64,000 nt of DNA from the IMG/VR virus record IMGVR_UViG_3300042987_002978, positions 40,852-104,851 of that record, one strand, 5' to 3'. The position numbers were made by a program, and so were the translations under genes. The stretch comes from a virus. This document shows, in pieces, positions 1-64,000 of this stretch (the stretch's first letter is position 1; the number at the start of each line of letters is the position of its first letter). A model generated the notes under the pieces. That model did not search any database. It saw only the letters and a program-made list of their open reading frames with translations, and was not told the DNA's origin.

Positions 1-3000
1 TGTTGCTCCAGGACCCTTGCCTCCACTGCTTGTGACCGTGGCATTGACGCTTACATTCAGACGCAACGGCGATTTATCAAGCGCATCTTGTGCGGCCGTT
101 TGAATAGCCTTGAAAATTGTCGGTCCTAGCGACTTTAGATTTTGATACATCTCGCTTTTTTCATCGAGAAGACCTTTTGACAAATCAGTGAAGTTTGCAC
201 CGATTGAGGCGGTCAAGGCGCTGACACTTCCACCTGTTTTGACGATGTTGGCAAATACTCCATCCGGACCATAAAGATTTTGGTCGAACAGTCCTTTTGT
301 CGTTGTTATGTTATTGCCGAGCGTCGAGACGTATCCACCGACTGTTGATGTGTACCCACCAAGGCCTTTAACACTTTCGCCAAGATTGAACAAATCACTG
401 TTGCCGACTTGAAGTTTTCCGCTCGCTATCCCGGTAGCAGCAGCAAGGTCGTTATAAACCTTTCCAAGTTCCGCGTGATTTATGTAAAGAAGAGCAGCGG
501 CTTCTTGCACGTCTTGATATGCGCTAAGAATGTTCACCGTTGCGCCGGCAAGATTCAACTGTTTGTTTTCTAGTTCTACAGTTGCGTCTATAAATCCGTT
601 TTGCGCACCGAGAACATCATCGCTCACTTCTGATGCTGCAGCCCTTGCTTCGTAAAGGGCGATTTCTGCATCGACAAGTTCCGTGTAGGACAGGCGGCCC
701 ATTGCATAATCACGCGACGCGCGCTCGAACTCAATTTGTAATTGGTCAATTCTGGATTGTTCATATCCAGTGACCTCTGCTCCGCCACCCATCCCGTAGC
801 GGGTCTCTGCATATTGCTGTTCGCGAGCGGCTTTCTTCCGTCGAGACTCAAGACCGCGTTGCATGTTTATCAATTTGGCAAGGTCTGTTTGTGCTTTGCG
901 AAAATCTAGTTGTGACCTGATGTAATCACCAAGCGAGCCAATGATGTCTTTCATCCGACCAATGGTTTCTTTAACAAAATCCGCTGCCGGAGTCTCCACA
1001 TCTCCCTTCTTCTCCAAGAAGTCTTTGTAGAACTTGTTTGCACCCTTTCGCCCACCTGATTTGTATGCCTTATTAACTGCTTCCGCAAGTGACTTTTCAA
1101 TCGCCCTGCCTGAACGACCGCCCATTTCGTCTTTGAAACCCTTTGCAAAACCTTGCGCAGTGGGAACACCGACTTCCTTTGCCATGACTGCCGACGGGCT
1201 CTTGATTCCAAGGCGAATCTTGAGGCGAGCAATGACATCGTTGCCCAAAGCGTCAATGGCCTTGCTTACTGCTGGTCGACCGTTTTCTATACCGCGTGAC
1301 ATTCCGTCGGTCAGCGCAGTTCCAATCAATTCTGCTTTTGTGCCAGCAACATCTTCCGTGTCTTGCGCTCCGAGAAGTGTGTCAAGCATTTGCGGACCAA
1401 AATTATGGAGTTCAAAGAATGCCATGATGTCTTCTTCTTTGAGGCCTGCGGCGATTCCGGTTCCCAATATTTGCGTCATTCCTTGACCAAGTGCAGCCGC
1501 AGCACCCTCTTCATCCATTTGGGCTGCATAAGTATTTACAACTTCAAGAACGGCGTCCATTGAGTCAAGGAGGGCGGCTTTTGCCTTGTCCGCCGCTTCC
1601 GTTCCGGCAAAAAGGTCTCCACCGGCACTCTTTGCATCATCTCCAAGGTCTCGTATTGAGGAACGGTAATCGATTTGCGCTTCGGTCATGTCCCTTGCAA
1701 GACCCATGAGCGCTTCTTGCCCGCGCTGGAATTCTTTTATTGCGTTTGTCGCGGCATCGTATTCAGTGACGAGGTCGCGAATACTCAGGGCATAACCTTG
1801 CGAGAACCTGTCTTCTAGCCCAGATATGACAGTGTCAAGAGTTTGATGCTGTGTGGTTACGCCTTTTGCGCTTGCCTTGAATTCATCATAAACTTTGCGG
1901 AAGCGAGTGAATGCCTCCGTGTTTCCACGGGCATTTGTCTCGACCCCCTTCATCGCGTCTTGTAACTTCTTATAAACCGCCTGTACCTCAGTGTTGTCTG
2001 TTACGCCAAACGTATTCTTGATGAAGTCTTCAGCCGCAGATTTGTTTTTATCCGAAAACTGCTCATTGAATATATTGGCGAGGTTTCCAGTTGAGTCTCC
2101 GACAAGGTCAAATTTGTCTTTAAGGCCAGTAAGTGCAGAACCGACGATGTCCGAAATGGCCATAGATTGGTCGTGTGCTTTCACTCCAGCCTTTGTCCAT
2201 GCGTCCTGGAATTTGCTGATTGTCTCTACCAGGGGGTTAAGTTGTCCTGTGTCTTGGATGCCTTGCGTAAATGCCTTTCCGTATTCAACTGCCGCATCGT
2301 AATATCCAGAGACGTCAGTCCCCTTGGCGAACGCCGCTGCCTGTTCTTCAAGTGAGCCAAAAGGATTGAAAATGTTTGCAAAGTCAGTGCCACGAGATGC
2401 ATCTTCTGCCGCGACGCTGGCAACTTGAATCAAGCCGTCTGTCAACGTGTCACCGGTACGATTCTTGACTGCTCCGGCAGTTACTTGTTGAGGTGTGAGT
2501 TTAAGTGTGTCGGTGAAAAAGTTGACAAAGTTGTCTTTCAGTTCTTGTGTGTTGCCGCCTAAACTCGTCGCTGCCAATCCGCGCACGTATGCCGCTGCGT
2601 ATTCTTTGCCTTGCGTGTCCGCAATTTTCTTAATTGTTGCGATTAGGCCAGGAGAGGATTCTTCAAGTTCTTTTTCTAACTGAGCGTTTATGTCTTCGCG
2701 TTTTGACGTTGTAAAGTCGACCTGAATATCGAATATGATTCCAGTACGTCCAAATTTTGCGGTTTCATTCAATAATTCTTTGACTTTTGTTACTCCATCA
2801 GACACGCTTTCAAGCGCATCGGAGCCATCGTTTTTGAACTTATTGAACACCCACTTGAAGGCCATGAAGCCAAGGTATAAAGCAGTTATTCCCATCATTA
2901 TCGGGCCCATAACAGACATCAGCGTGCCCATCGCTGTTGTCAAATAATAAACTGAGGTTCCGGCAATCCTTACGGTAGAGGCCAAAAATCCAGTAGCGGT

Positions 3001-4437
3001 TGTCCATGTTCCTGTCGCTGCCGCTGCCGTTCCGGTTGCGCCGGCAGCAGTTGAAGTTGCGGCTGTATATTTCAACACCTCACCAGTGGCTGCGTTGTAC
3101 TGGAATTGTTGACCGAACAACATCATGTTTGTCTGCGCGCCAAGACGAACGAATGCCGACATTGTTTTCATCACCATCGCAAGAGCAGATGTCATTATCA
3201 CCAAACCAGTGACGACGTATGTCAACACCTTGCCAACGCCACTGCCAAACACCTTTGAGAATCCCTTGGCTATCATTGTCCCTGCTTTGAGAAAAACCTG
3301 AACAACTGGCTTTAGCGCGTCGCCAAGTTGAATCAAAGCAGCCTGTTGTTCCGCAAGCGCTCTGTTGAAATCGGCATCTATCGTTTCTTGATATGTCTTA
3401 AAGGCGTAGTCAAGGTCGCCTGTCGATGCGGCCATTCGCTCAAAAATCTTTTCATTTTCTTCTGCTGCCGGACCGACAAGTGACAAAACTGCGGTGAGCG
3501 CTCGGACGTTACCGAAGACTTTCGTAAAGTCTCCTGCTTGTTCAATTCCTCCGATTGCGTCGCGTAATTCAATGAGTGCAGCAAACAGACCTTTTTCGCG
3601 GACATTTTGTCTGATTTCGTCAGCGCTTGTTCCGACGCCCTTTAAGACTTCTTGTGCCTGTTTTGACGGTTTTAGCAACTGCGACAAAGTTTGACGAACA
3701 TAAATTGCCGCAGTACCTGCCGACAAACCGCCTCTTGATAGGGCGGCAATGGCGGCTGATACGTCTTCAAATGATGCACCATATGCTGCCGCCACTGGCA
3801 ACACTTTGCCCAGAGCAGGAGCGAATGTATCGGCTTCCGCTTTACCTTCTCGCACCGTTGCCACAAGCACGTCTGTCGCTCTCGCAGCAGACATATTTGC
3901 GACTCCGTAGGCGTTCATGGTCGACGTGACTGCATCGGCAACCGTGTTGGTAGTACCGAGGCCTGCTGCGGCAGCCTTTGCCGAAGACTCAAGAACTTCT
4001 AGGGCGATGTTTGCATCTTTGATACCGGCTGATGTGATGTAGTAAAGAGCATCAGCAAGTTCAATCGGTGCCCTGGTAGTTTCTCCCGCCAAGGAAAGAA
4101 CCTTTTTCTTCATCAGGTCCAATGAGTCGCCAGTTACTACCACCAATCCCTTGATGCGATTGAACGAAAGTTCGAATTGGCGAGACATCTGAATCGCTTG
4201 CTTGCCAGCATTCACAAATACGCCGACGACCGTATATTTGATGAGTGATGCGGTCATTCGCATTGCGTCGCCGAGAGTTCGTGCGCTTATCGTGCCAACG
4301 CCCAACCCTTTTGCCATACCACCAGAAGCAGCAGTAACTGCGCCCATGCTGCGGGCTGCAGTCGTAGCACCAGTGGTTGTGATGCGAACTTGGATGTTTA
4401 GCGGCGGCATTCCGCCTGTTCCTGCTGCTGCTGGCAT
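1..4437 (-). CDS. Tail tape measure protein (3' end beyond window)
   Basis: The reading frame is open from an ATG at 4437 to base 1, at least 1479 codons, and its C-terminus lies outside the window. It sets tail length and is extruded into the tail tube before DNA ejection. The N-terminal third is Ala/Gly/Thr-rich, with a stretch resembling TP901-type tape measure cores (about residues 90-330). A hydrophobic block follows (about 390-520, including runs such as GPIMMGITALYLGF), and the rest is charged and helical. An in-frame stop lies five codons upstream of the ATG, which fixes the start. It directly follows the frameshifted tail chaperone genes, the canonical order. The family call rests on length, composition and position. 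Confidence 0.88.
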   Translation of the reverse strand, partial: MPAAAGTGGMPPLNIQVRITTTGATTAARSMGAVTAASGGMAKGLGVGTISARTLGDAMRMTASLIKYTVVGVFVNAGKQAIQMSRQFELSFNRIKGLVVVTGDSLDLMKKKVLSLAGETTRAPIELADALYYITSAGIKDANIALEVLESSAKAAAAGLGTTNTVADAVTSTMNAYGVANMSAARATDVLVATVREGKAEADTFAPALGKVLPVAAAYGASFEDVSAAIAALSRGGLSAGTAAIYVRQTLSQLLKPSKQAQEVLKGVGTSADEIRQNVREKGLFAALIELRDAIGGIEQAGDFTKVFGNVRALTAVLSLVGPAAEENEKIFERMAASTGDLDYAFKTYQETIDADFNRALAEQQAALIQLGDALKPVVQVFLKAGTMIAKGFSKVFGSGVGKVLTYVVTGLVIMTSALAMVMKTMSAFVRLGAQTNMMLFGQQFQYNAATGEVLKYTAATSTAAGATGTAAAATGTWTTATGFLASTVRIAGTSVYYLTTAMGTLMSVMGPIMMGITALYLGFMAFKWVFNKFKNDGSDALESVSDGVTKVKELLNETAKFGRTGIIFDIQVDFTTSKREDINAQLEKELEESSPGLIATIKKIADTQGKEYAAAYVRGLAATSLGGNTQELKDNFVNFFTDTLKLTPQQVTAGAVKNRTGDTLTDGLIQVASVAAEDASRGTDFANIFNPFGSLEEQAAAFAKGTDVSGYYDAAVEYGKAFTQGIQDTGQLNPLVETISKFQDAWTKAGVKAHDQSMAISDIVGSALTGLKDKFDLVGDSTGNLANIFNEQFSDKNKSAAEDFIKNTFGVTDNTEVQAVYKKLQDAMKGVETNARGNTEAFTRFRKVYDEFKASAKGVTTQHQTLDTVISGLEDRFSQGYALSIRDLVTEYDAATNAIKEFQRGQEALMGLARDMTEAQIDYRSSIRDLGDDAKSAGGDLFAGTEAADKAKAALLDSMDAVLEVVNTYAAQMDEEGAAAALGQGMTQILGTGIAAGLKEEDIMAFFELHNFGPQMLDTLLGAQDTEDVAGTKAELIGTALTDGMSRGIENGRPAVSKAIDALGNDVIARLKIRLGIKSPSAVMAKEVGVPTAQGFAKGFKDEMGGRSGRAIEKSLAEAVNKAYKSGGRKGANKFYKDFLEKKGDVETPAADFVKETIGRMKDIIGSLGDYIRSQLDFRKAQTDLAKLINMQRGLESRRKKAAREQQYAETRYGMGGGAEVTGYEQSRIDQLQIEFERASRDYAMGRLSYTELVDAEIALYEARAAASEVSDDVLGAQNGFIDATVELENKQLNLAGATVNILSAYQDVQEAAALLYINHAELGKVYNDLAAATGIASGKLQVGNSDLFNLGESVKGLGGYTSTVGGYVSTLGNNITTTKGLFDQNLYGPDGVFANIVKTGGSVSALTASIGANFTDLSKGLLDEKSEMYQNLKSLGPTIFKAIQTAAQDALDKSPLRLNVSVNATVTSSGGKGPGAT

Positions 4438-4488
4438 GCAAATATTTTCTCATAAGCATGTCAAATTCGCAAACGGCTAAAAGCCGGT

Positions 4489-4797
4489 CTATTTGTTTAC
4501 TGCCATTCCCATCTGGGCAGCAAAAGCCATCAATTGTTCTGCACCAGCCCGTTTCTTCATCCAGCCACGAGCCTCGAACATTATCGCTGTTTGTGCGGGG
4601 CTCAGTTCCCAGAATTCTTGGAGCGGGCGGCCCGTTTGACACCAGAGTCCGAGCCACTGGTGCCATTGTCCTGTGCTGGAGGCATTATCTGTTCCAGGTT
4701 TTCCAGGAGTTTTTCTTTGTTTTCTTCGGCGAGCGCGAGCGCCTGCTTTAGCATCCGGCTCGCCGCGATAGGGTCCACGCCGTTGGCAATCGACCAT
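4489..4797 (-). CDS. Tail assembly chaperone frameshift extension (gpT-like)
   Basis: This is the -1 frame extension of the upstream chaperone gene and is not expected to start independently. The open frame runs to 4797. The part with chaperone-like character is the C-terminal half (QEFWELSPAQTAIMFEARG..., then a helical end MAFAAQMGMAVNK). Frame arithmetic fits a -1 slip. Possible slip sites are the A/G-rich stretches at 4716-4710 (A GAA AAA, CTC following) and 4704-4698 (G GAA AAC). Neither is a textbook XXXYYYZ heptamer. The fused product would be about 240 residues. Confidence 0.7.
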   Translation of the reverse strand: MVDCQRRGPYRGEPDAKAGARARRRKQRKTPGKPGTDNASSTGQWHQWLGLWCQTGRPLQEFWELSPAQTAIMFEARGWMKKRAGAEQLMAFAAQMGMAVNK

Positions 4798-5135
4798 GCC
4801 GTCCCCACAACGTTCGAATAGGTGATGATTTCTCCGTCAAGCATTGCTTCGCCGACATCGTGAAGCGGCCTACGCAAAACGAACGCCAATGTCTGGCGCA
4901 TCGTGTTATAGGGCTTTTTCTCAAGTTGTTCTTGCCATGACTCAAGGCCACCAAAATATTCCTCAATGTCAGAAATCGAATTGTTATTGAAACGAATGAA
5001 AAGGGTCTCTGTAACGACCTCTTCTTTCTCGTCGAGCACTCGTGCCCAATCCGATTCACCCGCACCAGTTTTTTGCGTCTTGGCAAATTGGCACGGAATT
5101 CCCTTGTTCTTTAGCACTGTAGGTGTATAGTCCAT
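4602..5135 (-). CDS. Tail assembly chaperone, short form (gpG-like)
   Basis: Encodes 177 residues from ATG 5135; a GTG at 5150 would add five. In siphophages the first of two overlapping genes between tail tube and tape measure makes the short chaperone that coats the tape measure during tail assembly. Visible features are an acidic middle, a KEKLLENLEQ helix and a basic C-terminus ending KRAARSKNSGN. The second frame, ending at 4489, lies -1 relative to this one, as expected for gpG/gpGT frameshifting. No clear Shine-Dalgarno site is seen. A TATGCT box at 5142-5147 is followed six bases later by the ATG, so a leaderless transcript is possible. Confidence 0.8.
   Translation of the reverse strand: MDYTPTVLKNKGIPCQFAKTQKTGAGESDWARVLDEKEEVVTETLFIRFNNNSISDIEEYFGGLESWQEQLEKKPYNTMRQTLAFVLRRPLHDVGEAMLDGEIITYSNVVGTAWSIANGVDPIAASRMLKQALALAEENKEKLLENLEQIMPPAQDNGTSGSDSGVKRAARSKNSGN
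4698..4716 (-). promoter_or_regulatory. Candidate -1 programmed frameshift site
   Basis: Purine-rich region in the overlap of the two chaperone frames. In the upstream frame the codons are GAA AAA CTC CTG GAA AAC. Slipping back one base after AAA or AAC enters the downstream frame, which is open to 4489. The exact heptamer is uncertain because no canonical slippery site is present. Confidence 0.4.
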
Positions 5136-5164
5136 GCAGCCAGCATACACACGGACCTAGATAC

Positions 5165-5209
5165 GCGCAAACGCCAGCCTTGGGGCCACACACAACCCCA
5201 AGACTGGCG
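5165..5209 (-). terminator. Hairpin terminator after tail tube gene
   Basis: Arms 5172-5185 and 5196-5209 pair over 14 positions on the minus-strand transcript, with one G-U wobble and a 10-base loop. A short TTT follows. It sits between the stop of the tail tube gene and the start of the chaperone gene, so it may reduce read-through from the highly expressed tube gene. Confidence 0.55.
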
Positions 5210-5233
5210 AGCGCCAGCAGAACTATTTAGTTA

Positions 5234-5791
5234 TTAGGCGGAAAGCCCAGTCGCCGCTTCGCGCAGCGTGATGGTGCCGAATCCGAGACCGCTCGCGATG
5301 GGGAGGATGGCCTCCGCGTCGAACGACGGTGTCGAGAAGTTGTCGGTCGAACCCGACATCAGCGTGCCACCAGTAATCTGGCACTTGTTGAGGACGAACA
5401 CCATTTCGGCGAGGTCGCTCTCCAAGTCGTTCACCAGCACTTCAATCTTGAAGTACGGGAGGCTGTCACCGTCGAACTCGTACGAGGCGGCCTCAGCCGA
5501 GCCAGAGCCCGACGTGCCGACCGAACCACCGAACAACGTCGCAAGGACGCCGAGGCTGAGTTCGCTGTAGGTGGCCGAGAAGTTCAGACGGTCGACTTTG
5601 CCTTTCTTGGCAAGAACCTTTCCGTCACCCTTCAACTCGACGCTGATGAAGTTCGGCTCAACCGAAACTTCCTGAATGCCGGGGACATCGACGGCCGCGC
5701 CGTAAGTGATGCCACCAGTTGCATCTGCAGTGACGGGGTAGACCTTGCAGTCATGAACGTCAAATGAGATTGTGGATGTTGATGCAGCCAT
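5234..5791 (-). CDS. Major tail tube protein
   Basis: Encodes 185 residues and is predicted to polymerise into the tail tube. It is beta-rich, starts MAASTSTISFDVHDCKVYPV and has a Gly/Ser-rich central loop (GGSVGTSGSGSAEAAS), as expected for a phage tube protein of the lambda gpV/HK97 type. It immediately precedes the tail chaperones and tape measure. A strong AAGGAG site lies about nine bases before the ATG. The assignment rests on fold-like composition, size and gene order. Confidence 0.75.
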   Translation of the reverse strand: MAASTSTISFDVHDCKVYPVTADATGGITYGAAVDVPGIQEVSVEPNFISVELKGDGKVLAKKGKVDRLNFSATYSELSLGVLATLFGGSVGTSGSGSAEAASYEFDGDSLPYFKIEVLVNDLESDLAEMVFVLNKCQITGGTLMSGSTDNFSTPSFDAEAILPIASGLGFGTITLREAATGLSA

Positions 5792-5828
5792 TGTTATGAC
5801 TCCTTTTTTTGCTCTGCTAGTCGTGTCG

Positions 5829-5846
5829 TTTCCGACACGGTTGAAG
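5829..5846 (-). promoter_or_regulatory. GAAA-tetraloop hairpin in tail tube leader
   Basis: On the minus strand CGTGTCG-GAAA-CGACACG forms a 7-bp stem capped by a GAAA tetraloop. It lies about 40 bases upstream of the tube gene start, with no following T-run. It is therefore more likely a transcript-stabilising leader hairpin than a terminator. A TATACA box lies just upstream at about 5862-5867. Confidence 0.4.
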
Positions 5847-5880
5847 TCTCACACGTTTGTGTGTATAGACGAAGTATTCT

Positions 5881-6762
5881 CTACGGATTTATCTTCGCCC
5901 ACGTCTTGTGGTTGACGATTCCCGTTGCTTCGAGTCCAACTTTTGTTTGGAACTCTTTCACTGCCGCCTGTGTCTTCGGACCGAAATCTCCGTCAGTGGC
6001 GCACTTGACTCCTGCTTTATTGAGAAGTTCTTGCAATGTGCGAACTGCACCTCCCTTTGAGCCGAGTTGAAGAACCGGATTTGTGGCAGCATTCGCTTTG
6101 CCGCGCTTGACGGCGGCATCGGCATTTCCTGCCGGAGCAGCGGGAGCAGCCGGAGCAGCGGCTTTCGGCGCTTCTGGTGCTGGCGTTGGAGCGGGAGCGG
6201 GTGCGGCCGCTTGACCCGGAGCACATGCCTCTGTCGGATTGGCATCCATCCAAGCCTTCACGGCTTCCGGAACGTTGTCACCTTCCGTATAACGAATGTG
6301 CCATGGTTCCTCTGGGACCACTTCCCAACTCCACCCGAACTTTGCGCAGTTGGCAATCATCCACTGCAAACGCGCACCACTTGCGGTATGAACATCACAG
6401 GCCAAACCGCTGTTGTGCTGCGATGTGCCCGGTGCAGCCAAGGGAGCCATCCCTTTCTTGAGCCAGTATTTCTTGCCCTCAAAGGTACGAGTCGACTGAC
6501 CTGGGATTTCATGGTCAACATAGCGTTGATTGAAAGCCGTCAATTGGGCATCGTAGGAGCGGTACAGGTCACCTGCCGAAGTCGGCTTGAGTTCAACACC
6601 TTCAGCAGCCGCAGCGGCCTTCATGGCTTTCCAAGCATTTGCCGCGCGCCAGTGGAGTTTGCCGCCATCGACTTTGGCGAGGATGGCTTCCGGCAAACGA
6701 CCCGGCTTGTGGCCTGCGACGTCAGCGGGCGGGGTGACTTTCTTGATGTACAGTTCCGACAT
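5881..6762 (-). CDS. Endolysin: VanY-type D-Ala-D-Ala peptidase with peptidoglycan-binding domain
   Basis: Encodes 293 residues. Residues about 20-165 form an M15 peptidase domain with the zinc motif SQHNSGLACD (His116, Asp123) and the EPWH motif (catalytic Glu near 151/152, His155). It should cleave stem-peptide bonds in host peptidoglycan. A Pro/Ala linker (about 178-215) leads to a C-terminal peptidoglycan-binding repeat (about 231-292: LQLGSKGGAVRTLQ..., DGDFGPKTQAAVKEFQ). No signal peptide is seen, consistent with holin-dependent release. Two small membrane proteins, the holin candidates, lie just upstream. Confidence 0.93.
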   Translation of the reverse strand: MSELYIKKVTPPADVAGHKPGRLPEAILAKVDGGKLHWRAANAWKAMKAAAAAEGVELKPTSAGDLYRSYDAQLTAFNQRYVDHEIPGQSTRTFEGKKYWLKKGMAPLAAPGTSQHNSGLACDVHTASGARLQWMIANCAKFGWSWEVVPEEPWHIRYTEGDNVPEAVKAWMDANPTEACAPGQAAAPAPAPTPAPEAPKAAAPAAPAAPAGNADAAVKRGKANAATNPVLQLGSKGGAVRTLQELLNKAGVKCATDGDFGPKTQAAVKEFQTKVGLEATGIVNHKTWAKINP

Positions 6763-6771
6763 TGCTATCTC

Positions 6772-7020
6772 CTAAGCGTGTGGGGGGTTGTCTTGTTCGA
6801 CTTTGCTGAATACCTGGTTCACTTCTTCTTCCGACAACTTTCCGTCAGTGAGGAATGCACGTGCCAATCCTTCAAGCACATTCGCCACGCCGCCGATTCC
6901 GGCCATAAACACGGCCTTTTCCATCGACACGCCAGCAATGGTGCCGGCGCCAATGACGCCAAGACCAGTCACGATGAAGGTCGCGAAGATTCTCAGGATT
7001 ACGTTTTTGATGAGTTCCAT
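6772..7020 (-). CDS. Small membrane protein, holin candidate
   Basis: Encodes 82 residues. An N-terminal hydrophobic region (about residues 8-48, with a glycine-rich TGLGVIGAGTIAGV core) can form one or two membrane helices, followed by an acidic hydrophilic tail (GKLSEEEVNQVFSKVEQDN). Small size, topology and position nine bases before the endolysin gene support a holin. The Shine-Dalgarno site is poor, and the leader carries alternative hairpins that could control expression. Confidence 0.65.
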   Translation of the reverse strand: MELIKNVILRIFATFIVTGLGVIGAGTIAGVSMEKAVFMAGIGGVANVLEGLARAFLTDGKLSEEEVNQVFSKVEQDNPPHA

Positions 7021-7036
7021 GTTCTGTCAGCCAGAT

Positions 7037-7078
7037 TGTGCGCCCGGCGGAGTGTTTACGCACCGGGCGCACACTCCG
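7037..7078 (-). promoter_or_regulatory. Mutually exclusive hairpins before holin candidate
   Basis: On the minus strand CGGAGTGT (7078-7071) pairs with ACACTCCG (7055-7048). TGTGCGCCCGG (7073-7063) pairs with CCGGGCGCACA (7047-7037). The arms share TGT at 7073-7071, so the 8-bp and 11-bp helices cannot be complete at the same time. No T-run follows the stronger stem. Confidence 0.5.
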
Positions 7079-7090
7079 AGGTAGCGATAC

Positions 7091-7315
7091 CTACTTCTTG
7101 GCCTTCTCCTTTGTAGTTTCAGGTTTCTTCGCGAGGAACGATGCGACGGAAGGGTCGCCGACCTTCGTGCTTGCCAACGCAAGTGCGTAGGCAGCGAGCG
7201 GCATCAAGAGAGCAGTAAGTGTCGGGTCAACGTTGTACTTATCGCACAGATAGACGACGACGCCGAGCGCTCCGCCTTTGACGACCTGGTCAAAACTCTG
7301 GCTCTTCTTGTCCAT
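7091..7315 (-). CDS. Small membrane protein, second holin/antiholin candidate
   Basis: Encodes 74 residues from ATG 7315, chosen because AAAGGAG lies six bases upstream. It has a Lys/Ser-rich N-terminus, a hydrophobic segment (GGALGVVVYLCDKY), a second one (LTALLMPLAAYALALAS) and a Lys-rich tail ending TTKEKAKK. Two predicted helices and the lysis context suggest a holin or antiholin partner. No family was recognised with certainty. Confidence 0.6.
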   Translation of the reverse strand: MDKKSQSFDQVVKGGALGVVVYLCDKYNVDPTLTALLMPLAAYALALASTKVGDPSVASFLAKKPETTKEKAKK

Positions 7316-7365
7316 GGATTGCTCCTTTGTTGAGGGCCACATCGGCCGCTTACAGTCTCAACGAA

Positions 7366-7386
7366 GGATGCGTATAGTCGGACTAT
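7366..7386 (-). promoter_or_regulatory. Possible promoter/palindrome before lysis genes
   Basis: The intergenic stretch between the helicase stop and the lysis genes contains the palindrome ATAGTC-CG-GACTAT and, on the minus strand, a CTATAC box resembling a -10 element. The element type is uncertain. Confidence 0.3.
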
Positions 7387-7389
7387 GGT

Positions 7390-9579
7390 CTAGTCGCTTT
7401 TCTTCTCCATCAATCTCTTCATCAAATCCTTGACAAGTGACTGCTGCTCGATTTCGTCGCCTTCGGTCACTGCGTCGACGACGGAACGCTTCGCGTCGAC
7501 CAAATCGTAAATGTCTTCGTCAATTGTTCCGGAGGCAAGCAAGTACCAGGCCTGCACATTGTTCTTTTGTCCGATTCTGTGGCAACGGTCTTCTGCCTGG
7601 TCGTGCTCGCCGGGAGTCCAACCCATCTGGACGAAGACAACGTCGGAGCCTGCCGTCAATGTGATACCTACTCCACCAGCCTGAAGGTTGAGGACGATGA
7701 CTCTTGCGGAAGGGTCAGTCTGGAATGCATCGACCGCTGCCTGTCTTTCTTCGAGTGAGTCGCGCCCGCTGATTCTCAGATTGCCGTACTTCTCGGCAAG
7801 ATGGTCGACCACGTCGATGTTGTGGGCAAACACAACAAGTTTGCGGTCACACGATTCAAGGAACGAATCAATCCATTCCTCGACTGCGTCCATCTTCGCC
7901 CATGCGGCGAGGCGCTTAAGTACTTGGGTTCGCGCCAGATGCTCGCCTGAGTCTTTTGCCTTGTAGCCGTTCTCTCGCAAGAACAGAACGAGGTCATCTT
8001 CTGCCGATGAGTAATCTTTGTAACCTTTTCCGGCCACGTCGAGGTGAACGATGTTGCGGCTCTTTTCGGGAAGTTCCTTCAGGACTTCGTCTTTGGTCCT
8101 GCGGATGTAGCAGTTCTGCCTGAGTTTGGTATTGAGTTCAATCAGGTTGCTTGCTCCGCTTGTATCCCAGCCGAATCCGTTGTGGTAGGCGCCTGCATAA
8201 CGCTTGAGGAACGCCCATTTACCGCCGAAGCGGCCCAGCATCCCCATGATTTCCAATTGGCTCACAAGTTCAGACGGGCGATTGGTCACCGGCGTTCCGG
8301 ACAGCAGTAGAACGCTGCCCGAATTTGGGACCATCTCGGCTATGTCCTTTGCCGCCTTGGTGCGCTTGGACGAGGCGGTCTTGACATAGTGGGACTCGTC
8401 CAGCACCAGCCCGTTGATTCCTAAGTGTTCTATTGCCTCCACGAATTTGTACAAAATGTCGTAGTTCACTACGTTCACATCGCAAGCAACTATATCCGTC
8501 TTGCCGGACACGATATTGACCGTTCGGTGCGGCAGCCACTTGTTTATTTCTCGCCTCCAGTTCTCCTTGAGCGAGGCGGGACAGACTATGACCGCAGGAA
8601 ACGCATCGCGCATTTCCAGTGTTGCTATCGCTTCTACGGTCTTGCCAAGGCCCATTTGGTCAGCGACAAGACACCTTCCGACAGAAGACGCATAGGCGAC
8701 ACCAGCCTTCTGGTACGGCATCAGAGTTCCGGAAAGATTCGGGACATGGATGTCGGCGTCGGTTGAAGCCGACTTTTCAAGCAGTTCTGCCTCGCGTTTC
8801 GCCGAAGTCAACAGAGTCTTGCGCAGACTCTCCGACATTGAGAATCCGTACTTGTCCGCTATCTCCACGACCGACAAGACGGGTGGGGTGGACCAAACCT
8901 TTTTCTTTGCGTCCCACAGCCGACCTGGGATGTTCTTGATGTCGGCGACAATGTCCGGGTGGTAGGCGAACTCAAAGAGCAGGCGCCCGCTCTTGGACGT
9001 TGTTATCTTGCGGTCTTCTATTTGTGTTTGTTGCATTGTTGTGTTCATATGGTTGAGTTCTTCCGATGGGACGAATCCGTATTGAGAGACCAGTTTAGCG
9101 ACTTGTTCGGAACTGGACAAGGGTGCCACCCAAACGAGTGCTTTATTGTTCCACGAGACTCCGGGTATTTTCCTGATTTCCTCAATCAACTGCTCGTCAT
9201 ATTCGCAGCGCACGACGAACAGTTCCCCGTTGCTCGACACGGTATTCCGCGCTGCCGCATTTGTCGAAGACACCATTTCGTTGAATCCATGAGTGAAATC
9301 ATCCGGTCGCATCGGTGCAGGAATCTGGTCGTACTCGATTCCCAGCCCGGAAAGTTGGGTCTGATACTTGGCGAGCATTTTCCACGCTTCGTAGACGACC
9401 ACAGAATTCCACTTCGATACCGGGATGAGGGCCAGCATCGTGCCGTACCGTGCGTCGGCCTTGTTGAATCCGATTCCGTCCGTCGACTCTGCGCCGTCAC
9501 AAATTCCGGCAAGCGTGCGTATTGCTTTTGCAAGCAGTGACGCGTCGTAGCCGTCTATTTGTCGGTCAGGTTCGCCCAC
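7390..9579 (-). CDS. SNF2-family DNA helicase/translocase with HARP-like repeats
   Basis: About 729 residues from the GTG at 9579. A longer frame exists, but its extra N-terminus lies wholly inside the upstream gene. An N-terminal module (about residues 10-70) is followed by two HARP-like repeats, each ending in a conserved (W)-x-AP/PP...YGF pattern. The SNF2 core comes next: motif I ADQMGLGKT, DESH box, LLLSGTPVTN, and a C-terminal RecA lobe ending in GGVGIT and DRCHRIGQ. SMARCAL1-like proteins remodel stalled forks or anneal single strands, so a replication or repair role is likely. The start overlaps the upstream gene by 25 bases. Confidence 0.88.
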   Translation of the reverse strand: MGEPDRQIDGYDASLLAKAIRTLAGICDGAESTDGIGFNKADARYGTMLALIPVSKWNSVVVYEAWKMLAKYQTQLSGLGIEYDQIPAPMRPDDFTHGFNEMVSSTNAAARNTVSSNGELFVVRCEYDEQLIEEIRKIPGVSWNNKALVWVAPLSSSEQVAKLVSQYGFVPSEELNHMNTTMQQTQIEDRKITTSKSGRLLFEFAYHPDIVADIKNIPGRLWDAKKKVWSTPPVLSVVEIADKYGFSMSESLRKTLLTSAKREAELLEKSASTDADIHVPNLSGTLMPYQKAGVAYASSVGRCLVADQMGLGKTVEAIATLEMRDAFPAVIVCPASLKENWRREINKWLPHRTVNIVSGKTDIVACDVNVVNYDILYKFVEAIEHLGINGLVLDESHYVKTASSKRTKAAKDIAEMVPNSGSVLLLSGTPVTNRPSELVSQLEIMGMLGRFGGKWAFLKRYAGAYHNGFGWDTSGASNLIELNTKLRQNCYIRRTKDEVLKELPEKSRNIVHLDVAGKGYKDYSSAEDDLVLFLRENGYKAKDSGEHLARTQVLKRLAAWAKMDAVEEWIDSFLESCDRKLVVFAHNIDVVDHLAEKYGNLRISGRDSLEERQAAVDAFQTDPSARVIVLNLQAGGVGITLTAGSDVVFVQMGWTPGEHDQAEDRCHRIGQKNNVQAWYLLASGTIDEDIYDLVDAKRSVVDAVTEGDEIEQQSLVKDLMKRLMEKKSD

Positions 9580-10019
9580 AGCCTTATGTCGTGCGGTTCG
9601 GCGGTGTAATCGCCTTCGAACGATGCCCTTTTGTGCTCGACTATTGCCTTTACCAAGCGGGCATTTTCCTCCACGACATTGAGCGAATCCATGTTGCTCA
9701 AAATCGTCTTGACTTCCGACAGTCGCTTGTTGATGCCGTTGCGATAGCGCTGAGCCTTGCGCAACCACTCGTCGAACTTGAGTTTCTCTTCCGCGAAATC
9801 TTCAGGATTGGTGAGGCCAAGTTCCACGTCTCTGGCGAGCATGTCAATGCGCGTCTTGTGAAAGACCATCTGTGAATCAGAGTCTGACAAGGCTGTAATT
9901 AGCGCATGACACCACGCGAGTCTGTTCTCCTCGTCATGAAGCCAAGCGATTTCTTCTGAAGTAGCGTCTCCCTTGCATTCGCGTTTTGCCATGTCAAGGA
10001 CGTCTTTGTTGGGCAGCAT
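9555..10019 (-). CDS. Hypothetical helical protein
   Basis: Encodes 154 residues from ATG 10019, which has a GAGGTG ribosome site; an in-frame GTG lies six bases further upstream. It is rich in charged helical stretches (WLHDEENRLAWCHALITAL, EEKLKFDEWLRKAQRYRNG) and probably partly coiled-coil. No family was recognised. Its end overlaps the helicase start, suggesting translational coupling and possibly a shared role in DNA handling. Confidence 0.7.
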   Translation of the reverse strand: MLPNKDVLDMAKRECKGDATSEEIAWLHDEENRLAWCHALITALSDSDSQMVFHKTRIDMLARDVELGLTNPEDFAEEKLKFDEWLRKAQRYRNGINKRLSEVKTILSNMDSLNVVEENARLVKAIVEHKRASFEGDYTAEPHDIRLWANLTDK

Positions 10020-10074
10020 TTTCACCTCGTTGGGTAGTTGTGTTGTCCGTCTAGTCTACAGACGAACGGGGTGA

Positions 10075-13000
10075 TTACTCGGTATCCGGCTCTTTCATGT
10101 GCAGCCACATCGCCGCGGCAATGGCAAGAACCGTCGATATTCCGGCAATTTTCTGAATAGGCCCGGACAAAGTTAAATAAACGACAAGTGAGCCCGCAAT
10201 CGTGAAGCCCATGTTCATGAGCCCGTACGAGAACTTCTTGAAGAATGCTTTCCAGTCCATCACTTTCACCCCATTTACGTACTTAAAGATGCTGATGTTC
10301 TTTATCCAATCTAAACCATCGCCGGCAATCTCGCCTTGAGGCTCTTCCTCGTCATCCTCTCGTCTAGCCGCAGTGTCCTGTCGCGTGCTCGGCGCACTTG
10401 GGCCAGACGATGAAGGTGAGCCACCCGACATTCCGCCAGTCGCTGTCATTGAAACGGCAGCAGCAGACGTGAGCAGTCCCGCTGCGATGACCGTGCGGCG
10501 CTCTCCGACGCTGATGTTCTGGTTCAACATCTTGTATCCGTCAAATGCGCCTTGGAACAAGTCCACGACATCCTCAAAGACTTCACGGACATCAGAGGGT
10601 GCTTCCTGGACCGCGTCCACGATTTGCTCGGCAACTTCTTCTGTAAGTTGCTCTGCCTCGACGCTCTCAAATACCTGTGCGGCCTGTTCCGTACTGACCG
10701 ACTCAAGAACGGCAGGATTGGAGGCAAGAGTTGCTGCTACTTCTTGACTGACCCCAGCCTCGATTACAGCGGCCACCACGGCCACGATTTGTTCTTTCTG
10801 CTCTTCTGTCAAGGACTTGGGGTCTTCCACTTTGGTGATTGCCTCGATTACCTCGGCCACCACCTCAGCAACCCTGTCTTCGGGGACGGAATCAATCAGG
10901 TCAGCCACGACTTCTGCCGTCTCTTCGGGGGAGGCGTCCTCCAGTTCGGAAACTGCCTCTTCTACGGCTTCAGAAACCTCAGACTCTGGCTCTGGTACCG
11001 TTGTTTCTGGTGAGACAGGTTCTGGGTCTTCTTGCTCTTGGGGCAACACTGTTGTTTCAGTTGGCTGTTCTTCTTGCTCTGGCTCTACGGGGTCCTCTGG
11101 AAGAGTCGTATCTGGAGAAACATCAGCAGGGGTAGACGGTGTTGTTGTTTCGGGCTCTTCGACAGGCTCTGGTGTCGTGGTGGTCGTTGAATCGGTCTCT
11201 TCGGGAATGGTCGTCTCAACAGGCTCAGGCTGAGTGGTCGTCGTCGTCTCAGGCTCAGGCTCAGGCTCGGTCGTTGTTGTCGGAGGAACAGTCGTTATCG
11301 GGGGAGGCGCTTCCGTCGTCGTTGGAGCGGGGGCTTGGGTCGTAGTCGTCTGAGGAGCAGGGGCGACAGTCGTCGTAGTAGTGCTGGTCGTGGTAGTAGT
11401 CGTGGTACTGGTCGTCGTGGTCGTGGTGGTCGTCGAAGTAGTGGGGTCAACCACCGTCACGTCGACAGTCGAGTACGGCCCGTATGTGCATGAGCCTTGG
11501 CCTTCGCCAACACATGCAGCGCTTCCGGCGCGAACCTTGAATCTGACAGGTCCGTATCCGGTGGTTCCCGGAAATTGATACGAACCGACCACATAGGCGG
11601 TATTCGTGGCGTATGTCCACACACCCCAGCCGCCAGACTCGACATTATTGTTCAAGTCGAACCAACTGACGTCGTACATGTGCGGTGAAAGATTGCCTGA
11701 GGCTGGGGCATCCCAATCAAGAGAAACGCTTCCGTCTTGGTTGGCCGAACCTGTCAAGTTTTGAACTTGATTAAAATACGGGACAACCGTAGTCGTAGTT
11801 GTAGTCGTAGTGGTCGTAGTGGTTGTTGTGGTTGTTGTAAAAGTTGGATTCGGGTCGACAACGCTCGCCACCGCAGTTGAATTGCTGTAGCGGAGCATGT
11901 CAACAAAGTAAATGTCTCCTTCTGCCGGAAGGGAGAATGACGAAATAATCTTGCCGTTTCCGTTGAAGTAAATCTCTTTGTAATAGCCAGGTGCTTGGCA
12001 GGTCGAGCATCCTGCTGTCAATACCGAGTTTCCAATGGTAAATGTTGTGGTTGTTCCGTCTGAATATGTCACAGTTCCAGTTGCATCACCGTTCTTCGCC
12101 CCGACACGGAAGTAAAAACTTCTTGGAGTTGCCGATGATGGAAGTGTGAACAGCGCTGACTGCGACGGGTTGCCGGCATACACGGCAACACCGGTCGTGC
12201 CGTAACCGTTGTTCATGTTTGCGTAATACCAACCTGATTGATTGCTTGACGTGAGCGCACTTCCATTCACTGAAACCGTCACTCCAGTTGTCGGTCCTGG
12301 ACCCTCAAAATCCTCCGTTGTTTCCGTTCCGGTGCCAGGAGAGGGAACAGTCGTGCTCGTAGTGGTCGTTGTCGTTGGCGCAGGCGCAGTCACGGTGATG
12401 TTCATTGATTCGCTTACCACGATGCTTGACGGCATGTTGTATTCAGCGACATAACCTCCGACGCTTGACCAGGAATCGGGAAGGTCGTTCCAGCAGTTGC
12501 CGCCACTCCATTTGGTGACAGCGGCATCCTCGTTGCCTGAGTTGTTGGGCTCGCCACCGCACCACTTGGCGTAGTTCCCGCCTTGTGCAGACCCGTTGCT
12601 AACGCCGCGCCAGACAAGCGTTCCTTGTTCAGGAGAGCCGTCGTATGGGTCAAGAACCCAGTCACCTTCGACTGCCCTGTCGGAAAGGGCTATCCAGATG
12701 TTGTACGCACCTTGGATTTTGCTGAGGACGAACTCGTGTTCCGCGTCGGATGTGATGGTCACCAAATAGCCATTTACTCCGCTGATTGTTCTTGTCCGCG
12801 CCGCTGTCCTTGCATTCAAGTAACTGATGTTCCCTTGGACAAATTCATACAAATGGCCGTTAAAAAATGCAGTGTTGTTGACTTTCTCAGATACCTCAAT
12901 AGTCAATGTTGCGGAACCAGCCGTCGCGCCAGAATCCAGAGTCATCGCATCAAGCGCCGTATTGATGTTCGTTTGATTGCCAGTGAAATTGATTTGCGAA

Positions 13001-13308
13001 GTGTTGGTCCAAGACGTGTACCCAGACTCAAGCGTCAATCCAGTCGTCGTCGGCAAGTTGACCTTCGCAGCAGTTGAGCCAGAAACAGTGATGCTCACCA
13101 AAAGATTGGCGGATTCACTAAAGCCAGAAACTTGAAAATCATCACTGAGGGCAAGCCCGTTTTGGCCGCTGACAGTTGTTATGTCAGAAGGTGCCGCAAC
13201 GGACTCTCCCGCAGCGTTCGCTGTTTTCAGAGGTGTGCCAAAACTGAAAAGCATGCACATGAAACACGTCAACCAAATCAGTGCTTCGAACGGTCTGCGC
13301 CTCAACAT
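10075..13308 (-). CDS. Secreted, membrane-anchored C-type lectin surface protein
   Basis: Encodes 1077 residues. Order: signal peptide (1-32, ending ANA); cadherin-like beta region (35-145); C-type lectin fold (about 148-291) with WIALSD, the mannose-type sugar/calcium triad EPN (253-255), WND (273-275) and cysteines 250/272; beta-sandwich domain (330-485); poly-Thr run; fibronectin III-like domain (510-625); Thr/Pro/Glu-rich stalk; acidic helical region (about 780-940); hydrophobic segment near 960; and a C-terminal membrane helix (about 1030-1060) with a short tail. It looks built for display on the infected cell, or possibly the virion. Actinobacterial surface proteins use the same linkers. 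Neighbours are glycosyltransferases. Confidence 0.85.
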   Translation of the reverse strand: MLRRRPFEALIWLTCFMCMLFSFGTPLKTANAAGESVAAPSDITTVSGQNGLALSDDFQVSGFSESANLLVSITVSGSTAAKVNLPTTTGLTLESGYTSWTNTSQINFTGNQTNINTALDAMTLDSGATAGSATLTIEVSEKVNNTAFFNGHLYEFVQGNISYLNARTAARTRTISGVNGYLVTITSDAEHEFVLSKIQGAYNIWIALSDRAVEGDWVLDPYDGSPEQGTLVWRGVSNGSAQGGNYAKWCGGEPNNSGNEDAAVTKWSGGNCWNDLPDSWSSVGGYVAEYNMPSSIVVSESMNITVTAPAPTTTTTTSTTVPSPGTGTETTEDFEGPGPTTGVTVSVNGSALTSSNQSGWYYANMNNGYGTTGVAVYAGNPSQSALFTLPSSATPRSFYFRVGAKNGDATGTVTYSDGTTTTFTIGNSVLTAGCSTCQAPGYYKEIYFNGNGKIISSFSLPAEGDIYFVDMLRYSNSTAVASVVDPNPTFTTTTTTTTTTTTTTTTTVVPYFNQVQNLTGSANQDGSVSLDWDAPASGNLSPHMYDVSWFDLNNNVESGGWGVWTYATNTAYVVGSYQFPGTTGYGPVRFKVRAGSAACVGEGQGSCTYGPYSTVDVTVVDPTTSTTTTTTTTSTTTTTTTSTTTTTVAPAPQTTTTQAPAPTTTEAPPPITTVPPTTTTEPEPEPETTTTTQPEPVETTIPEETDSTTTTTPEPVEEPETTTPSTPADVSPDTTLPEDPVEPEQEEQPTETTVLPQEQEDPEPVSPETTVPEPESEVSEAVEEAVSELEDASPEETAEVVADLIDSVPEDRVAEVVAEVIEAITKVEDPKSLTEEQKEQIVAVVAAVIEAGVSQEVAATLASNPAVLESVSTEQAAQVFESVEAEQLTEEVAEQIVDAVQEAPSDVREVFEDVVDLFQGAFDGYKMLNQNISVGERRTVIAAGLLTSAAAVSMTATGGMSGGSPSSSGPSAPSTRQDTAARREDDEEEPQGEIAGDGLDWIKNISIFKYVNGVKVMDWKAFFKKFSYGLMNMGFTIAGSLVVYLTLSGPIQKIAGISTVLAIAAAMWLHMKEPDTE

Positions 13309-13312
13309 AGCA

Positions 13313-13361
13313 GGAAGAATAAATCTTCCGGCTAGATAGTGTTTATAATTGCGCGATTATA
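13313..13361 (-). promoter_or_regulatory. Promoter and leader hairpin of lectin gene
   Basis: A perfect TATAAT (minus strand, 13361-13356) lies about 48 bases before the lectin start and overlaps the glycosyltransferase stop. A TTTAAC-like -35 is possible. The leader contains GGAAGA-TTTAT-TCTTCC immediately before the ATG, which would place the purine-rich ribosome site in a hairpin. Confidence 0.45.
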
Positions 13362-14469
13362 GTTTCGCTATCTTGTTAAAGACTTCTATCCACTGCGACG
13401 CTGTTTGTTTGATGGAAAACTGTTTGGACACTATCGTTCTTGCTCTTCTTGACTCTTCTTCTCGTTTAGCAAGATTCAGGAACGAATCAAGGTGATTTTC
13501 CCATTCTTGTTGTGATGAGGCGACTCGGCCCACCCCAGCATTGGCAAGGTACTCGTACTCCGGAAGATTTGATGCGACAAAAGGAATTCCTGCCGCCGCA
13601 TACTCAAGACCTTTTATGAATGACTTGGCTCGATTGAACGGTATGTCGTTTAGCGGGACGATTCCGATATCAAAATTTGCGTAGACATTGGGCAAGTCGT
13701 AGAGCGGCACCATGGGACTGACGGAGCACAAATCGGGGTTTATCTTGAGCCTCAGATAGGCAGGACCAGCCCAAGGGATGTGTCCTGCATGGTGGAAACG
13801 GGCATCGCGACTGGTCAGATATTCGTTGAAGAACGGCGATATCTGCTCAAGGTCCATGGACCGCCACGGCGTGGCACCGAGCCACCCAATTATCGGCTTG
13901 CGCTTCACCGTCCTGAATCGAGTCCATCTTTCTATGTCAATGGCGTTGCGGACCATGAATATGGGCTTCTTGGGGTATTTCTTTTTGTAGTACTGCTCTA
14001 TGAATGGCGTAGAGCAGATTAGGGCGTCGGCGTTCTTGATTATCTCCGCGTAAATCTCCCTGTTGCTTTCTTTGGATTTTGCAGGGTCGGTCGACCTATA
14101 GGCGTGGTTTGTTTCGTGCAGTTCTTCGTGAAGGTCGTCGATATCTACCACGATTTTTTGACCGATGGCTTTTGCTTTCGGCATCGCCTCAAGGGTCTGT
14201 GCCGACATGATTACCTTGAGAACGATTATTCCGTGCCTGTGCGAAAACGTGTCGTTCAGCCGCTTGATGACGAACTTACCGTTTGGCTTTATGGACAAGA
14301 ACCCGAAACTTGCGTGGATTCCGGCAAGATTCAACTGCTGTGCCGGAAGTATGCACCTGTACCACGTGCAGCCGTTCGGTACGTATTGGTCTTCGTCTCT
14401 TCCCCAATCGAGCGAAGCAAACCCGACGCTGAACGTAAGTCCTTCGTCTTTGAAAACGTGGCGATTCAT
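13357..14469 (-). CDS. Glycosyltransferase, GT4-like (copy 2)
   Basis: Encodes 370 residues from ATG 14469, which overlaps the stop of the preceding gene as ATGA. It shows a two-domain GT-B pattern: an N-terminal half with VVDIDDLHEELHETNHAY and a C-terminal half with IIGWLGATPWRS and the donor-site-like KGLEYAAAGIPFVAS. It is clearly paralogous to the adjacent gene (shared NGCTWYRCILPA, ALICSTPF, FMVRN and DIGIVPLN), so the pair is a tandem duplication. Acceptor and sugar are unknown; host glycan, virion protein or modified DNA are all possible. Confidence 0.85.
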   Translation of the reverse strand: MNRHVFKDEGLTFSVGFASLDWGRDEDQYVPNGCTWYRCILPAQQLNLAGIHASFGFLSIKPNGKFVIKRLNDTFSHRHGIIVLKVIMSAQTLEAMPKAKAIGQKIVVDIDDLHEELHETNHAYRSTDPAKSKESNREIYAEIIKNADALICSTPFIEQYYKKKYPKKPIFMVRNAIDIERWTRFRTVKRKPIIGWLGATPWRSMDLEQISPFFNEYLTSRDARFHHAGHIPWAGPAYLRLKINPDLCSVSPMVPLYDLPNVYANFDIGIVPLNDIPFNRAKSFIKGLEYAAAGIPFVASNLPEYEYLANAGVGRVASSQQEWENHLDSFLNLAKREEESRRARTIVSKQFSIKQTASQWIEVFNKIAKL

Positions 14470-15572
14470 GTTATGTCCATGATGCTGGTGTACACGTGTT
14501 CCCATTGCGATGCGAAAGAATCGATTGAGAAGTGCTCGGTTATTATTTCTTTGTTCAACTCCGACTCGTCGACGCGCATGTTGTAATCCATCAGTTCGTT
14601 GAAATGCGCAATCCACTCTTCGTCCGTTTTCGCTATTCTTCCCACTCCGGCGTCCGCCAGGTATTGATATTCTGGAGTATGGGACGCGACGAACGGGATT
14701 CCTGCGGCGGCATATTCAAGGCCTTTCAAATATGACTTTGCGTGGTTGAATTCGACGTTGTTCAAAGGGACTATGCCGATATCGATGTTCTTGTAGAGTT
14801 CCGGAAGTTGCGTCATAGGAAGCATCGGCGTGGTGCTTACTTGCTTGTCGTCGATTCCAAGAAGCGAGGCGGCGCTGTCCGCCGCGGCTATGTGGCCGGA
14901 GTGGTGAAAAGTCGTGTTCTGCGATATCAGGTATTCCTTGAAGAAGGACGACAACTGCTCTAAGTCTCTTGAACGCCACGGAGTCGCGCCAACCCAACCG
15001 ATTACAGGTACGGAACGTCTGGTGTTGCGCTTGGGCCACCGACCGATGTCGATGGAGTTTCTCACCATGAACACAGGCTTTGTAGGGTGCTTTTTTGAAT
15101 AAAAGTCGTACAGGAACGGCGTCGAGCAAATCAGGGCATCGGCCATTTCAATGACTTGAAAATAGATATCGCGATTGTTGTCCTTGTGAAGTTCCGGGTC
15201 GGTCTGCTGACGAGCCCTGTTCGTCTCGGGAAGATTGTCGAACCAGTCGTCTATATCAACGACCACACGGACCTTGTTCGCTTTTGCTATTTGTACCGCT
15301 ATGAGGTTTGCGGCGTGCATCGGCAGTTTGAACACCAGCATTTTGTGACCCGAATAGATACCTTCCGTCTTGTACAGAGGTGCACGTACGCGAACGCCCA
15401 CCTTGCCGTCGGCGACCGATATGGTTCCGATTTGGCAGGCATGATTACGTCGAATCATTGCCATTGCCGGAAGAATGCAGCGATACCAAGTGCAGCCGTT
15501 GGGAAAAGACAGATTCTGGACTTGAGACCAGTCCTGAGAGATGAACCCGATGCTGAGCGGCGTGGTTGGCAC
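14466..15572 (-). CDS. Glycosyltransferase, GT4-like (copy 1)
   Basis: Encodes 368 residues. It starts MPTTPLSIGFISQDWSQ and shares the GT-B layout of its neighbour: VVDIDDWFDNLPETNRA in the first domain, VIGWVGATPWRSRDLEQ between domains and KGLEYAAAGIPFVASHTPEY in the donor-binding domain. It is translationally coupled to copy 2. It opens a minus-strand cluster downstream of two oxygenase-like genes, suggesting a joint modification pathway. Confidence 0.85.
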   Translation of the reverse strand: MPTTPLSIGFISQDWSQVQNLSFPNGCTWYRCILPAMAMIRRNHACQIGTISVADGKVGVRVRAPLYKTEGIYSGHKMLVFKLPMHAANLIAVQIAKANKVRVVVDIDDWFDNLPETNRARQQTDPELHKDNNRDIYFQVIEMADALICSTPFLYDFYSKKHPTKPVFMVRNSIDIGRWPKRNTRRSVPVIGWVGATPWRSRDLEQLSSFFKEYLISQNTTFHHSGHIAAADSAASLLGIDDKQVSTTPMLPMTQLPELYKNIDIGIVPLNNVEFNHAKSYLKGLEYAAAGIPFVASHTPEYQYLADAGVGRIAKTDEEWIAHFNELMDYNMRVDESELNKEIITEHFSIDSFASQWEHVYTSIMDIT

Positions 15573-15621
15573 GCCTATACGTTAGCGAAAATACTTGCTC
15601 AGCACCCGCAGATTATGTGTT

Positions 15622-16209
15622 TTATAGGGGCACCCAGTGGTCAAGCGAATTCAAAGATTTTTGTATGCTGCCGTATGAATGTATGTCAAACGCAATCGTT
15701 ATTCGTGGTTCATCTTTTAGGGGCTTGGATGTTTTGTGGAAATTATCGTTTGACTTTGCAAACACCAGCAACCCGTCCTTTGAGTCAACTTTTATGCGTT
15801 GACCATCATCGAACTTGTACTGAGTATTTCCTGCACTTGACTTGACACAAAAAAATCCGTGGTACGAATGCTTGCTGCCATAGTGTCTGTGCCAATCAAG
15901 TTTTTGTTTGTCTCTGTAAACATTCACCCAGCCTTGAATGTAGTATTTTTTGGACACATCAATGTCTGCCGAATAAAAGGTATCTCTTATCGCACAGTAG
16001 AGAGAATTAAGTTCTACGGACGGATAGCAAAAAACGTTGTAAAAGTCTGCCACCCGCGTGCCGAACGGGGTGTCTTCATCAATTTTGTAGTTTTGTGGTT
16101 TGTCTGAAAGCGTGCTGGCAACCAACTCTTCTATCTCCAGACATTGTTCAGAAAGTTCTCGCAGGTCAATTTCTTCCAGCAGAACAGAAACTATTTTTCT
16201 TCTTGCCAT
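15622..16209 (-). CDS. 2-oxoglutarate/Fe(II) oxygenase-like protein
   Basis: Encodes 195 residues from ATG 16209, leaving a ten-base gap to the previous gene; a TTG at 16245 is the alternative. The C-terminal half resembles a double-stranded beta-helix oxygenase: QGWVNVYRDKQKLDWHRHYG (first iron-binding segment), SYHGFFCVKSSAG, distal FHKTSK and RITIAFDI carrying the Arg for 2-oxoglutarate. The usual HxD reads HRH here, so the acid ligand is not certain. It would hydroxylate a small molecule, sugar, nucleotide or protein. Confidence 0.6.
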   Translation of the reverse strand: MARRKIVSVLLEEIDLRELSEQCLEIEELVASTLSDKPQNYKIDEDTPFGTRVADFYNVFCYPSVELNSLYCAIRDTFYSADIDVSKKYYIQGWVNVYRDKQKLDWHRHYGSKHSYHGFFCVKSSAGNTQYKFDDGQRIKVDSKDGLLVFAKSNDNFHKTSKPLKDEPRITIAFDIHSYGSIQKSLNSLDHWVPL

Positions 16210-16219
16210 ATGCTCAGTC

Positions 16220-16741
16220 TCAGAAATAGTTAAAGTTGATAACAATTCTGTATTTCGTGTTCGTGTGCGTTGTCCCAGCGTGGCTCATTGTTGCCGGGAA
16301 TACAACGACTCTATTGGCAACACTTTCTACTTTTGTGCCATCCTCGAACAATGTATATCCGTCATTCGTGTTTAAGTAGTAAATGGCAGTCTTCATTGCT
16401 GACATGACCTCAGGTTTTCGCAGCATCGTAGGATAAGCAATGTCCGTGTGCATGTCTGATACTTCTATGGTCGGTGTTGATGGTCTGAAATTTGCTTTTG
16501 CCCTGACAAGTACGTCCGACTTCAAATTGCGCAGAAGTGGGGCCAGCACAGAGTAGTAGGGGCTCGTCTGACTGTTGTCCCTGTAGAAAATGTGGGTGAA
16601 TTGAAAATCGTTCAGCGAGCGACTGGGTTTGTCTTTGTAGACTACGCTGTTGTTGTAATGCCAATTAAATTTCACGTCGGTCAGCGTCGTAAATATAGCC
16701 GAGTGTTCTTCCTTTTTGAGGAATTCGTCAATGATTTCCAC
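16220..16741 (-). CDS. 2-oxoglutarate/Fe(II) oxygenase
   Basis: Encodes 173 residues from GTG 16741. Longer versions would run into the divergent plus-strand gene. It has a clear prolyl-4-hydroxylase-like iron site: MHTDIAY (HxD), AIYYLNTNDGYTLFEDG, then FPATMSHAGTTHT (distal His) and YRIVINFNYF with the 2-oxoglutarate Arg. It lies ten bases before a second oxygenase-like gene and opposite a third. The substrate is unknown. A TATACT box seven bases before the GTG suggests a leaderless message. Confidence 0.75.
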   Translation of the reverse strand: MEIIDEFLKKEEHSAIFTTLTDVKFNWHYNNSVVYKDKPSRSLNDFQFTHIFYRDNSQTSPYYSVLAPLLRNLKSDVLVRAKANFRPSTPTIEVSDMHTDIAYPTMLRKPEVMSAMKTAIYYLNTNDGYTLFEDGTKVESVANRVVVFPATMSHAGTTHTNTKYRIVINFNYF

Positions 16742-16748
16742 GCTGCCA

Positions 16749-16770
16749 AGTATAGTAGAATGATACGGAG
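16749..16770. promoter_or_regulatory. Divergent overlapping promoter
   Basis: Between two divergent oxygenase genes the sequence AGTATAGT supplies TATAGT (16751-16756) on the plus strand and TATACT (16754-16749) on the minus strand. The plus gene then has GGAG (16767-16770) six bases before its ATG. The two directions should compete for polymerase. Confidence 0.5.
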
Positions 16771-16776
16771 AAAAAT

Positions 16777-17451
16777 ATGTTGATTCAGCCGTACGCAATC
16801 TACGACAATTTCTTGGATGACCCAAGCGCAGTAATCAGGTCTCTTCGCTCGCAAAGGTATTACGTGCAGGGACTACCGGATACGGGACAAGTGTCGAACA
16901 ATGACATACCTCTGGAAATCAACTACGGAGACGAAAGCGTCACCGGAGACCCGAGGTTTGGTTCGCCCTACTGGAAGGGCTACAGGACCAGGGACCTGCA
17001 AGAAATAGACATGGACAGTTACAACATAATCATGAGCAAGTTGCTTGAGCACATATTCGGCTCGTTCACATTGGCACAGATTGAGTTTGACGCCGAAACA
17101 CATTTCCACCTCATGACCAAAGACTTTGTTTTTACTGATACGTGGTTCCACTCCGACGCCAGCAAATTCATTGCCGGCGTTTTGTACCTGGCAGAAGACC
17201 CTGGTCCGAACAGTGGGACGGCGCTGATGATAAACGGTGAAAAAGTCTCAATAGAAAACAAGTTCAACAGGTTGATTGTCTATAACGCTGGCTTGACGCA
17301 CAGCGCAGAAGGCTGTTTCGGGGACTCGCTTGAGAACTGCAGGGCTACGTTTGTATTTTTTATCCGGAATATCTTGCTGTTCAACGACATATTGGAACAG
17401 CAGGAACCGACATCAATGGGCAATCAGCACAATTACATAGGCGGATACTGA
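16777..17451 (+). CDS. DUF6445-like / 2OG-Fe(II) oxygenase-superfamily protein
   Basis: Encodes 224 residues. Seen: an N-terminal YAIYDNFLDDPSAVIRSLRS typical of short phage and bacterial oxygenase-like proteins, DTWFHSDASKF as the HxD site, a VLYLAEDPGPNSGTAL strand, and GLTHSAEGCFGDSLENCRATFVFFI as the distal His and Arg. It is predicted to be cytoplasmic. It lies seven bases before the carbamoyltransferase on the same strand, so the two form a small operon and probably act on the same molecule. Confidence 0.7.
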   Translation: MLIQPYAIYDNFLDDPSAVIRSLRSQRYYVQGLPDTGQVSNNDIPLEINYGDESVTGDPRFGSPYWKGYRTRDLQEIDMDSYNIIMSKLLEHIFGSFTLAQIEFDAETHFHLMTKDFVFTDTWFHSDASKFIAGVLYLAEDPGPNSGTALMINGEKVSIENKFNRLIVYNAGLTHSAEGCFGDSLENCRATFVFFIRNILLFNDILEQQEPTSMGNQHNYIGGY

Positions 17452-17458
17452 CAGGCCA

Positions 17459-19165
17459 ATGAGAATCGTAGGAATAAGTACCGCGCACGATAGTTCTGTT
17501 GCCTCATATTGCGACGGCGAAATTGAGTTCTTCATGAAAGAAGAGCGGATTACCAAGCGCAAGAGGGACAAGAACCCATTCGCAGCCATGGTGGAAACGG
17601 CCAAATTCTTGGGCAACAAGAAAATCGACGCAGTCGCGGTATCTGCACCGCACAACACTGATGTCGACAGTTACTTGTTCGCGATAATCGATGCCGCGAC
17701 AAAGATTTTCAAGACAAACAACATATACAAACTCTTCAACAGCCATCACTTGTGCCATGCTTCGTTGGCTTTTTACAACAGTGGATTTGACAATGCTGTC
17801 GTGGTAATCGTGGACAGAAACGGCTCGAACAATCCGAATTCAAATATGCTGCTTTTCGAGTCCGAAACGGTTTTCACCGCGGAATACCCAAGTTCATTCA
17901 AGGAAATAAAGAAGAACTACTGGCTTGCGCAGCGCGGGCAAAGTTCTGATGCGTTCCTGTTGGAACTCGTTCCCAGAGAGAAAACAAAGAGACCAGGATG
18001 TGAAATATCGTACGAGAGTTTGTACGGCATCACCAAGGTCTACGAAACTGCGACCATTCTCATAGGCGAAGGAATTCTGGAAAACGGCAAGACGATGGGA
18101 CTTGCTGCATACGGGAACGAAAACCAAGATTTTCCCAATCTGTTTCTTGACAACGGCTGTCCCAACGACTCCCTGTTCTCCTATGCGATGAGCAGTCGTG
18201 ACAATACGCTTGCTGCGATATATAAAGAATACGCAGGCAAGATGACCAAAACGGTCGACAAAAACGACTATCAGTTTTATGCGGACTATGCGTATCAAGT
18301 TCAAAAGCAAACACAAGAACAGGTGGCAAAACTCATTGAGACGGCGGTACAGCGAACAGGCATAAAGAACGTTTGCGTCTCTGGTGGTTACGGTTTGAAC
18401 GTTGTTGCCAACGGCTACTACATATCGAAGTTCCCAGACGTCAATTTCTTCTTTGAGCCGCTCGCCGATGACACCGGGAACAGCATTGGCGCGGCAATGC
18501 TTGTTTATAGAGAATTGTCAAAAGACAAAACCATACGACCGTTGAAGTCGACTTTCTTCAACGGCCACGAGCCGCATATTTCAGCAGAAGAATTTGACAG
18601 GCACCCGATTTCATATGGCAAGGCAACCGTCAACGATGTTGCAAGATTGTTGGCGGACAACGCAAAACTTGCCATGTTTGCCGGCAAGGCGGAGGGCGGT
18701 CCGAGAGCGCTCGGGAACAGGTCGATTTTGTTTTACCCAAATCTTGCCGACTCAAAAGACATCGTAAATCGAATTAAGAAACGAGAGTGGTACAGGCCGT
18801 TTGCGGCATGTGTCTTGAAAGAAGATGCCTGGGAATACTTTGACATGATGTCGCTGACCGAAAGCCCGTACATGACCGTTTCTTTCGACTGCCGCGCCAT
18901 GACAAAAGAATTGTTTCCGGGGATTGTCCATGTTGACAATTCGTGCAGAGTGCAGACGGTAGGCGAGGAGAACAAGAACCTACATTCCTTGTTGACGGCA
19001 ATAAAAGAACTGACTGGTCACGGGTTGTTGTTGAATACAAGTTTCAATTTGGCCGGCAGCCCGCTGGTTGAAACTATTGACGATGCGATAAAGGTCATGA
19101 TGGAATCAGAACTTGAATACATCTGGATTCCAGAACACCAGACGCTGCTAGGCAAGCAGCGATAG
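17459..19165 (+). CDS. NodU/TobZ-type O-carbamoyltransferase
   Basis: Encodes 568 residues. The N-terminal Kae1-like domain carries MRIVGISTAHDSS, the metal site HHLCHASLAF (about residues 97-106) and the VDRNGSN turn. The C-terminal domain carries AEGGPRALGNRSIL, REWYRPFAACVL and LLLNTSFN. The family transfers carbamoyl from carbamoyl-phosphate via carbamoyl-AMP to hydroxyl groups on sugars or antibiotics. Some phage members have been linked to carbamoylated hydroxymethyl-cytosine. Here an oxygenase gene precedes it, which could supply the hydroxyl. It ends convergently with a minus-strand gene. Confidence 0.9.
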   Translation: MRIVGISTAHDSSVASYCDGEIEFFMKEERITKRKRDKNPFAAMVETAKFLGNKKIDAVAVSAPHNTDVDSYLFAIIDAATKIFKTNNIYKLFNSHHLCHASLAFYNSGFDNAVVVIVDRNGSNNPNSNMLLFESETVFTAEYPSSFKEIKKNYWLAQRGQSSDAFLLELVPREKTKRPGCEISYESLYGITKVYETATILIGEGILENGKTMGLAAYGNENQDFPNLFLDNGCPNDSLFSYAMSSRDNTLAAIYKEYAGKMTKTVDKNDYQFYADYAYQVQKQTQEQVAKLIETAVQRTGIKNVCVSGGYGLNVVANGYYISKFPDVNFFFEPLADDTGNSIGAAMLVYRELSKDKTIRPLKSTFFNGHEPHISAEEFDRHPISYGKATVNDVARLLADNAKLAMFAGKAEGGPRALGNRSILFYPNLADSKDIVNRIKKREWYRPFAACVLKEDAWEYFDMMSLTESPYMTVSFDCRAMTKELFPGIVHVDNSCRVQTVGEENKNLHSLLTAIKELTGHGLLLNTSFNLAGSPLVETIDDAIKVMMESELEYIWIPEHQTLLGKQR

Positions 19166-19178
19166 CCGCAAAGGCTAT
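19162..19178. terminator. Hairpin at convergent gene ends
   Basis: ATAGCC-GCAAA-GGCTAT overlaps the stop codons of the plus-strand carbamoyltransferase and the minus-strand gene facing it. It has a 6-bp stem and a weak T-rich flank. It may act as a modest bidirectional terminator. Confidence 0.4.
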
Positions 19179-19516
19179 TGATTGTTGGCCGTAAAATCTC
19201 CGGTCGTTTCGTCGTAAGTCCAATTTGGCTGGACGACGTTTTTCTGGGTCGCCTGCATGTGAACGACCTTCGGGTTGGCAGCAAGGGCAGCGGCGAGTTC
19301 TGCCGCGAGTTCTTTGTGCGCAACATGGACAGCACCGACAACCCCGTCGACGACAAGGGCAAAAAATTCATAGTCTTCTGGGTGCTCGGCAGAAGTACGC
19401 ACGGCAGGAACCTCGGAATCCACGGCATCCTGGTGATAACGAATCAACTCTTCAAGAGTCAAATTCTCGATTATCGCTCGCAGTTCTTGTTCTGTGCTCG
19501 AATCTAATGCTGCCAT
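19175..19516 (-). CDS. Hypothetical protein at end of fibre cassette
   Basis: Encodes 113 residues. It starts MAALDSSTEQELRAIIENLT; a helical first half precedes EDYEFFALVVDGVVGAVHVAH, and it ends with NWTYDETTGDFTANNQ. The last segment recalls the Trp-rich ends of the small proteins at 21456 and 24430, but identity is too low to call it a paralogue. Position suggests a virion-associated or fibre-accessory role. No family was recognised. Confidence 0.65.
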   Translation of the reverse strand: MAALDSSTEQELRAIIENLTLEELIRYHQDAVDSEVPAVRTSAEHPEDYEFFALVVDGVVGAVHVAHKELAAELAAALAANPKVVHMQATQKNVVQPNWTYDETTGDFTANNQ

Positions 19517-19538
19517 GTTGACCCCTTAATAAGGTACA

Positions 19539-19703
19539 TCACCATTTGCCGATTGGACATGAGGCCAATTTCAGGCGCGTTTTTACGCGCATGAAACACT
19601 TGCACTCTTTGCATTGGCCGGTCGGCTTGAAAAAGCGAGGACAGGCCTTGCATATGTCAAGCCGCTCTTCATGAAAAGGTCGAGATTGCGTTGACCCTGT
19701 CAT
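19539..19703 (-). CDS. 54-residue four-cysteine zinc-finger-like protein
   Basis: ATG at 19703 overlaps the upstream stop as ATGA; stop at 19539. The product starts MTGSTQSRPFHEERLD. Its core ICKACPRFF...CKECKCFMRVKTRL...CPIGKW has CxxC, CxxCxC and a final Cys, like the small DUF6171-type proteins I associate with phage tail-fibre regions. The cysteine pattern and clean overlap with its neighbour argue it is real. Probably zinc-binding; function unknown. Confidence 0.75.
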   Translation of the reverse strand: MTGSTQSRPFHEERLDICKACPRFFKPTGQCKECKCFMRVKTRLKLASCPIGKW

Positions 19704-20014
19704 TGTCCCTCTTCGGTGCCTTCAAGTGCATCAAGATATGCAGGCCATCTGTGGTTTTCAAAAATCCAAAGGCTTTGAGTCGCATTGATGTATGAATAAA
19801 TTTTTGTCGGAGGGGGATTGATGCCAGAGTCAGCGGCATCTAAAAATGCCTCGACCGCAGACCTCAATTCGCTTTTTACGTGCTCTTCAAGTGCTTCAAT
19901 GAGGCTTTCATCCTTCTCGCACAATTCAACAAGTGCGTCATCGTCAGAAAGAACGATGAACTCGCCATCGTGAATGATTACCGGACCGTTTGTTGTCGAA
20001 CGAATTTCAAACAT
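19700..20014 (-). CDS. Hypothetical acidic protein
   Basis: Encodes 104 residues: a beta-like start MFEIRSTTNGPVIIHDGEFIV, an acidic helical middle and a C-terminal YSYINATQSLWIFENHRWP. No family was recognised. AGGAA lies five bases upstream of the ATG, and a perfect TATAAT box is at 20046-20041 on the minus strand, so it probably has its own promoter. It is coupled to the zinc-finger-like gene downstream. Confidence 0.65.
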   Translation of the reverse strand: MFEIRSTTNGPVIIHDGEFIVLSDDDALVELCEKDESLIEALEEHVKSELRSAVEAFLDAADSGINPPPTKIYSYINATQSLWIFENHRWPAYLDALEGTEEGQ

Positions 20015-20040
20015 TTTTCCTGCCTTTAATAAGTTATTGC

Positions 20041-20046
20041 ATTATA
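20041..20046 (-). promoter_or_regulatory. -10 box upstream of accessory genes
   Basis: Perfect TATAAT on the minus strand, 27 bases before the ATG at 20014 and just after the Cys-rich gene. No convincing -35 is visible. Confidence 0.4.
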
Positions 20047-20063
20047 CCAAAATGGATGGGTTT

Positions 20064-20480
20064 TCAGCCGTTTTCTGTCGCGGCGTACGAGGGTGGATAG
20101 TTGCAAGAAGTGGATACCCTTGTGACAACGCTCGTGTTTGTTGGGCATGAATATGTCGTCGTATAGGTTGGGGAAGCCCCATAACCCCATTCTGGTCTGT
20201 GCAGGTTGGCGTTGTCACACGGTCCGCACCAGTTGGTGCAGTTACATCCACAACCTTGACCTGCTCCGATGCACCATCCACCGCAATTTGCGCCGCCAGA
20301 TGGGCAGTAACTGCCGCTTTGCCATGTCCACGCTGTTGCAGAATAATTCGCCGGGTAGTTGCAAGTCGTTCCGCTCAAAGAAACGATTGCCGTGTTGGTA
20401 TTGCAGGTATAGAACACGCTCCTGCGGGACAGGCCGAATCTCCTTGCCGAGCCGCCGCCCAACTTGTTTACGAATGGCAT
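20064..20480 (-). CDS. Cysteine-rich fibre-associated protein
   Basis: Encodes 138 residues with about 13 cysteines. Two copies of a T(S)xTCNYPxxYxAT motif, one mid-protein and one at the C-terminus, flank a dense region with PSGGANCGGWCIGAGQGC and NCTNWCGPCDN. The N-terminus MPFVNKLGGGSARRFGLSRRS resembles the leaders of the glycine-rich adhesin genes at 21816 and 22592. It is likely a disulfide- or metal-stabilised tip or surface protein. No known family was recognised. Confidence 0.7.
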   Translation of the reverse strand: MPFVNKLGGGSARRFGLSRRSVFYTCNTNTAIVSLSGTTCNYPANYSATAWTWQSGSYCPSGGANCGGWCIGAGQGCGCNCTNWCGPCDNANLHRPEWGYGASPTYTTTYSCPTNTSVVTRVSTSCNYPPSYAATENG

Positions 20481-20499
20481 AAGTCCCCTTGTTTAAATA

Positions 20500-21363
20500 T
20501 TAGGCGAATCGTGTCTGCGCGGCGAACACGGTGAATGTGGCAGCACCAGTCTTTACTGCGGTCATGGTGTACATATCCACCGAGTTGGCGTTTCCAGATG
20601 TCGGTGCGCCAGTAGAACCCTGCCATTCTGTCGTCACACCAGACGTCGTTCCGTTGATTTGAATCGATGTCGCGTAGTAGGGAGTCGCGCCGTTGGTGAC
20701 CATGAACGACGTGGTGGCCATTTCGCCAGTGGCGAGTTTGCTGTCCAACGTCGTGGAAGAATTCCAGCGCAGGTTGATGACAAAGTTGGCGGCCGCGTTC
20801 GACGTGTAGTAGGTGGTTCCGTTTGCGACATCAACCGCAATCGTTCCCGTTGCCGCAGTCGCAGAAATTGTGATTGGCTCGATGACCGATGTGGTCTTGA
20901 CGCTGGAGAAGGTAACTTCACTTGTCGTGCCTACGGCCTGACCAATGGCAATTGACGCAGAAGAGCCTTCGCCAGGAGTATGAGTGACAGTAACGCCCGT
21001 GCCGGCAACTACGTCAGCGACATAGTTTCCGGTTGTGTCGGTACCGAGAGCGACCGAATTGGCGGCAATCGAGGCGACACCGCCGCTTGTGATTGTCAGG
21101 TCTCCGCTTACCTTGCCAAACACGTACGTCGGGATTCTGCTTGCGTCCATTTTTCTATTGGCAGAAGCGCTAACGTCGTAAATTGGGATGTCGTCAGCGT
21201 CAACTATGTCGGCGTTGATGTCTACTGCGTTTGTAATGTCGATTCCGGCAAGGGCTGGGATGCCACTGAGCAGTCGCCAGGTGGTGCCGTCCCATTTCCA
21301 GGTTCGCTCATCGGCCACATACGTGTCATTTACCGATGGAGAGTTTGGGAAATCGATTGCCAT
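20500..21363 (-). CDS. Tail fibre protein, module A (copy 2)
   Basis: Encodes 287 residues. It shares its N-terminus with the gene at 23461 (FP-SPSVN-TY, then RTWKWDGTTWR) and its C-terminal block (TSNAAANFVINLR, SSTTLDSKLA, NGATPYY). Between these is one copy of the GTDTTGNYVADVVAGTGVT...EGSSASIAIGQ repeat that occurs six times in the giant fibre at 28153. Start is supported by TTGGAGG. It closes the second duplicated adhesin module. Confidence 0.8.
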   Translation of the reverse strand: MAIDFPNSPSVNDTYVADERTWKWDGTTWRLLSGIPALAGIDITNAVDINADIVDADDIPIYDVSASANRKMDASRIPTYVFGKVSGDLTITSGGVASIAANSVALGTDTTGNYVADVVAGTGVTVTHTPGEGSSASIAIGQAVGTTSEVTFSSVKTTSVIEPITISATAATGTIAVDVANGTTYYTSNAAANFVINLRWNSSTTLDSKLATGEMATTSFMVTNGATPYYATSIQINGTTSGVTTEWQGSTGAPTSGNANSVDMYTMTAVKTGAATFTVFAAQTRFA

Positions 21364-21455
21364 TGTTCGCCTCCAAGTGGTCCCTGTAATTATGACATAT
21401 CGACGGGGGGACTAGTTAGAAGGGAAAATCGCCCCTTGGTAATAAGGCGCAAAAA

Positions 21456-21806
21456 TCAGCCAGCGGAGACGGCGACCCATGAGGTCGTATCCTCATCCCA
21501 GCGGTATGTTTCCCCGTCGGTTGGATACGGCACCGGTGCCTGCCATCGACAGGTTGACTCGTCAAGAATCCATGAAGCAAAACGCTTAGGGATTATGAAT
21601 GCGTCTCTTTCCTGGTCATACACGCCACCGATAATTGCGTAGTTTTTCCTGAAAGAACCATTTTCGCAAGTTTCTTTCCAGGTTCCGGTCAGACCAAGAG
21701 AAGCGATAAACTGAAGGCCAATTTCTTCAGTTGGGGCATCTTCATCTGATACAAGAATGACATTGGTTACAAAATTATTTTCGTCAAGCGAAGCGTAGTA
21801 TTTCAT
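21456..21806 (-). CDS. Small conserved tail-cassette protein, module B (copy 2)
   Basis: Encodes 116 residues and is paralogous to 24430: both have VTNVI(L/V)VSD, EEIG, a GTWK motif, FRK-YA-IG, YD-ERDAFI-PK and a Trp-rich C-terminus (RWDEDTTSWV). I recall similar short proteins from fibre regions of aquatic phages. Function is unknown; a fibre-assembly helper or a virion accessory are both possible. Confidence 0.75.
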   Translation of the reverse strand: MKYYASLDENNFVTNVILVSDEDAPTEEIGLQFIASLGLTGTWKETCENGSFRKNYAIIGGVYDQERDAFIIPKRFASWILDESTCRWQAPVPYPTDGETYRWDEDTTSWVAVSAG

Positions 21807-21815
21807 GTCGTAATC

Positions 21816-22589
21816 CTACGGACGGAACCTTACGTAGACGATTCCAGAGCCGCCACTTTCGCCTCCGCTGCGCACTGCGCCGCCACCTGCCGACCAACGA
21901 GTTCCACCACCACCGCCACCAGAGTAACTTCCATTGCCAGGACCAGCACCGTTAGAACCGCCCGCACCGTTTCCACCGTTTCTTCCAGAGGTGCCGTTAC
22001 CGCCACCCATGCCGCCTTGCCCCAGCATCGGACCACCACCACCGCCGCCAGCACCACGATAAGTATGACCAGCCGGCTGACCGATGAAAGCCGAAATGTC
22101 GGTTCCGTTACCGCCATTTTGTCCTTGACCTCCACCGTTCGGGGAGCCACCACCGTCGTTACCGCCGCCACCGCCGCCGCCAGTTGAGTTGGTTTGTGAA
22201 CCAAATGTCGTAGTGCCACCATTGCCGCCGTTGCTACTAAGTGCGCCGCCACCGCCACCACCACCAATTGTGATGCTTTGATTTGATGTAAGAGTCAGAA
22301 GCAAACTTTGACGAACCTGTCCGCCACCGCCACCGCCGCCGCCGGCATCGCTACCTTCGTTGCAGCCACCTCCTCCTCCACCGCCGCCACACCATAAGAC
22401 ATCAAACTGCCCCGAGCGAGTGACGGTCAGGGTACCAGAACTGGTGAATGTCAATAAAGTATATGTCTGTCCGTCGACAGTTATGGATGAGGAACTACCA
22501 CCAGTGGCAGCGCCGTAAGGGTTGGGCACTGAGCGAAGAGAGCCAAACCCTCTTCCCGAAGAAGAACCGAATGTTCCAATAATAGGCAT
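21816..22589 (-). CDS. Glycine-rich adhesin-like protein, module C (copy 5)
   Basis: Encodes 257 residues. It starts MPIIGTFGSSSGRGFGSLRS, followed by a Ser/Thr-rich beta segment and a central region of glycine runs spaced by Asn, Ser and Thr, ending GGSGIVYVRFRP. Glycine-rich sequences of this kind can form polyglycine-II bundles like the adhesin of phage S16. It is predicted to be a distal receptor-binding tip. Unlike three paralogues it lacks the YHIYTF end. Confidence 0.75.
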   Translation of the reverse strand: MPIIGTFGSSSGRGFGSLRSVPNPYGAATGGSSSSITVDGQTYTLLTFTSSGTLTVTRSGQFDVLWCGGGGGGGGCNEGSDAGGGGGGGGQVRQSLLLTLTSNQSITIGGGGGGGALSSNGGNGGTTTFGSQTNSTGGGGGGGNDGGGSPNGGGQGQNGGNGTDISAFIGQPAGHTYRGAGGGGGGPMLGQGGMGGGNGTSGRNGGNGAGGSNGAGPGNGSYSGGGGGGTRWSAGGGAVRSGGESGGSGIVYVRFRP

Positions 22590-22591
22590 AG

Positions 22592-23452
22592 TTACACCAC
22601 CACCAAAGAGCCGCTGCCAGTAAACGTGTGAATTGTGTACGAGCCAGAAGTAGTTTTCGAGCCGCCAGTAATTGTGTAGGCACTTGCGCTTGAGGTCAAG
22701 TAGCGAACAATTACGATTCCGGAGCCGCCGCTTAAACCGCCGCCGCCGCCACCTCCACCGCCGCCAGTGTTTGCCGCTCCTACAGTTGCTCCGTTGCCAG
22801 CATCGTAATATCCACCGTTTCCACCACCACCCGCACCACCTGCTTGACTACTCGGGTCTTGACTGGCTCCACCACCACCACCGGCACGAGTTACAGAAGA
22901 GCCTGTTATGGAAGATGCCCTACCAGAGCCACCTCCACTTGTTCCTCCACCTGCAGCGGCACCACCTCCACCACCGGCTGCATCCGCACCGTTTCCGTTT
23001 CCACCACCATAACCTTGACTTGCAGTGCCGCCAAATCCGCCAGTTGCGCCTGAAGATGCACCGCCACCGCCGGAACCACCAGTACCACCGCCACCGCCGT
23101 TTCTACGACCGCCACCGCCACCCGTAGAAGTTATCGTATGAAAAACGGAGTTGGAACCGTTACCTCCTTCTGCACCACCTCCACCACCGACGGTGACCGT
23201 GTAAGTGCCGGCACCGAGAGAAAGAGCCGCTTCTGCGGCTGCGCCACCGCCCGAAGTTTCGCCGGAGACTGACGACCTATAACCACCTCCGCCACCTCCG
23301 CCGCCGTAAGCACCTATTCCTGTGTCGTTTCGGTTTCCACCGCCGCCACCGGCAACGACAAGATATTCAACGCTGAACAGCGGTCTTGCAAAGACTCGTA
23401 ATCCACCGAACCCTCTTGTTGAGGAAGAACAGAACGTTCCTGAAAGCGGCAT
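22592..23452 (-). CDS. Glycine-rich adhesin-like protein, module C (copy 4)
   Basis: Encodes 286 residues. The leader MPLSGTFCSSSTRGFGGLR matches that of copy 5. An EYLVVAGGGGG segment follows, then GYRSSVSGE, then glycine-run repeats, then LSGGSGIVIVRYLTSS and a C-terminal TTSGSYTIHTFTGSGSLVV. It shares the YLVIAGG, YR(S/T)SVSG and GSGIVIxR landmarks with the copies at 24846, 25847 and 26837. Two bases separate it from copy 5. Confidence 0.78.
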   Translation of the reverse strand: MPLSGTFCSSSTRGFGGLRVFARPLFSVEYLVVAGGGGGNRNDTGIGAYGGGGGGGGYRSSVSGETSGGGAAAEAALSLGAGTYTVTVGGGGGAEGGNGSNSVFHTITSTGGGGGRRNGGGGGTGGSGGGGASSGATGGFGGTASQGYGGGNGNGADAAGGGGGAAAGGGTSGGGSGRASSITGSSVTRAGGGGGASQDPSSQAGGAGGGGNGGYYDAGNGATVGAANTGGGGGGGGGGLSGGSGIVIVRYLTSSASAYTITGGSKTTSGSYTIHTFTGSGSLVVV

Positions 23453-23460
23453 AGTTATTC

Positions 23461-24426
23461 CTATGCGAACTTGGTCTGAGTCTCTAGCACCTGGTATGTC
23501 GGGGTTGCTGCGGTCTTGACAATCGTGAACGAGTAAACGTCAATCGACGAAGCGTTGCCTGCAGAAATTGCGGATGGAACCTTCGGAGTAACTGCCGACC
23601 CGTCAATCTGGATGACGTTCGGATAGTACGGAGTCGCTCCGTTCTGATTCATCCACACGACGGTTATCACGTCGCCTACCGCCAGTTTTGACGAAAGGGT
23701 CGTGCTTGAGTTGTAACGGAAGTTCAGCGTGTGGTTCGCCGTCGCGTTCGATGTGTAGAACCAAATCGACGATGTTGCAATGTCAATGTTGATGGTTCCA
23801 GTAGCGGCCGCGGCAACGACGTTTGCGCGCTCCTGAAGGCCCTGAACGATGAGTTCTTTCGTCAGGTTTGTGTGAGCACCGTTGATTGTCGGGCTCGTCA
23901 AGGTCTTGTTCGTCAGCGTGTCACTTGAGGATGTCGTAACGACGTTTACTCCCTCAATAGTGACGACTCCTGCCGCACTGCGGGCAAGCGTGGTGTCGTT
24001 GGCGTGGCCAAGTTCAATCGAGCCGACACCGAGAGGCGAGGTCGTTGAAGTGCCCAATTTTGAGATAGCGATGGCCGCTGCCGCATTGACATCAGCATCG
24101 ACAATCACGCCTGAAGCAATTGAAGTAACTCCGGAGGAATCAATGGTTACATCGCCAGATTCTGTAACAGAGGTGGGGACCCCAGAGGCGTTGTAAACGA
24201 TGATATTCCCAGCAGTGCTAGTAGCGAGTTTGGACAGTGCAATCGCTGCGGCTGCATTGATGTCCGCATTGACGATTGAGCCGTCGGCCAGTTCAGTCGA
24301 GCCGACCGAACCGGCACCGAGAGCACCGGTAACGATTTTCCACGAAGTGCCGTTCCACTGCCACGTGCGAGCGCCGTCAGTGTACGTCTGGTTGACAGAA
24401 GGACTTGATGGAAATGTTAACGGCAT
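23461..24426 (-). CDS. Tail fibre protein, module A (copy 1)
   Basis: Encodes 321 residues. It is paralogous to 20500 at both ends. The middle holds two repeats of the IVNADINAAAAIALSKL / IVDADVNAAAAIAISKL type, common in phage fibre shafts. It probably trimerises. It follows the module-B gene by three bases, in the same order as in the second module. Confidence 0.8.
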   Translation of the reverse strand: MPLTFPSSPSVNQTYTDGARTWQWNGTSWKIVTGALGAGSVGSTELADGSIVNADINAAAAIALSKLATSTAGNIIVYNASGVPTSVTESGDVTIDSSGVTSIASGVIVDADVNAAAAIAISKLGTSTTSPLGVGSIELGHANDTTLARSAAGVVTIEGVNVVTTSSSDTLTNKTLTSPTINGAHTNLTKELIVQGLQERANVVAAAATGTINIDIATSSIWFYTSNATANHTLNFRYNSSTTLSSKLAVGDVITVVWMNQNGATPYYPNVIQIDGSAVTPKVPSAISAGNASSIDVYSFTIVKTAATPTYQVLETQTKFA

Positions 24427-24429
24427 AAA

Positions 24430-24798
24430 TTACTCTCCTTGGGGTACGACTTCATCCCATTGAAGTTCTTCTTCGTTCCAGACCCAGAATCCTGTCTCTG
24501 GACGCGCAACCGGGGCTTCCCAGTCGCATGTTGTCTCGTTGAGAACCCAAGACGGGTACGGCTTCGGTGCGATGAATGCATCGCGCTCGGCATCATACGC
24601 ATAGCCGATTCCGGCATAACGCTTGCGGAAGTTGTTGTTGTACGAGGTTTGCTTCCAAGTGCCGCCGAGAAGATTCGTGCAGAAAGCCACACCGATTTCC
24701 TCACTGGCCGGAAAGTCTCCACCACCGCAATCGTTGTTGGATACGACGATTACCTGCGTCACGATGTTGTCCGAGTCAATTTGGGCAAAATGTGCCAT
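24430..24798 (-). CDS. Small conserved tail-cassette protein, module B (copy 1)
   Basis: Encodes 122 residues and is paralogous to 21456: IDSDNIVTQVIVVSNND, an EEIG segment, GGTWKQTSYNNNFRKRYAGIG, ERDAFIAPKPYPSWVLNETT and a tail ending WNEEELQWDEVVPQGE. It lies between glycine-rich genes and the module-A fibre. Function unknown. Confidence 0.75.
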   Translation of the reverse strand: MAHFAQIDSDNIVTQVIVVSNNDCGGGDFPASEEIGVAFCTNLLGGTWKQTSYNNNFRKRYAGIGYAYDAERDAFIAPKPYPSWVLNETTCDWEAPVARPETGFWVWNEEELQWDEVVPQGE

Positions 24799-24845
24799 GT
24801 TCTTGCTCTCCTATAGTGGTTGGCTCACATTATAGGCCATGGGCA

Positions 24846-25838
24846 TCAAAGAGTGATTGAACCCGAAGCGGTAAAAGTGTAGATATGGTAGCCGCCTGCG
24901 CCGCCATTGTACGTTGGCGAACCAGTGGTTGATGTTGCCGCCCCGTATGCAGATGTAGGCCATCGAACAATGACAACACCAGAACCACCCTGCCCACCGC
25001 TGCGCCATACCGCATCGTTGTTGAATAGTCCGCCACCACCGCCACCACCCGTGTTGCCGGTTCCTGCAGAGCCGTTGGCAGTGTGCGCTGCGCCGTTTCC
25101 GCCTCCGCCGTTTCCGCCTGCTCCGCCAGAACTGGCGGGTTGTTTTCCGGCGCATCCTCCACCGCCTCCACCGCGCACAACTGCGGACCCAGTGATTGAG
25201 GACGAGACGCCTGCGCCACCGGCACCACCAACACCGTTGATTGTGTTCGCAGCGTTACCGCCGACTGCGCCAGCGCCTCCACCACCACCGGCGGGATAGT
25301 CCTGCAATGCCGATGAACTTCCACCTGCATATCCTTGCCCTGTTGTGCCAGTTCCTGCACTGCCGCCTTCACCACCGCGACCACCACCGGAGCCACCGTT
25401 GCCTGCACTCACCGCTCCAGAACCACCACCGCCGCCGCCAGTTGCGGTTATCGTGGACAATACAGAGTTATTACCGTCGGTTCCTTTTACGTTTGCGTTT
25501 CCTCCGTAGGCACCACCTCCGCCTACCGTAACGGTGTGAGAAGTTGCGACGGCAAGAGCAAGTGTCGATTCTGCAGATGCTCCGCCTCCAGAGTTTTCTC
25601 CAGAAACTGAAGAACGATATCCGCCGGCACCACCGCCGCCGCCTTGTTCAAGTGCGCCTCCTCCGCCTCCACCGCCAGCGATGACCAGGTATTCAACCAG
25701 AACTGGTGTCATCGGCCAGTTCGATGCACCTTTTTCTTGTTGATGGCTTGCCAAACTCCACATACCCGACGCGACAGATGTAGAGATTGTCTGCTTGGGA
25801 CCGAGCCGCCCACCTTTTCTTTGTTTTTTGTTTGGCAT
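24846..25838 (-). CDS. Glycine-rich adhesin-like protein, module C (copy 3)
   Basis: Encodes 330 residues. The basic start MPNKKQRKGGRLGPKQT is followed by SGMWSLASHQQEKGASNWP, VEYLVIAGGGGGG, YRSSVSGENSG, a long run of glycine blocks and the C-terminal GSGVVIVRWP plus GGYHIYTFTASGSITL. Copies 1 to 3 share both ends while the glycine-rich interiors differ, as expected for receptor-binding diversification. Confidence 0.78.
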   Translation of the reverse strand: MPNKKQRKGGRLGPKQTISTSVASGMWSLASHQQEKGASNWPMTPVLVEYLVIAGGGGGGGALEQGGGGGAGGYRSSVSGENSGGGASAESTLALAVATSHTVTVGGGGAYGGNANVKGTDGNNSVLSTITATGGGGGGSGAVSAGNGGSGGGRGGEGGSAGTGTTGQGYAGGSSSALQDYPAGGGGGAGAVGGNAANTINGVGGAGGAGVSSSITGSAVVRGGGGGGCAGKQPASSGGAGGNGGGGNGAAHTANGSAGTGNTGGGGGGGLFNNDAVWRSGGQGGSGVVIVRWPTSAYGAATSTTGSPTYNGGAGGYHIYTFTASGSITL

Positions 25839-25846
25839 AGTTACCC

Positions 25847-26833
25847 CTAGAAAGTTATGCTTCCAGAACCGGTGAACGTGTAAATGTGATATCCGCCCGT
25901 GCTCGAATATGACGGTGAGCCTGTCGTTGATGCTGCTTGTAGATACGCGGTTGACCAGCGAATAATCACAATTCCAGAACCACCCGCTCCACCGGGACCA
26001 TCGGCTCCTCCGTCAACCATTCCGCCACCGCCGCCACCAGAGCCAGTGCTGGCCGCGCCTGCAGTAGCAGAGTTTCCATTGTTTACTGACCCACCTCTGC
26101 CGCCAATTCCAGAACCCCCGCAACCACCACCTCCGGGATTTCCGCAAGGACTGGTCACATGGGACCCGTAGCCAGCACCACCACCACCGCCGCCTGCACG
26201 AGTTACAGATGAACCTGTAATACTGTTACTTAAACCAGCGCCGCCGGAACCACCGTTGTAGTAGTCATTTGATGGGCTAGTTTGACCAGCGCCTCCAGCA
26301 CCACCACCACCCCTACCCACGTTTTGGCTGTCTGCGCCTTCACCACCGTCATAACCCTGTGCATTGGTTCCGGTTCCTTTTGAAGCACTACTACTTGCGC
26401 CACCACCAGCGCCGCCGCTTGCTCCGTTGCCGTTATATGAGCCGCCAGCGCCTCCACCAGTAGAGGTGATGCTTCCAAAAACTGAGTTGTTGCCGTTCGT
26501 TTGCGAACCACCGCCGCCGCCGACCGTTACGGTGTAAGTAGTGCCGGCAGACACGGAAAGTGGTGATTCTGCCGCTGAACCTCGCCCAGATGTGGCACCG
26601 CTGACTGATGTGCGATAACCACCAGCGCCACCGCCACCACCGCCGCGGCCGCCGCGTCCTCCACCTGCACCTCCGGCAATTACCAAATATTCAACGGTGG
26701 GCGGAGGATACAGTGTTACCGGCCAGTTCGACGTTCCTTTTTCTTGTTGCTGACTCGTCAAATTCCATACGCCGCTTGCAGCGCTAGTACTTACCGATGA
26801 GCGCGGTCCGATTCTTCCGGCGTTTAAGGACAT
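25847..26833 (-). CDS. Glycine-rich adhesin-like protein, module C (copy 2)
   Basis: Encodes 328 residues. It has the same layout as copy 3: RIGPRSSVSTSAASGVW, the SQQQEKGTSNWP block, VEYLVIAGGAGGG, YRTSVSGATSG, glycine blocks, GSGIVIIRW and GGYHIYTFTGSGSITF. It is separated from the next gene by eight bases. Predicted virion surface adhesin. Confidence 0.78.
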   Translation of the reverse strand: MSLNAGRIGPRSSVSTSAASGVWNLTSQQQEKGTSNWPVTLYPPPTVEYLVIAGGAGGGRGGRGGGGGGAGGYRTSVSGATSGRGSAAESPLSVSAGTTYTVTVGGGGGSQTNGNNSVFGSITSTGGGAGGSYNGNGASGGAGGGASSSASKGTGTNAQGYDGGEGADSQNVGRGGGGAGGAGQTSPSNDYYNGGSGGAGLSNSITGSSVTRAGGGGGGAGYGSHVTSPCGNPGGGGCGGSGIGGRGGSVNNGNSATAGAASTGSGGGGGGMVDGGADGPGGAGGSGIVIIRWSTAYLQAASTTGSPSYSSTGGYHIYTFTGSGSITF

Positions 26834-26836
26834 ATA

Positions 26837-27790
26837 TCAAAGAGTAATCGAGCCGGAGCCGTTGAATGTGTAAACGTGATATCCGCCGACGCCGCTGTTG
26901 TATGAGGGGGAACCTGTCGTAGATGTGGCAGCATTGCTGCTTGTTGACCATCTAAGAATCACCACACCAGAACCGCCAGCACCTGAAGTACCGGCACGTG
27001 TTCCACCACCACCGCCGCCAGTGTTTGCCGCTCCAGACTCGCCGTTTGCAGAAGAACCGTTTGCGCTAGCGCCACCACCGCCGGCACCGCCCGCACCAGA
27101 GGTCACATTTGCGTTACCACCACCGCCACCACCGGCGCGAGTCACAGAAGAACCAGTGATTGACGATGCCCTTCCATTCCCACCCCTACCGGCATTATTC
27201 ACCATCACTTGACCCGCTTCTCCGGCACCCCCACCGCCCGAACCGCCGTTACCTCCGCTTGCGCCACCATCAAAACCCTGACCTGCCGTACCTACGCCGT
27301 TGGTGCCAGATTCTCCACCTTTGCCGCCACCACATCCACCGTCTCCGCCATTGATTCCGTGTCCACCTCCGCCACCCCCACCGAGTGAAGTTACAGTAGT
27401 CATTCCCGTTGCGGAAATCGCGCTGTTATTTCCAGCGCCGCCTCTTTGCTGACCACTGACAACGGCGCTACCGCCGCTGCCAACAGTAACGGTCATCACC
27501 GTTCCCCTGGCAAGGGTTACGGTAGATTCGGCTGTTGAGTTTCTTCCGCTTAATTCGCCGATGACAGAACTCCTGTATCCGCCAGCGCCACCGCCACCGC
27601 CACCGGATGCGCCGTCAGCAGAACCACCACCTGCTCCGCCAGCAATTACCAAATATTCAATAGTTAATGATTGAACTGGCCAGTTATTTTGACCCTGATT
27701 TTGTTGCTGGGTATAAAGGTCCCAGAAGCCAGAAGCGCCAGACGTAGAGACCGTTTGTAACGGGCCGATGCGTCCACCGCGCCGGCGCAT
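26837..27790 (-). CDS. Glycine-rich adhesin-like protein, module C (copy 1)
   Basis: Encodes 317 residues, with shared landmarks: RIGPLQTVSTSGASGFW, QQQNQGQNNWP, IEYLVIAGGAGGG, YRSSVIGELSG, glycine blocks, GSGVVILRW and GGYHVYTFNGSGSITL. Its ATG overlaps the stop of the gene before it as TAATG. It is the first glycine-rich gene of the cassette in transcription order. Confidence 0.78.
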   Translation of the reverse strand: MRRRGGRIGPLQTVSTSGASGFWDLYTQQQNQGQNNWPVQSLTIEYLVIAGGAGGGSADGASGGGGGGAGGYRSSVIGELSGRNSTAESTVTLARGTVMTVTVGSGGSAVVSGQQRGGAGNNSAISATGMTTVTSLGGGGGGGHGINGGDGGCGGGKGGESGTNGVGTAGQGFDGGASGGNGGSGGGGAGEAGQVMVNNAGRGGNGRASSITGSSVTRAGGGGGGNANVTSGAGGAGGGGASANGSSANGESGAANTGGGGGGTRAGTSGAGGSGVVILRWSTSSNAATSTTGSPSYNSGVGGYHVYTFNGSGSITL

Positions 27791-28143
27791 TAACTAATCT
27801 CTTCGTAAGAGCAGACCGCCTCAAGGTCAGAGTTCGCGTTTGCAGTAAGACGCAGGGCATCACCTTCTTCTAGGTAAATTGCCTTGGAGATGATGTCGAG
27901 CGTCGCGTCGGCAGGAACCGAGACGGTGTTCGCGATTCGATAGGCAGTCGAGGAGCGGAACAAGTCGACGTTGATGTCCGCCGCGTTGGTGCCGTCCACG
28001 TTCGATACGTACAAGGCGTTGATTTTGAACACCTTGCCACTGGCGGCCGAGTTCGTGACGATTGCCGTCGCGCTCGTGGTGACGGCCATGACTGCCGTCT
28101 TGCCGGTGATTGTTGCTACGTTGACGATGTTCGGTGCTGCCAT
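27790..28143 (-). CDS. Virion structural protein (fibre-associated)
   Basis: Encodes 117 residues. It is a compact beta protein: VNVATITGKTAVMAVTTSAT, KVFKINALYVSNVDGTNAAD, ADATLDIISKAIYLEEGD and LRLTANANSDLEAVCSY. Similar short beta proteins accompany fibre genes in aquatic phages and may be collars or tips. Identity is inferred from context. Confidence 0.65.
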   Translation of the reverse strand: MAAPNIVNVATITGKTAVMAVTTSATAIVTNSAASGKVFKINALYVSNVDGTNAADINVDLFRSSTAYRIANTVSVPADATLDIISKAIYLEEGDALRLTANANSDLEAVCSYEEIS

Positions 28144-28152
28144 AATCTCTCC

Positions 28153-31100
28153 TTACGAACCGAAGACAATGGCCATTGCGATGGCCTTGCCAGTCGATGC
28201 ATATGTTGGTGTTTGCCATTCTAGACCAGTTGCCGTCGCAGAGTTGGCAACCAGGAGTTGGCCGTTAGTGCCAACCCCGAGACGAGTGACCGTGTCTGCC
28301 GCAGTAGCGGCCAACAGGTCACCTTTGGTCGTGACAATGTCGGTTGTCGGGTCGATGCCCCACTTCAAGCCAGTGGCAGTCGAGGAATCCGCGATGAGAA
28401 CGTATCCGTTCGTACCGACCGTCAGGTTGTCGATGGTGTCGTTGGCAGTACCGACGAGCAAGTCGCCCTTGTTGTCAATGGCGCTCAGGAGCGTGTCGAC
28501 CGCCGATGCGCCGATTTCCACCCAGTTTGAGGCGTAGTACACGTAAGTAGCACCGTCATCAGAGTCAAACCATGTGTCGCCTTCCAGCGGTGACGCAGGC
28601 GGGTTGGAACTGATTGCCAAGCGCGACGCACCGGAGATTGCGCCGACTTCAACCCATGCCGAGTCGTAGTAGACGTAGGTACGGCCGGTGTCTGACTCGA
28701 ACCAGAATTGTCCGTTCAACGGGCTGGCTGGGGCAGTGTCGGAAATCGTCGCGCCGCCAGAACCGAAGTCTGTGTATGTCGTCCCGTCGTTCGTGAACTG
28801 CCACTTGTCGGTGGTCTCGTTCCAACGGATTGCAACCGTGCTGGACGAGCCACGAAGGACCTCGAAACCGGCGTCGTCGCTCGGAGCGCCAGTGGTGACA
28901 TCGCTGTTCAGGGTGACGATATTGTCCTGGATGTTCAGGGTTCCGACAACCGTTAGGTTGTCGTCGACCGTGACGGTTCCGCCAGCGGAGTCAATCGTCA
29001 GGTTGCCTGACGTTGTGTCGATTTCGCCTGATGCGCTGACGCCGATTCGAACCGCGTCAGCAGTGACTCCGGCGAATGACGGACTATCTGACGTCCCGAC
29101 GGCTTGACCAATCGAAACGGAAGCAGTCGAGCCTTCGCCTGCCGTGTGGCTGATAGTGACACCGGTACCAGCGACGACATCTGCCATGTAGTTGCCGACC
29201 GTGTCGGTCCCAAGGTTGATTGGGTCGTTGACCCAGGCGGAGCCATTCCACTTCAGGAAGTCACCAGCAGACGCAGAGGTGATGTTTACATCACCGATAT
29301 CGTCCAGCGCCGCGATACTTTGGGCATCGACGTAGGCAGTCGAGGCGATGTCGACGTAGTTAGTTCCGTTCTCCGTGTATTCCCACTTGTCCGAAGTTTC
29401 GTTCCATCGCAACGAGACGTTGGCCGACGAGCCACGCTCAATTTCGATTCCTGCGTTCTGGCTCGGAGAACCGGTCTCGTTGCTGTTCAGGACGATGAGG
29501 TTGTCGGCGAGATTGATTGTCTCAGTGTTGACTGTCGTCGTCGTCCCGTTGACGGTCAGGTCTCCACCTATTGTTACGTTTCCAGTCGTAGTTACCTGAG
29601 CAAACTGAACCGAAGCAGAAGTTGCCACGTCTTGACCGATTGAAATTGAAGCACTCGAACCTTCGCTAGGAGTATGGACAATTGTGACGCCAGTTCCCTG
29701 AGCAAGGTCTGCCATGTAGTTGCCGGTCGTATCGGTGCCAAGAGCGACTGAATTGGCCTGAACTTGAGCAGTGATTGTTACATCGGTGGAGCCATCAAAA
29801 GAAGCCGAGCCAGACAAATCTCCACCCAATGAAATCGTGCGTGCGGTGTGCAAAGTCGTCGCCGTGTCGGCATGGAGGTTTGCAACTTCTGTAGTTGATG
29901 CGACAACGAATGGCGCACTGCCAGTAGCAATCGTGCTCTCGAAAGTCTCTGCGACTACAGGAGCAGGTGAGTATGTGCCATGGTCTGTGTCAATGGGACT
30001 TGACGGCTCAGGTGTGTACGAATCAAAGAACTTGAACTTGCCGTCCGTCGAATCACGGAAGTAACCAGCGTGCTTGTGTGAACCGTCGTAATAACTAGAG
30101 ACGACACCAGTGTCAAGACCTGCCGCGCTGGCTGTCGTGTTTAGATAGATGAAAGGATTGTCAATTTCAAGGCTGACTTGGTTCTCCGTGACAACCGAGC
30201 CGCTGACGTAGAGGTTGCGCCCGACGATTACGTCATATTGAGTCTCCAACTGATGGAACTCGACCGATGCCGACGTTCCAACGTCCTGACCGATGGCGAT
30301 ACTCGCCGAAGAACCTTCACCAGGAGTGTGGCTGACGGTTACGCCAGTGCCAGCAACAACGTCATTGACATAGTTGCCGACTGTGTCTGTTCCAAGATTT
30401 ATTTGGTCATTGACCCAAACGGCAGAGGCGCTGTCGTACTTGAGGAAGTCGCCATTCGTGAGGCCAGAGACCTTGACGTCGTGGAGTTCTTCAAGTTCAT
30501 AGCCATTCTGCGTGGCAACGTAAATGATGCCGTTGTTGGTCGCGCGAACGACCACGCCGACGAAAACGAGGTGGTCGGGCGATGATGGCTTTGTCGTTGT
30601 GACTTGGCCGTTTGTGCCGAGCCACAAAATGTCTCCGGCGTTGTAGGCCGAAAGGTCCATGCCGTTTGCATAACCGCGCGTGATGACAGAGCCATTTTGT
30701 CCTGCGGCAATTGATGCCGTTACGACACCGACAGTCTTTGACGATGTGGTGTCAGAAGTGTTGTCAGCGCGCTTTACGGAAGCATGGTCTCCGGTGCCAC
30801 CAAACAGGTAGACGACAGTTCCTGCAGTAAGTGTTGTGGCTTCGGCGTTGCGGACGTACGAAACGACTGGCGCGTACGAGTTGACCCAGCCTGCGCCGTC
30901 GTAGCCGAGAGTCTGGAATCGCTCTGGGGTGCCGACGATGACAACATCGCCAAGTTCGTTCAACCCGGCATTGAGGGCGACAGATGCGCTCGAACCTTCG
31001 CCTGGCGTGTGGGTGATGCTGATACCGGTTCCGGCAACGACGTCCGACATGTAGTTTCCGGTCGTGTCCGTTCCGAGGGCGACCGAGTTCGGTTCGACTT

Positions 31101-32247
31101 GCGCGGTAATAGTGATGTTCTGCGAACCGTCGAACGATGCCGAACCTGACAGGTCACCTGCAAGGGAGATGGCTCGTGCTGTTTCCAGCGAAGAAGCCGT
31201 AGTGGCATTTCCGCTCAGTGGAGCCGTGACATGCGCGAAAGTTACGGACGACGAAGTCTCGACGTCCTGTCCGACAGCGATGTTCTTATACGTAGTTCCG
31301 TCTTCGGTTATTTCCCACGAGTCAGTCGTTTCGTTCCAAAGGAGCGAGACGTTAGTTGAACTTCCACGCTCAATCTCGATTCCGGCAGTACCAGAAGGCA
31401 CTCCGGTTACATTGGCATTGAGAACTATGGTGTTGTCTTCGACAAGCAGGTCTTGAGTGTTTAGGGTTGTTGTCGTTCCATTTACTGTCAAATCACCAGA
31501 AATCGTCACTTGCGCAAATGTGACAGAAGCAGAAGTTGCCACGTCTTGACCGATTGCGATTGAGGCCGACGAACCCTCGCCAGGAGTATGACTGACAGTT
31601 ACGCCAGTGCCTGCAACGACATCGTTGACATAGTTACCTGTCGTATCTGTGCCAAGCGCGACAGAGTTTGGTTCTACCGATGCGGTGATTGTGACGTTGC
31701 TTGACCCGTCAAACGATGCAGAACCGCTCAGGTCTCCACCAAGCGAAATCGTTCTTGCGGTCTCAAGCGTCGTGGCCGTATCTGCATTGCCAGTCAAGTC
31801 TCCGGTCACATTGGCAGAAACATGCGCAAAAGTTACAGATGCAGATGTAGCGACGGACTGTCCGATTGAGACAGTCGGAGTCGCTGCTTCACCAGAGTTT
31901 CCGGCGAGCGTGACGCCGGTTCCGGCGACAAGTGACTCGACGTAGTTGCCGACTGTGTCAGTAGAAAGATTTACGGCATCGTTAATCCAGGCAGATGCTG
32001 AACTGTCATAGCGCAAAAAGTCGCCACCTGCGACACTGCTTATTGTTACGTCAGCAAGGTCGTTTATAGAACTCAGCGAAAGCGGGACGTGTGTGTACGA
32101 AAGGGAGTTCCATGCAGTGGTCCCGTCGCCTACCTTGAATTTCCTGGTGTCGGTTTCATAGCCAATTTCTCCAGCAAAAAGAACCGGGTTATTGGACACC
32201 CATGATGCAGCAGTACCGCGCTTGACTTGAATCCTTGCTCCGGCCAT
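28153..32247 (-). CDS. Giant tail fibre with internal repeats
   Basis: Encodes 1364 residues. It starts MAGARIQVKRGTAASWVSNN with the phage-fibre motif LFAGEIGYETDTRKFKVGDG (about residues 24-43). Six copies of a GTDT(T/V)GNY...AGTGV...EGS(S/T)AS(I/V) repeat follow, interleaved with a DLTVNGTTTT / AGIEIERGSS / WNETTDSWE repeat (three strong copies plus one degenerate). The C-terminus repeats ASPLxGxxWFxSDxGxTYVYY twice. It is presumably a long trimeric shaft. Repeat identity suggests internal recombination. Its start overlaps the upstream stop as TAATG. Confidence 0.85.
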   Translation of the reverse strand: MAGARIQVKRGTAASWVSNNPVLFAGEIGYETDTRKFKVGDGTTAWNSLSYTHVPLSLSSINDLADVTISSVAGGDFLRYDSSASAWINDAVNLSTDTVGNYVESLVAGTGVTLAGNSGEAATPTVSIGQSVATSASVTFAHVSANVTGDLTGNADTATTLETARTISLGGDLSGSASFDGSSNVTITASVEPNSVALGTDTTGNYVNDVVAGTGVTVSHTPGEGSSASIAIGQDVATSASVTFAQVTISGDLTVNGTTTTLNTQDLLVEDNTIVLNANVTGVPSGTAGIEIERGSSTNVSLLWNETTDSWEITEDGTTYKNIAVGQDVETSSSVTFAHVTAPLSGNATTASSLETARAISLAGDLSGSASFDGSQNITITAQVEPNSVALGTDTTGNYMSDVVAGTGISITHTPGEGSSASVALNAGLNELGDVVIVGTPERFQTLGYDGAGWVNSYAPVVSYVRNAEATTLTAGTVVYLFGGTGDHASVKRADNTSDTTSSKTVGVVTASIAAGQNGSVITRGYANGMDLSAYNAGDILWLGTNGQVTTTKPSSPDHLVFVGVVVRATNNGIIYVATQNGYELEELHDVKVSGLTNGDFLKYDSASAVWVNDQINLGTDTVGNYVNDVVAGTGVTVSHTPGEGSSASIAIGQDVGTSASVEFHQLETQYDVIVGRNLYVSGSVVTENQVSLEIDNPFIYLNTTASAAGLDTGVVSSYYDGSHKHAGYFRDSTDGKFKFFDSYTPEPSSPIDTDHGTYSPAPVVAETFESTIATGSAPFVVASTTEVANLHADTATTLHTARTISLGGDLSGSASFDGSTDVTITAQVQANSVALGTDTTGNYMADLAQGTGVTIVHTPSEGSSASISIGQDVATSASVQFAQVTTTGNVTIGGDLTVNGTTTTVNTETINLADNLIVLNSNETGSPSQNAGIEIERGSSANVSLRWNETSDKWEYTENGTNYVDIASTAYVDAQSIAALDDIGDVNITSASAGDFLKWNGSAWVNDPINLGTDTVGNYMADVVAGTGVTISHTAGEGSTASVSIGQAVGTSDSPSFAGVTADAVRIGVSASGEIDTTSGNLTIDSAGGTVTVDDNLTVVGTLNIQDNIVTLNSDVTTGAPSDDAGFEVLRGSSSTVAIRWNETTDKWQFTNDGTTYTDFGSGGATISDTAPASPLNGQFWFESDTGRTYVYYDSAWVEVGAISGASRLAISSNPPASPLEGDTWFDSDDGATYVYYASNWVEIGASAVDTLLSAIDNKGDLLVGTANDTIDNLTVGTNGYVLIADSSTATGLKWGIDPTTDIVTTKGDLLAATAADTVTRLGVGTNGQLLVANSATATGLEWQTPTYASTGKAIAMAIVFGS

Positions 32248-32699
32248 TACACTGCACCTCCATCAAAACCAATCACGACGTAGTTAGTCACTTCTGCTTC
32301 ATATATTTCCGGTGAAACAATACCACCATCGACATCTCCAGATAACAAACCCCCGCCGGATACTTCTGTCCACGAAGAACTTGAGCGGAAGTAAAATTTG
32401 TCGTTGGTCGTGTCGATTGCGAGAGCACCGTCCGGAAGCGCAGAGGTTGGAGCCCCGTTGGTCGTAAGAGTGACCAAGCCGAGTGCGGACTGGAACACGT
32501 CATCCGTATAGAGGGTGTTTGCAGAAATCCTGTAGAGGTTGGTATCGCCCGTTGCCGCACCGCTGGACCATGTGAGTCGTCCGCCGGCATCGATTCGAAT
32601 ACGTGGGTGGCTGTCCTCGTTTACCCGTGTGGAGATAGCCTCATCACTGGGGCTACTGAACTCAATCCCACGTAGGGGAGTGCCTACAAATCTCGTCAT
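32247..32699 (-). CDS. Fibre-cassette structural protein
   Basis: Encodes 150 residues. Residues about 10-60 (GIEFSSPSDEAISTRVNEDS, RIRIDAGGRLTWSSG) are followed by a segment like the fibre modules (PDGALAIDTTNDKFYFRSSSSWTEV). It is translationally coupled to the giant fibre gene and may be its adaptor. The function is inferred. Confidence 0.65.
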   Translation of the reverse strand: MTRFVGTPLRGIEFSSPSDEAISTRVNEDSHPRIRIDAGGRLTWSSGAATGDTNLYRISANTLYTDDVFQSALGLVTLTTNGAPTSALPDGALAIDTTNDKFYFRSSSSWTEVSGGGLLSGDVDGGIVSPEIYEAEVTNYVVIGFDGGAV

Positions 32700-32732
32700 G
32701 TGAATACAGCCTCGACTGTCTTCTGGTTGTTT

Positions 32733-32748
32733 GTGCCCCTCGGGGCAC
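32733..32748 (-). terminator. Perfect short hairpin between fibre genes
   Basis: GTGCCC-CTCG-GGGCAC (7 complementary pairs if the loop is closed fully) lies just downstream of the fibre gene ending at 32760. No T-run follows on the minus strand, so it may pause transcription or protect mRNA ends rather than terminate. Confidence 0.4.
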
Positions 32749-32759
32749 TATGGCTATTA

Positions 32760-34217
32760 CTAACCAGTTACCACAACCGTGTAGGCATTCGAAGCAGGGG
32801 CCACAGAGAACGAAACTACAACGCTGTCTATTGTGGTCCTTTCAACATCCGCGATAACGGTGTCGTAATTGGAAGAGTCGTACACCTGAACTACCACGGC
32901 ACGCGTGCCGAAATTGTGTGTCACTGTGTACGAAACATCTGTGCCGTTACCGACAGCCTTGTAGGCCACGCGGGCAAGTGTCGGGGTGCTGGTGTTGCTT
33001 CCAGCAGACGGGGTCTCGGCAAGAGCGCCGCGGGCTGCAGATGCACTGGTCTCGCCAGTACCACCTTGGTCAATCGGAAGAGTTCCGGTCGTGTCGTTGG
33101 AGCCCTGAGCAAGGTCAATTGCGTCGCGGCTCAGGACACCGTTCGTGAAAGTGAGGCCATCACCAGCAAGGTTTCCGCTAAGGGCAAGACCGGCACTGGA
33201 CGTTACAAGACCGCTGACCGAGCCGTTAATCTTGATTTGCAATTCATCATCGGAAATCTCAAGACCACCGTTAATGTGTGGCGCGACAGACAGAACACCG
33301 GCAGATGCGCTTAGGCCTGCTCCCGCAGCGCCAGAGGCTATGCGGAGTTCATCATTGTGAACCTCAATGCTCGTTCCATCAACAAGAACGTTGAGCGTTG
33401 AGCCGTCTTTTTCAAGCGCTTCACCGGCGACAATCGTTCCCGCACCGGAGAACTGGACGAATGTAAGGGGAGTTGTCCCAAGGGTGATTGGGTTGTTCGT
33501 TGCGAGAACCCAACCAGTGTCAGCGTACGTTGTACCGTTCGTGACGAAGGTGAACAAACCAGAAGTGACTTCTGCACTGCTGTCTGCGTCTGTCGAACGT
33601 GAAGCCGCGCCAGAGGCAACCGCAACGTAGATACCGTTTTCGCTGGCGGTTGTCTGGTCCTTGACGAGGACGCGGTCGCCGGCTTCAAGGGTGTGCCCGT
33701 CGATTACATCGCCGGCCTCAAGGTCTGTGGCGATGTTGATTGGACCAGTCGTTGCGACATGAACCGACTGCTTGACGTCAAGGCCGCTGCGAGCCGCATC
33801 GACGTATTGCTTGTTCGCTGCATCGAGCGGGTTGGACGGGTCGGCAACCTGGAATCGACCGTTGCCGTCACGAATGACGAGGGTCCCGGTACCATCCGAA
33901 GCGGAGGCGTTGTCCAACTTCGACTTGTCCGAAGCGGACATGACGCCGGCTTGCGAACTTGAAGCGAGGTTCGGCTCGACCGAAATCGCACCGTTCGTTT
34001 CGTTGATTGTTACTGCGGCAGAAGCAGTGCCGACTGAAGAAACAGAGATGATTGCTTTCTTCCACGAAGTGCCATCGAAATACTTGATGGTCTTCTCGGT
34101 GGAGTTGTAAATGAGGCGGCCCTCAAAGTTGCCCGTGTTCGGGTCAGACGCGACGACCTGGAACTTACCGTTCTGCAGTTCGTTTTGGTTAAGGTTAAGG
34201 TTTGTTACGAACTTCAT
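32760..34217 (-). CDS. Tail fibre/baseplate protein
   Basis: Encodes 485 residues. The N-terminus MKFVTNLNLNQNELQNGKFQ and IYNSTEKTIKYFDGTSWKKA are typical of phage fibres. Beyond it are SQAGVMSASDKSKLDN, PLDAANKQYVDAARSGLDVKQS (a shaft motif common in phage fibres), beta repeats and GTLPIDQGGTGETSASAAR. The last 80 residues form a compact domain with DVSYTVTHNFGTRAVVVQVYD, resembling the end of the protein at 34242. Probably the fibre proximal to the tail tip. Confidence 0.8.
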   Translation of the reverse strand: MKFVTNLNLNQNELQNGKFQVVASDPNTGNFEGRLIYNSTEKTIKYFDGTSWKKAIISVSSVGTASAAVTINETNGAISVEPNLASSSQAGVMSASDKSKLDNASASDGTGTLVIRDGNGRFQVADPSNPLDAANKQYVDAARSGLDVKQSVHVATTGPINIATDLEAGDVIDGHTLEAGDRVLVKDQTTASENGIYVAVASGAASRSTDADSSAEVTSGLFTFVTNGTTYADTGWVLATNNPITLGTTPLTFVQFSGAGTIVAGEALEKDGSTLNVLVDGTSIEVHNDELRIASGAAGAGLSASAGVLSVAPHINGGLEISDDELQIKINGSVSGLVTSSAGLALSGNLAGDGLTFTNGVLSRDAIDLAQGSNDTTGTLPIDQGGTGETSASAARGALAETPSAGSNTSTPTLARVAYKAVGNGTDVSYTVTHNFGTRAVVVQVYDSSNYDTVIADVERTTIDSVVVSFSVAPASNAYTVVVTG

Positions 34218-34241
34218 CTCGGACTACCTCCAGAATCTCTC

Positions 34242-34916
34242 CTAAGAAAGATACGCCTTTCCAGCGAAAGAGTGTGAGAAGGTCACCGTCAGGGCATTTT
34301 CTGACAAATAGGTGACCTCACCAACGACCTTCGAAAGCGCCGTATCGACGATGCTCACGTTCGGATAGAACTTCATGTTGTGCGTGATGTTCCAGGTTGA
34401 GGCGGCAGTCGGCTGGTCGTGGACGTATCGAGAGCGAGTGCGGAGTTCTTCAATCGCATCCTGAACGTTCGTTGACGTGATTTCAGAAGTTGCATTGAAA
34501 GAAATGCCTCCAGCAGAGGCGCTTTCACCGAATGCGTCGTCAACGTACTCGACAGTCGCATAGTTGACCTGTACAACCGGGTCTATGTTCGGTACTAAAT
34601 CAGCAAGGTCAACTGTCCCGCCGATTGCGTCTTTGTCCAAAGAAATGAAGTATTTGTTTAGTGCAGCACCCTTGATTCTCTCAGTGACTTCGTAGGTAAC
34701 GCCTTTTGGCTCTGTGTCCGTGTCGTTGGTTGCATAAAGAGAAACCGAAAATGTCCCAGAAGCACTGAGGCTCGCGCTTACTTCCGTCGGGGCAATCGTC
34801 AAGTTCTGCGACGGCTGCCGCATCGGGGCGGTGGCAAGAAAGGTCACGCGCCCTTGGGCCGGGTTGCCAATGCCGTCGAGGAACTCGCCGGTGACGGTGA
34901 TTTGCGTGAATGCCAT
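34242..34916 (-). CDS. Minor tail/baseplate protein
   Basis: Encodes 224 residues. The N-terminal beta domain (MAFTQITVTGEFLDGIGNPA..., RVTFLATAPM) resembles upper-baseplate domains that open with a GxFxxxxGxPxxGxVxF pattern. The C-terminus (VHDQPTAASTWNITHNMKFYPN..., VVGEVTYLSENALTVTFS) resembles the final domain of the 32760 fibre. It may join fibres to the tail. Its stop is 24 bases before the fibre gene. Confidence 0.65.
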   Translation of the reverse strand: MAFTQITVTGEFLDGIGNPAQGRVTFLATAPMRQPSQNLTIAPTEVSASLSASGTFSVSLYATNDTDTEPKGVTYEVTERIKGAALNKYFISLDKDAIGGTVDLADLVPNIDPVVQVNYATVEYVDDAFGESASAGGISFNATSEITSTNVQDAIEELRTRSRYVHDQPTAASTWNITHNMKFYPNVSIVDTALSKVVGEVTYLSENALTVTFSHSFAGKAYLS

Positions 34917-35305
34917 TATTGCGCCTTCTGAATGACGTTGAGAGTGACCGAGTGCAAAATTGTATCATCAGTCGATGAGAGGACGCGCTGTATATCGAAT
35001 ACCCTGACCCTGAAAATGTCCTGATTTGCAGTTATCGGCTGGCTATCCAAGGCAGCAACCACGTCGTCAACCAATGTCGTATTTTCAGCAGTTCGAAGTT
35101 GCCATAGGTTCACCCGTACCTGCCTGTTTCGGGCAAGCACGGTTTTGTCCCCGTAAAGAATCGGCTGGTTTGTCACCTCATCGCTGATTGTGACGTACGG
35201 GTACTCCGTTTCCGGCGGAGCAATGTCCCTGTAAATCTTAGAGTTGACACCAGCAAGATTTGCATTGACGAGTGTCGTCCTGATTGCGCCGCCGACGGAT
35301 GCCAT
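34916..35305 (-). CDS. Tail terminator/completion protein
   Basis: Encodes 129 residues. The start MASVGGAIRTTLVNANLAGVN and the pattern YPYVTISDEVTNQP...RQVRVNLWQ with a following DDVVAALD helix match the gpU/gp17-type tail terminator layout. It caps the tail tube. It overlaps the genes on both sides by single-base or short overlaps, in the expected neck order. Confidence 0.7.
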   Translation of the reverse strand: MASVGGAIRTTLVNANLAGVNSKIYRDIAPPETEYPYVTISDEVTNQPILYGDKTVLARNRQVRVNLWQLRTAENTTLVDDVVAALDSQPITANQDIFRVRVFDIQRVLSSTDDTILHSVTLNVIQKAQ

Positions 35306-35871
35306 TAGAAACCCAAATCAATCACGATGTTGTTACCTTTTTGGTTCTGTTTGCGGATGTTCCGCTCGTACGCACGCTCAAGACTCACCTTGACAACGTC
35401 TTCGGCGATTGATGCCACGAATTGCCTTGCTGGAAGCATGAATGGACGAGCGGGAATTCGAGGAGTTCCATACTCAAGTTCACGCGCAAATGGAGCAGTC
35501 ACACCAAATTCAGCGACAGCAGGATTGTCTTTACTCTTGCTATTCAGTTGAGCATAGATACTTGACTCAAGTGTCCCGCCCTGAGTCGCAGCAGGCGGTT
35601 GACCTGGTTGCGAGGAATAACGTATTTGCCCTTTGTGATAGTACGGTTTATAACTGCCCGGCTTGCTTATTTCTTGACGGATTTGATTGGCGCCCAAAAA
35701 TGCAAGTGCTTTTGCTGTGTCGTTCATCGCGTAAACGCCGGCCATAACCATGTTCTTCAAACGTGCATCAAGTTTTTTAAATGCATCCAAAATTGTTCCG
35801 GTTGGGGTTTGAGCAGTCCATACTTCGTCGGCCATTCCTGGAAAACTAAAACCGCCTCGTATTTGTGCCAT
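35305..35871 (-). CDS. HK97 gp10-like head-tail joining protein
   Basis: Encodes 188 residues from ATG 35871, one base past the upstream stop. A central helix (TGTILDAFKKLDARLKNMV) is followed by a segment with LESSIYAQL, FARELEYGTPRIPARPFMLPA and a long C-terminal helix. The (Y/W)GT...RPFM(L/R)PA pattern is characteristic of HK97-gp10/neck proteins. It lies between connector and tail terminator, as expected. Confidence 0.75.
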   Translation of the reverse strand: MAQIRGGFSFPGMADEVWTAQTPTGTILDAFKKLDARLKNMVMAGVYAMNDTAKALAFLGANQIRQEISKPGSYKPYYHKGQIRYSSQPGQPPAATQGGTLESSIYAQLNSKSKDNPAVAEFGVTAPFARELEYGTPRIPARPFMLPARQFVASIAEDVVKVSLERAYERNIRKQNQKGNNIVIDLGF

Positions 35872-35872
35872 A

Positions 35873-36214
35873 TCAGCGCAACGTCCTTCTGCACTCTGCA
35901 CGAACGTGAGTTTTTGTGTACATCAATGCATCTATTTCATACGTGCCATTCACGACCGGATTGATTCCGGAAAGAACTATCTGGTCTCCGTATGTAACAG
36001 GAGCATCAAGAGGAATGCGGCAAATGATGTTTCTCTCTTCGCTAAGTTGTCCAGTCGTTCCCTCATCAACGTCTTCTGATGAATTCTGATGGACAGAACC
36101 ATAAACCGTCGTGTCTGAACCTGCGTTGCTCCAGATGCCTTCGTCTTCCGCAGCCGAGTCTGCAAAATCTGGACTCATGTTGCGAATCACGATTGGCGTT
36201 CGCGCGCCTCGCAT
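35873..36214 (-). CDS. Head-closure / stopper-type connector
   Basis: Encodes 113 residues. The beta-rich C-terminal half (ICRIPLDAPVTYGDQIVLSG, NGTYEIDALMYTKTHVRAEC) is typical of head-tail stopper proteins. The acidic middle is probably flexible. The assignment rests mainly on size and position between adaptor and gp10-like protein. Confidence 0.6.
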   Translation of the reverse strand: MRGARTPIVIRNMSPDFADSAAEDEGIWSNAGSDTTVYGSVHQNSSEDVDEGTTGQLSEERNIICRIPLDAPVTYGDQIVLSGINPVVNGTYEIDALMYTKTHVRAECRRTLR

Positions 36215-36216
36215 GG

Positions 36217-36777
36217 CTAGACAATCACCCTTCGTTTGAATCGTTTTACTGAATTCAATTCTGATTGGGTGAATCCACCTTCTCCGTTGTCAGGGAAGAC
36301 ATAGTCCGTCCCTTCGACTTTGAACCGCGCAAGACCCTGTGCATCAATCAGAAACTTTCCCATCTCCCTCGTTGCCGCAGAATAAATGACTCGCTCAAGC
36401 GCGACCGTGTCACTGCTCGTCATGCCGGCCGTGTAAGTGACCAGGGCCTGGTTGCCGGTTCCAGCAATTCTGATGTTGTCGATGCCCCACGGGAAAATGT
36501 CGAAGTCTGCGATGTTCTGCTGGACTTCTTCGCCGGGCATGCCGACATAAAAAGAAGTGATGCTCTGCACCGGGGCATGTCGGAGGAATATCTGTCTTTG
36601 ATTCGGCACGAGTTTGTGCTCTTCTTCCGTGTAGACACGTGCGCCCAGCGGGCGGTTCAGGTAATACTCAAGTTCTGCTTCCAGGCTTGAAATAATCGAC
36701 TGAGCGGCATCCTCTTGGGCGGTTGTGAATGTCTTGCCCATATATATCTCTAAGTCGTTCGGGGTGAGAATGGCCAT
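36217..36777 (-). CDS. Head-tail adaptor (gp6/gp15-like)
   Basis: Encodes 186 residues. The N-terminal helices (MAILTPNDLEIYMGKTFTTAQ..., AAQSIISSLEAELEYYLNRPL) and the following beta segments (QIFLRHAPVQSITSFYV, ALVTYTAGM) match the usual adaptor protein that docks on the portal. A short gap follows to a gene of unknown function. Confidence 0.75.
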   Translation of the reverse strand: MAILTPNDLEIYMGKTFTTAQEDAAQSIISSLEAELEYYLNRPLGARVYTEEEHKLVPNQRQIFLRHAPVQSITSFYVGMPGEEVQQNIADFDIFPWGIDNIRIAGTGNQALVTYTAGMTSSDTVALERVIYSAATREMGKFLIDAQGLARFKVEGTDYVFPDNGEGGFTQSELNSVKRFKRRVIV

Positions 36778-36819
36778 GCGGCCGATAATACACCAGACAA
36801 GAAAATTATTGAAATTGGC

Positions 36820-37215
36820 TTACTTTGCCTCGCAAACCCAGAATATGTCCTTATAGGCAAAAGCCGCATAATCATCGTCGCCCATGTCCAAAAGAAATCC
36901 GAGTTCGTCAGACTTTATCCTGATGTCGATTTTCTCGACGACGCCGAAGCATGAATGCATGATGATGTTCTCATCGTCAAGGAGTTCCCAGCCATAGCGG
37001 ACTTCGATGTTTTTGCCGAGTTCGTACGCGCTATGAATCATCCCTGTGGCAGTTAGGGTGGCGATGAGTTGTTCATAAGGGTTTTCGGGGCTGAAATCGT
37101 CTCTCGCCATAAAGAGTTTCATGATGCCGGTTTTGATTAGGGCAAAAGCGTGGGGATGACCCCAGGCGTTGGCAAAGTCGTATCCCGTTGAGCCGTCTTT
37201 CTCGGACTCGTCCAC
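36820..37215 (-). CDS. Hypothetical protein between capsid and connectors
   Basis: Encodes 131 residues. Seen: GYDFANAWGHPHAFALIKTGI, a helical centre, YGWELLDDENIIMHSCFGVVEK and a C-terminal YAAFAYKDIFWVCEAK. Acidic overall. No family was recognised. Capsid decoration or a host-takeover role are both open. Confidence 0.6.
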   Translation of the reverse strand: MDESEKDGSTGYDFANAWGHPHAFALIKTGIMKLFMARDDFSPENPYEQLIATLTATGMIHSAYELGKNIEVRYGWELLDDENIIMHSCFGVVEKIDIRIKSDELGFLLDMGDDDYAAFAYKDIFWVCEAK

Positions 37216-37218
37216 GGG

Positions 37219-37377
37219 CTATTTCGTTTCGATATTGGCGACAGACGAAACGGTGATTGGAAGGACCTTGTACTTCTTTGCCTCTTCGACCGTCATGCGG
37301 TCGCCTCGGCTCTTGACCTTGACGGCGACTCCGTTGCGGGTCTCGAAGATATCTCGTGGCGCAATTACGTGTGTCAT
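37219..37377 (-). CDS. Small hypothetical protein
   Basis: Encodes 52 residues from ATG 37377. The extra N-terminal codons of the longer frame lie in the terminator and are discarded. MTHVIAPRDIFETRNGVAVKV is followed by a basic segment and MTVEEAKKYKVLPITVSSV. It looks like a short beta-sheet protein. Function unknown. It sits just after the capsid terminator, so it may have its own promoter. Confidence 0.55.
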   Translation of the reverse strand: MTHVIAPRDIFETRNGVAVKVKSRGDRMTVEEAKKYKVLPITVSSVANIETK

Positions 37378-37403
37378 GACTACATCATACCTGATTGTCA
37401 ATA

Positions 37404-37435
37404 TAAAAAGAAAGGCCCGGGGTTTCCCCCGGGCC
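37404..37435 (-). terminator. Rho-independent terminator after major capsid gene
   Basis: A perfect 9-bp stem, GGCCCGGGG (37414-37422) with CCCCGGGCC (37427-37435), has a 4-base loop. On the minus strand it is followed by TTTCTTTTTA. It lies 21 bases past the capsid stop. It is the clearest terminator in the window. Confidence 0.88.
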
Positions 37436-37455
37436 AATCTTTTGATTCGTCAGAA

Positions 37456-38724
37456 TCAGGGCGCGCTGTCGAATTCGACTTCGACGAACGACTCCGGACG
37501 CTTGACAGCAAGAGCAAGACGCTCTTCGGCCAGAATCGCAACTGCGTTCCGGATGAAGAAGTCGCTGTGCTGCTCGGCGACGCGGATGTTGCCTTCCATG
37601 CGGTCGTACAGCGTGGCGCCGATACCGAACGCACCCACGAGAGCGAAGCCCTCAGTGATGGCCGGAGTGGCAACCATCGGCAGACGCCACAGGCGAGCCT
37701 CGGCACCCATCGAGACGGACATGACCATCAGGTGACGGTCCTCTCCATCCTTCGTGAGTTCGAGGTCTTCCATGTCGTTCGGGTGAACGATGATGCCTGT
37801 CGGCTCGTAGTACGCGAGCAGCGACTTGGTGATACCGCGACGGATTGCGTCGATGCGGGTGTCACCAGTGACGCCATCGCTCCAGGCCTGAGTCTGGATG
37901 CCCGAGGTCTCACGGATGCCGGTCAGGTTCGAACCTGTGCCGTCGCCGTTGAGAATCTGGTCATCTTCGACAAGGCGGAGGCCGTACAGCAACTCGTTGT
38001 CGATGATGCCACGGAGTGTGGGCTCATCGTCAAGCACGTTGCGGTGGGCAACCTCGTAGTGGGCGATTGTGCGGACCGGAGCCTGCACACCCACGACTGT
38101 CATGGACGACTGCGGCTTGGCTGTGAACACGGCGGGCGAACCCGAGCGCTCAGCAACTGTCGACGCGTTGTTGGTAAATCCGCTGACGCGGAAGTACTCA
38201 ATCATGTTGGTGTTGGTCTGCTGCACCGGGAACAGGTCGCGGACTCGCATGACGCGCTTGGCGCGCTCAACGATGCCTTCACGGACCGGCGAACCGAAGT
38301 CGCCAGGCGTGCCTGTGGGCAGTGCAGTGAAGATGTCCTTCACCTGGTACGGAGCATGCATGGTGTAGCCATTGCGGCCATTGCTCATGCTCTTGAACTC
38401 ATCCGACTCGACGAAGCGCTGGCCGAGTGACTTCTTTTCGTCACCAGGCAAGTAGAGCGACTTCGGGGCAGCCGCGGCGGGAGCCGACGAACCGGCGGCC
38501 CAAGCCTTGACTTCCTGAAGACCCTCAAGGGCCTCAATCTCTGCACGGATTTCGCGCGCCTTGGCAAGTCCCGAACGGAACGCCTCGACGTGCTTTGCTT
38601 CAACTTGAACTTCAGGGCCGCCCTCTTCACGGTTGGCCTCGACATGGTCGACGATAGCGTCGTTCTGTGCGAGGACATCCTTGAGTGCACCCTTAAGTTC
38701 CTTCAAACGGCTATCCATAGCCAT
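37456..38724 (-). CDS. Major capsid protein (HK97 fold)
   Basis: Encodes 422 residues. Residues 1-100 form a charged helical delta-domain-like region (RLKELKGALKDVLAQND..., FRSGLAKAREIRAEIEALEG) with an Ala/Pro linker. This is probably the internal scaffold removed by the prohead protease. The mature shell follows with features of the family: GDFGSPVREGIVERAKR, the beta strands, and HPNDMEDLELTKDGEDRHL near the P-domain and A-domain. AAGGAG lies eight bases upstream of ATG 38724. A strong terminator follows. Confidence 0.92.
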   Translation of the reverse strand: MAMDSRLKELKGALKDVLAQNDAIVDHVEANREEGGPEVQVEAKHVEAFRSGLAKAREIRAEIEALEGLQEVKAWAAGSSAPAAAAPKSLYLPGDEKKSLGQRFVESDEFKSMSNGRNGYTMHAPYQVKDIFTALPTGTPGDFGSPVREGIVERAKRVMRVRDLFPVQQTNTNMIEYFRVSGFTNNASTVAERSGSPAVFTAKPQSSMTVVGVQAPVRTIAHYEVAHRNVLDDEPTLRGIIDNELLYGLRLVEDDQILNGDGTGSNLTGIRETSGIQTQAWSDGVTGDTRIDAIRRGITKSLLAYYEPTGIIVHPNDMEDLELTKDGEDRHLMVMSVSMGAEARLWRLPMVATPAITEGFALVGAFGIGATLYDRMEGNIRVAEQHSDFFIRNAVAILAEERLALAVKRPESFVEVEFDSAP

Positions 38725-38764
38725 AGTAGGTACTCCTTTTTAGAGTGTTTGTAACTTATAGGAC

Positions 38765-38829
38765 GACAAGGTAAGCACCTCGCCGTAACAGAGTATGCTA
38801 CAACATAAACACCTTGTCAAGCAGGTGCT
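38765..38829 (-). promoter_or_regulatory. Possible pseudoknot in capsid gene leader
   Basis: Reading the minus strand, AGCACCT (38829-38823) pairs with AGGTGCT (38780-38774), and GACAAGGT (38818-38811) pairs with ACCTTGTC (38772-38765). The order 1-2-1'-2' makes the two helices cross, as in an H-type pseudoknot. It covers the end of the preceding gene and most of the intergenic leader. Confidence 0.45.
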
Positions 38830-39127
38830 ATTCGTCTTCTTCGTCGTTTTTGTCTTCCTCTTCCAAGAAGGCGTCAAACAGGTTGTCAATCATCGTCACC
38901 GAATTGGCATTGAACGGTTCGACCAGTACGTTGCCCTTAAAGGTGATTTTTGGGGCCGGGGTGGCAGCCCTAAGGATTGAGGCAACCTTGTCAAGAACCG
39001 CAGAAGCAACGAATGGGGGTATCGAGCCGAGGTCTACGTGAATCGGCTCGTCCATATCGTCATGGGATACGGAAATCGTGATTACTGGGAACTGAATGTC
39101 ACCATCGTCCTGAAAATCAGGCCTCAT
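38828..39127 (-). CDS. Hypothetical acidic protein before capsid gene
   Basis: Encodes 99 residues from ATG 39127, overlapping the metallophosphoesterase stop. Seen: MRPDFQDDGDIQFPVITISV, HDDMDEPIHVDLGSIPPF, then ITFKGNVLVEPFNANS and a very acidic end (FLEEEDKNDEEDE). It may be a capsid accessory or assembly factor. No family was recognised. Confidence 0.6.
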   Translation of the reverse strand: MRPDFQDDGDIQFPVITISVSHDDMDEPIHVDLGSIPPFVASAVLDKVASILRAATPAPKITFKGNVLVEPFNANSVTMIDNLFDAFLEEEDKNDEEDE

Positions 39128-40301
39128 ACTCGACACCCCTGAAGATGCCCCTCCCGTTGTAAATCCACATCTGCTCGTAGTTGAACCACTCTTCCTTGAC
39201 GCCCTTGGGCTGGTATTGGACCACGGCAAGGCCTTGCTGCCAGTTCTCTGCACCCTGCATCAATGGACGACCGAATTCGTCAGAGCCAGACTTGGTTGAA
39301 GGAACTGCTCCGTCAATCCTGCACAAGCAACCAGGGCTGGCGGCCATGATTGTGCGCGGACCCGCCTCAGAGACTCGCGTCCGATAAGCAACCTCGACTC
39401 GGTGAATGTGTCCGTAGATGACCGACTTGTGTGCGTCGTTCAAATACTTCGTCGTAGTTGAGCCATTCGAAGTGACCCTGTCTCCGTGCCTGATGATGAG
39501 ATTCTCGTTCAGGGCCAGGAAGGATTCCGGATACCCAGACAGATACTCAATTTGGAATTCGTCCATGCGACAAAGATTCGGGACTGACAAAACCGGCCAG
39601 TTGTCCCGCAGTTCGTCGTTCAGTTTCCCGCGCGTAAGACCGAATGCCGCCTCGGCGTTCATCTGCACGTATCGGGCAAGTCGCGCCTCGTGGTTGCCGG
39701 CAATCCATGTAATCTTCGCGCTTGGCGCAGCGGCACGGATTTGCGCGCACAACAAAGTTGCGCGGTCAATCGTGGCCTGTGTCAGTTGCTTGAATGTCGG
39801 GGCAGTCAAATACTTGCCGAACTCTGCGAAGTCAAGATTGTCGCCCAACAACACCACTTGGTCTGGGTTCATGTCTTGGACAAGTTTCAAAGCGATGGAG
39901 ATTGCCTTTTCGTCGTGAATCGGCTCCAGGTGCGCATTCTGCTCAAGGGACTTTTTGTAGTAGCCCATTTGCATGTCAGGCAAGATGACTGCTGTTTCCC
40001 ACTCTTTTGTCTTGCGTGATTTGGCCTTGATTTTTGGAATGTTGTACTTGGGACCAGGAACGATTACCGGCCATTCCGGACCCGAATCCCACTTGGGGCT
40101 GAGAACCAGGCTCGCGCCGCGAAGGTCATGAATTTGTGCTTCGCCAGCCTCGTCTTTTGTGACCGTCTGCCATTTGCCGACTTTCATCGATTTGATTGAA
40201 CCGACCTCTTCTGGCTTGATGTTGTGTTCCTTCAGCAGTTTCGCGACTGCCTCTATGTGTGATTTCTCGGACACTTTATTTATGTCGTCTGACAATGGCA
40301 T
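39117..40301 (-). CDS. Calcineurin-like metallophosphoesterase
   Basis: Encodes 394 residues from ATG 40301, chosen for its GGAGGG site. An N-terminal helical region (about 1-60) includes a basic VGKWQTVTKDEAG segment. The catalytic core has PDMQMGY (with Gln in place of the usual DxH His), LLGDNLDF (GDxxD), AGNHEARL (GNHE), RHGDRV and YGHIHRVE (GHxH). The changed first motif may alter metal binding. It could act on DNA ends, nucleotides or proteins. It lies between capsid genes without overlap to the preceding gene. Confidence 0.8.
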   Translation of the reverse strand: MPLSDDINKVSEKSHIEAVAKLLKEHNIKPEEVGSIKSMKVGKWQTVTKDEAGEAQIHDLRGASLVLSPKWDSGPEWPVIVPGPKYNIPKIKAKSRKTKEWETAVILPDMQMGYYKKSLEQNAHLEPIHDEKAISIALKLVQDMNPDQVVLLGDNLDFAEFGKYLTAPTFKQLTQATIDRATLLCAQIRAAAPSAKITWIAGNHEARLARYVQMNAEAAFGLTRGKLNDELRDNWPVLSVPNLCRMDEFQIEYLSGYPESFLALNENLIIRHGDRVTSNGSTTTKYLNDAHKSVIYGHIHRVEVAYRTRVSEAGPRTIMAASPGCLCRIDGAVPSTKSGSDEFGRPLMQGAENWQQGLAVVQYQPKGVKEEWFNYEQMWIYNGRGIFRGVEYEA

Positions 40302-40303
40302 GA

Positions 40304-40558
40304 TTATTTCCCTCCAAGAGTGTTTGTAGTGCGAAGTGTTATCCCATTTGCTCTGCGCCATTGGTTGATTGCCCAGCAGCCGCATTCAATTTTGTTTTTG
40401 CGCAGAACTCGCTCTATTGCGCGAGTTGGAACGTCAGGGTCTAACAAAGCCTTCTTCAGGCTCTCGGCATCTTTCTTGTTCAGAGATGCAAGAAGATTGT
40501 CGACCTTCAGCGATTGATGCTGCTTGGTCTCCGATTTACATTCCTCGTAAAAGTCCAT
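40304..40558 (-). CDS. Small helical protein with HTH-like segment
   Basis: Encodes 84 residues. The middle has two helices with DAESLKKALLDPDVPTRAIE and a basic IERVLRKNKIECGCWAINQW segment resembling a helix-turn-helix. It may bind DNA. No family was recognised. It lies between the acidic assembly protein and the metallophosphoesterase. Confidence 0.55.
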   Translation of the reverse strand: MDFYEECKSETKQHQSLKVDNLLASLNKKDAESLKKALLDPDVPTRAIERVLRKNKIECGCWAINQWRRANGITLRTTNTLGGK

Positions 40559-40609
40559 GTGCCTCCATGGTTGGTAAATCCGCCCATGGAGAGATTAGCA
40601 CATGCGTGG

Positions 40610-42055
40610 TTACTGCTTGGTGATTTCCTTAAGCAGGTTGTGGAACTCTTTGAGTTCGTCGAACGAAATCGATGCTTTGGCTTCGACGACCGGCTGCTCT
40701 TCGGCTGGTGTCTCTTCCGCCTTCGCCTCTTCCGTCACGACTTCTTCCGCCTTGACCTCTTCAGTCAATGTCTCGGTTGCAGGTGTCTCTTCGACTGATG
40801 TTTCTTCAACTGCAGCAACGACATCTTCTGCCTTGACTTCCTCGACGACTGTTTCTTCTGCAACGGGAGTCTCTTCGACGACATCGGACTTCTCTTCGCT
40901 GTCCAACTCTGCGAGACGCTTCAGAACTTCAGCGTTCTGCTCGATAACACGCTTGACAAGCGCGCTGAACTCTGGGTCGATGCTCTTCATTGCTGTCTCC
41001 TCATCATCTTCTTCTTCACTATCGTAGTCATCTTCGCCGTCCCCAGTGGGCAAGGCTTCCTCTACCGTCAGGCCGTCGCCTCGGGCGACGACAGTGACGT
41101 TGGTTGAGTGCCATTCGCCCTCTGATTTGGCCGATTTTGAGGACTCTTCCATGTCCTCGTCGTCCTCGGGCTCCTCTTCCTCCTCGTACTCTTCTTTCAT
41201 CCAGACCCTGATAACAAAGGCCGGATTGTCTTCCGAACCCTCGATTTCAAGGCCTTGAGGCTCGCCGCGGGCCATGCCATCTGTAACGACCTCCACCACG
41301 TCCCCGTAGTACTTGCCCTTTGAGGTGTCCCAAGAGACGATTGCACCCTTTTCGGGCATGCCATCGGCCTTTTCCATGACGACGAACGTGCGGAGTTTTA
41401 TTTCTGCGTAATCCAGTTCGTAAAACTCGCCGGTCCTGGCATCCTTTTCGTCAATCTGCTCGACCAAAGCGACATCATCATCGGCCTCGACAACGATGCC
41501 CTTGAACTCTTGGTCCCCTTCCATCCAAGAGACATCGCTCTCGACGTCAATGATGTTGTCCAAATCCTCTAGGCCCTTAACGGTCAAATCCAAGGTCTCA
41601 GCAAGCGGGGCGTCGATGAGGCCCTTGAACATCATGATTGCGTCCACGTCCTCATCGGACTTGAGTTCTGGTGCCTCTCGGTCGGCGTCTTTGTAGTGGG
41701 CTGCAATGTGGCGATATACGCCCTGTCGTGCCGCACCGCGGAGAACAGTCCCTTGACGCCCACCATTCAGGACAGCAACCGAGTTTGCCAATGCGCGGCC
41801 TGATGCCTCTCCGGCAGCGCCGTCTGAGCCGACAAAATGATGGATGAAGGAATAATGAGTCTTTCGGGTTCCCTTTGTGTTGGGGAGTTGGAACGCAAAA
41901 ATATCGTTGTAGTAACTAGGGGTGGCCGGCGAGCGCATTTTCTTGAATTGCGCAGTGCGGTCCCAAGCAGAACTCAAATCGACTGAAGTGGAATGAACCG
42001 GAACAACACGACCGTTCGGCCCGGTTTCCTTCAGTTCAACTTCTTGTTCACTCAT
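40610..42055 (-). CDS. Acidic capsid-assembly protein with protease-shared domain
   Basis: Encodes 481 residues. Residues about 18-140 are clearly paralogous to the C-terminus of the prohead protease (shared FQLPNTKGTRKTHYSFIHH, GGRQGTVLRGAARQ, ELKSDEDVD). Residues about 230-290 resemble an Hva1/TUDOR-like barrel (GAIVSWDTSKGKYYGDVVEV..., AFVIRVW). The remainder is extremely Glu/Asp-rich, with repeated EE(T/V)xxEE units, and ends in a short helix (SISFDELKEFHNLLKEITKQ). It may act as scaffold or fill the capsid. It overlaps the protease gene by eight bases. Confidence 0.7.
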   Translation of the reverse strand: MSEQEVELKETGPNGRVVPVHSTSVDLSSAWDRTAQFKKMRSPATPSYYNDIFAFQLPNTKGTRKTHYSFIHHFVGSDGAAGEASGRALANSVAVLNGGRQGTVLRGAARQGVYRHIAAHYKDADREAPELKSDEDVDAIMMFKGLIDAPLAETLDLTVKGLEDLDNIIDVESDVSWMEGDQEFKGIVVEADDDVALVEQIDEKDARTGEFYELDYAEIKLRTFVVMEKADGMPEKGAIVSWDTSKGKYYGDVVEVVTDGMARGEPQGLEIEGSEDNPAFVIRVWMKEEYEEEEEPEDDEDMEESSKSAKSEGEWHSTNVTVVARGDGLTVEEALPTGDGEDDYDSEEEDDEETAMKSIDPEFSALVKRVIEQNAEVLKRLAELDSEEKSDVVEETPVAEETVVEEVKAEDVVAAVEETSVEETPATETLTEEVKAEEVVTEEAKAEETPAEEQPVVEAKASISFDELKEFHNLLKEITKQ

Positions 42056-44342
42056 CTGTGTCTGCTTTCGTCAACGGTTCTTTGATGTAACCGGCCTTAA
42101 TCATCAGATTATCCAGTTCTTCGTCAGACTTCAGAGAAGGTGGGGTTGTCCCTCCGTCTCGGTAGTGACGAGCAAGATGATTGTATACCGCTTTGCGGTC
42201 TGCACCGCGCAACACAGTACCACCGCGAGCACCGTTCAGGACTGACATTTGAACGCGAAGTTCTGACATTGCTGCTGCGCCGGGTCGTCCGTCTTCTGAG
42301 ATGTGGTGATGAATGAAGGTGTAATGGGTCTTGCGTGTTCCGTCAGTCTTTGGCAACTGATAAGCGAAAATCTTTCTGTAGTAATCTGGAGTCTCCGGCG
42401 AGCGAACTGCCAAGATTGCGCTTCTATTTATCGGAGTATCATCACGAACTGCCGTTGAATGGCTGCGAATCGGCCCGCCATCTGCTTTCGCCTCGATGGC
42501 GTCCCAGTCGATTCCTTCGTCGCTTTGCTCCCACTCATCAATGGCGGCAGCATAAGACTTCATATCGTTCCACTGAACAACTCCGTCAGGGATAACAGCA
42601 AAACGGCACTTGCCGTTTTCGTTGACCCTTTGCTTGATGATTGCGCAAACCCCGTCGCCCTGGTACAAAGTGCAGTTTGCACACTTGACGCCGATGCTCT
42701 TTTCGTCATTTTCTGCCGGGCTTTCGTACCCTGCCCAGATTCCAGAACCATCTTCGTCGAATTTTCCGTGCTCGTCAGCGATTCGGACGAGAGCATCATG
42801 AAGTGCCTGCTCATCGGCAGTCAGGTTCGGATGCATCCTGCCATGGTCTTGCGCCTTTGACTCAATATCGGCATCTTCCGACTTCGGAGCCTCTGCTGCG
42901 TACAGGGCAGACATGTGCCGCCGCGCCTCGGCAAGTGTTTCGTGGCAGCCGCCTGGAACGGGACTGTTTTCCCCTTCTTTCACTACTGCGTATCCACTGC
43001 ATCCCTGCATGTTTCGCGAGATGCGATATGGCTTGCCTTCTTCGGTGCGGCGGCGGCGGCGGCGCGGTTGACGACCGACGACTCCGGGGCGCTGCGGAGT
43101 CCCAAATGAACCCGGCGCGCCTTCCGGCATGTCTGTGTAAAGGTCTTTTGTCGGGTCCTGGATTTTCGTCAGTGTGGAAAATTTGTGTCCGACCATGGTG
43201 TCCGTGGGAACCCACTGGTTTCCTTCTTCGCGATAAACACGAATCATTGCCGCCGGGTCTTCAGGGGTGGCGGTGACTGTGAAACTGCTGTCCGGGATGC
43301 GCATGCGCCCCCTGCGCATTATGCGAGTTATCTTTCCTCGCGCACGTCCGCCAGAAGAATTCCAAATCACGAAGTCTCCGACTTTAAGGTCACCTGGTTC
43401 TGCTTTGATTCCAAGGGCCTTCATTTCGTCGCGACGATTCATTGCCTCTACGAGTTTTGTGGACCATGTACGTCCAGCATCACCGCCCCACAATTTCCAG
43501 GCGATGAGTCCTGCGCCGGGATAACCATCTGCTCCTGGCCTGCTGTTTGCCGGAGTACGCAGGTCGACTTCATGCCGCGGGAAATATTTTGCGATGTGCC
43601 GCACCTTGCGGGGTGCTGCAGTGTTGTTGTTGATGAGATAGTTGGCGGTGTTCTTTCCAACCGACGTACCTCCGCGATTGTATTCACGCGACCATTTCAG
43701 CCCGATTTCGGCTTGCTTCTTCACGCCGGAGGGAATCGAAAAATTAAGGTCTGAGTAGTCTCCAGCCTTTTCTTCGTCAAAATCATCGAACTCGTCGTAA
43801 ATTTCTTCTTCGTTGGACTCAATTTCATTAATGTCGTCCTTGACGCTAAGTGTTCGCGTGTTCGGGGCGGCACCGAAAATGACCGGTGAATACTCGTAAA
43901 GTTCGAGAGCCTTGATAAACCGGACGCCAGTTTTTTCGTCTGTGGTGGACTTTCCTTCTGGAACCGAATAACCGATTGACCACTCCTGCTCTTCGGCAAA
44001 AAATTGGACGTCATGGAACGCATCTCGCCCACGACTTGTGTTCAGGTTGAATTGCATCTTGACGAGAAGAGCACCTGCGCCCTGCTGGCGCAAATCTTCC
44101 GGCAACCTTTCATCGCCAGGCATCAATTCCTCCACCTTCAATGTCTTAGCGACAGGAATGTTCGTGTCGTGCGACCACACGCCTTTCGGATTTCGCTTTC
44201 GCAGCGTATTCTTGTAAGCGCCCGGCTCGATGACATCGTTTACCGAGTCAACGACATTTGTGACGGAGACGATTGCCTCCACGATTCCATCTGCTTCGCT
44301 CAAGCCGCGAACCGATGAAACTGGAACGTTCTTGCGGTCCAT
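42048..44342 (-). CDS. Multidomain prohead protease (HK97/S78 type)
   Basis: Encodes 764 residues, about three times the usual length. Residues 1-185 are the protease: IVEAIVSVTNVVDSVNDVIEPGA, His58 in GVWSHD and Ser122 in EWSIGYSVPEG. The extension has a KWSREYNRGGTSVGKNTANYL region, an Hva1/TUDOR-like barrel (GDFVIWNSSGGRARGKITRI), a GCSGYAVVKEG...GGCHETLAEARRHM segment, a cysteine cluster (CANCTLYQGDGVC...GKC) and a terminal domain shared with the next gene. AGGAGG precedes the ATG. The protease should process capsid and scaffold. Confidence 0.85.
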   Translation of the reverse strand: MDRKNVPVSSVRGLSEADGIVEAIVSVTNVVDSVNDVIEPGAYKNTLRKRNPKGVWSHDTNIPVAKTLKVEELMPGDERLPEDLRQQGAGALLVKMQFNLNTSRGRDAFHDVQFFAEEQEWSIGYSVPEGKSTTDEKTGVRFIKALELYEYSPVIFGAAPNTRTLSVKDDINEIESNEEEIYDEFDDFDEEKAGDYSDLNFSIPSGVKKQAEIGLKWSREYNRGGTSVGKNTANYLINNNTAAPRKVRHIAKYFPRHEVDLRTPANSRPGADGYPGAGLIAWKLWGGDAGRTWSTKLVEAMNRRDEMKALGIKAEPGDLKVGDFVIWNSSGGRARGKITRIMRRGRMRIPDSSFTVTATPEDPAAMIRVYREEGNQWVPTDTMVGHKFSTLTKIQDPTKDLYTDMPEGAPGSFGTPQRPGVVGRQPRRRRRRTEEGKPYRISRNMQGCSGYAVVKEGENSPVPGGCHETLAEARRHMSALYAAEAPKSEDADIESKAQDHGRMHPNLTADEQALHDALVRIADEHGKFDEDGSGIWAGYESPAENDEKSIGVKCANCTLYQGDGVCAIIKQRVNENGKCRFAVIPDGVVQWNDMKSYAAAIDEWEQSDEGIDWDAIEAKADGGPIRSHSTAVRDDTPINRSAILAVRSPETPDYYRKIFAYQLPKTDGTRKTHYTFIHHHISEDGRPGAAAMSELRVQMSVLNGARGGTVLRGADRKAVYNHLARHYRDGGTTPPSLKSDEELDNLMIKAGYIKEPLTKADTDE

Positions 44343-44407
44343 CTAGCCTCCTGGCGAGCGATTATACATTGCGCGGACGTCCAGGTTAACTAAACCTGTC
44401 GTATAGG

Positions 44408-46570
44408 CTAAGCAAACGACAATGTGCAGCGGCAGTTGATTACCGAAGTTCCGTCTCCCACAAAATCGCCGGGAAAGCGAACTGACTTACCTTCAATGTC
44501 AAAATTGTCGTCAATCGCAATCGTCACATTGGAAACGTGATGGTGCTCCGCGCGGCCGTCTTCGTCGTTTGAATGCACCCATGTCTTCTTGGTGTAACCA
44601 AGTTGACGTGCAGCCCAGAGAAGTCCCGCGTTGAAGGCACCTGACACCTCGGTCCTCACGATTGTTTTAATTCTCTTCGAGAAAGAATCTGACATCCATT
44701 TTGTCAGTTCGGCGACGAATGAAGCGTGCGGGCGGCCGGCGAAGGCGTCGAGCATCTTCTGCATGTTTACCTTGGTCGTCTGGTTAACGAGCAGCAGATT
44801 GCTAAGCCTGTCGGCAATCAACTCCTGGACCGCCTTGCCCTGCATGTCCAACTTGTCAAAGCCTTCTCCGGCGATATCAATTGCGCCGTCAAGGAACACG
44901 GCGGAAATCCATGTCTTTCCGTCGGTCTCCAACTGTCCGTTCCAGACCTCGATATCGAAAAAGTCGTCAACTTCAATCTTCTCGCCGGAGTCCCAGCGCT
45001 CCTTCATTTTCTTTGAGCCGGCCTTCTCCATGACCACTCGTTGCTGGCGCTTGAAGTACGAGGCGATTTGCAAAGTCACGCTGGCTTCGAGCCTGTCCAA
45101 TTGACGAGTCCTGCGCTGGATGTTCGTCGTTTCTTTTGTCGACTCCGGCTCGGGAGCAGACAGTTCCGACATTGCCGGAGCAAAAATGGGCCGCGGGCTT
45201 GGGTCGTTGGTGTTATCGGTGTCGATTCGTGGCGAAGATGGAGCGTTGGCTGCTCCCATCGGAACCGCCTCATCCGGGGCGTCGTTCGGTCGGCGACCAG
45301 GATTCTGGTTCGGGTTCACTCTTTCGCCCGGCTGCGTCCCGCTGCCGTCAGTCGACATGACGACAGGCGACAAGTTCGTCGGGACGAGCAAGTCGTCCAT
45401 TCCGACGCCTTCGCGGCCGGTCAGTTCACGGTACTCATCGATGCTGATTGCGCCTTGCTTGAGTTCCTCAAGATGGAATTTTGCACGCTCGCGGTCGTCG
45501 CGGCTGAGGATTGCAACAGATGAAAGGTCGTAGGAGAAGTATGTGTTCGGCTTGTCGTCGAGGATGTCAAAAGCACGCTCAAGAAGAGTGAGGTGCGGAA
45601 GCATCGTTTCGCGCCAGAACACTTCGAGTTCGACGTCGGCGTTGGCGAACGTGCGACCAGAAGCGTTTCCGATTACGGACTCAGGAACACCAAAAGCAAG
45701 AAGAATTTCTTCTTTGTTCTGGGTTCGCGCCTCGGTGTATTGAGCATCTCGTTGGTTGACGGCAGTGTCGATGAAACTTGCGTCTTCTGCCGAGAGAACG
45801 GTGATTCTTCCCGCTCCGCCAATGTTTGAACCTGTGGTGCCGCGGAATCTGCGGGCGATTTCCTCGCTCTGCTCTTCTTCCATGTCGCCCTTGATGACCA
45901 ACATCCCGCCTGGACGTCCGTCGTTGATGACGAAGTTGCGGTTGTAGACGCGTGAGTAATAATCAAACTCAATGGCAAGACCGGCAGACTCAAGCGGTGT
46001 CTGGCCTTTGTACGGGTCAATCGGGTGCGGCACGCGAATCCACAGCATGTTCTCTGGTTCGACAATCTTGCGCGGAGTGTTGGGATATTCAACCGCATAG
46101 CCGGACACGTATTTGACCGGGTCCGGGATTGGGAAAACGTATTGCGGCTGGTGCAAGAAAAGCGAAGTCACATCGCCGAGCCTGTTGCGCGTAACTTCTA
46201 CGTACGCACCTTTCTTTGACAAAAGAACCTGAGAAGAAAGCATGAACCTGAAAGAGAAGGCATCTGTCGTGCTGTTGGGGCGGCGATTCAACAATTCCAG
46301 AACTGGCTCGTCCCAGGTCAGTTCGCCGATTCTCCAGTCATCCATGCGCATACCTATTGGCAAAGATGCGGCATTCGAGGCGATTGCGTAAACGGCTTTG
46401 TAGACCCACACCACGCGGTCAAGGGCTTGATTGATTCCGCGCTCTACGTCCCACCCGTCTTTGTACGGCTCACCCGGGCGGCTGTACCCGGTGGTTGCGT
46501 AACGCTTTTTCTCGCCCAGCCCGACGAAGCCGTCAGCGCCTGCTCTTGTAAAGGTCTTGAAGAATGCCAC
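44408..46570 (-). CDS. Portal protein fused to MuF-like head morphogenesis domain
   Basis: Encodes 720 residues. Residues about 1-410 are an HK97-type portal (VVWVYKAVYAIASNAASLP, LLNRRPN, RNFVINDGRPGGML, LLAFGVPESVIGN). A Pro/Asn-rich linker (about 430-490) joins a helical region with TSFSKRIKTI-like and RTEVSGAFNAG segments, then a C-terminal MuF-like end with WVHSNDEDGRAEHHHVSN and INCRCTLSFA. The portal forms the DNA gate. MuF domains are usually separate minor head proteins; the fusion fixes their stoichiometry. Confidence 0.88.
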   Translation of the reverse strand: MAFFKTFTRAGADGFVGLGEKKRYATTGYSRPGEPYKDGWDVERGINQALDRVVWVYKAVYAIASNAASLPIGMRMDDWRIGELTWDEPVLELLNRRPNSTTDAFSFRFMLSSQVLLSKKGAYVEVTRNRLGDVTSLFLHQPQYVFPIPDPVKYVSGYAVEYPNTPRKIVEPENMLWIRVPHPIDPYKGQTPLESAGLAIEFDYYSRVYNRNFVINDGRPGGMLVIKGDMEEEQSEEIARRFRGTTGSNIGGAGRITVLSAEDASFIDTAVNQRDAQYTEARTQNKEEILLAFGVPESVIGNASGRTFANADVELEVFWRETMLPHLTLLERAFDILDDKPNTYFSYDLSSVAILSRDDRERAKFHLEELKQGAISIDEYRELTGREGVGMDDLLVPTNLSPVVMSTDGSGTQPGERVNPNQNPGRRPNDAPDEAVPMGAANAPSSPRIDTDNTNDPSPRPIFAPAMSELSAPEPESTKETTNIQRRTRQLDRLEASVTLQIASYFKRQQRVVMEKAGSKKMKERWDSGEKIEVDDFFDIEVWNGQLETDGKTWISAVFLDGAIDIAGEGFDKLDMQGKAVQELIADRLSNLLLVNQTTKVNMQKMLDAFAGRPHASFVAELTKWMSDSFSKRIKTIVRTEVSGAFNAGLLWAARQLGYTKKTWVHSNDEDGRAEHHHVSNVTIAIDDNFDIEGKSVRFPGDFVGDGTSVINCRCTLSFA

Positions 46571-46572
46571 CG

Positions 46573-46803
46573 TTATTCACCTTCATTTTCGTAGGCGAGC
46601 AGAAGGCTGAAGAAAATCAATAACGCACCGGTCACAATGAATCCGACTTCAGGACCGATGACGAACGCACCGGTCGAAATGCATGTGCCGCCGGCGAAAA
46701 GAGCCGACATAGAAACGCGTTCGCGGTCAGAAAAAACAACAAATTTACTGACGAAAAAGACCGCTATCGCGAGTGCCGCGGCGATGATTGCTCCTAGAAC
46801 CAT
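46573..46803 (-). CDS. Small membrane protein
   Basis: Encodes 76 residues from ATG 46803, supported by AAGGG upstream. Three hydrophobic segments are seen: LGAIIAAALAIAVFFVSKFVV, MSALFAGGTCISTGAF and VGFIVTGALLIFFSLLLAY, ending acidic ENEGE. Probably an inner-membrane protein made before the portal. No family was recognised; holin-like or host-membrane functions are possible. Confidence 0.65.
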   Translation of the reverse strand: MVLGAIIAAALAIAVFFVSKFVVFSDRERVSMSALFAGGTCISTGAFVIGPEVGFIVTGALLIFFSLLLAYENEGE

Positions 46804-46851
46804 GACGTATCCCTTACCGTGCAAACCGATGAATCTGCCATATTTATGAAA

Positions 46852-46907
46852 CTACACCAATGGTAGTGCTGGCACCCGTCAAGGTGTTCGCACCACCATT
46901 GGTGTAG
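46852..46907 (-). repeat. Long inverted repeat enclosing UUCG-type hairpin
   Basis: CTACACCAATGGT (46852-46864) and ACCATTGGTGTAG (46895-46907) are perfect 13-base inverted repeats. Inside is GGTG-TTCG-CACC (46883-46894). It lies just after the SSB stop. The minus strand has only TTT after it, so termination is possible but not certain. Confidence 0.7.
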
Positions 46908-46915
46908 GTCTTACT

Positions 46916-47335
46916 TCAGAACGACTCGTCGTCCCAGGAAGCGTTGCCCTTCGGGGCTGGCTTCTGCTGTTGCGCCTGCTGGCCGGTCTTGTTGATTCCG
47001 GTCACTTGGGCTTTGCGCAGGGAAACACCGATGTCATCGGCGACCAAGACGACCTTGGACTGCTTCTGACCTTCCTTGTTCTCCCAACTTTGCTGTTCCA
47101 GCCTGCCAGAAACGATTACTCGCGAGCCCTTGGAAAGGCTTTGAGCAACGTTGTCTGCCAGTTCGCCCCAAGCATTGACGTCGAAAAAGGAGACTTCCTC
47201 TTCCCATTCATCTTGCTTGTTCTTCCAGCGACGGTTGACTGCCACGCCAACCTTGAGGACACTGCTCCCCGTCTTGGTGGTCTTGATTTCGGGCTCTGCA
47301 GTGAGATTCCCGACCACCGTTACTTGTGCTGTCAT
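46916..47335 (-). CDS. ssb: Single-stranded DNA-binding protein
   Basis: Encodes 139 residues from ATG 47335, with AGGAGA upstream. The OB fold has VTVVGNLTAEPEIK, VGVAVNRRWKNK, SFFDVNAWGELADNVAQSLSKGSRV and SGRLEQQSWEN. A Gln-rich linker leads to the acidic tip WDDESF, which binds partner proteins in bacterial SSBs. It protects single-stranded DNA in replication and repair and sits in a nuclease/MazG operon. Confidence 0.95.
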   Translation of the reverse strand: MTAQVTVVGNLTAEPEIKTTKTGSSVLKVGVAVNRRWKNKQDEWEEEVSFFDVNAWGELADNVAQSLSKGSRVIVSGRLEQQSWENKEGQKQSKVVLVADDIGVSLRKAQVTGINKTGQQAQQQKPAPKGNASWDDESF

Positions 47336-47358
47336 ATTTTCTCCTATGTACCTGATGT

Positions 47359-47895
47359 TTATTGTTGGCCGGCTTCCAGTTCCAGCATGAACCAGTCGCT
47401 CATCCACATGACTGCAATCACGGAATAACCGCAAATGTCTAGCCATGTGTCGTGCAACGGTTCAAACAGGACCGGACCATCGTGCTTTTGGATGTTCTTG
47501 AGCCTCTCTAATTTGTCGTTAAGACGAATTACGAGCCCCGGAACCCCGAAGCGTGCAATGTTGCCGTGTCCGTACATCCGCTGCTTGCCAATCACGGTTT
47601 GCAGCAGTTGTATTCCCGCCTGGTCGACGGAAACCTTTGTTTCGTTGGAATAGCCGATGATTCCATTGGCCGCCAACGAACAGAACATATTTCTACGCAC
47701 GAAATCCGTGCCTGGGACCTCAGAATGAAAAACATCGTCGACCAATTGCTCAAAGACGCTCACGATGTTCGTTTGGCATGTTGCTGTTTCCAGCACGCCG
47801 TTGTGGTTCAAGCGCGAAGCATCGAGCATCGCGTCAACTATGACTCGCGACGCGGCTTGGTTCCACGTCGTTGGTTCTGTTTGGATACTGCTCAT
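47359..47895 (-). CDS. Nmad1/DUF1599-like nucleotide-modification-associated domain protein
   Basis: Encodes 178 residues from ATG 47895 (ATGA overlap with the nuclease gene). The C-terminal half carries the signature MYGHGNIARFG...GLVIRLNDKLERLKNI, then LHDTWLDICGYSVIAVMWM, as in the nucleotide-modification-associated domain 1 group seen in many phages. The N-terminal helical region is less conserved. Function is unproven; a link to nucleotide metabolism or modification is suggested by family neighbours. Confidence 0.7.
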   Translation of the reverse strand: MSSIQTEPTTWNQAASRVIVDAMLDASRLNHNGVLETATCQTNIVSVFEQLVDDVFHSEVPGTDFVRRNMFCSLAANGIIGYSNETKVSVDQAGIQLLQTVIGKQRMYGHGNIARFGVPGLVIRLNDKLERLKNIQKHDGPVLFEPLHDTWLDICGYSVIAVMWMSDWFMLELEAGQQ

Positions 47896-48665
47896 CGTTG
47901 CCTTTCGTGGGTTATTGGTGCGAGCATTGCCGTCTTGGATTGACGCGCTTCCCATTCAAAGGTTCTGCGCAGGGCGAGGAAAGTCTCAAATATGTCGTCC
48001 TCTATGCGCAGCGGGAACATGCCCCACTTGTCCGGCCTCAGCCATAGCGCGGCGGCTTGCTCAACCTGCGGCATGGGAATCTCGTCGTCGCCGTCGAACA
48101 TGACATCGGCACGAGAGTAGGCAGCCAACTGAAGCGCCACCTTCGCGCTGATTCCAGAACGCGTGGTCTTGAAGTCCAGTAAGGTCACCTTGTCCCTGAT
48201 GCGGGCAATGGCGTCGAACGAACCTGCGTAAAGATGCGTGACGGAGAAAACCGACTTTTCGACGTGCAACCACTCTGGTTCGTATTCAACACAGAATTGG
48301 TCGAAGTTTTGAATGAACGGCTCAAGGTCATGGTCGTAAGTCGCGGAAGGGTCGGCGATTCTGTTCTCAATCGCCTTGTGCACGCGGTCTCCGGTATCCG
48401 CAGCAACGGACAATTCTCGCTCCGGAGCAGCCTTGAGCCACAAGCGTGCTTTCTCTTGCTTGTTGGCCATAATGAGTTCGTTTACGTATTCGATGTTGTC
48501 CACCGCCGCATTCGCCGTCACCTTGCTGTTCCACTGCCGGAGAAATGGCGCGGGAAGCATGTCAATTATTGAAGTCACCGATGGTGCCGACAAATTCTTG
48601 ATGTTCGGGTGTTTGTAGTACCGATATCCGTTGACCGTTACGGTCTGAACTTTTGGATTCGTCAT
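47892..48665 (-). CDS. PD-(D/E)XK (RecB/Cas4-like) nuclease
   Basis: Encodes 257 residues from ATG 48665, overlapping the previous stop as TAATG. Motifs in order: GDRVHKAIENRI (His), HLYAGSFDAIARI (Asp), VTLLDFKTTRSG (DxK, catalytic) and ALQLAAYSRA (QxxxY-like). This is the RecB-like exonuclease layout, probably for recombination or repair together with SSB. There is no cysteine cluster, so it is not a full Cas4. Confidence 0.8.
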   Translation of the reverse strand: MTNPKVQTVTVNGYRYYKHPNIKNLSAPSVTSIIDMLPAPFLRQWNSKVTANAAVDNIEYVNELIMANKQEKARLWLKAAPERELSVAADTGDRVHKAIENRIADPSATYDHDLEPFIQNFDQFCVEYEPEWLHVEKSVFSVTHLYAGSFDAIARIRDKVTLLDFKTTRSGISAKVALQLAAYSRADVMFDGDDEIPMPQVEQAAALWLRPDKWGMFPLRIEDDIFETFLALRRTFEWEARQSKTAMLAPITHERQR

Positions 48666-48931
48666 TAGAAGTTTTGTGCCTGTTCCTTGAGCCACTCTTT
48701 GTAAGCGGCCCAATTGTCTGTGTACCTGTATGTTGCGTCCATCACTATATCAGGGTCTTGGCGTTCGTACAACTCCGTGCCCATGGAAAGAACGATGAAT
48801 CGTGGAGTCGGGAAAACCACTCCGAATTTTTGACCGTCGTATTTTCCGCCTACGAGGTCAATCTCGCACTTTGTCTCTGTCTTGTTTTTCGACGTGGCTT
48901 TCTGACGCGTCGTCTTGTTTTTTGACGTCAC
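48665..48931 (-). CDS. Hypothetical small protein in DNA-metabolism operon
   Basis: Encodes 88 residues. A Lys/Thr-rich N-terminus (MTSKNKTTRQKATSKNKTE) precedes a beta segment IDLVGGKYDGQKFGVVF, then SMGTELYERQDPD, YRYTDNWAAYKEWLKEQ. The GGKYDGQ pattern recalls phage proteins of unknown function. Overlaps both neighbours (ATGA, TAATG). Confidence 0.6.
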   Translation of the reverse strand: MTSKNKTTRQKATSKNKTETKCEIDLVGGKYDGQKFGVVFPTPRFIVLSMGTELYERQDPDIVMDATYRYTDNWAAYKEWLKEQAQNF

Positions 48932-49266
48932 TGCTGATTGGTGGCCTTCAAAACTTCCTCGAACAGTTCCTTGAGTTTTTTGACGCTTGTCTGGTAATCG
49001 TCAGCAAAGCCTTTGTCCAAAACGATTGAGTCGGTCTCATCGTCAATGGTCATCATTTCCTGCATGACCTCAAGTTTCTCGATGGTGGCGCGAATCTGCT
49101 TCATGTGCGAAGTGAGGTGCTTGGAAAGGGCGGCAATCTTGTCCCTGTTTATGTTTGCACTCGGCCTTGTCACTGTTATCGCTTGGTCCCGGCCACCGAG
49201 TTGGCTCCCGAATACCTGGAAGGGCTTGTTCGGGTCACCCAAGTCAATTCCTGAAATTTTGGACAT
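48928..49266 (-). CDS. Hypothetical coiled-coil protein
   Basis: Encodes 112 residues. It starts MSKISGIDLGDPNKPFQVFG, followed by long helices (LSKHLTSHMKQIRATIEKLE and DDYQTSVKKLKELFEEVL). No family was recognised. It begins with a TGATG overlap with the upstream gene, so it is part of a tight operon. Confidence 0.6.
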   Translation of the reverse strand: MSKISGIDLGDPNKPFQVFGSQLGGRDQAITVTRPSANINRDKIAALSKHLTSHMKQIRATIEKLEVMQEMMTIDDETDSIVLDKGFADDYQTSVKKLKELFEEVLKATNQQ

Positions 49267-49736
49267 CAGTCCTCCAATTTGTCGTACTTATCACTATACA
49301 GCATTTCCATCACTTGATTCGGCTCAATCAGGAATCCCCTGGAGGGATTGTCGCTGCCGGCGGCGAACATTTTCTTGGTCTGCTCATTGAAGAGTTCGCG
49401 ATTCTTCCTTAGATATCGCTTCAAACGCTCGACGGAAACTACGACCATTGATTGATGGATTGAATAAACATAAATCCACCACGTTGCCTTGGTGACGTTT
49501 ATCCCGCTTGGCACCCATATTCTGTGGCCGAAAACATCGGTTGCGCCCTTTGGATTCTGATTGGTTTCTACGGCCATTCTGCCGTTGCGGTATCTGTCTG
49601 TTTTTACTTCTGCAGAACCCTGTATTACCGCGTTGTAAAAATCATGGACGAATTTCTCGCCTTGCTCGCCGAAGGCTAGGTCCTTTGCAAAATTGAACGA
49701 GTTGACCGGTATGTCAAATTCCTTGTTGTATGGCAT
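49266..49736 (-). CDS. Putative PD-(D/E)XK-like endonuclease
   Basis: Encodes 156 residues from ATG 49736 (AGGAG five bases upstream). A helix with FGEQGEKFVHDFYNAV leads into SAEVKTDRYRNGRMAVET, where E-x-K could be the catalytic pair and the later ET could be part of the core. A following segment has ATWWIYVYS. The pattern is like small restriction-like nucleases, but key residues are not fully clear. Confidence 0.5.
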   Translation of the reverse strand: MPYNKEFDIPVNSFNFAKDLAFGEQGEKFVHDFYNAVIQGSAEVKTDRYRNGRMAVETNQNPKGATDVFGHRIWVPSGINVTKATWWIYVYSIHQSMVVVSVERLKRYLRKNRELFNEQTKKMFAAGSDNPSRGFLIEPNQVMEMLYSDKYDKLED

Positions 49737-49998
49737 CGGTCTCCTGATTGTATGTCCATTGCGCGGCAAGAAATCTCTCGATGTCTACCGCTATTTTTGG
49801 CTTGATTTCACCTTGTGTGATGGTTATTGATTTTGCAAACTCATCTGCTATCAGTTTCCACGTTTCGATTTCGTCTATCGCATCGCGCAAAACAGTGGAA
49901 TGAATCTTGACAGTAAATTCAGAATTTGCCTCTTCTGACATTTCGATTGTTTCAGCGAGGACTTCTAGCGTCTCCTTGATTTTGTCGTGTTTGTTCAT
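49714..49998 (-). CDS. Hypothetical acidic helical protein
   Basis: Encodes 94 residues from ATG 49998; a longer start at GTG 50010 is possible. Seen: KIKETLEVLAETIEMSEEAN, a beta-like FTVKIHSTVL and helix DAIDEIETWKLIADEFAKS. No family was recognised. Its end overlaps the next gene by 23 bases. Confidence 0.55.
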   Translation of the reverse strand: MNKHDKIKETLEVLAETIEMSEEANSEFTVKIHSTVLRDAIDEIETWKLIADEFAKSITITQGEIKPKIAVDIERFLAAQWTYNQETDAIQQGI

Positions 49999-50035
49999 TT
50001 CTTTATCCACAGCATAACGTATCGTTGTCCACAGG

Positions 50036-50395
50036 TCAACGTTTGTCGCCGCTCCCGCCAATCTTTCCACGCTCCAAGCGAGACTCAAGTTTCTTTAAAT
50101 TATCGATAGCGATGACGCTGAGGTTTGTATCAAGACATTTCGCCAGTTGTGCGCAATACCAAAGCACGTCTCCGATTTCAGCGGCCATATCCTGCTTTGC
50201 CTCATCCGTGATGATTCCCGCCTTATCGCGAATAATCTTCTTGTACTTTCCGGCCACTTCGCCGGCTTCCGAAGCAAGACCAAGAACTAAATACTCAATC
50301 GCCCTTTCGTCTGGGTATTTGGCCGTCAGGCCAGACCTGAATTGATAGTGGTTGAAATCCATAAAAGCCTGTTCGTCGAAAGAATTCACGTCCAT
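50036..50395 (-). CDS. MazG-like nucleotide pyrophosphohydrolase
   Basis: Encodes 119 residues. The all-alpha fold with LASEAGEVAGKYKK (ExxGE helix) and MAAEIGDVLWYCAQLA (ExxD) is the MazG signature. It hydrolyses NTPs or dNTPs. Phage versions may affect ppGpp or clean the dNTP pool. It is transcribed away from the ribonucleotide reductase across a 94-base divergent region, fitting a nucleotide-metabolism pairing. Confidence 0.9.
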   Translation of the reverse strand: MDVNSFDEQAFMDFNHYQFRSGLTAKYPDERAIEYLVLGLASEAGEVAGKYKKIIRDKAGIITDEAKQDMAAEIGDVLWYCAQLAKCLDTNLSVIAIDNLKKLESRLERGKIGGSGDKR

Positions 50396-50489
50396 AAAGA
50401 AATCATAGCCGCATACACAAAGATTAGACGACCAAACTCATTAGCCTGCACTAACCTACTCGGCTCAAACTCATACGGAAGGTTACTTT
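50396..50489. promoter_or_regulatory. Divergent intergenic region, MazG / RNR
   Basis: 94 bases between divergent starts. The plus-strand gene has GGAAGG (50477-50482) eight bases before its ATG. AT-rich stretches could hold promoters for both directions, but no strong -10/-35 pair is obvious. No cobalamin riboswitch-like structure was recognised despite the B12-dependent enzyme. Confidence 0.35.
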
Positions 50490-52415
50490 ATGACATTGCT
50501 AGACCAATCCTTTGTGGACTCCTATTCCCAAAAACGCGCCCCATGGGGCTTCAACGGCATGGGTGAAATCGTTTTCTTGAGGACGTACAGTCGCAAGAAG
50601 GAGAACGGCGACAATGAGACTTGGACTGAGACTCTTCAGCGCGTGGTTAACGGTGCTCACGAAATTGGAGTCGAGTACACGAAAGAGGAAGCAGAGGCGC
50701 TCTTCGACCACATGTTCAATCTGCGCTGCTCATTCTCCGGCCGAGCACTTTGGCAACTTGGAACGCCGCTCGTTCAGAAATTCAATGGGTCGTCGCTGAA
50801 CAACTGCTACTTCACAAACATCGAAAAGATTGAGGATTTCGAACTGTTGTTTGAATACCTGATGCTGGGTGGCGGGGTCGGCTTCTCTGTTGAGCGAGCC
50901 AAGATTCACGACCTTCCCAAGGTCAAGTCTGGTGTAGCAATCACCCATGAGCGCAGCAACGACGCCGACATCATTGTCCCGGATTCGCGCCACGGTTGGA
51001 AGCGTCTGCTTCATGCTGTGCTGAAGTCATACTTTGAGACCGGCAAGTCTTTCTCTTACTCCACGATTCTCATCCGCGAGTATGGAGCGCCGCTCAAGAC
51101 GTTCGGCGGTACTGCTTCTGGTCCTGGTGCTCTCATTGACGGCATCGCCGACATCTGCAAAGTTCTTGACGGACGAGTGGGCAAGAAACTCCGCTCAATC
51201 GACGTGTTGGACATCTGCAACATCATCGGCCGTATCGTCGTCTCTGGCTCTTCGCGTCGCTCTGCGCAGATTGCGATGGGCGACCCCGACGACGTACTAT
51301 TCCTTCGTGCCAAGAATTGGGCTACCGGCTCGATTCCCGCATGGCGCGCGAACAGTAACAACAGCATCTACGCAGATTCGTACGACGAAATCATGCCAGA
51401 ACTCTGGAAGGGCTACGACGGCTCTGGTGAGCCGTACGGCCTGCTTAATCGAAAGTTGGCTCGCAGCGTCGGTCGCCTTGGCGAGAAGAACCCGGACCCT
51501 TCAATCGAGGGTTTCAACCCGTGCGCAGAAATTGCGTTGGCTGACGGAGAATCGTGCAACTTGGCGACCATCTATCTCCCGAACGTCGAGAGTCTTGAAC
51601 AACTGAAGGAAATTTCTATCCTTCTCTACAAGGTCCAAAAGCAAATCACGCGCTTGACCTACCCTTACGAGAAGACGACAAACATCGTCAAGAAGAACGC
51701 ACGATTGGGTCAAAATGTGACCGGAATCTTGCAGGTTTCCGCGGACAAGATTGAGTGGTTGGACGAGGCATACAAGAACCTTGCGGCCTTCGACAAGAAA
51801 TACTCGAAGGAAAAGGGTTGGCCGACATCGGTCCGTCTGACCACAGTTCAGCCGTCAGGAACCCTGTCATTGCTGCCCGGAGTCACCCCAGGAATCCACC
51901 CTGCTTTTGCGCAGTACTACGTGCGTCGCGTGCGCTTCGGCTCCGCTGACCCGCTCGTGGATGCTTGCCGCCGTCGCGGCTACAAGGTCCAGTGGGACAT
52001 CGGCCTGGACGGTCGCGAGGACCACACGCGTTATGTCGTGGACTTCCCGTGCATGTCGCCGGAAGGCTCGGTCCTTGCTACCTCAATGACTGCAGTGGAG
52101 CAGTTGGAGTGGGTCAAGACGATGCAGACCGTCTGGGCGGACAATGCCGTTTCGGTGACTGTGTATTACCGCAAAGAGGAACTGCCCTCAATCAAAGAGT
52201 GGCTGGAAAAGAATTATGACGACGGGGTCAAGTCCGTGTCGTTCTTGCTCCACAGCGACCACAACTTCCCGCTTCCTCCGTACGAAGCGTGCTCAAAAGA
52301 GGACTATGAAAAGATGCTCGCAAGCATTGACTTCACCGTTCCACTTCAGCAGAAGTCGTTCGACGGTGAACTGGACTTGGACGCCTGCGCAACGGGCGCT
52401 TGCCCAATCAAGTAG
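50490..52415 (+). CDS. nrdJ: Class II (adenosylcobalamin-dependent) ribonucleotide reductase
   Basis: Encodes 641 residues. Seen: SLNNCYFTNIE (active-site Cys), GGGVGFSVERAK, HGWKRLLHAVLKSYF, the catalytic loop FNPCAEIAL (radical Cys and Glu), QPSGTLSLLPGVTPGIHP and a C-terminal redox pair ACATGACPIK. It is a single chain close in size to the monomeric class II enzymes that reduce ribonucleotides with B12. It supplies dNTPs for phage DNA synthesis. It stands alone on the plus strand, and its stop abuts the stop of the subtilisin gene with no gap. Confidence 0.95.
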   Translation: MTLLDQSFVDSYSQKRAPWGFNGMGEIVFLRTYSRKKENGDNETWTETLQRVVNGAHEIGVEYTKEEAEALFDHMFNLRCSFSGRALWQLGTPLVQKFNGSSLNNCYFTNIEKIEDFELLFEYLMLGGGVGFSVERAKIHDLPKVKSGVAITHERSNDADIIVPDSRHGWKRLLHAVLKSYFETGKSFSYSTILIREYGAPLKTFGGTASGPGALIDGIADICKVLDGRVGKKLRSIDVLDICNIIGRIVVSGSSRRSAQIAMGDPDDVLFLRAKNWATGSIPAWRANSNNSIYADSYDEIMPELWKGYDGSGEPYGLLNRKLARSVGRLGEKNPDPSIEGFNPCAEIALADGESCNLATIYLPNVESLEQLKEISILLYKVQKQITRLTYPYEKTTNIVKKNARLGQNVTGILQVSADKIEWLDEAYKNLAAFDKKYSKEKGWPTSVRLTTVQPSGTLSLLPGVTPGIHPAFAQYYVRRVRFGSADPLVDACRRRGYKVQWDIGLDGREDHTRYVVDFPCMSPEGSVLATSMTAVEQLEWVKTMQTVWADNAVSVTVYYRKEELPSIKEWLEKNYDDGVKSVSFLLHSDHNFPLPPYEACSKEDYEKMLASIDFTVPLQQKSFDGELDLDACATGACPIK

Positions 52416-53570
52416 TTACGGACGACCTGGCGAATAGCGCTGGGGAATCCACATCAACTGGTTGCCGGTGTTGACGCAAACATACGGAACGCCGTAGAAA
52501 CGCGTGCGTTCGGCCGGGTTGGAGCACGACAATTCCAATGGCTGCGGTTGTGGTGTAGCGGTGGTGGTTGTGACCCTCTGAACGACTGTCGTCGTCGTGA
52601 CAACAGTGGTCGGTACTGGAGTCACGACGGTCGTTGTCGTGGTCGGCGCAACTGGCTGATTTGAAAAATACGAATAGGCGAGAAGGTTTGGGCTTCCTGC
52701 GCCAATATTGAACAATGCGCCGGCGGTGGCGTTTGCTTTAAGTCTTTCCTCGACCTGCGACTGAGTCAACGATGGATTTTCCTGCAGCATGAGCGCAGCG
52801 ATACCGCTAACGATTGGTGCTGCATTTGATGTGCCGCTGCTCGAACGGTAGACGTTCGTTCCGCCTGTCCACGCACCGACAAGGTCCCAGCCCGGAGCAA
52901 ACAAGTCGACACATGTGCCGAAATTCGATTGAGTGCCGCGCAGTTCTGTCTTGTCTGTTCCGCCGACAGAAATGATTGACGGCTCTGACGCGGGCGAGTA
53001 CAAACAGGCATCTTTTGCTTGGTTGCCTGCAGCACCTACGACGATGAGGCCATCAGCAATCAGTCTGCGTACTGCTTCGTTGAATGCTTCTGATTTCGGC
53101 ATTCCCACGCTCATATTCACAACTGCCGGAACTCCGGCTTGGTGATGCTCGATAATCCAGTCGAAAGCGGGATAAAGAGTCGCGCTGGAGGAGTTGCTGT
53201 TACTGCAATTCAGCACACGAACAGGAATGAGTCTCACGTTCTTCGCCACACCATACGTCTTGCCACCAACAAGACTTGCCGTGTGTGTCCCGTGACCGGC
53301 GCAGTCTTCCGAGCCAAGTCCGTCTGTTATGACACTGAAACCTGCGTCTACTCGACCTTCAAAGTCTTCGTGGATGGAGTTTATTCCAGAATCGAACACG
53401 TACACATTCACACCAGCGCCAGTGAGGTTGTAGGTGTACGTATCGTTTAGCGCAGCGTCTCTCTGGTCGATTCTGTCCAAACCCCATGTGGGTCGATAAC
53501 CGTTGTCATTTACAAGAGGCTGGGAGACCAGCGATGTGGCAGCGACGAATATTGACAGTATGTATTTCAT
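52416..53570 (-). CDS. Secreted subtilisin-like serine protease (S8)
   Basis: Encodes 384 residues. Signal peptide 1-17 or so. Catalytic Asp60 (VYVFDSGI), His93 (AGHGTHTASL), oxyanion Asn183 (GAAGNQ) and Ser248 (SSGTSNAAPIVSG). Proteinase K-like; no propeptide of usual length is visible. A Thr/Val-rich linker (about 309-340) leads to a short C-terminal Cys-containing domain (LSCSNPAERTRFYGVPYVC). It could degrade host surface proteins or process the lectin protein. Transcribed leftward, tail-to-tail with the reductase. Confidence 0.93.
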   Translation of the reverse strand: MKYILSIFVAATSLVSQPLVNDNGYRPTWGLDRIDQRDAALNDTYTYNLTGAGVNVYVFDSGINSIHEDFEGRVDAGFSVITDGLGSEDCAGHGTHTASLVGGKTYGVAKNVRLIPVRVLNCSNSNSSSATLYPAFDWIIEHHQAGVPAVVNMSVGMPKSEAFNEAVRRLIADGLIVVGAAGNQAKDACLYSPASEPSIISVGGTDKTELRGTQSNFGTCVDLFAPGWDLVGAWTGGTNVYRSSSGTSNAAPIVSGIAALMLQENPSLTQSQVEERLKANATAGALFNIGAGSPNLLAYSYFSNQPVAPTTTTTVVTPVPTTVVTTTTVVQRVTTTTATPQPQPLELSCSNPAERTRFYGVPYVCVNTGNQLMWIPQRYSPGRP

Positions 53571-53608
53571 TTGGTTTAACCTTTCAATTGGTTAAACCAT
53601 TGTACCGC

Positions 53609-54184
53609 CTATTTGGCGTTGCGGCACAAAATTGCAAAATGCCATTTCCAGTGGCCCACAATCGGCCAAGGAATGCCGTCGTTCAGCCACCCCTTCATGT
53701 GGGGGCTCTGCGGAATGACGTTGAAAACATCGATTATTTCGCTGAAACCAGTACTGGAAAGTAATTTTGCGACTCTGTCGTTGTGGCAATTCCAATGGTG
53801 ATGCGCTCCGTCCCACCAGTCATATTCTCTTCCTGGCTGCAGATTTAAATCCTGATGTTCTAGCGCTGCCAACAAAATATGCCTTGGTTCTTGGCCCGTC
53901 GCATATCTATCGATTGTTCTGAAAATGTCAGGTCCGCAAACCAAGAATTGGGCGTTTGGTTTGGCAACCCGTTTCATATCGTAAAGAAATGCCGGCACTT
54001 CCTTCCACGGAATGTGCTCAAGAACATGTCCAAGAAATACGGCGTCAAAAGTGTCATCTTCGAATGGATACGGCTGACCAGGCTCAACCCTTATGTCCGG
54101 CTTTGTCTCGTCGTTTTCCCAGACGTCGGTGTTGACCCAACCCTGCGCGTAGTGCGTTCCACACCCTGCGTTAAGAAATTTCAT
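53609..54184 (-). CDS. SAM-dependent methyltransferase (class I)
   Basis: Encodes 191 residues. The first strand and loop MKFLNAGCGTHYAQGWVNTDV give the AdoMet-binding motif. FEDDTFDAVFLGHVLEHIPW and FLVCGP follow as motifs IV to VI. It resembles small Methyltransf_11-type enzymes found beside glycosyltransferases. The substrate is unknown. It starts as ATGA with the preceding membrane protein gene. Confidence 0.85.
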   Translation of the reverse strand: MKFLNAGCGTHYAQGWVNTDVWENDETKPDIRVEPGQPYPFEDDTFDAVFLGHVLEHIPWKEVPAFLYDMKRVAKPNAQFLVCGPDIFRTIDRYATGQEPRHILLAALEHQDLNLQPGREYDWWDGAHHHWNCHNDRVAKLLSSTGFSEIIDVFNVIPQSPHMKGWLNDGIPWPIVGHWKWHFAILCRNAK

Positions 54185-54465
54185 TTCTTCTTTCTAGCAG
54201 CAACTTTCTTGGTTGTGCGGGACTGTTTCGGCGCGTGCCAAACGGTCTCGTGGTGGGAAATTGCCTCGCGGACCGCGTCAATCTTCTCGCCGAGTTCCCT
54301 GACCGACTGAAGCATTTCGCTTTTTGCGTCGTCAACCTTGTCCCCAAGGGCATTGTGGTCAGCAGTGTTCTTTTTATATGCCCAAACTGCCGCACCCCAA
54401 GTAACGGCAAACGCCAGGGTCACTCCAAAATTTGTGTTGAGAAAATCGTCGAGCGTCATACTCAC
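54181..54465 (-). CDS. Membrane-anchored coiled-coil protein
   Basis: Encodes 94 residues from GTG 54465, which overlaps the previous stop as GTGA and has GAGG five bases upstream; an ATG at 54459 is the alternative. A helix at residues about 14-30 (GVTLAFAVTWGAAVWAY) is followed by a charged coiled coil and a basic tail ending VAARKKK. This resembles a spanin- or holin-like arrangement. Function unproven. Confidence 0.6.
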   Translation of the reverse strand: MSMTLDDFLNTNFGVTLAFAVTWGAAVWAYKKNTADHNALGDKVDDAKSEMLQSVRELGEKIDAVREAISHHETVWHAPKQSRTTKKVAARKKK

Positions 54466-54572
54466 TCAACCTCGCATGTGCACGTGACACAATGGCATTT
54501 TTTGCTGCTCATCAATTTGCCGCATGTAAAGGCGACTGCTGCCAAAAGCACGCATCCGATGATACTAAGCAT
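54462..54572 (-). CDS. 36-residue membrane/Cys-cluster peptide
   Basis: ATG 54572, with AGAGGAG eight bases upstream, to TGA 54462. The product has a hydrophobic N-terminus (MLSIIGCVLLAAVAFTCGKL) and a C-terminal cysteine cluster KKCHCVTCTCEVE. The strong ribosome site and overlaps on both ends (with the 91-residue protein and the coiled-coil gene) support it as real. It may be a metal-binding membrane peptide. Confidence 0.6.
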   Translation of the reverse strand: MLSIIGCVLLAAVAFTCGKLMSSKKCHCVTCTCEVE

Positions 54573-54840
54573 TTGTGCTCTCCTCTGTCGGTGATTGTTC
54601 TTTGTTGCGACCAGTTGAAATCATCAGGCCTGCGAGCGTACCCGTAATGAAGGTCGCCACCGACGACAACACCCCGAAAAACATCTTGTCATTTTCTGCC
54701 TGAACGCCGATGGGCTGAGCAACGAAGACCAAGGCGTAGAGAACGCCGATGGTAGTGATGGTGAGAACTCCGCCAAGAATGCAGCCAACAACGAACTTAA
54801 GTCTTGCATCTAGTTCCTCTGGTGTCATGCGGTTGCTCAC
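54565..54840 (-). CDS. Two-helix membrane protein
   Basis: Encodes 91 residues from GTG 54840, which overlaps the lipoprotein stop as GTGA and has GAGGAG upstream; ATG 54828 is the alternative. Helices VVGCILGGVLTITTIGVLYALVF and MFFGVLSSVATFITGTLAG are joined by a short charged loop; both ends are polar. Holin-like size and topology, but distant from the endolysin gene. Confidence 0.6.
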   Translation of the reverse strand: MSNRMTPEELDARLKFVVGCILGGVLTITTIGVLYALVFVAQPIGVQAENDKMFFGVLSSVATFITGTLAGLMISTGRNKEQSPTEESTNA

Positions 54841-55043
54841 GGTTGCTCCTCTTCGTAACCAACCAAGTCCTTCCAGCAGTCCCCGTTGACGTTGCACATC
54901 GGGGGATTGCATTCTGGATTTTCCCAATTCTCTGGGTCTTGGCACTCGTAACGATAACTTCCCTGATAACCGCACGCAGAGAGGGCGACAACACCGAGAG
55001 TGGCGAGAGTGAGTGCGATAACCCGTCTTTTCATGCGGGTCAT
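54837..55043 (-). CDS. Small phage lipoprotein
   Basis: Encodes 68 residues from ATG 55043; alternatives are 55034 and 55079. The signal peptide ends in a lipobox (VVALSAC), followed by a short mature part with YRYECQDPENWENPEC and three further cysteines. I associate this YECQDPENW pattern with actinophage proteins. It is probably anchored in the host membrane and may act in lysis or superinfection exclusion. Its leader is highly structured. Confidence 0.75.
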   Translation of the reverse strand: MTRMKRRVIALTLATLGVVALSACGYQGSYRYECQDPENWENPECNPPMCNVNGDCWKDLVGYEEEQP

Positions 55044-55081
55044 TCTGACTTGACGAAATCGAATAGAAGTAGTTCTCATGA

Positions 55082-55140
55082 CCACCCCATCTATCGCTAA
55101 CGAGCGGCGAAGAACCCGCGAGTTCTTGTCAATGGGGTGG
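55082..55140 (-). ncRNA. Three-way-junction RNA element upstream of lipoprotein
   Basis: The outer stem CCACCCCAT (55082-55090) pairs perfectly with ATGGGGTGG (55132-55140). Inside are AAGAAC/GTTCTT (55110-55115 with 55122-55127) and a CGCT/AGCG hairpin (about 55095-55106). On the minus strand the GGGGTGG part of the outer stem lies just before an in-frame ATG (55079), so folding could hide a ribosome site. Confidence 0.5.
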
Positions 55141-55167
55141 AACGTTTGGGCAAATGATAGCGCAAAG

Positions 55168-55243
55168 TGCCCTCGGGTGGATTTGAACCACCGTGTCACC
55201 GCTACGGTTTCTACACCTTATAAGAGTGAGCCGATACGAGGGC
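55168..55243 (-). tRNA. tRNA-like element (degenerate)
   Basis: 76 bases with a perfect 7-bp acceptor stem (GCCCTCG with CGAGGGC) and discriminator A, and a perfect T-arm (GGTGG-TTCAAAT-CCACC). The expected D-arm and anticodon arm do not fold normally. The best alternatives are CACT-CTTATAA-GGTG and an ACCG-TAG-CGGT hairpin. It could be a decayed tRNA, a tRNA-like decoy or an attachment remnant. No CCA is encoded. Confidence 0.45.
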
Positions 55244-55249
55244 TCGTTC

Positions 55250-55474
55250 TCAGAGTTTGGATATCGAGTCTTTTGTACCGGTGAACAACGACGCGATGTG
55301 CTTCGTGCGTTCGTCGCGCATCTCGTTGAGTTCGCTGACGACCTTCTTGATTTCGCGCTGGACCTTGCGGGGGCGAATCACTTTTTCATAAACCCATACA
55401 CCAGCAACCGCGATTGCCGAGTATGCAATGAGAAAGTAGATGTTCTTTGTGGCGAGTTTCCTTACTTGTTCCAT
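55250..55474 (-). CDS. Membrane-anchored helical protein
   Basis: Encodes 74 residues. One N-terminal membrane helix (IYFLIAYSAIAVAGVWVY) precedes a basic segment (RPRKVQREIKK) and a helical tail. Its start overlaps the transglycosylase gene by 13 bases, and the tRNA-like element follows its stop. A lysis or membrane role is possible. Confidence 0.6.
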   Translation of the reverse strand: MEQVRKLATKNIYFLIAYSAIAVAGVWVYEKVIRPRKVQREIKKVVSELNEMRDERTKHIASLFTGTKDSISKL

Positions 55475-56208
55475 ACGTTCCAGTTTGCCAGACCGCTGGA
55501 TGAATTGTCCATGATGTACTTGGCAACTTTTAGATTGCAGTGGACATCAAACAGGCCTTCAAGCCCGGTGCCGCAGACGTTCTTGGTGACGGTCTTCCAG
55601 CACGAGTTGATTTGCAGAAGGCCACGGTCAATCGACCCGTCCTTGTTCAGGGTCCAAGTCACGTTGCCTTTTGAGTCCCACTTGGCATTTGCCGCGCCGG
55701 GGTTGCACCTTGACTCCCGATAAGCGATGTAGGAGAACACCTCGACCGGCTCCAGTCCGTACTGCTGGAACAATGGCTCAAACTGGGGGCAGCGGTGCGT
55801 GGGGTCATCGGAGATGGTGTAGCGCCGCTTGTGTCCGTCAGTGATTGGGGTGGGAAGGGCAGGGACGAATGCCGTCTCCATCCCGGCGGCTTCGAGGGCT
55901 GCCAGATGGGCCTTTCTCGTAACCTTTCCGTAATGTTGGTCGACGGTCAACCCCAGGAAACCCTGGAGTTTGGCGACTCGCTCGCTTCGCTCGTTGAAAA
56001 CAAAGACCTCTTGGAGAATGGCCTCAGGTCGCGGGGCCGCATTGATTTCATTGAGTTCTGCTTGCCGAATCGAGTGGCTGGCCGCCGAAACCGCTGCGTA
56101 GCGTGGCTCGGGGGCCTCTTGTCTGGTGATTCCGCCATTGGCGGTTCCTACCCCTATCGCTGCTGCCAGCCACAGGGTAAAACCGATTACCGCTTCTTTG
56201 CTAATCAA
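55462..56208 (-). CDS. Secreted lytic transglycosylase / lysozyme-like protein
   Basis: Encodes 248 residues. The N-terminal hydrophobic segment (AVIGFTLWLAAAIGVGTANGG) is a signal peptide or anchor. A short peptidoglycan-binding-like region (VAKLQGFLGLTVDQHYGKVT) precedes an SLT-type catalytic domain: YIAYRESRCNPGA with the Glu, and DRGLLQINSCW. Cysteines suggest extracytoplasmic folding. It could open the wall at entry or during release. It lies next to the terminase block rather than the endolysin. Confidence 0.8.
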   Translation of the reverse strand: MISKEAVIGFTLWLAAAIGVGTANGGITRQEAPEPRYAAVSAASHSIRQAELNEINAAPRPEAILQEVFVFNERSERVAKLQGFLGLTVDQHYGKVTRKAHLAALEAAGMETAFVPALPTPITDGHKRRYTISDDPTHRCPQFEPLFQQYGLEPVEVFSYIAYRESRCNPGAANAKWDSKGNVTWTLNKDGSIDRGLLQINSCWKTVTKNVCGTGLEGLFDVHCNLKVAKYIMDNSSSGLANWNVWNK

Positions 56209-56222
56209 AGTGTCTCCTAACG

Positions 56223-56693
56223 TCAGGCCAGAGGCGGGAGAGACTTCGTGAGTCCTAACCTTTCAGCCTCGGCTGGGTTGTCATGCTTCCACCGGTGGTG
56301 CGCTCGGCACAGCACCTGGCAGTTGTCCGGGTCTAAGTAGTTGCCTCCTCGACCCCTAGGGATTACTTCATCGATGTCCAGTGGTCCTGAACACGTAATC
56401 GACCCTACCAGGAATCTTGCCTGACACAACCCCATGTCGCGTTGAAGGACTATACGACGCACCTCTGTCCTCTTCGCGGCATTCTTTTTTGTTTTCTTGG
56501 AGGCAAGGTTGAGTCTTGTCGACTTAAGTTTACGTTCACGTATTTTAATTGGCTTATCCAAACAGTATTTTAATCTTGCCCTGGCATCTTTTTGTCCTTC
56601 TTCAAGATAAAGATTTCCGAACTTTCCACACTTAGGGTGTCCGCAATTTTCTTCTCGTCCTTGGCAATGTCCCTTGTGAGAAAATTTTTTCAT
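56223..56693 (-). CDS. HNH endonuclease
   Basis: Encodes 156 residues from ATG 56693, which overlaps the terminase stop as ATGA. An N-terminal Cys/His group (GHCQGREENCGHPKCGKFG) may bind zinc. The HNH core reads CSGPLDIDEVIPRGRGG...LDPDNCQVLCRAHHRWKH. HNH proteins beside terminases often assist DNA packaging; a homing role is also possible. Confidence 0.88.
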   Translation of the reverse strand: MKKFSHKGHCQGREENCGHPKCGKFGNLYLEEGQKDARARLKYCLDKPIKIRERKLKSTRLNLASKKTKKNAAKRTEVRRIVLQRDMGLCQARFLVGSITCSGPLDIDEVIPRGRGGNYLDPDNCQVLCRAHHRWKHDNPAEAERLGLTKSLPPLA

Positions 56694-58024
56694 ACAATGA
56701 TTTTTACTTGCTTCAACTTCCGGTTGGTCAATGAAAGAATCGCGCCAGAGATTGCGTCGACTTGGTCGTCGTGCGCACCGTACGGGAAGACTTCGCACTC
56801 ATCGAAGAAAGGCGTATTCCATGGTCCGCGGGCGACCATGACATTGCCGGATTCTGCCGCAGCAGAAAAAACCCCGGCTCTGTCTTTCTTGGACGTGTTT
56901 GATTTCTGTCCCTTGAAGTTGAATCCTGGAACCACCAACCGCGCGTAGTGGTCGATGACGTTGACGCCAGAAGAACCAGGCTCCTGTTCCATCACGATTC
57001 GAGTCCCCACTCCGTCCTCTTCGGCAGTCGCGCGAATGAGTCTTTCGACTTCGTATGGTGTGCCTCTCATCCTGCGTATATCCAAGATGAAATATCTTCC
57101 GTCCTTCATTCCGACCAATGCGCCGACAGTCCAGTCGGGGTCTGTGCCGTGTCGCGGGGCAGTCGCAGCCAAGTCCCAATAACGAACCTTGTTCATTTCA
57201 TCCGGGAACACTCCCGTAATGTTGAACCATTCGCGCTTGAACATCCCGCCCTCTTCGCGGACTTCCCAGTTTCCGTCAAGAAGTCGGGCGCGCTCGATTG
57301 CGTCGAGTTCATCAAGTGACTTCACGTAGGTTTCGGCGTCCAACGACGGGTTGTCGGAAATCTTGGCGGGCATGAACTTGCGGTCGTCGCCTTTGTTCAG
57401 GATGAACCGTTCGTACACCCAGTTGTTGCCGGGACCTCCCGGGTTCGTGGCTGCACGAGTTCTCAGCGGAATGTCTGCTGCGCTCATCCCGCAGTTCGGG
57501 CAGCGAGGCAGGTTGGCCGCGTCGGAGGGTTTTCTCACTCGCGAGAATCCGACGTACCTGTACACGCGGTCCGTCTTCCACTGAGTCAACTCGTCCACTC
57601 CTACGAAGTGGTAGGCGAACGACTGAAACTTGTACCTGTCGTCGTCTCTTTCGCAGTGGTCGAACGAAAGAGTCGCGCCAGAAGGGAACGTCCATCGCTT
57701 GTTCGTGCCGACGTAGACCGCGTCAGTCCCTGCGAGCCATGCGTTGCATCGGTCGATGAATCCGTCAGGACCCGCGAGTTGGGGATACGTCTGACGCAAG
57801 AGCAGCGCAGAGTATCCAGGCACGCAGGTGTATTGGAGTGCGGACATGAGTAGGGCATCTGATTTACCTCCGCCTGCCGCTCCGCCGTACAGGGCTTCGC
57901 GAGTGGTCGACCATGTGAGAAACGCCGCCTGCTTTGGGTGCATGTGGTGGGGCAGATTCAAGCCGCACGGAATCTTGTAGCCGGTCAGTCCGGCAAGTTT
58001 TTTCCTGATGCTTTCCCTGTCCAT
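56690..58024 (-). CDS. terL: Terminase large subunit
   Basis: Encodes 444 residues. Walker A GGAAGGGKS (47-55), Walker B FVGVDE (Asp144/Glu145), a CPNCG insert near 185-190 that may bind zinc, nuclease motifs RYWDLAAT and HDDQVDA near residue 425. It cuts concatemers and pumps DNA into the head. The ATG overlaps the stop of a tiny upstream reading frame (TGATG). Confidence 0.94.
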   Translation of the reverse strand: MDRESIRKKLAGLTGYKIPCGLNLPHHMHPKQAAFLTWSTTREALYGGAAGGGKSDALLMSALQYTCVPGYSALLLRQTYPQLAGPDGFIDRCNAWLAGTDAVYVGTNKRWTFPSGATLSFDHCERDDDRYKFQSFAYHFVGVDELTQWKTDRVYRYVGFSRVRKPSDAANLPRCPNCGMSAADIPLRTRAATNPGGPGNNWVYERFILNKGDDRKFMPAKISDNPSLDAETYVKSLDELDAIERARLLDGNWEVREEGGMFKREWFNITGVFPDEMNKVRYWDLAATAPRHGTDPDWTVGALVGMKDGRYFILDIRRMRGTPYEVERLIRATAEEDGVGTRIVMEQEPGSSGVNVIDHYARLVVPGFNFKGQKSNTSKKDRAGVFSAAAESGNVMVARGPWNTPFFDECEVFPYGAHDDQVDAISGAILSLTNRKLKQVKIIV

Positions 58025-58107
58025 CAGTCGTCGTCGCTTTCGGCAGACTCGCAGAGCGGGTCAGCGTTCAGCGGCGAGCAGGGGCACTGCTTGCCGGCCG
58101 GATACAA
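58024..58107 (-). CDS. 27-residue Cys-containing peptide between terminase genes
   Basis: Possible TTG start at 58107, stop overlapping the TerL ATG. The peptide has KQCPCSPLNADPLCE and an acidic end (ESDDD). It fills an otherwise empty 90-base gap and is perfectly coupled to TerL. The start codon and ribosome site are weak, so it could be a translational leader only. Confidence 0.3.
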   Translation of the reverse strand: MYPAGKQCPCSPLNADPLCESAESDDD

Positions 58108-58114
58108 CCGTGTC

Positions 58115-58705
58115 TCACTCTTCGTCTTCAACTACGACTCCCTCGATTACGCCGTCGTTGTCCCACGCCGCGAGAACGTCCTTGGGCAAATCTCCGGCTT
58201 CCACGAGGGCAGCGAGAACGGCGCGTTGACGAGTGTCATCGTCTTCTTGAGCGACGGGTCGCGATGTATCCGATGAGATACTCATGGCGTTGACCTCAAG
58301 TTTGACCGTGTTGTTGTCCCCCCACTCTTGCGGGAATCTCTTGGCCAAGAATCTTTCTGCGGCCTTCCAATCGCCCTGACGTGCTTCCCTGAACCATGCA
58401 AGAACAAGACCAGCCTGCGCTTCTGACTCAGCCTTCAATGCACCAAGGGCAAAGTCCATGTAAATCTTCTCTTCCGGATTCGGTTCTCCGCCCTCTTCAA
58501 TCCTTCTTTGTTCCAGCAGCCCGCGCTTGAGCCAGTTGGTGACCGTGTTCTTGGATACCTCAGCGACCTCGGCTGCACGAGTCGGAGTCAGCCCGCCCTT
58601 CATCAACTCGATAATGGTCGAACCTTTCCGCGCAATGAGAGTCATGCGGACGTCTGCCGTCTCAATGCTCTTTTGGAAATCGGATACAGATGGTTCGTCG
58701 CTCAT
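58115..58705 (-). CDS. terS: Terminase small subunit
   Basis: Encodes 196 residues from ATG 58705 (ATGA overlap). A helix-turn-helix segment GGLTPTRAAEVAEVSKNTVTN (about 37-57) is followed by helical oligomerisation parts (FALGALKAESEAQAGLVLAW). Acidic C-terminus. It should recognise the packaging site and regulate TerL. Position just before TerL supports the call. Confidence 0.8.
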   Translation of the reverse strand: MSDEPSVSDFQKSIETADVRMTLIARKGSTIIELMKGGLTPTRAAEVAEVSKNTVTNWLKRGLLEQRRIEEGGEPNPEEKIYMDFALGALKAESEAQAGLVLAWFREARQGDWKAAERFLAKRFPQEWGDNNTVKLEVNAMSISSDTSRPVAQEDDDTRQRAVLAALVEAGDLPKDVLAAWDNDGVIEGVVVEDEE

Positions 58706-58989
58706 CGGTTCTTGGTGTTCTTCTTGATGACCTGGATGTAAAGACAATCCTCGGTCGTGGGGATGTGGGTGCGGACCTTCAGCCCGCGTTTGCGAGCAGC
58801 CTGATAGACGGCGGATTGCATCGAGCCCGGCTCCACGAAGAAGTCCTCGAACATCTGCAACTTCCACACGTCACCGTCGAACCATTCGTCGTACGGGTAC
58901 ATCTCCACCATGGGAGAGCGTGGGTAGGTAAGCCTCTCCCGCAACGGACGCAAATCCGGCTCTTGCTTGTTCTCCTCAGAGTGTTGCAC
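58702..58989 (-). CDS. Hypothetical protein, common near actinophage terminases
   Basis: Encodes 95 residues. Core VEMYPYDEWFDGDVWKLQMFEDF, SMQSAVYQAARKRGLKVRTH and C-terminal LYIQVIKK. The WFDGxxWxL...A...RGLKVRT layout is seen in many actinobacteriophage hypothetical proteins. Possibly a small nucleic-acid-binding fold. Coupled to both neighbours. Confidence 0.65.
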   Translation of the reverse strand: MQHSEENKQEPDLRPLRERLTYPRSPMVEMYPYDEWFDGDVWKLQMFEDFFVEPGSMQSAVYQAARKRGLKVRTHIPTTEDCLYIQVIKKNTKNR

Positions 58990-59293
58990 CCGGATTCTCC
59001 TTCAGGTACTCGTCGATTGCCATCTGCAGGAACTTGTCGTTGTTCCTGATTCGGTTGATGAGTCGCCAAATCCAATCACGTCGGTAGTTCGTGGCTTCCG
59101 CAATCGCGTCCATCGTCCCTGACCCCGTGCGCCAGGTATTGAAGATGTCCCAGCGCAGACGGTTCTCGGCTGCCTTGGTCTGCTTCCTCAGGGCGTCAAG
59201 CGCTTCCCTTCGCCGGCGCAAGCGCGCAGCATCTGCCTCAGAAAGAAGCCTCGCCTTGTGGGCGACGGGCATGACTCGGACCTTCTCAGCCAT
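58976..59293 (-). CDS. HTH DNA-binding protein
   Basis: Encodes 105 residues from ATG 59293, overlapping the upstream stop by eight bases. It has a very basic helix (RLRRRREALDALRKQTKAAENR) and a segment GTMDAIAEATNYRRDWIWRLINRI that looks like a helix-turn-helix. It may be a regulator or a packaging/replication accessory. Confidence 0.6.
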   Translation of the reverse strand: MAEKVRVMPVAHKARLLSEADAARLRRRREALDALRKQTKAAENRLRWDIFNTWRTGSGTMDAIAEATNYRRDWIWRLINRIRNNDKFLQMAIDEYLKENPGATL

Positions 59294-59747
59294 CGTCAAT
59301 CTCTCCGTCGAGGCGTTCAAACAACTCATCTTCTTTGTCCAGGTACTGGGCGAGCCCCGTCGGGTCACCTTGCTTAATCCTGACCATTGACAGGACCAGT
59401 TCCACGTATGCGTCGTCAAGGGTGACTTCATTACCCAGTTTGTTGACGAATGCACTCATGTTCCCGAATACCTTGTCATTCACCGACCCTCGTGGTGTCT
59501 CTTTCACATGAATCTTTCGACCACCGTATTTCTTCAAGTTCTCCATCCATAACAAATCTCCGACCTTGGTCAGATTCTCCACGATGACCTGATAGCGCTT
59601 TAGACGCTCCACCGCATCTTGCATGACATGAACGGGTACGTACGCCATTCCAGTCGGCACGCCGGTCTCGTCTTCTCCCAGCATCACATCGTCCCAAAAC
59701 AGGTCAAGTTGATACTCAAGGTCGTTCTCTGGCTTATCCCCGTGCAT
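59286..59747 (-). CDS. Hypothetical acidic protein
   Basis: Encodes 153 residues. MHGDKPENDLEYQLDLFWDD, then a helix AVERLKRYQVIVENLTKV and GGRKIHVKETPRGSVNDK, ending with an acidic helix. No family was recognised. Overlaps both neighbouring genes. Confidence 0.6.
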   Translation of the reverse strand: MHGDKPENDLEYQLDLFWDDVMLGEDETGVPTGMAYVPVHVMQDAVERLKRYQVIVENLTKVGDLLWMENLKKYGGRKIHVKETPRGSVNDKVFGNMSAFVNKLGNEVTLDDAYVELVLSMVRIKQGDPTGLAQYLDKEDELFERLDGEIDDG

Positions 59748-59949
59748 TTTCTGCCTCCTCGACGGCCTTGTGCACCAAGGTGACGATTTGCTTCAGCGCC
59801 GCCTGCTTTTCGTCGAGCGGCTTGGAGACAGTCGACCAACCCATGTTCAATTCGTCCTCCAGTTTTGCGAGCAAGGTCGCCCAATACTCGGGAACCGAAA
59901 CCGGATTTTTTCTCATAATCATCTCGTATATCATGCCTATTCGCTCCAT
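59734..59949 (-). CDS. Small helical hypothetical protein
   Basis: Encodes 71 residues from ATG 59949; ATG 59934 is an alternative with GGAG nine bases before it. Mainly helical: EYWATLLAKLEDELNMGW and DEKQAALKQIVTLVHKAVEE. Function unknown. It overlaps the next gene start. Confidence 0.55.
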   Translation of the reverse strand: MERIGMIYEMIMRKNPVSVPEYWATLLAKLEDELNMGWSTVSKPLDEKQAALKQIVTLVHKAVEEAENARG

Positions 59950-60067
59950 CCTTGATTTCTACTGCCCGCCGACTTTGTATCTGATTTTCGCTCCGTTGCA
60001 AAATTCATCGCCCACACAGTAACACACGGAAATAGCAAGAGTCCCCTGTCGCATTATCACACTCTGT

Positions 60068-60073
60068 TACAGT
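60068..60073 (+). promoter_or_regulatory. Possible -10 box of whiB gene
   Basis: TACAGT lies 13 bases before the WhiB ATG, so transcription would begin close to the start codon. No convincing Shine-Dalgarno site precedes the ATG, which fits a nearly leaderless message. A GC-poor tract (about 60050-60066) lies upstream. Confidence 0.4.
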
Positions 60074-60086
60074 ATCGCACACTCAT

Positions 60087-60392
60087 ATGCCGCACTGGAA
60101 CGACTTCGACTTGGACTTTCCTTCCATTGGCTTACAGATAAACCGTCCGAAGTGGATGAAGAAGAAAAACTGTTTTGATGAGCCTGTCGATACTTTCTAC
60201 CCCGCACCCGGAGACGTGGACAAACTCCGCCGCGCGAAGTCAATCTGCAAAGAGTGTGAAGTCAGGGCAGAGTGCCTGCAGTTCGCACTGGACACCAACG
60301 AGCGGTTCGGTATCTGGGGCGGAAAGAGCGCCCGTGAGCGCAGCCTTATTCTTCGAGCGCAGCGGCTTCTTGCTCGTCCGCGAGATGACTGA
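60087..60392 (+). CDS. WhiB-family transcriptional regulator
   Basis: Encodes 101 residues. Four cysteines (KKNCFDE, ICKECEVRAECLQF) form the iron-sulfur site. ERFGIWGG (GVWGG-type turn) and RERSLILRAQRL form the C-terminal basic region. WhiB proteins are restricted to Actinobacteria and their phages. They act with sigma factors and sense redox; phage versions may reprogram host genes or block superinfection. The last 47 bases overlap a gene on the opposite strand. Confidence 0.95.
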   Translation: MPHWNDFDLDFPSIGLQINRPKWMKKKNCFDEPVDTFYPAPGDVDKLRRAKSICKECEVRAECLQFALDTNERFGIWGGKSARERSLILRAQRLLARPRDD

Positions 60393-60684
60393 AGTCCTCG
60401 CAGGAATGCTGCATACACCACTTGCGGGCAATCTCCACGTTCGGTAAACGAACCTCACCAACACGACACAACCGGCAAGTCACTACCCAGTAGGGCTTGA
60501 CGGACTTGTGCCAGTTGGACCGCCACATCATCGTGTCGGTCGGGTAGTTCACGGCCGCCTCGTACCGTTCCATGGCATCAAGGACGATGTCAAAGTCGTT
60601 GATATCAATACCTCGGGAATGGCGCATCTGCATCAACGCTTCGTACAGGTCGCGGGAAATCTTCTCCCATTTGCTTTGTGCCAT
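60346..60684 (-). CDS. Hypothetical protein with shared helical domain and Cys cluster
   Basis: Encodes 112 residues. The N-terminal WEKISRDLYEALMQMRHSRG...ERYEAAV is paralogous to 60693. The C-terminal half has VTCRLCRVGEVRL and ARKWCMQHSC, a possible zinc site. No family was recognised. Convergently overlaps the WhiB gene by 47 bases. Confidence 0.6.
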   Translation of the reverse strand: MAQSKWEKISRDLYEALMQMRHSRGIDINDFDIVLDAMERYEAAVNYPTDTMMWRSNWHKSVKPYWVVTCRLCRVGEVRLPNVEIARKWCMQHSCEDFSHLADEQEAAALEE

Positions 60685-60692
60685 TGTGTTAC

Positions 60693-60890
60693 CTACGCAA
60701 TCTTCTCGTACGACTCTAATGCTTCGGCGACCATCTCTGCGTCCTGCCAGCGGATTCCCCGATGGTTCTTTTCAATCACCAAGGCTCGGTACAGTTTGCT
60801 CGCCACGTCCTGCCATTCACGGCAATCTTCTTCGACCGAGTCCACTCTCTGTAAGAGGCTCTTTACTTCCCTTTGTGTAAAGGATTCCAT
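60693..60890 (-). CDS. Small helical protein paralogous to 60346
   Basis: Encodes 65 residues. Its C-terminal 40 residues (WQDVASKLYRALVIEKNHRG..., ALESYEKIA) match the N-terminal domain of the following gene. It is probably a small nucleic-acid- or protein-binding helix pair. Separate from the next gene by eight bases. Confidence 0.55.
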   Translation of the reverse strand: MESFTQREVKSLLQRVDSVEEDCREWQDVASKLYRALVIEKNHRGIRWQDAEMVAEALESYEKIA

Positions 60891-60929
60891 GACCGGGAAC
60901 CTATTGGCCCGGACCGGATAGTCAAGTCA

Positions 60930-61022
60930 TCACCCGTTTTCCTCGTCATCAAGCAGGTTTTTCACCATCATGCCGATACCCACACACACAATCACAAGAA
61001 AGACGCCAAAGACATCCCACAT
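60930..61022 (-). CDS. 30-residue membrane peptide
   Basis: ATG 61022. A single hydrophobic segment (MWDVFGVFLVIVCVGIGMMV) is followed by an acidic tail LLDDEENG. There is no clear ribosome site, so a longer N-terminus or no expression is possible. It sits in a run of tiny membrane genes. Confidence 0.4.
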   Translation of the reverse strand: MWDVFGVFLVIVCVGIGMMVKNLLDDEENG

Positions 61023-61054
61023 CGTGGTGTCGACGACGTTGTGATGGTCGGCTA

Positions 61055-61150
61055 TCAAAAGTTGTTCCCGATGATTGAGGAGGAAGCGGCGCACAGCACG
61101 AGGAACGTCGCGAACGCTACGACGAAAAGGATTGGCTTGAGCACTTTCAT
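61055..61150 (-). CDS. 31-residue membrane peptide
   Basis: ATG 61150 overlaps the previous stop as ATGA, with AGAGGAG upstream. A basic start (MKVLKPILF) and a single hydrophobic helix (VVAFATFLVLCAASSSI) suggest a signal peptide-like or single-pass peptide. Function unknown. Confidence 0.55.
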   Translation of the reverse strand: MKVLKPILFVVAFATFLVLCAASSSIIGNNF

Positions 61151-61308
61151 TCTTGGTTCTCCTCTTGTTCCGGGTACGGATTGCGAATCGCCCGATACAC
61201 ATCGATGCCGTCCACGCGGTGGACGTAGGAGATGTCGCCTCGGCTCATCCGGTCGTCCAGCCATCTACGCAACGGTTCAATGGGTTCTTTCTTCTTCTTT
61301 TTGGCCAT
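61147..61308 (-). CDS. 53-residue basic protein
   Basis: ATG 61308 with AAGGAAC upstream; it ends in an ATGA overlap with the next gene. MAKKKKKEPIEPLRRWLDD is followed by DISYVHRVDGIDVYRAIRNP and a Glu-rich end. Basic first half, possibly nucleic-acid binding. No family was recognised. Confidence 0.6.
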   Translation of the reverse strand: MAKKKKKEPIEPLRRWLDDRMSRGDISYVHRVDGIDVYRAIRNPYPEQEENQE

Positions 61309-61405
61309 AGTTCCTTACCTTAACGATACCGGCATGTACCACTATCGCTAACACTTTTACGATGCAGATAGTTGCCGTCAGTGTCAACTATTTGTATCGC
61401 TGGGG

Positions 61406-61451
61406 TGAGAGGAATTCGTATCAGTTTCCTCTCATATCACGAATTTCGTGA
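61406..61451. promoter_or_regulatory. Tandem inverted repeats between tRNA and leftward operon
   Basis: TGAGAGGAA (61406-61414) pairs with TTCCTCTCA (61426-61434). Immediately beyond, TCACGAA-T-TTCGTGA (61437-61451) is a near-perfect palindrome. They lie between tRNA-Thr and the 53-residue gene. They could be operators, a tRNA 3' processing site or a terminator. Confidence 0.5.
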
Positions 61452-61474
61452 CGGTAGACGAATCCACCACACAG

Positions 61475-61546
61475 AGCCCAGTCTCAGGATTGAACTGAGG
61501 ACCTTCCGCTTACAAGGCGGATGCACTACCACTGTGCTAACTGGGC
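61475..61546 (-). tRNA. tRNA-Thr (anticodon TGT)
   Basis: A complete 72-base cloverleaf: acceptor GCCCAGT/ACTGGGC, D-arm GCAC-AGTGGTA-GTGC, anticodon arm TCCGC-CTTGTAA-GCGGA with anticodon TGT, variable loop AGGTC, and T-arm CTCAG-TTCAATC-CTGAG. Discriminator T, no CCA. It would read ACA codons. Confidence 0.95.
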
Positions 61547-61627
61547 TTATTCGTTACCTAGCAACCACAATACGGCGAACCAGAAGGCGGCAATCGCAAT
61601 AAACGAAAGCGGTACGTGGAGGTTCAT
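61547..61627 (-). CDS. 26-residue membrane peptide
   Basis: ATG 61627 to TAA 61547, ending right at the tRNA. A hydrophobic segment SFIAIAAFWFAVLWLLG dominates. The ribosome site is weak (AAAGA). Possibly a small membrane peptide, possibly unused. Confidence 0.35.
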   Translation of the reverse strand: MNLHVPLSFIAIAAFWFAVLWLLGNE

Positions 61628-61647
61628 GTGTGCGTCTTTCTTTGAGT

Positions 61648-61677
61648 GACAGACGGAATGTCGGGCACCGGTCTGTC
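61648..61677. repeat. Hairpin element 1 of a covarying pair
   Basis: GACAGAC (61648-61654) and GTCTGTC (61671-61677), 16-base loop, followed by AGCGGCG and then a second hairpin GGCTGG/CCAGCC. The similar element at 61766 preserves pairing with compensating changes. Confidence 0.6.
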
Positions 61678-61765
61678 AGCGGCGAGAAAGGCTGGTAGTG
61701 ACTCCAGCCGACACTCCGTGAATCATGTTAGCGACCACACGCACGATGACAGTGGATTTGTGAGC

Positions 61766-61796
61766 GGCAGACTTGAGTATCAGACGCCGGTCTGCC
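61766..61796. repeat. Hairpin element 2 of a covarying pair
   Basis: GGCAGAC (61766-61772) and GTCTGCC (61790-61796), 17-base loop, again preceded by TGAGC and followed by AGCGGCG. Compared with element 1, the A to G change on one arm is matched by T to C on the other. Confidence 0.6.
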
Positions 61797-62324
61797 AGCG
61801 GCGTTAAGGAGATTGAACTGGTGCGGAGGCACCGAGGCCAACCCCGATACTTGCAGGCCATCATATCAGGTCACAGGGTAGAATACCTATACACCCCAAG
61901 TAAGTTCCACACTGGCGGGCTGCTTGCCCTGGCGCGGGGGCGAACGCGCAGCGTGGTCGAGAGGGGGGGGTATTTCTCCTATTTCTCCTATTTCGTCGGA
62001 TTTCCACAAGGGTTGTGGATAACTGTCCCCGTTTGTGCGCTTGTGCGCGCTTGTGCGCGGGTTCACAACACGCGCTAGAATGCGATTAGGCGCGACGGAT
62101 TACGGGGGGTGCGTCTAGGTAGGGGTTCGCCGTTTGCGCGCGTCTCAACGCATCTGGGCGCGTCTGGCGCGGTGGCAGTCTCGCGCCGTGTGTGTCTCAG
62201 TCTGGCGCGGTGGCATGGCGTGGCGCGGTGGCGCGGTGCTCGCGCCGTGTGTCGGCAGATACGACAACGGCGCGCCGTCTCGCATTGAGACGGCGCGCCG
62301 TGTCGCGCGTGTGCGTGTGTGGTG
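61797..62324. other. Gene-poor GC-rich region
   Basis: About 500 bases without a supported gene. It holds a DnaA-box-like TGTGGATAA (62014-62022) within the palindrome TCCACAA-GGG-TTGTGGA (62003-62019), and from about 62040 a steep rise in GCGC and CGCG words. No coding potential that I trust on either strand. Confidence 0.6.
62003..62022. promoter_or_regulatory. DnaA-box-like palindrome
   Basis: TCCACAAGGGTTGTGGATAA: a 7-bp palindrome with a TGTGGATAA box. TTTCGTCGGATTT immediately precedes it. A second copy of the same word order lies near 63673-63713. Confidence 0.45.
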
Positions 62325-63032
62325 CTAAGCGTCGTACCGCGCAAGGTACGCGTTCTCATCGGCGCGCAGAATGAGCACCGACAGTTCGGCAAGCACGGCG
62401 TGTTGGTCGTCGTGCTCGTCGTTGTCGCGCGACAACCACGCGTCAAGTACGCGCTCGCGCATCGTCGCGCGCGTACTTTCTACCGCGCTAACCAATTGAG
62501 ACACGACATAGGCGAGCGCGTCGCGCTCATCGCGTGCCGTGGCGAGCATGAACCGCGCGTCGGTGAGCGCGCGCCGTGCGGTCTCATGGTCGGCGCGTAG
62601 CGCGTCACGCTCGCGCGTTAGGCGCGCGATGTCGGCGCGTAGACAGTCTTCGACGTTTTGCGCCGACTGACTTTCTAGGTCACGCTCAATGCTCACGCGC
62701 GCAAGTGTGCGAGCGTGTGCGCGCGACAGTTGGCGCGCGGTGATGTCGTGCGTCAGTAGGTGAACGAACGCGCCTACCACGAACGCGAACGCGACGAACG
62801 CGAACGCGATACCGACGAACGCGAGCACGGGGTGCGCGCTAATCCATTCGGCACTAGGTGCGTCAAGTGTGAGCCCGTAAGTGAACGCGACTGAGAACGC
62901 GACGGCGAACGCGATGAGCGAGCACCACGCGAGCGCGTCGGCGTGTCGGTTGTGCCACGCGCTAACGCGCGCGCGTAAGACACGCGAGCGCGACGGGCGC
63001 GCCGTGTGTCGTTGGGTTGGGTTGGTAGTCAT
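62325..63032 (-). CDS. Two-helix membrane protein with coiled-coil tail
   Basis: Encodes 235 residues. N-terminal basic region, then helices ALAWCSLIAFAVAFSVAFTYG and VLAFVGIAFAFVAFAFVVGAFV, followed by a long charged coiled coil rich in Arg/Ala/Glu. It is encoded with extreme use of GCG and CGC codons, unlike the phage core, suggesting recent acquisition. The layout recalls DUF2637-like actinobacterial membrane proteins, but the family is not confirmed. Confidence 0.6.
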   Translation of the reverse strand: MTTNPTQRHTARPSRSRVLRARVSAWHNRHADALAWCSLIAFAVAFSVAFTYGLTLDAPSAEWISAHPVLAFVGIAFAFVAFAFVVGAFVHLLTHDITARQLSRAHARTLARVSIERDLESQSAQNVEDCLRADIARLTRERDALRADHETARRALTDARFMLATARDERDALAYVVSQLVSAVESTRATMRERVLDAWLSRDNDEHDDQHAVLAELSVLILRADENAYLARYDA

Positions 63033-63063
63033 GTCTGGTATCTCACTTTCTGATTTGGGTTGC

Positions 63064-63145
63064 GAATGGCGGTTGCCATTCTCGCAACGCTCACGCGGGT
63101 TGAGCGTTGCGAGAATGGCGCGCGCCGCGGGGGGGTGCGGCGCGC
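63064..63145. terminator. Strong double hairpin between GC-rich genes
   Basis: An 18-bp perfect stem (63075-63092 with 63102-63119) is followed by a 9-bp stem GCGCGCCGC/GCGGCGCGC (63120-63128 with 63137-63145). GAATGGC at 63064-63070 can also pair with GCCATTC at 63075-63081. No T-run follows, so the function (terminator, attenuator or protein-binding cruciform) is open. Confidence 0.6.
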
Positions 63146-63157
63146 GCCCGTTCTCAC

Positions 63158-63442
63158 CTAGTCAAGTTGTGGCATCTCAACCGACGCGCGAAACTTGCGC
63201 GCGAGCGTCGTTGCGGTTGGCGCAAACAACGGCGCGGTGACGCGCCCGTCTGCGTCGGTCATCTTGACTGCGTGTCCCGTCTCAACGATGCTCACGCCGT
63301 TACGGGTGACGAGCGTCGCGCCGTATCGCGCATTGTCGCGCAGGTACGCCGTGACGTTCGTCGGTTGCGGAAAGACCGACGCGGGCGCGTGGTCTACGGG
63401 TTGGTCTTTTTCAGACCTACCGCGGTTCGTGTTGGTGCTCAT
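63158..63442 (-). CDS. Hypothetical protein in GC-rich segment
   Basis: Encodes 94 residues from ATG 63442, chosen for AAAGG eight bases upstream; ATG 63535 is another in-frame option. Seen: a polar Asn/Arg start, VTAYLRDNARYGATLVTRNG, a beta stretch SIVETGHAVKMTDADGRV and a basic end. Small nucleoid- or DNA-binding role is possible. No family was recognised. Confidence 0.5.
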   Translation of the reverse strand: MSTNTNRGRSEKDQPVDHAPASVFPQPTNVTAYLRDNARYGATLVTRNGVSIVETGHAVKMTDADGRVTAPLFAPTATTLARKFRASVEMPQLD

Positions 63443-63535
63443 TGTGTTGCCTTTCGTGGCGCGGTGAGTGAGCGCGTCGCGCCCGTTGGTGCTCACCGTT
63501 GCCATGCCAGACAGTTTAGGCACGTTGTTAGACAT

Positions 63536-64000
63536 AACGCAACTACCGTTCGGGGGTTCTTTTTGACGGGGTGACGGGGTGCGGTTCGCGCATAAGTAGT
63601 ACCGCGCGACGGTGGCGCGACGGGGTGACGGGGTGACGATGGCGCGCCACTAGCACCGATAGTCCTAAGTAGTTTCGTCGGATTTGTGAGACACGCGCCG
63701 AGCCTGTGGATAACCGCGCAGAGTGGTCGCGACCCCGTGGATAGGCGAACATACGTTCGCCCCCGTTGCTCCCGGCTCCTGGCCCAAAAAATGGTGTTCC
63801 AGAATATTCGGATTTATTTAGCGAACGGCCGTTCCCTTGGACCCGCCCGCGGGCCCCGGGGCACGCCGTCCCCCTACGGCAAAACGCGCGGCCGCTCTCC
63901 TAGGGCGCCTTTCTCCGCGGCCTCGCCCTCCGCTTTTCGGGTTTTTTGAAAAAAAACGCAGAAAAAATTTCTCATCCCGCCCGCGGCCCGCCTCGCCCGC
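63536..64000. other. Non-coding region with iterons and DnaA-like boxes
   Basis: No supported gene. Holds four GACGGGGT units, TGTGGATAA (63705-63713), a related CGTGGATAG (63736-63744), an AT-rich patch near 63785-63825, GC-rich runs and a TTTTTTGAAAAAAAA symmetric tract near 63940-63957. It could be an origin, a promoter region or a genome terminus. Confidence 0.5.
63565..63634 (+). repeat. Iteron-like GACGGGGT repeats
   Basis: GACGGGGT at 63565, 63573, 63619 and 63627, arranged as two tandem pairs 54 bases apart. They lie about 70 bases before a DnaA-box-like site. Confidence 0.6.

Follow-up and report, generated by a model that had tools for sequence, protein, structure and literature searches.

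Locus and protein architecture

The gene analysed here fills positions 10075..13308 on the minus strand of a 64-kb window (the whole stretch of DNA under study), which belongs to a virus record of 104,851 bp, as a single open reading frame (ORF). A first-pass annotation, made from the sequence alone, had reported a 1077-residue ORF at this position, with a signal peptide, several beta domains, Thr/Pro stalks, an acidic helical region and C-terminal membrane segments. All of these were recovered, and the observation is confirmed (Table 1). An N-terminal beta domain is confidently modelled by AlphaFold and two further beta modules are predicted, while the poly-Thr runs and Thr/Pro/Glu stalks can be read directly in the sequence; homology to a relative, L004, starts at the poly-Thr start of the Thr/Pro/Glu stalk (window 11433). 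An AlphaFold model of the last 308 residues, based on 51 sequences, is confident for the helical domain (mostly ~90-98 pLDDT), which leads into a membrane helix and, past a disordered acidic linker, a membrane hairpin, giving three predicted membrane helices in total. A strongly hydrophobic N-terminal segment is kept in 61 of the 63 family ORFs counted as 5'-complete, and the C-terminal hydrophobic pair in 56/63, and in several of the others the pair is encoded by an ORF of its own further downstream. These counts argue that the surface-protein anatomy is more than chance.

Table 1 Features of the surface-protein gene and its immediate surroundings (window coordinates).
Feature	Position	Strand	Details
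Whole surface-protein gene	10075..13308	(-)	1077 aa; ATG at 13308; start matches L104 relative (MFRQKPFAALFWLTCFVC...)
Signal peptide (predicted)	13213..13308	(-)	residues 1-32; Arg-rich start, hydrophobic segment, AxA site (ANA|A)
First beta domain	12871..13209	(-)	residues 34-146; AlphaFold pLDDT mostly 74-91
C-type lectin domain	12436..12867	(-)	residues 148-291; Pfam Lectin_C, PDB profile search; model core low-confidence
EPN motif	12544..12552	(-)	residues 253-255; invariant in 5 alleles
WND motif	12484..12492	(-)	residues 273-275; invariant in 5 alleles
Second predicted beta module	11848..12321	(-)	residues 330-487; common to L002, L004, L008, L009
Poly-Thr linker	11788..11838	(-)	residues 491-507; read from sequence
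Third predicted beta module	11443..11781	(-)	residues 510-622; common to L007, L008, L013, L020 and others
Thr/Pro/Glu-rich stalk	10990..11442	(-)	residues 623-773
Acidic all-helical domain, family core	10519..10989	(-)	residues 774-930; AlphaFold ~90-98 pLDDT blocks, alignment A7
Predicted membrane helix 1	10441..10509	(-)	residues 934-956; AlphaFold model
Disordered linker, conserved acidic AARREDDEEE..GEI motif, predicted cytoplasmic	10291..10440	(-)	
Amphipathic start and membrane hairpin (helices 2 and 3)	10093..10257	(-)	residues 1018-1072
Two glycosyltransferase genes	13357-14616, 14466-15572	(-)	directly upstream; phrog_7162 E=8e-36 and 3e-32
Downstream lysis cassette	5881..7342	(-)	VanY + peptidoglycan-binding endolysin 5881-6762, holin-like 6772-7020, small membrane ORF 7091-7342

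The gene sits in a structural region, with tail-fibre-like genes on one side and the gene for the major tail protein on the other, and from this gene order we infer that it is expressed late. The capsid, portal, major tail protein and endolysin of the window were identified by profile; the tape-measure, terminase and tail-fibre labels are putative, since they were read from gene order and sequence. Across 84 loci of the family, a VanY-type endolysin is the commonest recurrent neighbour (42/84, always on the same strand); next in frequency come a minor-tail-like gene, 2OG oxygenases and a holin-like gene. A tyrosine integrase was absent from 13/13 records, which may be incomplete, and a serine recombinase was found solely in the phage DSL-LC01, so that a role in lysogeny is not suggested. 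WhiB genes, an actinobacterial marker, occur in 14 of 23 records including that of the window. This supports actinobacterial hosts. The phage carrying the gene probably infects a freshwater-type actinobacterium.

Several other genes of the region were recorded. An SNF2-type helicase (window 7390-9768, minus strand) separates the surface-protein gene from the lysis cassette, an order also seen in L004, L005, L010, L100 and L104. Beside the two glycosyltransferases are two 2OG-oxygenase-like ORFs (15622-16245 and 16220-16825) and a plus-strand ORF (17459-19165) that resembles a NodU-type carbamoyltransferase. Five glycine-rich ORFs on the minus strand (starting at 21816, 22592, 24846, 25847 and 26837, within 21816-27790) resemble tail-tip adhesins by eye, and four of them have an EYLV(I/V)AGG-like start in common. 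A Cys-rich ORF (20064-20480, minus strand) contains a duplicated CNTNT/CPTNT motif, and a subtilase with a signal-like N-terminus (Peptidase_S8, E=1e-37; 52416-53570, minus strand) is likely a secreted protease. In the L046/L057/L061/L063 group, a 773-aa ORF with a VanY domain is located directly upstream of the surface protein (L046 4771-7089).

The C-type lectin domain

A C-type lectin with intact EPN and WND motifs had also been proposed in the first-pass annotation, and the searches agree with it. Pfam Lectin_C matches residues 178-275 with E=6.3e-5 (24.1 bits, cut-off 22.6), phmmer against the PDB returns C-type lectins with langerin as the best (E=1.6e-4), and a PDB profile search with the lectin domain likewise finds C-type lectins (E=3.3e-5). 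The EPN and WND motifs, E260 and the C250/C272 pair are invariant across all five known alleles of the domain. An AlphaFold model of the lectin region made from five sequences has a core pLDDT <50, with Foldseek matches to C-type lectins at E ~0.1-0.5, the low confidence being due to the shallow alignment. Support for the C-type lectin fold therefore comes from the sequence profiles and the conserved calcium-site residues. The ectodomain model also matched B4GALNT1 in Foldseek (E=1e-4, TM 0.3), which was not taken as meaningful.

The anchor family

The C-terminal anchor (residues ~770-1077) defines the family to which the protein belongs. The anchor model (A7, 51 sequences) comprises a helical domain, an FDxY motif, a TM helix, an acidic linker and a TM hairpin, all of which are present in the window protein; its own genome scores E=2e-111, being among the sequences of the model. 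One scan of IMG/VR yielded 322 tblastn-confirmed anchor relatives, which is a lower bound. Among GenBank phages only DSL-LC01 carries the anchor, and UniProt/BFVD contains uncultured-phage proteins that match the model. The anchor occurs once in 18/18 records, second matches falling inside or beside the same ORF. Pfam gave nothing above cut-off and NCBIfam nothing; among solved structures, the best PDB sequence match has E=0.0055 and Foldseek found no match at E<=0.001. No description of the family was found within the open-access literature.

Two pattern scans of 84,980 prokaryotic species genomes found no anchor relative within their sensitivity, nor were any found in plasmids, and an origin as a host-derived surface protein was rejected on these grounds, although a distant homologue in hosts may exist. 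The family is apparently virus-only, and appears to represent an undescribed, constant membrane anchor on which unrelated sugar-binding heads are exchanged.

Exchange of heads on a constant anchor

Pfam analysis of 60 ectodomains, not all of them independent, identified PA14 (15), fn3 (5), Lectin_C (4), legume-type lectin (3, with E down to 1e-40), SUEL lectin (3), beta-helix (3) and GLEYA (1) domains, more than half of the scanned ectodomains being devoid of a recognised lectin domain. The L112 protein adds an LCCL domain. Several unrelated folds, mostly sugar-binding, recur on one anchor. The single-protein view of the first-pass annotation can hence be widened, the C-type lectin being one of several heads that can replace one another on a conserved anchor.

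Amino-acid comparison revealed 29 pairs in which the first ~300 residues are >=90% identical and the anchors <75%. Twelve pairs show the reverse, with similar anchors and different heads, including the window protein and L004 (anchor 96%, heads unrelated). The DNA of L057 and L063 is 99.0% identical across the 7 kb that end at gene position 104; from position 1041/642 on, identity is 96.3%. In L008 and L009, a PA14-like and a beta-helix-like module (names read from the sequences) are exchanged between flanks of 94.7% and 91.7% DNA identity. Near-identical phages thus differ by clean replacement of the ectodomain, with breakpoints mostly just past the signal peptide or within or close to Thr-rich linkers. 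The L039/L070/L072 and L068/L069/L071 pairs, in which ectodomains are common and the flanks switch at one point, were set aside as evidence of exchange, since the assembly of metagenomes can yield chimeras at a shared repeat; this weakness does not apply to L057/L063 and L008/L009, whose flanks match on both sides. DGR diversification was ruled out: over ~104 of 104.9 kb, neither a repeat of the lectin DNA that could act as template nor an ORF with convincing reverse transcriptase motifs was detected.

Proposed role on the infected cell

The features described above support the first-pass reading of a C-type lectin that is encoded by the phage, secreted and anchored in the membrane, with the build of a surface protein, now as one member of a modular family. 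We propose that the signal peptide exports the protein, that the conserved helical domain and three-helix anchor would hold it in the host cytoplasmic membrane, and that the Thr/Pro stalks would project the lectin head beyond the wall. On the strength of this anatomy, outward display on the infected cell is very probable. Binding of a glycan by the head is probable, given that carbohydrate-binding folds recur and that the calcium site is intact, and we regard display and glycan binding together as rather likely. The glycan would most likely belong to the host's own envelope, near or identical to phage receptors, and its masking late in infection could block superinfection and prevent progeny from re-adsorbing to spent cells. 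The anchor would be kept while recombination past the signal peptide and in poly-Thr linkers swaps the lectin heads, as expected if the target glycan varies among host strains. Such receptor masking is put forward tentatively, as the most likely though not the sole possible use of the protein; two points favour it, the position of the gene alongside late genes and the expectation that swapped heads would follow the glycan types of the hosts. Superinfection block, cell aggregation and altered grazing, raised in the first-pass annotation as possible roles, are all putative.

The nearest rival to receptor masking is adhesion, in which the displayed lectin would bind in trans, tethering the infected cell to biofilm, particles or uninfected kin, which would place the burst close to new hosts, or altering the cell's handling by grazers. 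The same anatomy and head diversity, and long stalks that extend outward, fit this reading equally: whether the lectin binds in cis or to other cells, particles or grazers, the pattern left in the sequence would be no different. Functions directed at grazers do exist in this setting, since anti-eukaryote toxins are encoded by freshwater phages, for some of which Actinobacteria are the predicted hosts (PMC6802176). A Pfam search recognised no toxin or protease domain in the surface protein, however, and nothing in the sequence singles out trans binding, which we consider rather unlikely.

A link to lysis is suggested by the hairpin formed by the last two membrane helices. In L008, L009, L022, L023 and L071 it is encoded by its own ORF of 55-63 aa, adjoining or overlapping the main stop codon (TAATG, ATGA or overlapping junctions; the L022 hairpin starts 8 bases past the main stop), an arrangement that in our view ties the hairpin functionally to the anchor. 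With its predicted two-helix N-in/C-in topology and lysis genes adjacent, the hairpin could behave as small two-helix holins or lysis regulators do, the ectodomain tuning or sensing lysis time. The gene is often close to endolysin and holin-like genes, and the predicted topology, with a single N-out/C-in helix and an N-in/C-in pair, parallels that of LysF1b and LysF1a of mycobacteriophage Girr, both of which are required for efficient lysis (PMC13056207). This resemblance is the reason for keeping a lysis role open. Against it, the stand-alone hairpins match phrog_29041, with further weak matches, all of unknown function, and no holin family in the PHROG search; a separate holin-like gene exists; and sugar-binding, exchanged heads are left unexplained, making a lysis regulator improbable. 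Glycan-gated lysis control, with the exchangeable head sensing contact or superinfection outside and setting lysis time via the hairpin, is more improbable still.

The location among structural genes, together with the existence of phage tail proteins with C-type lectin folds (PMC6199706, PMC10743442), could indicate that the protein or its processed ectodomain decorates the particle or forms a fibre, but the signal peptide and membrane helices across the family, the lack of a DGR and the absence of any PHROG structural or tail match for the surface protein make this very improbable. None of the homologues is an established virion protein.

Phages vary the host-recognition proteins on their virions. 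By contrast, this large and apparently virus-only family varies a sugar-binding protein predicted on the infected cell, and does so by domain exchange, with unrelated lectin folds placed on one anchor. Should display and binding prove true, freshwater actinobacterial phages would gain a second layer of glycan recognition, superinfection exclusion in these abundant bacteria would become testable, and host surface-glycan diversity would have an added selective reason.

Comparison with known systems

Langerin and DC-SIGN have EPN, WND, two cysteines and profile similarity in common with the window lectin. These are animal cell receptors of other architecture, and the likeness is confined to the lectin domain. 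A C-type lectin fold is likewise found in DGR-diversified phage tail proteins (BPP-1 Mtd type; tentaclins, PMC10743442); these are receptor-binding and varied by reverse transcriptase, whereas the window protein combines a signal peptide, an anchor and domain exchange. The membrane topologies of Girr LysF1a/LysF1b, which also adjoin an endolysin in actinophages (PMC13056207), are similar, but these proteins are small and without a large ectodomain, and the likeness is one of topology rather than of compared sequences.

The Flavobacterium phage immuto lectin (QQO91931.1) has a signal-like N-terminus and 33% identity in the lectin domain, but with 332 aa is devoid of stalks and of such an anchor. 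Its C-terminus resembles a dockerin, and a protein annotated with a cohesin domain is encoded two genes downstream (L003 5803-8698). Two proteins of uncultured Caudovirales match the anchor model, A0A6J5P167 ('Fibronectin type III') with E=3e-15 and A0A6J5SZ50 ('PA14 domain containing') more weakly with E=3.5e-3; the sources consulted describe no family, function or head exchange for them. WJZ48438.1 of Actinomycetia phage DSL-LC01 (OQ999401, PMC10611076), from a metagenome-assembled genome, differs by the lack of a C-type lectin head and is annotated as hypothetical. It shares its anchor and stalk plan with the window protein, with 46-49% identity over the common part, in what is, as here, a predicted actinobacterial phage.

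Follow-up and report, generated by a model that had tools for sequence, protein, structure and literature searches.

We propose that six adjacent genes of an uncultured phage form a virion-decoration cassette that would act on tail-appendage proteins, and we put the probability of this reading at about 0.55. The phage has an actinophage-like siphovirus genome, and its hosts are probably freshwater actinobacteria. We infer the substrates, reaction order and benefit to the phage from gene content, catalytic residues, the computed PHD2-like fold of one oxygenase (OX_D), the variability of the genomic slot, and co-location with fibre genes and Pro- or Gly-rich appendage genes elsewhere. A preliminary description of this DNA had recognised the look of a tailoring pathway and had expected its enzymes to co-occur in other phages. 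Both points hold, but the option of DNA as the substrate is weakened and the likely target shifts to a virion appendage.

Layout of the cassette

The window, i.e. the whole 64,000-nucleotide stretch that we analysed, carries the following features:

13357..14469, minus strand: GT_A, a GT4-like (GT-B fold family) glycosyltransferase without an obvious membrane segment
14466..15572, minus strand: GT_B, a paralogue of GT_A (49% identity) that scores above the PF13692 cut-off
15622..16209, minus strand: OX_C, a PF13759-like predicted 2-oxoglutarate (2OG)-Fe(II) oxygenase whose motif is the H-x-H variant (H107, H109, H158)
16220..16741, minus strand: OX_D, a prolyl-hydroxylase-like predicted 2OG-Fe(II) oxygenase (phrog_274)
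16742..16776, no strand: OX_D/OX_E intergenic gap, 35 bp between divergent starts
16777..17451, plus strand: OX_E, a DUF6445-like predicted 2OG-Fe(II) oxygenase
17459..19165, plus strand: CT, a predicted NodU/TobZ/CmcH-type O-carbamoyltransferase with both domains and the active-site columns kept

The cassette is real: all six open reading frames are called intact and are tightly packed, overlapping or abutting one another, with a 4-bp start/stop overlap between GT_A and GT_B. The earlier count of "two or three" oxygenases resolves to three. The range first given, 14466-19165, leaves out GT_A. OX_D (GTG at 16741) and OX_E (ATG at 16777) do diverge, as described, but a consensus scan of the gap found no sigma-70-like site for the single divergent promoter that had been placed there. 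By the open reading frame list, the late region (~4-48 kb) lies on the minus strand apart from OX_E and CT, its sole likely plus-strand genes.

Predicted activities of the encoded enzymes

CT matches both Pfam domains of its family (PF16861, Carbam_trans_N, E 3.5e-53; PF02543, Carbam_trans_C, E 1.5e-25) and phrog_1601 (E 6e-130), and aligns to TobZ across both domains (E 4e-47). The columns of the catalytic and metal sites (HHxxH, Asp, Arg) are invariant in an alignment of eight sequences and align to TobZ. As judged from its sequence, CT is a NodU/TobZ/CmcH-type O-carbamoyltransferase that resembles TobZ, NodU, NovN and GdmN, but differs from them in its phage late-region context with 2OG oxygenases. 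A direct scan returned no close relatives of CT, but a query with the alignment did work; CT falls in a clade of 26 rows, 16 of which have 2OG neighbours.

Both glycosyltransferases match phrog_7162 (GT_A, E 8e-36; GT_B, E 3e-32). For the group-1 glycosyltransferase domain PF13692 (cut-off 27), GT_B scores above the cut-off (28.7) and GT_A below it (23.6), and we assign the pair as GT4-like on this domain and the phrog_7162 matches. A PDB profile search gave no match for GT_A, GT_B or the GT9-like protein that neighbours CT in marine phages.

Pfam matches of the three oxygenases to 2OG-Fe(II) oxygenase families are weak. In PHROGs, OX_C matches phrog_2696 (E 2e-10) and OX_D strongly matches phrog_274 (E 1e-47), a family labelled "DNA endonuclease V" in databases. 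OX_D and OX_E each show conserved ligand residues of the pattern H-x-D...H...R, and OX_C those of the pattern H-x-H...H; in OX_E, H125, D127, H175 and R189 are invariant across 18 homologues. The predicted structure of OX_D (pLDDT 90.6; that of OX_C reaches only 72) superimposes on PHD2 with Z 16.3 and an rmsd of 2.5 over 144 residues, at ~19% identity. Model and alignment together place in OX_D the DSBH fold, H-x-D...H motif and 2OG-binding basic residue of prolyl 4-hydroxylases, and this computed model suggests a prolyl-hydroxylase-like (PHD2-like) fold. A structure search with Foldseek, followed by a second look, returned mostly prolyl hydroxylases and other DSBH enzymes, with no TET chain among the 50 matches listed; with the OX_D profile (A6), Tet-like chains scored E about 1e-7, weaker than prolyl 4-hydroxylase (4e-18). 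Of the families proposed at the outset for these oxygenases, prolyl hydroxylase thus suits OX_D, while OX_E, at 17.9 bits against a cut-off of 24 for PF20043 (DUF6445), is related to that family but not a member. Tet_JBP (PF12851) is absent from the listed Pfam matches of all three proteins and from the record, although the same profile matched no control genome either. The sole PDB profile match of OX_E, to DNA polymerase kappa (E about 0.005), was taken as chance.

OX_D shares fold and ligand residues with prolyl 4-hydroxylases and PHD2, including the chlorovirus enzyme, but comes from a prokaryotic tailed phage, and its substrate is a prediction. The chlorovirus enzyme reportedly uses viral peptides as substrates (Eriksson 1999, as cited by PMC9301287), and PMC9301287 terms the viral use of prolyl 4-hydroxylase "cryptic".

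Genomic context

The cassette lies in a variable island between the main fibre gene and lysis/tail genes, flanked by conserved blocks at 3.3-11 kb and 28.5-48 kb. The surrounding features are:

10075..13308, minus strand: secreted-looking lectin protein (C-type lectin domain PF00059, E 6e-5)
about 14000..28500, no strand: variable island, without a nucleotide match in the partly overlapping loci of relatives
21456..21806, minus strand: small cluster c19 protein, of a family that flanks Gly-rich genes in cassettes L017, L019 and L023
21816..27790, minus strand: Gly-rich appendage genes (21816, 22592, 24846, 25847, 26837) in the same island

Relatives carry other tailoring sets in the same slot: arrays of prolyl-hydroxylase-like oxygenases, a sulfotransferase, GT2 and a halogenase. 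No sugar-nucleotide biosynthesis genes were recognised at the window cassette. A fibre-like gene (23461) is interleaved among the Gly-rich genes, two of which were tested and match PF21722; the same family occurs in marine contig L017, where a 2OG - OX_E - CT block recurs, convergent with Gly-rich adhesin (Gly_rich_2) genes. We regard the Gly-rich genes as candidate substrates of the cassette enzymes; only 5 of the 25 CT-clade loci contain Gly-rich reading frames. The c19 protein, which like its L017 counterpart has no Pfam match, may be a tail-assembly chaperone. The neighbours in the window are Gly-rich, not Pro-rich, with no Pro-rich protein beside OX_D. Upstream of the window, the same record encodes a (VTPP)n-repeat tail protein (15487-19476 of locus L006), ~17 kb from the cassette, with genes for a 2OG oxygenase and a GT61 protein after it.

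Other phages also combine glycosyltransferases with 2OG oxygenases and carbamoyltransferases, as the preliminary description had anticipated. Oxygenases are present in 23 of 42 loci anchored on the glycosyltransferases and in 0 of 79 anchored on the capsid, a comparison for which profiles A6-A8 were built partly from loci later counted in it. One relative (G010) has, in order, a large fibre gene, an fn3-(PPFF)n protein, several 2OG genes, GT_B, GT_A and the lectin. Using the independent Pfam model PF13640, we counted 154 genes in 1,073 kb of viral records with (PPFF)n tail proteins versus 1 in 1,628 kb of random ones; such genes occurred in 27 of 30 (PPFF)n, 1 of 30 random and 8 of 30 Thr-rich records. 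Of the 81 oxygenases in 12 records, 56 have a Pro-repeat no more than 10 kb away, where 31.6 are expected (p 0.003). This association is confounded by lineage, since the 92 PPFF loci collapse to 8 clusters, one of which holds 81. The (VTPP)n link, with 2OG genes in only 5 of 42 clusters, is weaker than the (PPFF)n link.

In marine phages, a GT9-like protein is often encoded one gene away from CT, and fibre and sugar-nucleotide genes lie close by. Kyanoviridae (P-SSM2, S-SSM7, S-CAM3, S-CAM8, Sf-FS3) likewise have CT together with fibre genes and with 2OG oxygenases or sugar genes. However, these are myoviruses of a different host, their CT belongs to another clade, and P-SSM2, S-SSM7, S-CAM3 and Sf-FS3 have a GT9-like protein and heptose genes in place of GT_A/GT_B. 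Across whole genomes, 9 of 27 CT genes lie within 5 kb of a PF13640 gene (6.5 expected), a weak enrichment on which we do not lean heavily, and 2OG genes are therefore not tied to CT everywhere. An island of the isolate Synechococcus phage S-CREM1 encodes a Gly-rich protein and a Trp halogenase together with a series of 2OG genes, among them an OX_E homologue, but has no annotated CT or GT_A/GT_B in that stretch.

Proposed role and alternatives

Of the substrates first offered (host glycan, virion protein or nucleotide), a virion tail-appendage protein is the best supported, because the islands lie between fibre and other tail/lysis genes, beside Pro-/Gly-rich appendage genes. OX_C, OX_D and OX_E would hydroxylate residues of repetitive appendage proteins, most likely prolines in the case of OX_D. 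GT_B and GT_A would then attach sugars to the hydroxylated residues or to Ser/Thr, and CT would carbamoylate a hydroxyl of the added sugar, with carbamoyl phosphate as donor and carbamoyl-AMP as intermediate. Characterised NodU/TobZ-type enzymes take hydroxyl groups of sugars or methylols as substrates; carbamoylation of the sugar as the last step is therefore likelier than the order originally suggested, in which carbamoylation preceded glycosylation. Such decoration could alter adsorption, stability or host-glycan mimicry, and related phages may swap tailoring enzymes in this late-region slot to fit the appendage they carry.

Alternatively, the cassette might modify a surface glycan or glycoprotein, whether of the host or encoded by the phage, blocking superinfection or changing adsorption; we consider this unlikely. 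The lectin protein is a candidate alternative substrate of the glycosyltransferases: its gene directly follows GT_A in the window, as it does in several relatives (identity 43-94%), and by eye it has an N-terminal signal-like segment, a Thr/Pro-rich stalk and a C-terminal hydrophobic segment. Stalks of this kind resemble O-glycosylated actinobacterial surface proteins. Locus L126, in addition, combines CT (49%) with GT_B and other glycosyltransferases without a PF13640 oxygenase. However, GT_B loci L127 and L141 lack the lectin gene and adjoin fibre or tail-like genes, and the oxygenase part of the cassette tracks appendage genes.

We judge it improbable that the genes are metabolic or unrelated morons, with oxygenases that tune host 2-oxoglutarate or nitrogen status and an adjacency due to hotspot chance. 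An effect of cyanophage 2OG oxygenases on 2OG signalling or DNA repair has been proposed (PMC3037559). Cyanophages carry many 2OG genes all over their genomes, with only weak clustering near CT. In relatives of the window phage, though, the position effect is strong (capsid versus glycosyltransferase loci, above), the 2OG - OX_E - CT block is repeated, and oxygenases co-locate with (PPFF)n genes.

Decoration of tail appendages by the cassette would bear on a wider question, the function of phage 2OG oxygenases. Phold reports EGLN3-like proteins as widespread in marine phages, with no substrate named (PMC12774648). Co-location names repetitive tail-appendage proteins adjoining the enzymes as candidate substrates of phage 2OG oxygenases, which brings the question within reach of experiment, also in the isolate S-CREM1. 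If the reading is true, some phage virions carry modified appendages that are invisible from sequence alone, with consequences for adsorption and host range. Tentatively, tailed phages of aquatic bacteria may use exchangeable enzyme islands next to fibre genes to hydroxylate and glycosylate tail-appendage proteins and to decorate them further by carbamoylation, sulfation and halogenation, which would give prokaryotic viruses a counterpart of hydroxyproline-rich glycoproteins.

Glycosyltransferases and 2OG oxygenases take part in TET-type phage pathways, and a MazG-like gene was noted by inspection at 50036-50395. DNA hypermodification, i.e. carbamoylation and glycosylation of 5-hydroxymethylcytosine or another hydroxylated base for restriction resistance, is nevertheless very improbable here. 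The 5hmC carbamoyltransferase found by MetaGPA in a phage fraction is, like CT, a member of the two-domain family, but it co-occurs with thymidylate synthase (PF00303) (PMC8670742). PF00303, the family of thymidylate synthase and dCMP hydroxymethylase, had no match in our record, which may be a fragment, or in 48 CT-bearing records, while the profile matched in 9 control genomes; since that co-occurrence marks the characterised enzyme, the parallel drawn earlier with carbamoylated hydroxymethyl-cytosine is weakened. OX_D, moreover, has a prolyl-hydroxylase-like fold, and CT sits with group-1 glycosyltransferases and fibre genes, much as carbamoyltransferases adjoin group-1 glycosyltransferases in the "unmodified" contigs of PMC8670742.

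The cassette and its genes

A cassette of glycosyltransferase, oxygenase and carbamoyltransferase genes had been described in the window at 14466-19165, around one divergent promoter. The cassette is real, and all six of its genes are intact; its gene content, location and co-occurrence were computed on the 104,851-base IMG/VR record (handle G000) of which the window is positions 40852-104851, and on sets of phage loci. The range covers five of the genes but leaves out GT_A. OX_D and OX_E are indeed divergent, with 35 bp between them, but a scan of this gap for a consensus promoter found none.

Genes of the cassette (window coordinates)
13357-14469, minus strand, GT_A, GT4-like glycosyltransferase, intact ORF
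14466-15572, minus strand, GT_B, GT4-like glycosyltransferase, intact ORF
15622-16209, minus strand, OX_C, 2-oxoglutarate (2OG)-Fe(II) oxygenase, intact ORF
16220-16741, minus strand, OX_D, 2OG-Fe(II) oxygenase, intact ORF
16777-17451, plus strand, OX_E, 2OG-Fe(II) oxygenase, intact ORF
17459-19165, plus strand, CT, TobZ/NodU-type O-carbamoyltransferase, intact ORF

GT_A and GT_B are paralogues (49% identity), and both family domains were found in CT. The metal-ligand motif is kept in all three oxygenases, as H-x-D in OX_D and OX_E and as H-x-H in OX_C, in each case with the distal His. The structure model of OX_D is good (pLDDT 90.6), and HIF prolyl hydroxylase 2 came out on top in a structure comparison (Z 16.3; 144 residues at rmsd 2.5), while P. 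putida P4H scored Z 15.0. The modelled fold of OX_D resembles that of prolyl hydroxylases, which is not proof of the same function. For OX_C the model is poor (pLDDT 72.4), and a profile search matched two uncharacterised structures. The family of OX_D (16220-16741), phrog_274, is called "DNA endonuclease V" in phage records, including cyanophage matches; by profile and model it belongs to the 2OG-Fe(II) oxygenases, and judged from sequence and model the label looks wrong.

A variable island in a probable actinobacterial phage

In three respects the record resembles the genome of an actinobacterial siphovirus: it has a WhiB-like gene (recognised by eye) and, upstream of the window, a tape-measure-like gene, and among isolates its capsid protein is matched best by those of Brevibacterium and Gordonia phages (~50%). 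We infer a freshwater actinobacterium as host. Relatives were collected by means of the capsid protein and of the glycosyltransferases. Nucleotide similarity to these relatives extends over 3.3-11 kb and 28.5-48 kb, with no match in about 14.0-28.5 kb, where each anchored locus spans only part of the island; hence, we place the cassette in a variable island. In relatives the island is filled by other tailoring genes, namely several 2OG oxygenases, a sulfotransferase, GT2 and DUF6065 genes. DUF6065 (PF19541) turns up repeatedly in the oxygenase arrays of four phage loci (L110, L105, L343 and L369; 7 of 120 sampled genes). A PF05118 aspartyl/asparaginyl beta-hydroxylase gene directly follows the major capsid gene in capsid-anchored relatives (L145:8145-8708, plus strand, and other loci), and the window appears to be without it.

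Co-occurrence and alternative roles

The best reading of the cassette is decoration of tail appendages, to which we give a probability of roughly 0.55; its substrates, reaction order and benefit we infer rather than observe. Action on a host or phage surface glycan is a possible but distinctly less probable alternative. A metabolic role, or a chance grouping of the genes, is unlikely. Oxygenases matching profiles A6-A8, which were built partly from loci later counted, were detected in 23 of 42 glycosyltransferase loci and 39 of 80 CT loci, compared with 1 of 102 random loci and 0 of 79 capsid loci. With the independent Pfam model PF13640, proximity of CT and 2OG genes across whole genomes was weak (9 of 27 within 5 kb, against 6.5 expected).

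Least probable, and improbable in its own right, is modification of DNA. Thymidylate synthase is found together with the characterised 5hmC carbamoyltransferase (PMC8670742), but a search with PF00303 gave no match in our record or in 48 CT records. Carbamoyltransferases on unmodified contigs of the same study adjoined group-1 glycosyltransferases (PMC8670742). A Tet_JBP search of our record, which had no working control, gave no match.

Among 88 CT loci (80 from IMG/VR, together with cyanophage loci), 47 have a GT9-like gene, at position -1 in 39, the name being based on a PF01075 match (E 0.003) under that family's cut-off. The window CT falls in a different clade of 26 rows, 16 with 2OG neighbours and none with a GT9-like gene. 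The nearest analogue is a marine contig (L017) with the order 2OG, OX_E, CT, convergent with a small c19-cluster protein and two Gly_rich_2 proteins. In S-RIM44 and S-SCSM1 (L096 and L097) CT is split into two ORFs, that of the C-terminal domain first, near thymidylate synthase genes; the one in S-RIM44 is ThyX.

Repeat-rich appendage proteins as candidate substrates

For decoration of tail appendages, candidate substrates are repeat-rich proteins. Tail-appendage genes with Pro-rich repeats adjoin oxygenase arrays: in relative 3300020557_000008, for example, the large fibre gene is followed by an fn3-(PPFF)n protein, and L343 and L369 have similar repeat proteins. PF13640 genes were found in 27 of 30 records with (PPFF)n repeats (154 genes in 1,073 kb), as compared with 1 of 30 random records (1 gene in 1,628 kb) and 8 of 30 Thr-rich records. 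The (PPFF)n set is confounded by lineage: its 92 loci form 8 clusters, one of which holds 81. Of the 81 oxygenases in 12 records, 56 are no more than 10 kb from a repeat, against 31.6 expected (p 0.003). The cassette's own neighbours in the window are Gly-rich, not Pro-rich, proteins. Upstream of the window lies a tail protein gene that encodes long (PVT)n and (VTPP)n repeats; a 2OG oxygenase and a GT61 glycosyltransferase come after it, and the three may form a second decoration locus in the same phage.

Repeat-protein locus of the same record, upstream of the window (L006)
L006:15487-19476, (PVT)n/(VTPP)n tail protein
L006:12506-13480 and L006:13476-14807, 2OG oxygenase and GT61 gene

The cultured phage S-CREM1 (L095) has a Gly-rich protein labelled collagen-like, a Trp halogenase and a series of genes that carry 2OG oxygenase annotations, and provides a cultured test case.

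Follow-up and report, generated by a model that had tools for sequence, protein, structure and literature searches.

Matching tags suggest how aquatic phages might swap and stack receptor-binding tips

Separate glycine-rich adhesins at fiber ends are known from T2 and S16, where, as excerpted from PMC12892980, the N-terminus of gp38 must match gp37, and a T2-PP01 chimeric gp38 with a swapped N-terminus is functional with T2 gp37. In Pam3, a glycine-rich tip protein, gp24, is paired with a separate chaperone, gp25 (PDB 7ypx and 7yfw), and gp24 is a whole fiber with its own helical baseplate anchor, according to an excerpt of PMC9608196. Other relevant cases are the branched tail-spike complex of Ackermannviridae, in which several binders are ordered by conserved N-termini and carry variable C-termini (excerpt of PMC11414711), and the glycine-rich brush domains of mycobacteriophages (Bxb1 tail tip, PDB 9d93).

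The window analyzed here is a stretch of 64,000 nt from an uncultured phage (positions 40,852 to 104,851 of IMG/VR record IMGVR_UViG_3300042987_002978). Its adhesin genes share with Pam3 a glycine-rich tip next to a separate B protein, the model of which weakly resembles the N-terminal domain of gp25, with T2 and S16 the tips encoded apart from their fibers, with Ackermannviridae the N-terminal segments common to several binders, and with Bxb1 the glycine-rich fold predicted for one tip body.

Layout of the locus

A sequence-only reading of positions 19175 to 27790 had described two modules of glycine-rich tips (C), B genes and fibers (A) in the order CCC-B-A-CC-B-A. That order was confirmed, all nine genes being intact and nearly gapless on the minus strand, and so was the paralogy of B1 and B2 (48% identity over 116 amino acids, E value of 1.6e-34) and of A1 and A2 (36% over 335 amino acids, E value of 2e-39). 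The five different glycine-rich tips do appear adhesin-like and paralogous across the two modules, the C4 model resembling solved phage glycine-rich tips. The C-B-A register is not supported, nor are the duplication and switching proposed with it (see below). In relatives, the fiber precedes its own tips: a docked tip directly follows the A-type C-terminal domain (Ac) in 101 of 106 cases, and an A-like gene comes after B in just 16/127 B genes. The stretch first singled out also omits LF and X1, the heads of the first array, and includes D, E and positions 19175 to 19516, none of which is a C, B or A gene; the last was ruled out as a third B at 2.2 bits against the B profile.

Read in the register of relatives, the locus appears to hold three adhesion-fiber units in tandem, each consisting of a fiber, in some cases a connector, one or more tips and in some cases B: LF-X1-{C1,C2,C3}-B1, A1-{C4,C5}-B2 and, without B, A2-{D} (Table 1). 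Genes upstream of X connectors characteristically end in KAIA or KSIA (60/70 distinct genes versus 79/3855 ORFs). Judging by gene order, the layout recurs in two named phages: CRP-738 has an Ac gene followed by a non-glycine dock II tip, and DSL-LC04 has X and a glycine-rich tip with dock I, with B further on and after it a 1365-amino-acid lectin that also carries dock I.

Table 1. Predicted features of the putative fiber units (window positions)
Feature	Position	Strand	Description and evidence
LF	28153..32247	-	1364-aa fiber, Mtd_N domain, heads unit 1; PF18454 E 8.6e-14; tail-fiber PHROGs
LF C-terminus	within 28153..32247	-	STGKAIAMAIVFGS
X1	27790..28143	-	117-aa connector, LF to dock I tips; relatives 72-89% identical
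C1	26837..27790	-	glycine-rich tip, dock I; PF21722 E 2.1e-17; phrog_2295
C1 dock I segment	27653..27790	-	dock profile and shuffle Z
C2	25847..26833	-	glycine-rich tip, dock I; PF21722 E 4.6e-11
C2 dock I segment	26696..26833	-	Z 17-20 vs C1 and C3 docks
C3	24846..25838	-	glycine-rich tip, dock I; PF21722 E 1.3e-13
C3 dock I segment	25689..25838	-	scores dock I though not entered as follower
B1	24430..24798	-	probable tip chaperone, closes unit 1; phrog_7759 E 5e-46
A1	23461..24426	-	putative unit 2 fiber; phrog_5906
A1 Ac domain (distal end)	23464..23796	-	alignment
C4	22592..23452	-	glycine-rich tip, dock II and unit-1-like body; model pLDDT 89
C4 dock II segment	23381..23452	-	dock profile and shuffle Z
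C5	21816..22589	-	glycine-rich tip, dock II; PF21722 E 6.5e-10
C5 dock II segment	22518..22589	-	Z 11.5 vs C4 dock
B2	21456..21806	-	probable tip chaperone, closes unit 2; phrog_7759 E 4.7e-33
A2	20500..21363	-	putative unit 3 fiber, LF-like shaft; phrog_5906; repeat D2 common to LF
A2 Ac domain (distal end)	20503..20835	-	alignment
D	20064..20480	-	cysteine-rich tip of 138 aa without glycine-rich character; dock II; not followed by B
D dock II segment	20409..20480	-	Z 4.5 vs C5; poor match to C4 (Z 1.6)

Docks, anchors and tip bodies

The gene upstream of a tip predicts the class of its N-terminus. Tips that follow a connector such as X1 carry the motif '...SASGIWxL...NWP' (dock I), and those that follow an Ac domain carry 'MPxxxxxGAASARGFG' (dock II). 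Profiles built from glycine-rich tips also recovered the tips with other folds that share their type of anchor, and profiles built from the latter recovered the glycine-rich ones. Across tip types, dock II profiles found 39/42 and 45/50 tips, with 0 to 1 of 77 X followers and 5/1019 controls, and dock I profiles (36 residues, second tips removed from the control set) found 56/60 and 12/17, with 0/92 Ac followers and 4 to 5 of 1042 controls. D was found in this way, as a match to the dock II profile built from glycine-rich tips alone. Behind 17 of 102 X anchors, dock I tips stand in arrays of two or three, and second and third tips that are not adjacent to the anchor still carry its dock; two consecutive tips of the C4-C5 type were found behind none of 106 Ac anchors, a set in which the window's own loci are incomplete. 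Residues 1 to 23 of C4 form a short segment with no predicted secondary structure, and the dock has a pLDDT of about 51 in the monomer model, which fits a segment that orders upon binding and by itself demonstrates nothing. We found no paper describing either motif in the open-licence PMC literature, where the motif letters themselves were not queried.

Docks and bodies have been reshuffled. In comparisons against shuffled residues with glycine content kept, C1 to C3 resemble each other in both docks (Z of 17 to 25) and bodies (Z of 29 to 31). The C4 body matches those of C1 to C3 (Z of 20 to 24), and the C5 body is at most weakly related to any other body (Z of 2 to 6.5). C4 is a chimera, with a unit 2 dock similar to that of C5 and a unit-1-like body. 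Among class II bodies, however, 24/45 still had a class II nearest neighbor, a count in which dock I labels are possibly false, as the 46-amino-acid dock I stretch reaches into the glycine-rich body. The same dock also fronts unrelated folds, the bodies of relatives including LamG lectin, beta-propeller, fn3 and others, and one contig (L010, 3333 to 4556) has a natural A+C fusion gene. Tip bodies diverge faster than anchors, as two pairs of related loci illustrate: X is 95%, the dock 43% and the body 26% identical in one (L189/L214), and Ac is 99%, the dock 100% and the body 54% identical in the other (L183/L169).

Four of the tips exceed the curated cutoff of PF21722 (Gly_rich_2; 24.3 bits), namely C1 (64.4), C2 (43.6), C3 (51.9) and C5 (39.8), and C4 falls below it (21.8 bits); no paper on this family was found in the open-licence PMC literature. 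The C4 model is predicted to adopt a glycine-rich tip fold, matching Pam3 gp24 (Z of 12.2, 2.7 Å over 159 residues; sequence-profile E value of about 0.01) and Bxb1 (9d93; Z of 12.1 over 156 residues).

We consider it likely that these are three fiber units in which class-specific N-terminal docks hold exchangeable tips and B chaperones the glycine-rich ones. The distal end of the fiber (X1 in unit 1, Ac in units 2 and 3) would physically hold the short N-terminal dock of the tip, with one dock class serving unit 1 and the other units 2 and 3, which would keep them separate. Beyond the dock, each tip would consist of a body that binds the receptor and can be exchanged, in most cases a glycine-rich brush folded with the help of B. 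Several tips per dock would give a mixed fiber population, a wider host range from several tips being plausible, and tips could be gained, lost or swapped with the fiber unchanged. A broader view, which we hold tentatively and as nearly an even call, is that aquatic phages share a pool of tips plugged onto unrelated fiber ends by a few mutually exclusive docks, a plug-and-socket code. With several sockets per phage and several tips per socket, virions or clonal bursts might carry mixed adhesins, and B would travel with glycine-rich tips.

B and the origin of the units

B (phrog_7759) is widespread and well conserved, and it is tied to glycine-rich bodies, directly following 52/70 of these tips (18/70 are without it) versus 2/43 other tips (Fisher test, 3e-14). 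In its model (pLDDT of 92), residues 1 to 78 weakly match Pam3 gp25 (7ypx_a; Z of 5.4, 1.8 Å, 53 residues) and score a Z of 2.3 with Mu 5yvq_B. The C-terminal part is made of strands, with no helix after residue 44, and the Tfa-type C-terminal helical domain is absent from the model. No convincing relative emerged when profiles of B, Ac and X were run against the sequences of solved structures; the best sequence match of B, a cerebellin fusion (E value of 0.015, 24 residues), was rejected. From the model and the gene order, B is a probable folding chaperone for glycine-rich tips. That it instead, or also, stays in the virion permanently, for example by capping these tips, seems rather unlikely to us: fiber chaperones can remain as caps (excerpt of PMC10579305) and the wide conservation of B would suit such a part, but its fold match is to gp25, which, according to the excerpt of PMC9608196, was not detected in Pam3 virions by mass spectrometry. 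The question is confined to B, and a lasting place in the virion would fit the remainder of the three-unit explanation.

The coupling of dock and anchor might reflect no binding code, only joint inheritance of a tip gene with its upstream neighbor. The genes do overlap or lie within about 20 nt of each other, and close relatives have near-identical docks, so the link could be due in part to common descent of adjacent genes. However, one dock precedes unrelated folds and is kept by tips away from the anchor, and C4 joins a dock and a body of different units; the exchange of bodies across dock classes speaks against descent of neighbors as the whole explanation, and we regard it as an unlikely one. 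Less credible again is a single composite tip in which each C-terminus carries the next tip. The similar C-termini of C1 to C3 (GGYHVYTFxGSGSITL) would suit such stacking of tips that are then not alternatives, but the same kind of end is found on tips that stand alone and on those that close an array, and every tip in an array has a dock fitting the anchor. We give this possibility very little weight.

The docking scheme also has to be set against the initial proposal that one C-B-A unit was recently duplicated in tandem and kept for a wide host range or expression switching. It draws on the paralogy of A, B and C and on the existence of B sister pairs elsewhere (the two B genes of L010, supported at 99/98). 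In our B tree, however, B1 and ten B genes from other contigs fall together in a clade (99/97) that does not include B2, the A2 shaft matches LF (58 to 73% over 65 to 77 amino acids) and not A1, C4 is chimeric, and relatives contradict the register. Neither A1 and A2 nor B1 and B2 match at the DNA level by blastn, which also makes an assembly-made copy unlikely. On these comparisons the two modules do not appear to be a recent duplication, which we consider very improbable. Phase switching and diversity generation were likewise rejected, on the protein families, repeats and promoter-like sites searched. In the 104.8-kb record, possibly a fragment, there were no matches to reverse transcriptase (PF00078), as a diversity-generating retroelement would have, and none to serine recombinase (PF00239); these were the two families searched. 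Inverted repeats of at least 22 bases, as expected of an invertible cassette, were absent from positions 19000 to 32400, and promoter-like sites in a promoter and terminator scan were not above chance.

Comparison with known systems

If the docking scheme is right, tip-fiber specificity would be readable from the first 16 to 40 residues of tip genes whose products are usually annotated as hypothetical, and a simple pull-down could test compatibility. Adhesins, fibers and chaperones would become recognizable in uncultured aquatic phages, the unknown widespread family phrog_7759 would gain a probable function, and the movement of tips between unrelated phages with the virion intact would be accounted for.

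The described systems differ from such a scheme in several ways. Pam3 gp24 has a long N-terminal helical baseplate domain that the C4 N-terminus lacks, whereas the tips here have short docks and stand behind separate fibers or connectors, several per fiber; gp25 has a helical (trimerization) domain, which B is without. No gp38 chain was among the sequence or Foldseek matches listed, an absence that excludes nothing. In T2 and S16 there is one gp38 per gp37 tip, while here arrays reach three tips, with two dock classes and one dock bearing unrelated folds. The brush domains of Bxb1 lie within tail-hub structures (excerpt of PMC13243795). Finally, the spikes of Ackermannviridae are joined by gp10-like XD and TD domains, whereas the putative docks described here are only about 16 to 40 residues long.

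Gene content and register of the fibre units

Open reading frames and an all-against-all protein comparison bore out the nine genes that the sequence-only reading had described, in their order: glycine-rich tips C1 to C3, small protein B1, fibre A1, tips C4 and C5, B2 and fibre A2. B1 and B2 were 48% identical and A1 and A2 36%; a nucleotide comparison of these window copies found no DNA-level match for either pair. Against residue-shuffled controls, the bodies of C1 to C3 (the tips beyond a short, putative N-terminal dock) matched one another at Z 29 to 31, C4 matched C1 to C3 at Z 20 to 24, and the C5 body was weakly related to every other (Z 2 to 6.5); this likeness exceeds what glycine-rich composition by itself would give. 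The Pfam Gly_rich_2 cut-off was passed by C1 to C3 and C5, with C4 slightly under. B belongs to phrog_7759 and the C-terminal domain of the A fibres (Ac) to phrog_5906, families with no assigned function.

The register proposed earlier, C-B-A, did not hold among B relatives from IMG/VR (the best 80 of 593 confirmed relatives, plus 22/22 from a second search). A glycine-rich gene lay directly upstream of 94 of the 127 B genes, and an A-like gene directly downstream of only 16 (8 A N-terminus, 5 A+C, 3 Ac); the next gene was of no labelled class in 79, another glycine-rich gene in 19 and another B in 6, and in 7 nothing was called or the contig ended. Single-unit loci (e.g., L104, L057 and L070) run A-C-B, and one relative, L010, has an A+C fusion gene. 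In its natural order, a unit thus reads fibre, connector (where present), tips and B. Read by gene order, the window parses as LF-X1-C1-C2-C3-B1, A1-C4-C5-B2 and A2-D, where LF is a fibre, X1 a connector and D a non-glycine tip.

Recent duplication of a module within the window was likewise not supported, as B1 and B2 part in the B tree (109 proteins, many forks unresolved): B1 belongs to an 11-member set (support 99/97) whose other ten members are B genes from other contigs, and B2 lies outside it, with a best identity of 62%, to L056. Unlike the window, L010 shows a real recent duplication, its two B genes being sisters (99/98). The 117-kb record of L010 was the nearest of eight contigs searched (head protein 56%, portal 38%) and carries a different set of units, so that units have been gained and lost. 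The major head protein is closest to those of actinobacteriophages (Cantare, 52% over 78%), a hint, although not proof, of an actinobacterial host.

Putative docking segments, tip exchange and arrays

Loci were retrieved with the anchors that precede tips as bait, not with tips: Ac (best 80 of 592 confirmed relatives) and X1-type connectors, X (best 80 of 572). Over the whole locus set, 106 genes ended in Ac and 102 in X; no next gene was called for 3 and 6, respectively, and repeat removal left 92 and 77 distinct follower N-termini (2 of the 92 from the window itself). Nearly all Ac followers begin with MPxxxxxGxxSARGFG (dock II), and nearly all X followers contain ..SASGIWxL....NWP (dock I). 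Since 50/92 and 17/77 followers are not glycine-rich, the dock could be tested separately from the body, with profile thresholds set at 0.5% of control N-termini. A dock II profile from the 42 glycine-rich tips recovered 45/50 of the others, and one from the 50 non-glycine tips recovered 39/42 glycine-rich ones, with 0/77 and 1/77 matches among X followers and 5/1019 controls each. Dock I profiles of 36 residues, crossed in the same way, recovered 12/17 and 56/60 (11/17 and 58/60 at 46 residues), matching 0/92 Ac followers and 4/1042 and 5/1042 controls; some misses are due to wrong start calls (L012 and L034, called inside the gene). Profiles from the window's three docks alone were weaker (dock II 71/90, dock I 35/77, at 1% of uncleaned controls). 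On the upstream side of X, KAIA or KSIA stands near the C-terminus (GKAIAMAIVFGG) in 60 of 70 distinct genes (after setting aside 27 repeats, and 5 X with no gene upstream), and likewise in LF, compared to 79/3855 ORFs overall, a count that includes these genes; X being the bait, the linkage applies to this side only.

Sequence comparison indicates that tips are less conserved than anchors. The X genes of L189 and L214 are 95% identical and their tip bodies 26%; for L183 and L169, identity is 99% in Ac, complete in the dock and 54% in the body. Pfam, run on 54 of the 56 listed non-glycine followers (L245 and L026 were omitted from their alignment), found DUF7483 in 18, LamG_3 in 6, Lcl_C in 6 and fn3 in 3, as well as beta-propellers. 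The C4 dock matches that of C5 (Z 11.5) and not those of C1 to C3 (Z about 0), whereas its body resembles the C1 to C3 bodies far more than that of C5 (Z 4.9). Of the glycine-rich bodies not from the window, 161 had a match, and their nearest neighbour was of the other dock class for 8/116 of class I and 21/45 of class II, counts only suggestive of cross-class exchange because dock I labels can be false positives here.

X anchors were followed by three consecutive dock I tips in 9 cases, two in 8, one in 73 and none in 12 (repeated or near-identical contigs included, later tips being lost on short contigs), and the dock is retained in C3 and later tips that do not adjoin the anchor. Ac anchors had one docked tip in 101 cases, none in 5 and two in 0, the window's own loci (L001, L002) being too short to show C4-C5; this pair is thus unusual.

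Of six named phages, CRP-738 has an Ac-ending gp31 (E 1.5e-41) and a non-glycine-rich gp30 with dock II, and DSL-LC04 runs X, glycine-rich dock I tip, two genes, B and a 1365-aa lectin with dock I. A 2OG oxygenase gene directly precedes B in DSL-LC04. In HTVC025P, CRP-143 and Melnitz-3, B comes immediately after a glycine-rich gene that lacks a clear dock I or II (that of Melnitz-3 scores 17.0 with the 46-residue dock I profile; threshold 23.1), and further dock classes therefore probably exist. The gene that precedes B in phiPsal1 was recognised as neither a docked nor a glycine-rich tip. In three further groups of loci (L046 and L049; L025, L030 and L054; L040, L042 and L069), other upstream ends seem paired with other tip N-termini, for example TGTDAS-, IQQM- and MTLPSSG-type starts, which suggests more than two classes.

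The small protein B and neighbouring genes

In anchor-fetched loci, B directly followed the last tip behind Ac in 18/24 glycine-rich versus 0/36 other cases, and behind X in 34/46 versus 2/7 (pooled, 52/70 versus 2/43; Fisher 3.4e-14), after setting aside contig ends (12 for Ac, 11 for X), repeats (7, 9) and anchors with no docked tip (1, 8). The two exceptions were L214, with a glycine-rich tip in mid-array, and L201, whose glycine content is slightly under the threshold. Both glycine-rich arrays of the window end in a B gene (B1, B2), and the non-glycine tip D has none.

The C4 model (pLDDT 89, with low confidence for the dock, residues 1 to 23) matched Pam3 gp24 at Z 12.2, with 2.7 A over 159 residues, and the Bxb1 tail tip at Z 12.1, with 2.9 A over 156 residues; after these, the first unrelated row stood at Z 3.8. 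For the B1 model (52-sequence alignment, pLDDT 92), the best solved match was the Pam3 chaperone gp25, weak by Foldseek (E 0.47) and, when re-examined against chain 7ypx_a, Z 5.4 with 1.8 A over 53 residues; we infer that this chain is gp25 from its length and the paper. The Mu fibre-chaperone complex gave Z 2.3.

The full virus record has 104,851 bases, the window being its bases 40852-104851. Genes around the units and the record end are listed below.

Coordinates of neighbouring features in the window and of selected genes in the relative L010
Location	Coordinates	Feature	Remark
Window	10075-13308	1077-aa protein, C-type lectin domain (PF00059, E 6.3e-05), no PHROG	Possibly a further adhesin
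Window	13357-17451 and 17459-19165	Adjoin fibre units downstream: carbamoyltransferase (PF16861, E 3.5e-53), two genes weakly similar to 2OG-Fe(II) oxygenases and two glycosyltransferase-like genes	Possibly modify fibres or cell-surface sugars
Window	19175-19516 and 19700-20014	Two small genes after D, no Pfam family over cut-off	Relatives adjoin D-like genes in L004 and L010
Window	50490-52415	B12-type ribonucleotide reductase	
Window	52416-53570	Subtilase (PF00082, E 1.1e-37)	
Window	62000-64000	Record end: G+C 0.62-0.66 (about 0.53 elsewhere), odd-looking final 200 bases	Possibly foreign or badly assembled
L010	2961-3329 and 8001-8369	Sister B genes	
L010	3333-4556	A+C fusion gene	

Comparison with known systems

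In the open-licence PMC literature, searched by topic rather than by motif letters, we found neither the pair of docking motifs with their link to two fibre ends nor a description of tip arrays on one dock or of the link between phrog_7759 and glycine-rich tips. Earlier work already describes glycine-rich tip adhesins, fibre chaperones and tip-fibre N-terminal compatibility (PMC12892980, PMC9608196). It also reports, for marine phage islands, variable genes for host recognition, among them fibre, C1q-like and Fe(II)-oxygenase genes (PMC3909814).
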